Below the pieces are notes generated by a model. That model did no database searches. It was given only the letters and a program-made list of their open reading frames with translations, and was not told the origin of the DNA. Shown here piece after piece: positions 1-15,812 of a stretch of 15,812 bases of DNA. The stretch lies in contig JAGAYQ010000342.1 in the NCBI GenBank assembly GCA_017940445.1, positions 1 to 15,812 of the forward strand, in the 5' to 3' direction. Position 1 is the first letter of the stretch; every line of letters begins with the position of its first letter. Source of the DNA: Pyramidobacter sp. (GTDB lineage: Bacteria; Synergistota; Synergistia; Synergistales; Dethiosulfovibrionaceae). The position numbers and the translations under genes were made by a program.

Positions 1-15
1 CAAATCTAAAATTCA
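1..15. repeat. Direct repeat CAAATCTAAAATTCA, left copy
   Basis: This 15-mer recurs exactly at 1401-1415, where it is the right arm of the terminator after the ATPase gene. The matching left arm here would lie outside the window. The two copies are 1,400 bp apart and bracket the ATPase gene. Confidence 0.75.
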
Positions 16-19
16 TTTC

Positions 20-48
20 TTGACGCGGTCACAGCGGGCAGGTACAAT
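20..48 (+). promoter_or_regulatory. Sigma-70-type promoter of the DUF4143 ATPase gene
   Basis: A -35 box TTGACG (20-25) and a -10 box TACAAT (43-48) are separated by exactly 17 bp. Transcription would start near 55, so the leader contains the inverted repeat at 52-87 and the AGGAGG ribosome site at 91-96. Confidence 0.7.
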
Positions 49-51
49 CTA

Positions 52-87
52 TTTTAGATCCGGTGTAAAACGACACTGAATCTAAAA
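52..87 (+). promoter_or_regulatory. 5' leader hairpin of the ATPase mRNA
   Basis: TTTTAGATCCGGTGT (52-66) can pair with ACACTGAATCTAAAA (73-87) across the loop AAAACG, with 13 Watson-Crick pairs, one G-T wobble and one mismatch. The right arm is also perfectly complementary to 1376-1390 in the terminator of the same gene. The hairpin ends 3 bp before the Shine-Dalgarno sequence, so it may affect translation or be bound by a regulator. That role is inference. Confidence 0.55.
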
Positions 88-104
88 CAGAGGAGGCGGG
101 GCAG

Positions 105-1364
105 ATGGAAATCAGGCGCGAACGCTATCTTGACCGGCTGATCGCTCACAAGCACAACGGGCGCATCAAGGTGGTCACGGGGCTGCGGCGCAGCGGAAAA
201 ACGTTTTTGCTGTTTGAGCTGTTTCGATCGCACTTGATCGAACAGGGCGTGCCGCCTGAGCGCATCATCCAGATCGCCTTCGACGACCGCGCCAATAAAG
301 AGCTGCGCGATCCCGATGTCTGCTACGGTTTTATCAGGGCCAAGATCGAAGCCTGCGGCAGCAGCATGTGCTACGTTCTGCTCGACGAGGTGCAGATGCT
401 GGGCGAGTTTGCCGACGTGCTCAACGGGCTGCTGCACGTCAAAAACGCTGATGTGTATGCCACCGGCAGCAATTCAAAATTTCTTTCGACCGACGTGATG
501 ACGCAGTTTCGCGGCCGCGGCGACGAGATCAGGGTGTACCCGCTGTCGTTTTCCGAATTTTACGGGTTCCGCGGCGGCGACTGGGAAGACGCATGGAACC
601 AGTATTACACCTACGGCGGTCTGCCCTATGTGGCGTGCATGGATGCCGACGACGAAAAAGCGTTTTATCTGCAAAATCTCTTTAAAGAGACTTACATCCA
701 GGACATCGTCGAGCGAAACAGCCTGCGCGGCGACCAGGCGCTGGGCACGCTGATCGACATCGCCGCCTCGTCGATCGGCTCGCTGGTCAATCCCCAGAAG
801 CTGTCGCACACGTTTGCGAGCATGGGCAAGGTGTCCGTCTCGGCGCCGACGATCAAGAAGTACCTGCGCTGTCTGGAAGAGGCGTTTGTCATTCACGAGG
901 CGCTCCGCTACGACATCAAGGGGAAAAGCTATATCAGCACGCCGAGCAAATACTATTTTGAAGATGTCGGTCTGCGCAACGCGCGGCTCAACTTCCGCCA
1001 GCAGGAAGAAAATCACATCATGGAAAACGTGATCTACAACGAACTGCGCGTGCGCGGATTTGCCGTAGACGTCGGCGTCGTCGAACTGCGCGAACGCGGT
1101 GCAGACGGCTTGGTGAGCCGCCGGCAGACGGAGATCGACTTCGTGGCGAACAAGGGCAGCCGGCGCTATTACGTGCAGTCGGCGTTCCGTCTGCCCACAG
1201 ACGAGAAACGCGCGCAGGAAGAGCAGCCTCTGCTGGGCGTGCGCGATGCGTTCAAAAAGATCGTCGTCGTGCGCGACAACATCATGCTCAAGCGCGATGA
1301 CCGCGGCGTCACGACGATGGGGCTGAAAGAGTTTCTGCTCGATCCCGACAGCTTGGACCTGTGA
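105..1364 (+). CDS. AAA-family ATPase with DUF4143 C-terminal region
   Basis: Cytosolic P-loop ATPase of the DUF4143 family (419 aa, the usual length). Walker A is GLRRSGKT (residues 26-33) and Walker B is YVLLDEVQ (90-97, acidic pair D94-E95). A sensor-like TGSNS (120-124) and an RGR (136-138) follow. The DUF4143 region covers about 195-360, including a winged-helix-like stretch. The C-terminal part has the E-x-D-F core (E343, D345) of a PD-(D/E)XK-like fold, but the usual E-x-K strand reads YYVQSA, so nuclease activity is doubtful. AGGAGG (91-96) lies 8 nt before the ATG. The family is often present in many copies per genome and its cellular role is poorly defined. Here the gene stands alone, with its own promoter and terminator, bracketed by repeats. 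The ATPase family call is firm; function is unknown. Confidence 0.9.
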   Translation: MEIRRERYLDRLIAHKHNGRIKVVTGLRRSGKTFLLFELFRSHLIEQGVPPERIIQIAFDDRANKELRDPDVCYGFIRAKIEACGSSMCYVLLDEVQMLGEFADVLNGLLHVKNADVYATGSNSKFLSTDVMTQFRGRGDEIRVYPLSFSEFYGFRGGDWEDAWNQYYTYGGLPYVACMDADDEKAFYLQNLFKETYIQDIVERNSLRGDQALGTLIDIAASSIGSLVNPQKLSHTFASMGKVSVSAPTIKKYLRCLEEAFVIHEALRYDIKGKSYISTPSKYYFEDVGLRNARLNFRQQEENHIMENVIYNELRVRGFAVDVGVVELRERGADGLVSRRQTEIDFVANKGSRRYYVQSAFRLPTDEKRAQEEQPLLGVRDAFKKIVVVRDNIMLKRDDRGVTTMGLKEFLLDPDSLDL

Positions 1365-1368
1365 CCGT

Positions 1369-1425
1369 CGGTGAATTTTAGATTCAGTGTCACATGACAC
1401 CAAATCTAAAATTCACCGTTTTTTT
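1369..1425 (+). terminator. Terminator of the ATPase gene, long repeat-derived hairpin
   Basis: Positions 1369-1384 pair perfectly with 1403-1418. After a 2x2 internal mismatch, GTGTCA (1387-1392) pairs with TGACAC (1395-1400). Seven T residues (1419-1425) follow. The arms carry the TTTTAGAT/ATCTAAAA motif also found at 1-15 and 52-87. Confidence 0.85.
1401..1415. repeat. Direct repeat CAAATCTAAAATTCA, right copy
   Basis: Identical to 1-15. It forms part of the descending arm of the terminator hairpin at 1369-1418. Confidence 0.75.
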
Positions 1426-1441
1426 GCTCACGCGTTCGCCC

Positions 1442-1470
1442 TTTCGCACATCGGCGCGGTACGCTATAAT
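1442..1470 (+). promoter_or_regulatory. Promoter of the Nudix-HAD operon
   Basis: A consensus -10 box TATAAT (1465-1470) has a weak -35 candidate TTTCGC (1442-1447) 17 bp upstream. It lies just after the ATPase terminator and 35 bp before the preferred start codon. Confidence 0.6.
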
Positions 1471-1505
1471 GAACGCGCGATCTTGAAGCGCGGGAGATGA
1501 GACGG

Positions 1506-2000
1506 ATGAGGATCACCACGCTGTGCTACGTGGAACAGAACGGAAAATACCTGATGCTGCACCGGGTCGTGAAGAAGAACGACGAGAACCATGACAAGTG
1601 GATCGGCATCGGCGGGCATCTGGAGGAGGGCGAAAGTCCCGACGAATGTCTGCGCCGCGAGTTTCGCGAGGAGACGGGCTGCGAGGTGGTCGAGCCGCGC
1701 TTTCGCGGGCTGGTCACGTTCGTGTCCGACCAGTGGGGCACGGAATACATGTGTCTGTACACGGCCGCGGGGCTTTGCGGCACGCCCGGCGCGTGCGACG
1801 AGGGCGTGCTGGAATGGGTGGACAAAGACCGGATCGGCTCGCTCAACCTGTGGGAGGGCGACAAGATCTTCTTCCGCCTGCTGGACGAAAATGCGCCGTT
1901 TTTCTCGCTCAAGCTGCGCTACGAGGGCGACCGTCTGGCGGAGTGGGCGCTGAACGGCGGGGAGCCGCACTTTTTGAAGGAGCCGGAACGCGATGGATAA
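1506..2000 (+). CDS. Nudix hydrolase (MutT-like, probable 8-oxo-dGTP diphosphatase family)
   Basis: Hydrolyses a nucleoside diphosphate linked to another moiety. A complete Nudix box Gx5Ex7REFxEExG runs from G37 to G58, with metal-binding glutamates E52, E55 and E56. The 164-residue length and the N-terminal CYVEQNGKYLMLHR strand resemble the MutT/8-oxo-dGTPase branch that cleans the nucleotide pool, but substrate cannot be fixed from sequence. I chose the ATG at 1506 because GGGAG (1492-1496) sits 9 nt upstream of it. The in-frame ATG at 1497, three codons earlier, directly abuts that site. The 3' end overlaps the following HAD gene by 8 bp, which indicates translational coupling. Confidence 0.88.
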   Translation: MRITTLCYVEQNGKYLMLHRVVKKNDENHDKWIGIGGHLEEGESPDECLRREFREETGCEVVEPRFRGLVTFVSDQWGTEYMCLYTAAGLCGTPGACDEGVLEWVDKDRIGSLNLWEGDKIFFRLLDENAPFFSLKLRYEGDRLAEWALNGGEPHFLKEPERDG

Positions 2001-2652
2001 AAAATTCTGCATTTTCGACATGGACGGCACGCTCGTCGACTCGATGGGCTACTGGCAGCGCATGGAGCGCGATTATCTGGCCCGGCGCGGCGCGAAGCCG
2101 GGGCCGGCGCTTGAAGAGCTGATCGAACGTCTGAAGCCGATGACGCTTGCTGATGCGGCGAAGGCGTTCATCACCGAGCTGGGATTTTCAGGCACGCCGC
2201 AGCAGATCGTCGACGAGATGAACGCGGTCATGGCGGAGAATTACCGTCTGCGCGTGCCGCTCAAGCCGGACGTGAAGGCGTATCTGACGGCGCTGAGATC
2301 GCGCGGCGCGAAGCTTTGCACGGCCTCGGCCACGGGAGAGCCGCTGGTGAAGCTGTGTCTTGACCGGCTGGGCATCGGCAGTCTGTTCGACTTCATGATC
2401 AGCTGCGTGGACGTGGGCGCCAGCAAGGACCGGCCGGACGTGTACTTTGAAGCGGCGCGCCGCATGGGCGCCAAGCCTGAGGAAACGGCCGTGTTCGAGG
2501 ATTCGCTCAAGGCGCTGACGACGGCAAAGCGCGCCGGCTTTTACGCCGCCGCCGTGTGGGACGAAGCCAGCGCCGAGGACTGGCCCGCCCTCTGCGAACT
2601 GGCCGACGAGGCGGTGCGCAGCTGGGCGGAAGCGACAGCGGCGCTGCGATAA
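1993..2652 (+). CDS. HAD-superfamily phosphatase/phosphoglucomutase-like hydrolase
   Basis: All four HAD motifs are visible: motif I FDMDGTLVDS with nucleophile D9 and D11, motif II at T110-S112 (CTASATGEP), motif III K145 (ASKDRPD), and motif IV FEDS with E169-D170. The alpha-helical cap between residues 17 and 90 places it in subfamily IA with beta-phosphoglucomutase and phosphoglycolate-phosphatase-like enzymes. At 219 aa it has the usual length. The start lies inside the Nudix gene, with AAGGAG (1977-1982) 10 nt upstream. The physiological substrate is not predictable. Pairing with a Nudix enzyme suggests nucleotide or sugar-phosphate housekeeping (inference). Confidence 0.88.
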   Translation: MDKKFCIFDMDGTLVDSMGYWQRMERDYLARRGAKPGPALEELIERLKPMTLADAAKAFITELGFSGTPQQIVDEMNAVMAENYRLRVPLKPDVKAYLTALRSRGAKLCTASATGEPLVKLCLDRLGIGSLFDFMISCVDVGASKDRPDVYFEAARRMGAKPEETAVFEDSLKALTTAKRAGFYAAAVWDEASAEDWPALCELADEAVRSWAEATAALR

Positions 2653-2688
2653 ACAAGTTCCGCATGGAACAAAAACTTTTTTCGGCAC

Positions 2689-2734
2689 AAAAAACCAGGG
2701 GAGCATGCCCATACGGCTCGCTCCCCTGTTTTTT
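2689..2734. terminator. Bidirectional terminator between HAD and VTT genes
   Basis: CAGGGGAGC (2696-2704) pairs with GCTCCCCTG (2720-2728). T6 (2729-2734) follows on the plus strand and A6 (2689-2694) precedes it, giving a U-tract on the minus strand. It serves two convergent genes and overlaps the stop codon of the minus-strand gene (2733-2735). Confidence 0.88.
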
Positions 2735-3494
2735 ATTCTGTTTTGCGCAGCGCGAAGGCTTCGAGCTTTTCTTCGATCTTTTCCCAGAACAGCCACAGCG
2801 GTACGGAGGCGATCATCAGCGCCGCAAAAAGCAGCCTGACGCCCGTGGAGAGGCCGGTGGACAGCTCTGCGCCGACGAGCGACAGCACGGCCATGCCGGG
2901 GGCGCGCCCCAGCAGGCAGACGGCCGACAGCGGCAGCAGCTTCAGCTTCGTCAGGCCGGCGATGAAGCACACGGCGTCGTCGGGCAGCACCGGCAGCAGA
3001 AAGATCATGAAAAACGTCGTGTAGCCGCCCTCTTCGATCAGCGAGTCAAAACGCTTCATCACGCCCTGAGGCACGAAGCGTCGCACGAGCTGCACGCCCA
3101 GCGCCCGTGCCAGGAGCATGGCGATCAGGCTGCCGGCGGCCAGGCCCAGCGTGGTCAGCGCCCAGCCTTTCCAGAAGCCGAAGACGAAGCCGCCGGCCAG
3201 CGCCACGGCCTGTCCGGGGATGGGCGCAAAGACGACCTGGAGCACCTGCGCGCCGACAAAGAACCACGGCGACGCCGCGCCCTTGGCACGCAGCCAGGCG
3301 CGCACGCTCTGCGGATCGTGAAACAGTTCCGCCAGCCAGCTCTGCCAGTTCGCCGCCGTCTCAGCAGGCATCATCCGCAGGGCGAGCGCGTACAGCGCGT
3401 ACATCGCCGCGGCGATCGCCAGCGCTGTCACCACGATGAACGCCAGCGAGGAACATTTCCGTTTCAGCAGCGCAAAAAATTCTTCTCGACTCAT
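2733..3494 (-). CDS. TVP38/TMEM64 (VTT/DedA-like) inner-membrane protein
   Basis: A 253-aa polytopic membrane protein of the VTT (SNARE-associated) domain family. A hydrophobic segment covers about residues 17-40. The family signature FAPIPGQAVALAGGFVFG (89-106) is followed by a glycine-rich helix, the re-entrant-like LPVLPDD (167-173), and GRAPGM (196-201). A last membrane helix at about 217-237 precedes a charged C-terminal tail. DedA/VTT proteins are linked to lipid scrambling or flipping and envelope homeostasis; the exact cargo here is unknown. The ribosome site GGGGGA lies 7 nt before the ATG. The gene is transcribed alone from its own promoter and converges on the HAD gene. Confidence 0.88.
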   Translation of the reverse strand: MSREEFFALLKRKCSSLAFIVVTALAIAAAMYALYALALRMMPAETAANWQSWLAELFHDPQSVRAWLRAKGAASPWFFVGAQVLQVVFAPIPGQAVALAGGFVFGFWKGWALTTLGLAAGSLIAMLLARALGVQLVRRFVPQGVMKRFDSLIEEGGYTTFFMIFLLPVLPDDAVCFIAGLTKLKLLPLSAVCLLGRAPGMAVLSLVGAELSTGLSTGVRLLFAALMIASVPLWLFWEKIEEKLEAFALRKTE

Positions 3495-3524
3495 CGCTCA
3501 TTCCCCCTTTGCGACTGCTCGATT

Positions 3525-3553
3525 ATCCTACCGCAGCCGGGCGCTCACGTCAA
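3525..3553 (-). promoter_or_regulatory. Promoter of the VTT membrane protein gene
   Basis: Reading the minus strand, TTGACG (3548-3553) and TAGGAT (3525-3530) are separated by 17 bp, about 30 bp upstream of the start codon. Confidence 0.6.
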
Positions 3554-3577
3554 ATTGAAGAGGGAAAAACGTCCAAG

Positions 3578-3594
3578 CGCCTGAGGGCGTTTTT
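3578..3594 (+). terminator. Small terminator-like hairpin between divergent promoters
   Basis: CGCC (3578-3581) pairs with GGCG (3586-3589) around TGAG, followed by T5. It lies upstream of the amidohydrolase -35 box, so it may insulate that promoter. The stem is short and the call is weak. Confidence 0.35.
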
Positions 3595-3608
3595 GTGCCT
3601 GCGCACCA

Positions 3609-3637
3609 TTGACGAATATTTCCCGAAGTGACAAAAT
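3609..3637 (+). promoter_or_regulatory. Promoter of the M20D amidohydrolase gene
   Basis: TTGACG (3609-3614) and CAAAAT (3632-3637) are 17 bp apart. A short GCGC-TTT-GCGC hairpin (3650-3660) would lie near the start of the transcript. Confidence 0.55.
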
Positions 3638-3712
3638 AAAGAAAACTGTGCGCTTTGCGCCATGAACAGCAAAAGAGCGCCAGCGAAGAACCCTGCTAAG
3701 GAGGCTTTTGCC

Positions 3713-4924
3713 GTGTCAAACGGATATTCTCACGAAAAACTCGCCGCCCGGGCGAAGGAGATCGAGCCGCAGATCATCGAGTGGCGGCATCAGATCCACC
3801 GCAACCCGGAGCTGGCTTTCCACGAAGTGGCCACGTCGGCGCTGATCGAGGAGCAGCTGAAGAAGTTCGGCCTCGACCAGGTGGAGCGCATCGGCTCGTC
3901 GAAGACGGGCGTGCTCGGCGTGCTCAAGGGCACCGGCACGGGCCCCGAGCTGTGCCTCGGCATCCGCGCCGACATCGACGCGCTGCCCATTCAGGAAGAG
4001 TCGGGCGTCGAGTTTGCCTCTCAAAATCCCGGCGTGTTCCACGGCTGCGGCCACGACACGCACGCCTCGTGCCTGCTGGGCACGGCCTGGCTGCTGAGCG
4101 AGTTCCGGCACTGCTTCGCCGGCACGGTCAAGTTCTTCTTCCAGCACGCCGAGGAAGTGCTCGGCGGCGGCGAGGAGTTCATGGCCGCCGGCGTGATGGA
4201 GAATCCTCACGTCGACGCGGTGCTGGCGCTGCACGCGCTGCCCGACATCGAGCTGGGCCAGATCGGCGTGCGCTACGACGCGATGACCGCCGCCGTCGAC
4301 GAGATCAAGATCACGATCGAGGGCAAACGCGCTCACGGCGCCTATCCGCACTTCGGCGTCGACACCATCCTCATCGCTTCGACCATCGTCACCCAGCTGA
4401 TGAGCCTGAGCTCGCGCGAGCTGTTCCCCACCGACTGCGCGCTCGTCACCTTCGGCAGCATCCACGGCGGCATCTCCAACTCCTACATCGGCGCGCCCGT
4501 CGTGCTCGAAGGCAGTCTGCGCTGCCTGCGCAACGACACGCACGATCATTTCGTCAAGCGCATCCGCGAGATCGTCGAGTCGGTCGCCACCGGGATGCGC
4601 GGCAAGGCCACCGTCGAGTTCCATCAGGAAAGCTGGCCCACCACCGTGGACCGCGACTGGGTGAACCGCGTGCGCCGCGCCTGTGACCAGGTGGAGGGCG
4701 CAAGCTCGGTCGACCTGCGTTCGCCGGCGATGGGCGGCGAAGACTTCGCCCTGTTTTTGCAGAAGGCGCCGGGCGTGCTCTTCCGCCTCGGCTGCCGCAC
4801 GCCGGGCGGCCCGCACTGCCCCACGCACTCCATCAACTTCTACGCCGACGACCGCAGCCTGCGCATCGGCTACGAAGTGATGACCACGACTGTTCTGAAC
4901 GCGCTCACGGGCGCGGAAGGATAA
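3713..4924 (+). CDS. M20D-family amidohydrolase (hippurate / N-acyl-amino-acid hydrolase-like)
   Basis: Cytosolic dinuclear-zinc amidohydrolase cleaving N-acyl amino acids or small peptides. Signatures in order: HRNPELAFHE (29-38), ADIDALPIQE (86-95), GCGHDTHAS (111-119; ligands C112, H114), catalytic E147-E148 in QHAEEVLGGG, H174 in ALHALPD, AHGAYPH (207-213) from the dimerisation domain, MGGEDFA (340-346) and the last ligand H372 in PTHS. The length of 403 aa is normal. The GTG at 3713 is preferred because AAGGAGG (3698-3704) is 8 nt upstream. An in-frame ATG at 3662 would add 17 residues but has no ribosome site. A structured repeat starts right after the stop codon, then comes the peptide-binding protein gene, probably in the same operon. 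The exact substrate is unknown. Confidence 0.9.
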   Translation: MSNGYSHEKLAARAKEIEPQIIEWRHQIHRNPELAFHEVATSALIEEQLKKFGLDQVERIGSSKTGVLGVLKGTGTGPELCLGIRADIDALPIQEESGVEFASQNPGVFHGCGHDTHASCLLGTAWLLSEFRHCFAGTVKFFFQHAEEVLGGGEEFMAAGVMENPHVDAVLALHALPDIELGQIGVRYDAMTAAVDEIKITIEGKRAHGAYPHFGVDTILIASTIVTQLMSLSSRELFPTDCALVTFGSIHGGISNSYIGAPVVLEGSLRCLRNDTHDHFVKRIREIVESVATGMRGKATVEFHQESWPTTVDRDWVNRVRRACDQVEGASSVDLRSPAMGGEDFALFLQKAPGVLFRLGCRTPGGPHCPTHSINFYADDRSLRIGYEVMTTTVLNALTGAEG

Positions 4925-5055
4925 GGAAACGCCGATAAAATACGCCATCTCCTGCGAAACGCTGCCCGAGGGGCTTCTCCAACGTACAGGGGTACGCCTC
5001 CGAAGCCCCTTCCGGACAGGTTTCTTCGGATCTGACGCATTTTCTCAGCGTTTCC
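4925..5055 (+). repeat. Structured 131-bp repeat, copy 1
   Basis: Starts at the base after the amidohydrolase stop codon and ends 50 bp before the binding-protein start. The whole unit is an imperfect inverted repeat with ends GGAAAC and GTTTCC. Its apical stem GTAC/GTAC (4984-4987, 4992-4995) closes an AGGG loop. GGGGCTTC (4970-4977) pairs with GAAGCCCC (5002-5009). It is about 85-90% identical to the copies at 6625 and 12656. There is no coding potential. It lacks the second 3' hairpin of the other two copies. Confidence 0.9.
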
Positions 5056-5105
5056 ATCACCCCCGGCAGTTGTCGCCGGACTATTTCGCAAGGAGGAATC
5101 GCTTT

Positions 5106-6623
5106 ATGAAACTTCGCAAATTCGCACTCGCTCTGGCTGCCCTGCTCGCGCTCGGCGCCGCCGCCTGCGCCGCTGATCTCGACACGCTCCGCGTCGGCAT
5201 GATCAACGACGCCAAGTCGCTCGACCCGCTCAAGGCCGTCGACACCATCTCGTTCGCCGTGCTCAAGCACATCAACGAGCCGCTCGTCACCGTCGACGGC
5301 AAGACGAAGCAGCTCGTCCCCGTGCTGGCCGAGAAGTGGGAGATCACCGATCCGCTCACCTACAAGTTCTACCTCAAAAAGGGCGTCAAGTTCCACAACG
5401 GCGAGGAGCTGACCGCCGACGACGTGGTGTACTCGTTCAAGCGCGCCATGTCGAAAGAGTCCGTCTACGCCAAGTCGAAGGCCAAGTACATCGACCCGAA
5501 CGGCTTTGAAGTGATCGACCGCTACACCGTCGTCGTCAAGACCACCACGCCCTTCGGCGGCTTCCTCGAGTCGATGAAGCACCCCTGGGCCAGCATCTTC
5601 AACAAGAAGGCCGTGGAGGACGCCGGCGACGATTACTTCCGCCGCCCCGTCGGCACGGGCCCCTACAAGTTCGACAAGTGGATCAAGGGCGAAAAGTGCG
5701 AGCTGTCCGCGTTCGACGGCTATCACGGCGAAAAGCCCCATGCGAAGAAGATCGTCTTCCTCGTCATGTCCGACGACAGCAGCCGCGTCATCGCGCTTGA
5801 GACCGGCAAGGCCGACATGATCTACTCCGTTCCTTCCAGCGACTTTGACCGCCTGGAGAGCGAAGGCCGCGTCAAGGCCGTCAAGGGCACGGGACACAAC
5901 ATCATCTACCTCGGCATGAACACGCAGAAGGGCGCGCTTGCCGATCCGCGCGTCAGACTGGCCATCGACTACGCCATCGACAAGGACGCCTACACTCACG
6001 TCGTCTATCAGGACAAGGCCGCCGTGCTCGACGGGCCGCTGCCCTTCTCCAGCAGCTTCACGCCCGAAGGCAGCAAGCGCCTGCCCTGCGATCCCGACAA
6101 GGCCCGCGCCCTGCTCAAGGAAGCCGGCTATGAGAAGGGCCTCACCCTCAACCTGTGGATCGAGAGCAACCAGAACTACATCAACGGCGCCACGGTACTC
6201 CAGTCGATGCTCGGCAACGTCGGCATCAACGTCAAGATCATCACGCTCGAATCCGGCGTCTTCGACGACCGCGTCACCACCGGCGAGCAGGACATGATCA
6301 TCAGCACCTGGGGCATGCAGACCAACCGCGACGCCGGCCAGTTCTGGCTGTCGCTGTTCCACTCGCACAGCATCGGCTCCACCAACTGGTCGCTGACCAA
6401 GGACGAGACGATCGACAAGAACATCGAGCTGGGCAACGCCAGCGTCGATCCTGAGACCCGCCGTCAGGCCTTCCAGGCCGTGTGGGACCGCCTCGGCGAG
6501 CTGCGCCCCTTCGTCTCGCTGGCCGTGCCCAACGAGCTGTACGCCGGCCGCAAGGACCTGAAGGGCATGGAAGACTTCTGCGACGGACGCCTCAACTATC
6601 TCGGCAATCTCACCATCGAATAA
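5106..6623 (+). CDS. ABC transporter substrate-binding protein, family 5 (DppA/OppA-like)
   Basis: Exported solute-binding protein for peptides or related solutes (505 aa, typical length). A signal peptide covers residues 1-22 (KLRK, hydrophobic run, then AAACAA). The Cys at 21 lacks a good lipobox because position -3 is Ala, so lipoprotein status is uncertain. The mature part starts with TLRVGMINDAKSLDPL, then NEPLVTVDG and the family motif YKFYLKKGVKFHNGEELTAD (residues about 84-103). Later LADPRVRLAIDYAIDK and the CDPDKARALLKEAGY segment are classic SBP_bac_5 features. AAGGAGG (5090-5096) sets the start; an in-frame ATG 36 nt earlier lacks such a site. No permease or ATPase gene is present in the window, so it is an orphan binding protein or works with a remote transporter. 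Its link to the upstream amidohydrolase suggests uptake of acylated amino acids or peptides. Confidence 0.9.
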   Translation: MKLRKFALALAALLALGAAACAADLDTLRVGMINDAKSLDPLKAVDTISFAVLKHINEPLVTVDGKTKQLVPVLAEKWEITDPLTYKFYLKKGVKFHNGEELTADDVVYSFKRAMSKESVYAKSKAKYIDPNGFEVIDRYTVVVKTTTPFGGFLESMKHPWASIFNKKAVEDAGDDYFRRPVGTGPYKFDKWIKGEKCELSAFDGYHGEKPHAKKIVFLVMSDDSSRVIALETGKADMIYSVPSSDFDRLESEGRVKAVKGTGHNIIYLGMNTQKGALADPRVRLAIDYAIDKDAYTHVVYQDKAAVLDGPLPFSSSFTPEGSKRLPCDPDKARALLKEAGYEKGLTLNLWIESNQNYINGATVLQSMLGNVGINVKIITLESGVFDDRVTTGEQDMIISTWGMQTNRDAGQFWLSLFHSHSIGSTNWSLTKDETIDKNIELGNASVDPETRRQAFQAVWDRLGELRPFVSLAVPNELYAGRKDLKGMEDFCDGRLNYLGNLTIE

Positions 6624-6624
6624 A

Positions 6625-6806
6625 GAAAACGCTGATAAAATACGTCATCTCCTGCGAAACGCTGTCCGAGGGGCTCCTCCAACGTACGTGAGTACGCCTT
6701 CGGAGCCCCTTACGGACAGGTTTCTTCGGATCTGACGCATTTTCTCAGGTTTTCCATGCGCTGCGTGAAATGCAGCATCATGAGATTTCATCATCGCTTC
6801 TTATTA
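6625..6806 (+). repeat. Structured repeat, copy 2 with 3' hairpin extension
   Basis: The 131-bp core (6625-6755) begins one base after the binding-protein stop codon. The apical stem GTAC/GTAC (6684-6687, 6692-6695) closes a GTGA loop of the GNRA type. GGGGCTCC (6670-6677) pairs with GGAGCCCC (6702-6709). The extension (6756-6806) contains TGAAAT (6766-6771) paired with ATTTCA (6785-6790) and is shared with copy 3 only. Confidence 0.9.
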
Positions 6807-6817
6807 GAAGCACGCAC

Positions 6818-6854
6818 AAAAAACGCCTTCGGCCGCAAACCGGAGGCGTTTTTT
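6818..6854 (+). terminator. Intrinsic terminator after the binding-protein gene
   Basis: A 15-bp stem (6818-6832 with 6840-6854, one G-T pair) has the loop CCGCAAA. Its base is A6/T6, so the 3' arm ends in TTTTTT. It ends the amidohydrolase/binding-protein unit downstream of repeat copy 2. Confidence 0.88.
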
Positions 6855-6875
6855 GCGCGCGCAGCAATTTTTTTC

Positions 6876-6904
6876 GTGACGAAGCGCGAATTTTAGGGTA
6901 ATAT
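6876..6904 (+). promoter_or_regulatory. Promoter of the membrane J-domain gene
   Basis: GTGACG (6876-6881) and TAATAT (6899-6904) are separated by 17 bp. The start codon is 54 bp downstream. Confidence 0.55.
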
Positions 6905-6958
6905 GCGGGCGTATTGTTGTTCACGATCCCGTTCGCGTTTCGCGGAGGTGTTTTTTTC

Positions 6959-7528
6959 ATGATGCATCTTGGACTGATCGGCGCCGTCGTCGGCGCGCTG
7001 TTTCTCATCTGGCTCATCCCCACGCTCATCGGCGGCCTGTTTTCCGGCGTGTGGTGGCTGATCAAGCTGCCCTTCCGCCTGCTCTGGCTGATCGTCGCCG
7101 ACGGCATCGGCGGCCTGCTGGCGCTGCTGTGGCGGCTTTTTTCCGGCTTTTTCGGCCTCTTCGGCTGGCTGGGGACGATCGTCATGTGGCTGGTCATCAT
7201 CGCCGCTGTCATCTTCGGCGGCATGACGGTTGTGTCATTTTTCTCAGGTGCAAAAAAGCAGTCTGCCTCCTCGTCCGGAAAGCAGCGCGCCGAAGAAGAA
7301 CAGCCCGGCTCGTCCGCGCCGCCCCGCTTCGCCCAGCGCGCCTGGGCCCTGAACGAACTGGGGCTTCCCGCCAGCGCCAGCGCTTCCGACATCAAGAGCC
7401 GCTATCACGAGCTGGTCAAGCGCGACCATCCCGACCGCCTCGGCCCCAATGCGGCCGCCCGCGAACGCGAGCAGGCCCAGAAGCGCATGGAGCGCCTCAA
7501 TCAGGCCTATGAGATCCTCTCGCACTGA
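6959..7528 (+). CDS. Membrane-anchored J-domain (DnaJ-like) protein
   Basis: A 189-aa protein with a hydrophobic N-terminal half and a cytosolic J-domain at the C-terminus. Likely membrane segments are about residues 4-29, 31-65 (Trp/Leu/Phe-rich, perhaps one or two helices) and 68-95. A polar linker with Ser/Gln/Glu (97-125) follows. The J-domain spans about 128-189: helix I RAWALNELGL, helix II IKSRYHELVKRD, the diagnostic HPD tripeptide (157-159), and helix III ending NQAYEILSH. The layout recalls DjlA/TIM14-type proteins that recruit DnaK (Hsp70) to a membrane. GGAGGTG (6944-6950) sits 8 nt before the first of two adjacent ATGs; an upstream in-frame TTG (6914) lacks such a site. The gene is monocistronic and converges on the superoxide reductase gene. 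The partner process is unknown. Confidence 0.85.
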   Translation: MMHLGLIGAVVGALFLIWLIPTLIGGLFSGVWWLIKLPFRLLWLIVADGIGGLLALLWRLFSGFFGLFGWLGTIVMWLVIIAAVIFGGMTVVSFFSGAKKQSASSSGKQRAEEEQPGSSAPPRFAQRAWALNELGLPASASASDIKSRYHELVKRDHPDRLGPNAAAREREQAQKRMERLNQAYEILSH

Positions 7529-7530
7529 TA

Positions 7531-7582
7531 AAAATCGCGGCGGACGGCCGGGAACGCTCTCCCGGCTGTCCGCCGCATTTTT
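7531..7582. terminator. Bidirectional terminator between J-domain and superoxide reductase genes
   Basis: A 17-bp GC-rich stem (7537-7553 with 7560-7576; one G-T pair) has the loop ACGCTC. It is followed by ATTTTT on the plus strand and preceded by AAAAAT on the plus strand, giving a U-tract on the minus strand as well. Confidence 0.9.
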
Positions 7583-7600
7583 GTGCAGTTTTAGTAATAC

Positions 7601-7966
7601 TTATTCGACAGAAATCTCCGCGCTCGACTCCCAGAGGCCGTGCAGGTTGCAGTAGCTCACGGCGATCAGCGTGCCGCTTTCCTTCAGTTTAACGCTCAGG
7701 CAGCCCTTGGGCTCCACGGCCAGTTCGCCGTGCACGTTGAAGTCCAGCTCGCCCAGTTCGACGGCAAATTTGCCGCCCGCGGGCTTGAAGTACAGCTTGA
7801 TCCACGCGATAAAATGCTCGGGCGTGTTGGGATGCGCGATCTCCGCGCCCACGCACAGCTTGACGCAGACGGCCTCGCCCGCCTTGACCGACGCAGGCGC
7901 GTCGATGACAGGAACGTGCTTCTCGCCCTTCCAGTCGCCGCTTTGGATCAGTTCGCCAATTTTCAT
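7601..7966 (-). CDS. Superoxide reductase (neelaredoxin / class II SOR, desulfoferrodoxin family)
   Basis: Reduces superoxide to hydrogen peroxide without making oxygen, a typical anaerobe defence in the cytosol. The 121-aa length matches one-iron neelaredoxins; there is no N-terminal desulforedoxin Cys4 domain. The Fe(His4Cys) site is complete: H17 in GEKHVPV (with the catalytic-loop pair E15-K16), H45 and H51 in HPNTPEHF, C106 and H109 in CNLHG. Electrons normally come from rubredoxin; no rubredoxin gene is seen here. The flavodoxin 4 kb away is not an established donor. GGGGGGT lies 7 nt before the ATG. The gene diverges from the second M20 gene and ends in a shared terminator. Confidence 0.95.
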   Translation of the reverse strand: MKIGELIQSGDWKGEKHVPVIDAPASVKAGEAVCVKLCVGAEIAHPNTPEHFIAWIKLYFKPAGGKFAVELGELDFNVHGELAVEPKGCLSVKLKESGTLIAVSYCNLHGLWESSAEISVE

Positions 7967-8007
7967 AATGATTACCCCCCGTTCTTGGAATGGTACTGCA
8001 TAAGCAA

Positions 8008-8035
8008 ATTATATCATGCGCGGGCGTTTCCACAA
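8008..8035 (-). promoter_or_regulatory. Promoter of the superoxide reductase gene
   Basis: On the minus strand the -10 is a consensus TATAAT (8008-8013). The -35 candidate TTGTGG (8030-8035) is 16 bp away. Confidence 0.6.
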
Positions 8036-8063
8036 AATGCCCCTCGACGGCCCGGGCATTTTT
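8034..8063. other. Hairpin with A/T flanks inside the divergent promoter region
   Basis: AAAATGCCC (8034-8042) is complementary to GGGCATTTT (8054-8062), with an 11-nt loop. It looks like a bidirectional terminator, but it overlaps the -35 of the minus-strand promoter and holds the -35 of the plus-strand promoter in its loop. An operator or an insulator are both possible. Confidence 0.45.
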
Positions 8064-8072
8064 CCTTACAAT
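8044..8072 (+). promoter_or_regulatory. Promoter of the second M20 peptidase gene
   Basis: TCGACG (8044-8049) and TACAAT (8067-8072) are 17 bp apart; the start codon is 40 bp downstream. Confidence 0.5.
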
Positions 8073-8112
8073 AAGACCGTCGCTTAACTTTTTCGGAAAG
8101 AAGGTTTCTTTT

Positions 8113-9306
8113 ATGGAACGTGAAAAGCTGTACGCTGCCGTCAAAGCCTCCGTCGAGTCGCGCCGCGCCGGGCTGTGCGCGATGGCCGATCAGATCTTCG
8201 GCTGGGCCGAGCTGGGACTGAAAGAATTCAAGTCGAGCGCTCTGCTCGAAGACTGCCTGGAGCGCGAGGGCTTCGCCGTCGAGCGCGGCGTCGGCGGCCT
8301 GGAGACAGCCTTCCGCGCCGTCTGGAGCAAAGGCCAGGGCGGACCGTCGTTCGGCCTGCTGTGCGAGTACGATGCTCTCGAGCGCCTCGGACACGCCTGC
8401 GGCCATCACATGCAGGGACCGTCGATCATCGGCGCAGCCCTCGCCATCCGCGATCTGGCCGAGAGCGCCGCGCCGGGAGCGCCTTTTAAGATCGTCGTCT
8501 ACGGCACGCCCGCTGAGGAAACGCTCGGCGGCAAGACGCCGATGATGGAAAACGGCTGCTTCGGCGACATCGACGTGGCGCTGATGATGCACGGCGCGCC
8601 CAACACCTGCGTCGACGTCAAGTCGATGGCCTCGCGCGAGTTCAAGATCCGCTTCAGGGGCAAGAACGCCCACGCCGCCCTCGCGCCCGATCAGGGACGC
8701 AGCGCCTTCGACGCCGCCCTGCTGTCGTTCAGCGCCCTCGAGTTTCTGCGCGAGCACGTGCGCGAAGACACCCGCATCCACTACACCGTCGTCGACGCCG
8801 GCGGCCCGGCCAACGTCGTGCCCGACCACGCCACGGCACAGTACATGATCCGCTCCTACGACACGGACTATCTGGAAACGCTCATGCCCCGCGTGGAAGA
8901 CATCTGGAAGGGCGCCTGCCTGATGACGGGCACTTCCTACGAGATCGAGAGCCAGAGCCGCTTCTGGGGCAAGATCCCGGCGCTCGCGCTCAACGACCTG
9001 ATCATGGAGCAGGCCCGCGCCTTCGACGCGCCGCAGCTGGCCGCCCCGCGCGAAAAGACCGGCTCCACCGACTTCGGCATCGTCATGTACAAAGTGCCCG
9101 GCTGCTGCATCCGCTGCGCCTTCGTGCCCGAGGGCACCTCGTCCCACTCCAAGGGCTTCCTCGACGCCGGCCTGACGGAGACCGCCCACAACGCCGTCGT
9201 CTTCGGCGAGGAGATCCTCGCCGCCGCCTGCCTGCGCATCCTCGAAGAGCCCGCGCTGCTGGAAAAGATCAAGGCCGATTTCACCGCGCGCAAGGAAGGG
9301 CGCTAG
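8113..9306 (+). CDS. M20-family metallopeptidase/amidohydrolase (AbgB/PM20D2-like)
   Basis: A second cytosolic zinc amidohydrolase (397 aa), clearly distinct from the one at 3713. Features: CEYDALERLGHACGHH (84-99) with the metal motif GHACGHH, PAEETLGGK (133-141) with catalytic E135-E136, H160 in MMHGAP, and NAHAALAPDQGRSA (185-198) of the dimerisation lid. The EYDAL...GHACGH pattern is that of the AbgB / PM20D2 group (p-aminobenzoyl-glutamate hydrolases and beta-alanyl or Xaa-basic dipeptidases) rather than classical HipO. A C-terminal GTSSHSKGF (341-349) probably gives the last histidine ligand. AAGAAGG lies about 9 nt before the ATG at 8113; upstream in-frame codons lack such a site. The gene stands alone, diverging from superoxide reductase and converging on glyA. 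Substrate specificity is open. Confidence 0.88.
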   Translation: MEREKLYAAVKASVESRRAGLCAMADQIFGWAELGLKEFKSSALLEDCLEREGFAVERGVGGLETAFRAVWSKGQGGPSFGLLCEYDALERLGHACGHHMQGPSIIGAALAIRDLAESAAPGAPFKIVVYGTPAEETLGGKTPMMENGCFGDIDVALMMHGAPNTCVDVKSMASREFKIRFRGKNAHAALAPDQGRSAFDAALLSFSALEFLREHVREDTRIHYTVVDAGGPANVVPDHATAQYMIRSYDTDYLETLMPRVEDIWKGACLMTGTSYEIESQSRFWGKIPALALNDLIMEQARAFDAPQLAAPREKTGSTDFGIVMYKVPGCCIRCAFVPEGTSSHSKGFLDAGLTETAHNAVVFGEEILAAACLRILEEPALLEKIKADFTARKEGR

Positions 9307-9334
9307 ATTCAAAAGCCCGACACGAAGACACAAA
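9307..9334 (+). repeat. Inverted repeat, left arm (ATTCAAA...GACACGAAGACACAAAG)
   Basis: Starts right after the M20 stop codon. It matches the reverse complement of 9493-9520 in nearly all positions with a few gaps. The arms enclose a 214-bp segment carrying two terminators. Confidence 0.65.
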
Positions 9335-9371
9335 GGGCCTAAAGACACGAAGTTTTTTACGATTTGCGCTG

Positions 9372-9403
9372 CGCGCCGGAGGATAATTTCTCCGGCGCGT
9401 TTT
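9372..9403 (+). terminator. Terminator of the second M20 gene
   Basis: CGCGCCGGAG (9372-9381) pairs perfectly with CTCCGGCGCG (9390-9399) across an 8-nt AT-rich loop and is followed by TTTT. Confidence 0.82.
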
Positions 9404-9435
9404 CTGTTCTCCGTGGAACAAAAAGACGCTGCCTC

Positions 9436-9470
9436 AAAAAAATAGCCTCCCGGGAAAAATTCCGAGAGGC
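9436..9470 (-). terminator. Terminator of glyA
   Basis: On the minus strand GCCTCTCGGAA (9460-9470) pairs with the arm at 9445-9456, with one bulge, and is followed by a T7 tract (A7 at 9436-9442 on the plus strand). Confidence 0.8.
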
Positions 9471-9492
9471 GATTTCTGTTTATTTCTTTGTG

Positions 9493-9520
9493 TCTTCGTG
9501 TCTTTGTGTCAGCTTTGAAT
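9493..9520 (-). repeat. Inverted repeat, right arm
   Basis: Reverse complement of the arm at 9307-9334. Its own plus-strand text has the alternating CTTTGTGTCTTCGTGTC pattern. It lies 18 bp from the end of glyA. Confidence 0.65.
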
Positions 9521-9538
9521 GAAAACGTTCCCCCGCCC

Positions 9539-10798
<1,260 letters not shown>

Positions 10799-10866
10799 AG
10801 TTCAGTCTCCCCTTCTTTTTAAATTTAAAACTGCAAAAGATACAGCGCCTGTCTCTTTATAGAATC

Positions 10867-10895
10867 AGAGTACCGTATTTTTCCCGCCGTGTCAA
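10867..10895 (-). promoter_or_regulatory. Promoter of glyA
   Basis: A perfect -35 TTGACA (10890-10895) lies 17 bp from TACTCT (10867-10872) on the minus strand. A TATAAA nearby (10858-10863) is an alternative -10 without a good -35. Confidence 0.6.
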
Positions 10896-11285
10896 AAGAA
10901 TATACCGACGCTTTCTAAAAATATATCGCGCAAAGACCGGACTTGTTTTTGCAAGTTTCGCATATTCTGCCGCCCTGATCGACGTAATACAGTATACTTG
11001 ATATAAATCAACCATGAACGGAGACATCTCTCAGCGATTTTTACATTAATATTTAGATTTATATATCGATACGGCATTCAATAATATTTTTCATCTGTAT
11101 TATGTAATGCCCGCTGCGCCGTTTTTTTGCGCCGGCGTTCTGGAAATCGTGCGCGTTTTTCTGCTCTGCTGATATGCAGCGCTTTTGGGCAGGATGTTCC
11201 TCATGCTCATCATGCAGACGCGTTATTGCCTCTTCGCAGGACAGCCGCGAGCGTTCTGCATAGAACAGCTCATTCGCGCACCGCG
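10896..11285. other. Gene-poor, partly AT-rich intergenic stretch
   Basis: I see no convincing gene here. Bases 10896-11110 are markedly AT-rich compared with the flanking genes and include the FNR-type palindrome at 10998-11011. Bases 11110-11285 return to higher GC. Short open frames exist on both strands, but none has a ribosome site or a recognisable product. Confidence 0.6.
10998..11011. promoter_or_regulatory. FNR/CRP-type palindrome TTGATATAAATCAA
   Basis: A perfect match to the FNR consensus TTGAT-N4-ATCAA, directly after a TATACT that could serve as a -10 (10993-10998). No recognisable gene follows at a suitable distance on either strand. glyA starts about 200 bp away on the minus strand. 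Confidence 0.45.
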
Positions 11286-11328
11286 AAAAAATTCGGACCG
11301 TCCTGCGAGGGCGGTCCGAATCATTTTT
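11286..11328. terminator. Terminator of the DUF2023 gene (bidirectional shape)
   Basis: ATTCGGACCG (11291-11300) pairs perfectly with CGGTCCGAAT (11312-11321). On the minus strand the stem runs directly into T6 (A6 at 11286-11291), so it ends the DUF2023 transcript. On the plus strand CATTTTT follows. Confidence 0.85.
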
Positions 11329-11353
11329 GGGGCTCAAAAATAGTTGTTCACGG

Positions 11354-11701
11354 CTAATCAGCCGCGCATTCCATCCGCGAGCGCTCTTTTTCGCTCAGGG
11401 TGATGTAGCGGCGGCACTCTTCGAGGCGGCCGTAGCCGAGCATGATGCCGAGGATGAAGTCCTCTTCCTTGGAGTAGTCGCTGAGGCTTTTGCTGCCGAA
11501 GATCTCGAGCACGGCGATGCAGTCGGGATGTCCGAAGAACACGTTGACGTGCCCGTTGCTCAGATACGACAGCTTGTAGGCGATACCATGGGCTTCCAGC
11601 GTGCGGACGATCTCCGGCACGTCCGAAGCCGGCGCGGTGTGAAGGATGAGGCTGCGCAAGCCCTTCTGAAACTCGTAGATATGATGGCGAAAAACTTCCA
11701 T
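11354..11701 (-). CDS. DUF2023 family protein
   Basis: A 115-aa protein that I recognise as DUF2023 from its opening MEVFRHHIYEFQKGLRSLILHT and from NVFFGHPDCIAVLEIF (residues 53-68), SLSDYSKEEDFILGIMLGYGRLEEC (72-96). No signal peptide or membrane segment is present. The family has no proven function. From memory, members often sit beside flavodoxin genes, and here the gene is divergent from a flavodoxin. GGGAGG (11711-11716) lies 9 nt before the ATG. The promoter carries a palindrome (11739-11754) that matches one at the flavodoxin promoter, so the two genes are probably co-regulated. It may assist or modulate the flavodoxin (inference). Confidence 0.85.
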   Translation of the reverse strand: MEVFRHHIYEFQKGLRSLILHTAPASDVPEIVRTLEAHGIAYKLSYLSNGHVNVFFGHPDCIAVLEIFGSKSLSDYSKEEDFILGIMLGYGRLEECRRYITLSEKERSRMECAAD

Positions 11702-11738
11702 GGCGGCGTTCCTCCCGTTAAATTAGATTGATATGAGA

Positions 11739-11754
11739 ATTAGTGCACGCTAAT
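11739..11754. promoter_or_regulatory. Operator candidate ATTAGTGCACGCTAAT (DUF2023 side)
   Basis: An interrupted palindrome ATTAG-N6-CTAAT lying 13 bp beyond the -10 of the DUF2023 promoter. Its reverse complement ATTAGCGTGCACTAAT matches the flavodoxin-side site ATTAGCGTCAACTAAC at 13 of 16 positions. The TTAG...CTAA half-sites resemble DtxR/IdeR-type boxes. Confidence 0.6.
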
Positions 11755-11767
11755 AATAACCAAAAAG

Positions 11768-11796
11768 AGGATACCCTTCGGTGCGATTTTTGTCAA
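11768..11796 (-). promoter_or_regulatory. Promoter of the DUF2023 gene
   Basis: TTGACA (11791-11796) and TATCCT (11768-11773) on the minus strand, with a 17-bp spacer. Confidence 0.65.
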
Positions 11797-11907
11797 GCCA
11801 TCAAAGCACAAGGTGTTTCTAAACACTCAAAATCGCCTATCGATGCCGTATACATGCCGCTTTAGGTGAGCTGAAAAAATTCCTCGAAAAATTTTTCATT
11901 TGCCCCC

Positions 11908-11935
11908 TTGACGCCAGAAAAATTTCAGATACAAT
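11908..11935 (+). promoter_or_regulatory. Promoter of the flavodoxin gene
   Basis: TTGACG (11908-11913) and TACAAT (11930-11935) with a 16-bp spacer. An A/T-rich inverted repeat (about 11873-11899) lies just upstream and could act as an UP element. Confidence 0.65.
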
Positions 11936-11936
11936 A

Positions 11937-11952
11937 ATTAGCGTCAACTAAC
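11937..11952. promoter_or_regulatory. Operator candidate ATTAGCGTCAACTAAC (flavodoxin side)
   Basis: TTAG-N6-CTAA begins 2 bp after the -10 box and would cover the transcription start, the position of a repressor site. A further CTAAC follows at 11952-11956. It matches the DUF2023-side palindrome. Confidence 0.6.
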
Positions 11953-11988
11953 TAACGGAGCAAAAAAACTCCACAGGAGGTTTTACAC

Positions 11989-12483
11989 ATGTCAATCGCA
12001 GTCATTTACGGAAGCACCACGGGCAGCACGGCCGAGATCGCGGCCAGCATCGCTTCGGCGCTTGGCGCCGACTGCCTGAACGTGGCCGAAGTGTCGGCCG
12101 ACAAGCTGGCCGGCTACGACGCCCTGGTCCTCGGCTCTTCGACGTGGGGCGCCGGCGACCTTCAGGACGACTGGGAGGCCAATATCGGCGCGCTTGAATG
12201 CGCGAACCTGGCCGGCAAGAAGGCCGCCGTGTTCGGCACGGGCGACTCGCTCGGCTTTGCCGACACGTTCTGCGACGCTCTGGCACGCCTGCGCGACGCG
12301 GCTGTCGCCGCCGGCGCGACAATGGTCGGCGCGGGCGCTGTCGAAGGCTATGACGGCGTGGCTTCCCGCGTGTTCGAGAACGGCCAGTTCATCGGCCTTC
12401 CTCTTGATGTGAGCAATCAGCCTGAGCTGACCGACGCCCGCGTCGCCGCCTGGGTCGAAAAGCTCAAGGGCGAACTCGCGTAA
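11989..12483 (+). CDS. fldA: Long-chain flavodoxin
   Basis: FMN-binding low-potential electron carrier of the cytosol that can replace ferredoxin under iron limitation (164 aa). The phosphate loop is STTGST (9-14). W53 in SSTWGAGDLQDDWE is the usual inner stacking tryptophan. The 90s loop GTGDSLGFADTFCDAL (83-98) carries F90 where most flavodoxins have the outer stacking tyrosine. The insertion region VEGYDGVASRVFENGQFIG (118-136), followed by LPLDVSNQPELTDARVAAWV, marks the long-chain class. A strong AGGAGG ribosome site lies 9 nt before the ATG. The gene diverges from DUF2023, and the two promoters carry matching operators. A DtxR-like regulator gene lies 455 bp downstream. The identity is firm; iron regulation is inferred. 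Confidence 0.95.
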   Translation: MSIAVIYGSTTGSTAEIAASIASALGADCLNVAEVSADKLAGYDALVLGSSTWGAGDLQDDWEANIGALECANLAGKKAAVFGTGDSLGFADTFCDALARLRDAAVAAGATMVGAGAVEGYDGVASRVFENGQFIGLPLDVSNQPELTDARVAAWVEKLKGELA

Positions 12484-12567
12484 TTTTTTCCATCTGCCTG
12501 CCGAACCGGATCATCTCCACAAGGCAGACGCCGCATCCGCGGCTCCCATCGACAGCGGCTCCCCTTC

Positions 12568-12640
12568 GGCCCTTTCGCCTCCCCCCCGGCGTGAAGGCCG
12601 TGCCGGCCCTTCGTTTCCCCCCCTTTTTCGAGGGGCCGGC
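12568..12640 (+). other. Two adjacent GC-rich hairpins with C-tracts after the flavodoxin gene
   Basis: GGCCCTTTCGCC (12568-12579) pairs imperfectly with GGCGTGAAGGCC (12588-12599). Then GCCGGCCCT (12602-12610) pairs with AGGGGCCGGC (12631-12640). The loops hold runs of seven C and five T. There is no adjacent U-tract, so this is not a standard intrinsic terminator. It may protect the 3' end of the flavodoxin mRNA. Confidence 0.45.
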
Positions 12641-12655
12641 AACTCCGCTGTTTAT

Positions 12656-12834
12656 GGAAACGCTGATAAAATACGTCATCTCCTGCGAAACGCTGTCCGA
12701 GGGGCTCCTCCAACGTACGGAAGTACGCCTCCGGAGCCTCTTGCGGACAGGTTTCTTCGGATCTGACGCATTTTCTCAGGTTTCCTGTGCGCTCGTTAAA
12801 TTCTGCATAATGGGATTTAATCAGCGATTCCTTA
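12656..12834 (+). repeat. Structured repeat, copy 3 with 3' hairpin extension
   Basis: The core (12656-12785) has the apical stem GTAC/GTAC closing a GGAA loop (12719-12722) of the GNRA type. GGGGCTCC (12701-12708) pairs with GGAGCCTC (12733-12740), keeping a G-U pair. The extension (12786-12834) has TTAAAT (12796-12801) paired with ATTTAA (12815-12820), where copy 2 has TGAAAT and ATTTCA. Confidence 0.9.
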
Positions 12835-12869
12835 GGAAACGCCGCTCGCGGTTTTGTTCATTTTGAGTC

Positions 12870-12898
12870 TTGCAAATTGCCCCTTTTTCTGGCATTAT
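12870..12898 (+). promoter_or_regulatory. Promoter of the DtxR-family regulator gene
   Basis: TTGCAA (12870-12875) and CATTAT (12893-12898), with a 17-bp spacer. A palindrome TTGTTAAACAA (12898-12908) overlaps the -10 end and the likely start site and could be an autoregulatory operator. Confidence 0.5.
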
Positions 12899-12937
12899 TG
12901 TTAAACAAACCACTGTTGCGAGAGCGAGGGGCAAAAA

Positions 12938-13306
12938 GTGCAAATTCATCAGTCTGCTGAAGATTATCTGGAAAAAATACTGATGCTCAACGAGCGGCTC
13001 GGATATGCCCGCTCCGTTGACATCGCCAATGAGCTGAAAGTGACCAAGCCCAGCGTCAGCGTCGCGATGAAGCGGCTGCGCGAGAACAATTACATCGAGA
13101 TGGACCGCGACGGTCACATCACGCTGCTGCCCGCGGGCAGAGCGATCGCCGAACGGATCTACGACCGTCACAAAGTGCTCTCCGCGTTTCTGCGCGAGCT
13201 CGGCGTCAGTGACGAGACCGCAGCGGAAGACGCCTGCAAGGTCGAGCATGTCCTCTCGGAAGAAAGCTTCAGCGCGGTGTGCCGCTTCGTGCACAAATCG
13301 CTGTAG
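12938..13306 (+). CDS. DtxR/MntR-family metal-dependent transcriptional regulator
   Basis: A 122-aa metalloregulator with a winged helix-turn-helix (about residues 8-65, recognition helix KPSVSVAMKRLREN) and the DtxR dimerisation/metal domain (66-122); the C-terminal SH3-like domain of DtxR/IdeR is absent, as in MntR. Aligning by eye with B. subtilis MntR gives ligands D9, E12, H78, E103 and H104. The MntR E99 position is C100, in an ACKVEHVLS motif that matches the ACRWEHVMS of iron-sensing DtxR. The binding site is therefore mixed and the metal is uncertain. The start is a GTG with GAGGGG 6 nt upstream. The gene is monocistronic between repeat copy 3 and a terminator. TTAG-N6-CTAA sites at the flavodoxin/DUF2023 promoters are plausible targets. 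Confidence 0.9.
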   Translation: MQIHQSAEDYLEKILMLNERLGYARSVDIANELKVTKPSVSVAMKRLRENNYIEMDRDGHITLLPAGRAIAERIYDRHKVLSAFLRELGVSDETAAEDACKVEHVLSEESFSAVCRFVHKSL

Positions 13307-13374
13307 AAGGGCGCGCGTTTTCAGCTCACGATTCCTGAACCGAAGCATCCTTTCAACACACACCCCCAAAAGAG

Positions 13375-13409
13375 TACCGCCTGAACGCGCTGTTCAGGCG
13401 GTATTTCTT
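13375..13409 (+). terminator. Terminator of the DtxR-family gene
   Basis: A perfect 12-bp stem TACCGCCTGAAC/GTTCAGGCGGTA (13375-13386 with 13392-13403) with the loop GCGCT, followed by the weak U-tract TTTCTT. Confidence 0.78.
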
Positions 13410-13426
13410 ATATCCGGGGCGGCGTC

Positions 13427-13455
13427 TTTTCAGCTTCCGCAAACTGCGGTACAAT
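13427..13455 (+). promoter_or_regulatory. Promoter of the exported paralogue pair
   Basis: TTTTCA (13427-13432) and TACAAT (13450-13455) are 17 bp apart. CCGCA/TGCGG forms a small inverted repeat inside the spacer. Confidence 0.55.
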
Positions 13456-13491
13456 AGGCTCATAAATTTATTGAAAGAAAGGAAGATCATC

Positions 13492-14712
13492 ATGAAAAAG
13501 CTGTTTTCTGCGCTGCTCGTGCCGCTGCTGCTCGCATCCGGCGCGGCCGCGGTCGTGCCCGAAGTGCCGCTGGTGCTGCTGACCGGCAAGGATAACACGG
13601 AATACACGCTGAACGAGTATCACCTCAACGAGACGACAGGCCGCATCACCGTCGTGATCGCCGGCAACTATCCGCCGGGAGGCGCGAAGCAGAAGGCGAT
13701 CGCCATGCTCTCGTCGAAGCACCGCGTGCCGATGGCCCGCGCCCGCAAAGTCGACGCCAACCTGTTCTGCTTCCGCTTCAGCGCTGACGGCGCCAAATTC
13801 CAGCGCGTCTTCGACCGCTATGTCGACGCCGACGGCGAGGTGATCGCCGATCTGCCCGTCAACACGAAAAAATGGGAAACAGCCAAGCCGCAGCTGACTT
13901 CCGGCAAAGCCTACCGCATGGCGGTCGAACAGCTCTCACAGCTTGACAGCGACGGACCGACGCCGCCTCCGCCTCCTGCCGTGCAGAAAAAGCAGAACGC
14001 GCCCGAACCTCCCGCCGCGCTGAAAAAGCAGGATGTCCCCGAGCCGCGCTCCAATCAGAAGCAGCCCCCGGCGAAAAAGGACGCTCCGCGCGCCGCAGGC
14101 CCCGGACGCGCCGTGACGGCCGACGAATGGCAGAAGCTGTCGTATGCGCAGCTGAGCAGTGCCGTCGGCACGAACACCGACGTGAACGAGTTCATCGCCT
14201 ACACCGCCCCTGACGGCGCCGAAGCCGAAGGCTACGTGCTCGCTGCCGTGGCCGCGCGCAGGGACGCCGACGCCGGCAGGATCCTGAACCTGCTGCTCGA
14301 CCGCGGCGCCGATCCCGCCAACGATCCCAGCGTGCTCGCCAACTACATCCTCACGCACGGCAAAAACGCCGACATGTCCCTCGTCGACCGGCTGGCGGCC
14401 AACAAAGAACAGATCGATCCCGCCTTCCTCGCCTGCTGCACGGCAGGCGCGACGAAAGCCGCCGAAAAGCTGCTCGACGCCGGCGCGAGCGTGAATGACG
14501 CGGAATACAATCCCGATGCTTCGGTCCTGCTCGAAGCGCTGAACGTGAAGGCCGCTCCCCAGATCATCACGATGCTCGTCGAGCGCGGCGCCGACACGAA
14601 GCGCGAGGGCGAAGTGTACGACGCCAAAAGCGGCGAGTCGTTCCGCGGCACGCCCGCCGAGCTGGCACAGGCCCGCGGCTACGGCGAAAACGTGATCGGC
14701 CTGCTGCGCTGA
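13492..14712 (+). CDS. Exported protein: new-looking N-terminal domain, Pro-rich linker, ankyrin-like repeats
   Basis: A 406-aa exported protein. The signal peptide is residues 1-20 (MKK, hydrophobic run, SGAAA cleavage). Residues about 26-150 form a domain shared with the next gene: LNEYHLNETTGRITVV (40-55), FRFSADGAKFQRVFDRY (94-110) and DADGEVI (112-118). A low-complexity linker (156-200) has five consecutive prolines and a duplicated KKQ-(N/D)-(A/V)-PEP unit. Residues about 240-406 look like degenerate ankyrin repeats: LLDRGADP (268-275), LLDAGASVN (327-335), MLVERGADT (361-369) and GTPAELAQARGY (386-397). I know no function for the N-terminal domain. A periplasmic or surface protein-binding role is inference. 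GGAAG sits 7 nt before the ATG; an in-frame TTG 21 nt earlier has no ribosome site. The next gene starts 42 bp after the stop codon, probably in the same operon. Confidence 0.8.
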   Translation: MKKLFSALLVPLLLASGAAAVVPEVPLVLLTGKDNTEYTLNEYHLNETTGRITVVIAGNYPPGGAKQKAIAMLSSKHRVPMARARKVDANLFCFRFSADGAKFQRVFDRYVDADGEVIADLPVNTKKWETAKPQLTSGKAYRMAVEQLSQLDSDGPTPPPPPAVQKKQNAPEPPAALKKQDVPEPRSNQKQPPAKKDAPRAAGPGRAVTADEWQKLSYAQLSSAVGTNTDVNEFIAYTAPDGAEAEGYVLAAVAARRDADAGRILNLLLDRGADPANDPSVLANYILTHGKNADMSLVDRLAANKEQIDPAFLACCTAGATKAAEKLLDAGASVNDAEYNPDASVLLEALNVKAAPQIITMLVERGADTKREGEVYDAKSGESFRGTPAELAQARGYGENVIGLLR

Positions 14713-14754
14713 GCGCACATGTGCCTTACGAGCTTTTACGGAGGTATTTTTGAA

Positions 14755-15576
14755 ATGAAAAAAGTCTTTCTTGCGCTGGCTGCGCTCATCGCGTTTGCGT
14801 CGTCCGCGTTTTCTGCGGAACCTGTTTTGCTCCAGACGTCGCGCAATGGCAACCGCTTTTATTTGAACTCGTACGAACAGAGCGAAGGCCGGATCACGGT
14901 CGTCGTGCGCTGCCTCTATTCAGAGTCCGAGCTCGACAAGGGCGTCGCCCTGCTGATCCGTCAGGGGATGACCGCCGATAAGGCCCAGCAGCTCGCCGGC
15001 GACGAATTCAGCCTGCGCTACTCCGAGGACGGCAGCCGTTATCAGAGGCTGTTCGACCGCTATATCGCCGCCGACGGTACGGTCATCTTCAGGATGAACC
15101 AAAACCCGGACGCCTGGTACGACACGCCGGCCCAGCCTCAGATCCTGCCCGCTCAGGCGCTGCTTGAAGCCGGCCGTCTCCTCGGCGTTCCCGTGACGCT
15201 GCCTGAGGCCCAGAAGAGCGACGGCAGCGACGCCGCCTCGCTCCAGTCGAGCTCACCCAGGCGCGTCATGAGCGTCGCTTCGCTGACGGCGGCTTACCGC
15301 GCCGACCGCAAACTGTTCAGGGCCGACTACGAAAACACGATCCTTCAGGTTCGCGGCGTGCGCGGCAACGTCTCGCGCGACCTTGATTCGCTCTCGCTCA
15401 TCCTGCTGCCCTCAGGCGGCGGCGAAGGCATCCTCTGCCTGTTCAGCGACGACGATGCCGCTCAGGTAACGGGCACGAAGCGCGCCGCCGAGATCGTCGT
15501 CGAAGGCGTCTACCGCCCCGGCAAGACCGTCAAAGGCGCGTTCATCCTCGACAACTGCGCGATCATCTCCAAATAG
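14755..15576 (+). CDS. Exported paralogue with the same N-terminal domain and an OB-fold-like (tRNA_anti-like) C-terminus
   Basis: A 273-aa exported protein with signal peptide 1-21 (cleavage after SSAFSA). Residues about 24-145 match the N-terminal domain of the upstream protein: VLLQTSRN (24-31), YLNSYEQSEGRITVV (36-50), FSLRYSEDGSRYQRLFDRY (85-103), ADGTVI (106-111). After a Ser-rich linker (152-172), residues 174-273 (SLTAAYRADRKLFRADYENT, LQVRGVRGNV, ILCLFSDDD, EIVVEGVYRPG, ending FILDNCAIISK) follow the beta-strand pattern of the OB-fold 'tRNA_anti-like' family of secreted or lipoprotein proteins. That assignment is from memory of the pattern. GGAGGT (14740-14745) lies 9 nt before the ATG. 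A strong terminator follows. Function is unknown. Confidence 0.8.
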   Translation: MKKVFLALAALIAFASSAFSAEPVLLQTSRNGNRFYLNSYEQSEGRITVVVRCLYSESELDKGVALLIRQGMTADKAQQLAGDEFSLRYSEDGSRYQRLFDRYIAADGTVIFRMNQNPDAWYDTPAQPQILPAQALLEAGRLLGVPVTLPEAQKSDGSDAASLQSSSPRRVMSVASLTAAYRADRKLFRADYENTILQVRGVRGNVSRDLDSLSLILLPSGGGEGILCLFSDDDAAQVTGTKRAAEIVVEGVYRPGKTVKGAFILDNCAIISK

Positions 15577-15596
15577 CATTTATCCGCAATAAGAGC

Positions 15597-15637
15597 AAAC
15601 AGCTCGGACCGGAGATTTTCTCCTGTCCGAGCTGTTT
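15597..15637. terminator. Bidirectional terminator closing the exported-protein operon
   Basis: AAACAGCTCGGAC (15597-15609) pairs with GTCCGAGCTGTTT (15625-15637). After one mismatch, GGAG pairs with CTCC around an AT-rich loop. GTTTGG follows on the plus strand. It also lies downstream of the minus-strand gene that ends at 15690. Confidence 0.85.
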
Positions 15638-15689
15638 GTTTGGCGGTTCCTCATGGACTGCCCTGCGCTTGTTGCTTGGTGAAAGCTGA

Positions 15690-15812
15690 TTACTTTTTCG
15701 CTTCGGCGGGAGCAGGCTCAGGAGCGGGGGCTTCGGGGGCCTTCTCCGCGGGCTTGTCGGCAGGCTTGGCCTCAGGCTTTTTCGCATCGGGGGGAGGCGG
15801 AGGCAGAGGATA
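15690..15812 (-). CDS. C-terminal tail of a Pro/Ala/Lys/Glu-rich protein (partial)
   Basis: An open minus-strand frame enters from the window end and stops at TAA (15690-15692). The 40 visible residues are low complexity: YPLPPPPPDAKKPEA, then Lys/Pro/Ala/Glu runs such as DKPAEKAPEAPAPEPAPAEAKK at the C-terminus. The codons are GC-rich and consistent with the neighbours, and a terminator lies downstream at 15597-15637, which supports real coding. Such tails occur in envelope-spanning, lipoprotein and ribosome-associated proteins, so the tail does not identify the gene. Confidence 0.6.
   Translation of the reverse strand, partial: YPLPPPPPDAKKPEAKPADKPAEKAPEAPAPEPAPAEAKK

Follow-up and report, generated by a model that had tools for sequence, protein, structure and literature searches.

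The window analysed here, a stretch of 15,812 nucleotides from Pyramidobacter sp., contains three copies of an imperfect hairpin, and it raises the question of whether this repeat is maintained as an RNA structure or was spread by transposition. The initial annotation favoured selection on an RNA fold and suggested a REP/MITE-like family adapted as an mRNA 3′ element, or a small-RNA family. We propose, with high confidence, that all three repeats belong to one IS5-family, non-autonomous transposon (MITE). The suggestive "conserved RNA fold" is in our view settled as a transposon, and the case illustrates how RNA covariation can be imitated by an element built as a palindrome.

The three copies were found where they had been placed, at 4925-5055, 6625-6755 and 12656-12785, copies 1 and 3 being 88% and 94% identical to copy 2, respectively. 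The 131-bp unit described for them is a real repeat but falls a quarter short of the full 176-bp element on its right side: conserved sequence continues for another 45 bp or so and closes with the left end in inverted form; copy 3 consequently extends to 12831 and copy 2 to 6801 (Table 1). The ends of the 176-bp element read GGAAAC. Copy 1 starts immediately 3′ of a TAA stop (4922-4924), with which the gene on its left ends at 4924; copy 2 is preceded by the stop codon of a gene that ends at 6623 and followed by a terminator-like hairpin. The description of the fold was accurate: the + strand folds far below 200 dinucleotide shuffles (z of -5.3, -9.2 and -8.3 for copies 1-3), the compensatory change from T4976-A5003 to C6676-G6703 (pair 52-79) and the G12702-T12739 wobble pair of copy 3 (pair 47-84) are real, and the apical loops are AGGG, GTGA and GGAA. 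The - strand folds better still (z of -11.1, -11.8 and -9.9, 200 dinucleotide shuffles). The claim of no coding capacity was too loose, as a 91-codon open frame crosses copy 3 (12591-12866), but no gene hallmark was seen in that frame. A promoter inside copy 3 was rejected, as the single promoter-like match in the consensus scan of 12480-12990 lies beyond the copy, at 12963-12990.

Table 1. Positions of the element and its parts in the window.
Feature	Coordinates	Strand	Remarks
Copy 1	4925..5055	+	131-bp hairpin part only, right tail missing; absent at the same place in congener G002
Copy 2	6625..6801	+	Full element, degenerate right end; absent at the same place in G002
Copy 3	12656..12831	+	Full 176-bp element; absent at the same place in G002
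Left terminal inverted repeat of copy 3, GGAAACGCTGATAAAA	12656..12671	+	
Right terminal inverted repeat of copy 3, GGAATCGCTGATTAAAT on the - strand	12815..12831	-	
Left target-site copy TTAT of copy 3	12652..12655	+	
Right target-site copy TTAG of copy 3	12832..12835	+	3 of 4 letters equal to the left copy
Tail of copy 3, about 45 nt	12786..12831	+	Short imperfect palindrome, right terminal repeat at its end

The genome search that had been recommended places the element at 40 or more distinct sites in the window's own genome. Of its 66 matches, 26 are the opposite strand of palindromes already counted, which leaves 40 distinct places; this is a lower bound because 40 of 50 first-look candidates were scored, and one further fragment lies on contig C240. 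These places correspond to 38 elements, because two of them (L025 and L034) are second assembled versions of loci L020 and L014. The lengths of the 34 scorable elements range from 165 to 188 bp and are mostly 176. The search of relatives, likewise recommended, gave no copy in 40 genomes, five of them from congeners, and an exact search with a 26-base core gave no match in collections of genome contigs and viral contigs, a search that may leave out near records. The nearest congener, G002, is without the element at all three window sites. At the site of copy 2 it has a similar terminator after the stop codon; for copies 1 and 3 the empty site is not base-exact, because the sequence right there also differs between the two genomes.

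Evidence for transposition lies in the ends and their flanks. An exact 4-bp target duplication is present in 12 of 35 elements, compared with 2.7 expected by shuffling, a count that none of 5000 shuffles reaches; duplications of 2, 3, 5 or 6 bp showed no clear excess in these 35 elements. Scoring covered 35 of the 38 elements (L001, L013 and L039 were left out, and L040 was included though its right end is spurious). The element thereby combines the traits of a MITE, namely terminal inverted repeats, target duplication and many dispersed short copies without a transposase gene, which bears out the MITE half of the initial guess; target-site duplication had itself been named as a sign against the RNA reading. 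The genome also carries a resident IS5-family element (G000:C171) with ends similar to those of the MITE. These ends, GGAACCGCTGATTAAT... and ...GGGATTTAATCAGTGGCTCC, are flanked by TTAG and TTAA, and the right end of one MITE copy (L036, ...GGGATTTAATCAGCGTTTCC) is the same as the IS end at 17 of 20 positions; they are unlike at some positions, with GGAACC in the IS and GGAAAC in the MITE. The C171 transposase matches NF033581 (IS5) with 302.7 bits against a cut-off of 140, and also PF01609 and PF05598. Ends of this kind also occur on IS5 copies in congeners, one copy (L098) having TTAA on both sides, and on a second family, of 155 bp, in the same genome (family B). The IS5 target motif is YTAR in the available text of PMC10359306, and an exact fit was found for only 14 of the 35 left words and 16 of the 35 right ones. 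Judging from sequence, the MITE was most likely moved by an IS5 transposase. We propose that the C171 transposase, or a close relative, would bind the shared ends and move the MITE in trans into YTAR-like targets; the exact parent IS may be absent from this assembly, which is 84% complete and in 472 contigs. TAA and TAG stops fit the target, and an insertion there keeps the stop intact through the duplication; this would account for the many copies that start right after a stop codon.

How, then, should the apparent conservation of the fold be understood? An mRNA 3′ or intercistronic RNA element, in which selection on the transcript (for mRNA stability or processing, for example) preserves the fold, would agree with the stable fold and with the finding that in 31 of 35 scorable copies the + strand has the same sense as the transcript of the left gene. 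However, the + strand is the weaker folder (mean energy -64.8 versus -79.5 kcal/mol, the - strand being more stable in 33 of 34 elements), and it shows no preference for wobble pairs, with 12 stem changes giving G-U on this strand and 17 on the other (p 0.46). The suggested GNRA preference dissolved on counting, as 19 of 34 loops are of this type against a mean of 19.9 in column-shuffled loops, and selection for such tetraloops was rejected. Paired sites are not clearly slower, with 0.66 changes per site against 1.29 at other unpaired sites (p 0.06), or 0.83 at unpaired sites without the hypervariable column 88. The cells with both sides changed (25 versus 10.7 shuffled) and the covariation score (0.046 versus 0.029, six outer pairs being left out for 3′ misalignment) were each reached by 0 of 500 shuffles, although kin sequences can exceed such shuffles without structure; further pair types were no more than shuffled (470/500, 34 elements), and restorations of broken pairs did not exceed permutations (12 versus 13.3). 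Some compensatory change is real, since four two-sided one-step pair changes occur where 0.64 are expected, four or more being found in 0.0025 of 2000 permutations; it is no specific sign of RNA selection, as template switching from one hairpin arm to the other could give the same pattern. The covariation, GNRA and substitution counts cover 34 of the 38 elements (L035, L038, L039 and L040, truncated or with large indels, were left out), and the substitution count also masks block changes in four rows. With 0 copies in the 40 relatives added to the points against it, selection on the RNA fold is not supported, and we regard such an RNA element as improbable. A small-RNA family was rejected, as none of five Rfam matches at E ≤5 is above the gathering score or overlaps a copy; the best match in the window is 6C (35.3 of 47 bits, 12566-12645).

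That the two-sided changes stem from template switching in DNA (quasipalindrome correction, a mechanism described in the accessible part of PMC8794818), and not from selection, has in our estimate a little less than an even chance. Each of these changes is confined to a single tree tip, there is no strand preference, the apical loop is hypervariable (6.5 changes per site), and in L029 and L030 a block change makes GCCT run straight into its reverse complement AGGC. Against this, one-sided mismatches persist, such as C-A at pair 41-92 in 10 of 34 elements, and template switching should raise pair restorations, yet these are no commoner than in permutations. Returning to the MITE, its long hairpin is the outcome of a palindromic make-up, and we hypothesise that the arms would stay complementary mainly through copying from parents, with occasional template-switch correction.

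Several known systems invite comparison. The sequence of the ERIC repeat is probably different from that of the present element. As far as the available texts describe them (PMC2229807, PMC3049150), the ERIC elements of enterobacteria are likewise small repeats with a long stem, found inside operons, and their orientation is called crucial for the effect on mRNA; in contrast, the present element has a 4-bp TTAA-like duplication, and any effect of it on RNA is hypothetical. Correia/NEMIS of Neisseria share the long stem in transcripts, the terminal repeats and the target duplication, but their transcripts are proposed RNase III substrates (PMC2229807, in the part available). The accessible sections on bacterial IS-derived MITEs (PMC10969869) describe short, non-coding, mostly intergenic elements with terminal repeats, target duplication, stem-loop transcripts and a related IS in the genome, all as here; unlike these, the present element is strongly co-oriented with the left gene and has the stop codon as a frequent target. 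REPs are repeated palindromes too, but they measure 20-40 bp and most are tagged at one end, according to the accessible text of PMC3733652; the REP/RAYT class was rejected on the size of mostly 176 bp, the GGAAAC ends and the target duplication. Within the reach of our literature search, beyond which lay subscription papers and IS databases, no paper on MITEs and insertion sequences in Synergistetes was found, nor, subscription papers again aside, any on orientation bias of bacterial MITEs, and the search for transposable elements in Pyramidobacter genomes gave unrelated papers only.

The kind of element is ordinary, but its orientation with the preceding gene in most copies is unusual. In tandem-gene contexts, 23 of 26 copies are oriented with the genes and three against, and, within a distance of 100 nt, 14 called gene starts are found at the tail end versus 0 at the hairpin end. 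Genes were called by a custom codon-usage script, absent right ends being set 45 nt beyond the hairpin; a Pfam check of 30 of the 69 neighbour rows gave a domain in 25 (9, 7 and 9 per 10), and no Pfam domain was found in the 80-codon neighbour of the reversed copy L006 nor in either neighbour of L032. The random placement named in the initial annotation as the other mark of a plain MITE was accordingly not seen, and the orientation with the left gene leaves room for a 3′-element role. An exploited role, in which copies with the hairpin at the stop and the tail towards the next gene are retained because they act, as intercistronic or 3′ elements, to adjust the upstream mRNA or to protect the start downstream, a lineage-specific MITE being recruited at dozens of gene ends, nevertheless appears improbable to us.

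The orientation rule, for which a sister family with ends of the same kind serves as a built-in control, offers a testable case of whether small mobile elements in operons take their direction from insertion or from selection. Family B shows no orientation bias (13 own-genome copies, two with one side unknown), and the two families differ in tandem contexts with a Fisher p of 0.038, on small numbers. A bias arising at insertion, through target asymmetry or coupling to the replication strand, and not from later selection, is a real but doubtful alternative. Four copies have a 14-nt T-rich, terminator-like stretch on the left and no copy carries its mirror image on the right, and pneumococcal repeats lie on the leading strand in 61-63% of cases (PMC3049150, in the part available); yet 23 of 26 exceeds that proportion, family B shows no bias, and the target words are near-symmetric at the 18 non-stop copies. 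Their 36 words comprise NTAA 9, TTAN 6, TTAA 4 and other 17, and target-site asymmetry was rejected as the cause. We tentatively suggest that the bias would most likely have been left by selection against copies that place the big hairpin beside a downstream gene start, the 45-nt tail perhaps serving as a spacer when the orientation is the tolerated one. Family B weakens the idea of a spacer: its hairpin spans to both ends, and nonetheless 5 of its 13 own-genome copies have a called gene start at most 100 nt from the left end.

The repeated element is a MITE, ordinary in kind, and the part of it that deserves attention is its orientation rule. The three repeats described in the initial annotation (copies 1, 2 and 3, starting at 4925, 6625 and 12656) are present and mutually alike, and each forms a full-length imperfect hairpin whose stability is far above that of shuffles. 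The proposed 131-bp unit is a real repeat but an incomplete one, the conserved stretch running ~45 bp past its right end. Comparison of flanks places the right end of the element at ...GATTAAATCAGCGTTTCC, an inverse copy of GGAAACGCTGATAAAAT at the left end, with a length of 165-188 bp, mostly 176 bp (34 scorable elements). In its own genome, an assembly of 472 contigs, a sequence search that scored 40 of 50 candidates found at least 40 distinct places; merging two doubly assembled loci leaves 38 elements. A 4-bp direct duplication outside both ends is exact in 12 of 35 copies (shuffled mean 2.7; 12 reached by none of 5000 shuffles), and duplications of 2, 3, 5 or 6 bp show no clear excess over shuffles in the same copies. 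The target words are most often TTAA, CTAA, ATAA, TTAG and TTTA. In copy 3 the right target copy is followed directly by GGAAACGC (12835-12842), which shares a G with it and is perhaps a relic of another end.

The likely partner of the MITE, judged from its ends, is an IS5 element on contig C171. Searching the genome for transposases as DDE_Tnp_1 profile matches gave three, the strongest on C171 (locus L094); this protein belongs to the IS5 family by NF033581 (302.7 bits against a cut-off of 140) and has a Pfam match too. The ends of this IS are GGAACCGCTGATTAAT and GGAGCCACTGATTAAATCCC, beyond which stand TTAG and TTAA, and a fragment of it is carried by contig C404. The right ends of one MITE copy (L036) and of the C171 IS (GGGATTTAATCAGCGTTTCC and GGGATTTAATCAGTGGCTCC) share 17 of 20 bases, and three IS5 copies of congeners (L098, L100, L111) have ends of the same kind. 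We propose that the MITE is most likely mobilised by IS5. Similar ends occur in a second family of 155 bp, family B (for example L066:1501-1655), with 11 full-length matches in this genome and one in the nearest congener among 21 genomes searched, and in a third element of ~210 bp (L067:1461-1670; GGGAAACGCTGATCGAATT ... AAATCAGCGTTTTCC); several MITE families with one kind of transposase would be the usual picture. At L092 and L093, in a genome from another family of the same order (G033), several ends of this type (GGAACCGCTGATTA, GAAAACGCTGATTA) lie close together, which suggests that the group includes very small MITEs in that genome.

Whether the hairpin is selected as an RNA, as the initial annotation proposed, received a mixed and mostly negative answer over 34 of the 38 copies. 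The compensatory change noted between copies 1 and 2 (pair 52-79, positions in the 131-bp hairpin) is real, and is one of four two-sided Watson-Crick to Watson-Crick changes within one branch (the others at 2-130, 6-126 and 47-84), each confined to a single tip; permutations average 0.64 such changes, and a fraction of 0.0025 of 2000 permutations reach four. Cells with both sides changed number 25 against 10.7 shuffled, and the covariation score is 0.046 against 0.029, neither reached by any of 500 shuffles; 22 of these 25 cells fall in pairs 52-79, 53-78 and 41-92, and further pair types are not above shuffles (470 of 500). Broken-pair restorations do not exceed permutation (12 vs 13.3), and no wobble preference for the + strand (hairpin end first, ~45-nt tail last) was found, G-U-giving changes numbering 12 on the + and 17 on the - strand (p 0.46). 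The pattern of change is thus strand-symmetric, as expected for DNA palindromes, and gives no clear sign of RNA selection. The - strand hairpin is the more stable in the three window copies and in 33 of 34 copies overall (mean -79.5 vs -64.8 kcal/mol). Selection for GNRA loops was not borne out (19 of 34 vs 19.9 shuffled). The apical loop is hypervariable, at 6.5 changes per site. Paired sites have 0.66 and other unpaired sites 1.29 changes per site (p 0.06), the unpaired value dropping to 0.83 without column 88. This column (L019:1588), a single internal-bulge position, has 12 tree changes and is as variable as apical-loop positions. L029 and L030 carry a block change (GCCT-AGGC) that resembles a template switch, a process described as able to form and repair the arms of a hairpin in a single step (PMC8794818).

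Target-site duplication together with random placement had been expected of a plain MITE; the duplication is present, but random placement is not seen, the copies being strongly oriented. With genes called from codon usage, 23 copies in tandem-gene gaps lie in the direction of the genes and three opposite (p 9e-5); the remainder of the 38 are convergent (4), divergent (1) or known on one side only (7). A Pfam check covered 30 of 69 neighbour rows, 25 with domains. The left neighbour is directed toward the element in 31 of 35 cases, 19 copies have a stop codon no more than 10 nt from their left end (mirror image 5; p 0.007), and called gene starts within 100 nt number 14 at the right (tail) end and none at the left (hairpin) end (p 1.2e-4). 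With a downstream start <100 nt away, same-direction and opposite copies number 13 and 0; with a more distant start they number 10 and 3 (p 0.09). Family B has no orientation bias (tandem 2 and 3; 13 copies in this genome), and the two families differ in tandem contexts, left-gene strand and start side (Fisher p 0.038, 0.006 and 0.002). YTAR is described as the target preference of IS5 (PMC10359306). A YTAR-like preference would account for stop codons as targets, but the orientation does not follow from it. For the orientation we tentatively favour selection after insertion, the tail serving as a spacer before the next gene; the spacer reading stays weak because family B has called starts near its own full-length hairpin.

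The element is absent from all 40 relatives searched and is restricted to this lineage among these genomes; the family is new as far as Rfam, the 40 relatives, contig (genome and viral) and literature searches reach. Copies differ pairwise by 1-18% (core mean identity 92.4%, 561 pairs), and therefore do not stem from a single recent burst. By these matches the nearest congener is G002 (79-91% DNA identity), which is syntenic around each of the three window copies and lacks the element at 3/3; at copies 1 and 2 the same stop codon is followed there within a few dozen bases by a ribosome-binding region or terminator. Since some bases beside the insertion points also differ, copies 1 and 3 demonstrate absence rather than a base-exact empty site. 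Two insertion sites were assembled twice with internal differences (L020/L025 and L014/L034: loop GGAA or TGAA, an A-C mismatch vs A-T, three bases gone from an arm), probably reflecting a strain mixture in the assembly.

Other repeated features of the window
Feature	Position	Remarks
Two 37-nt imperfect palindromes (ATTTTAGAT...ATCTAAAA type)	51-87, 1375-1411	81% alike; flank ORF 105-1364; may delimit a small mobile unit
30-bp inverted repeat, 6-nt gap	7524-7589	Where two convergent genes meet, at their facing ends; resembles a bidirectional terminator
Two tandem 36-nt units	13972-14043	78% alike; inside ORF 13471-14712
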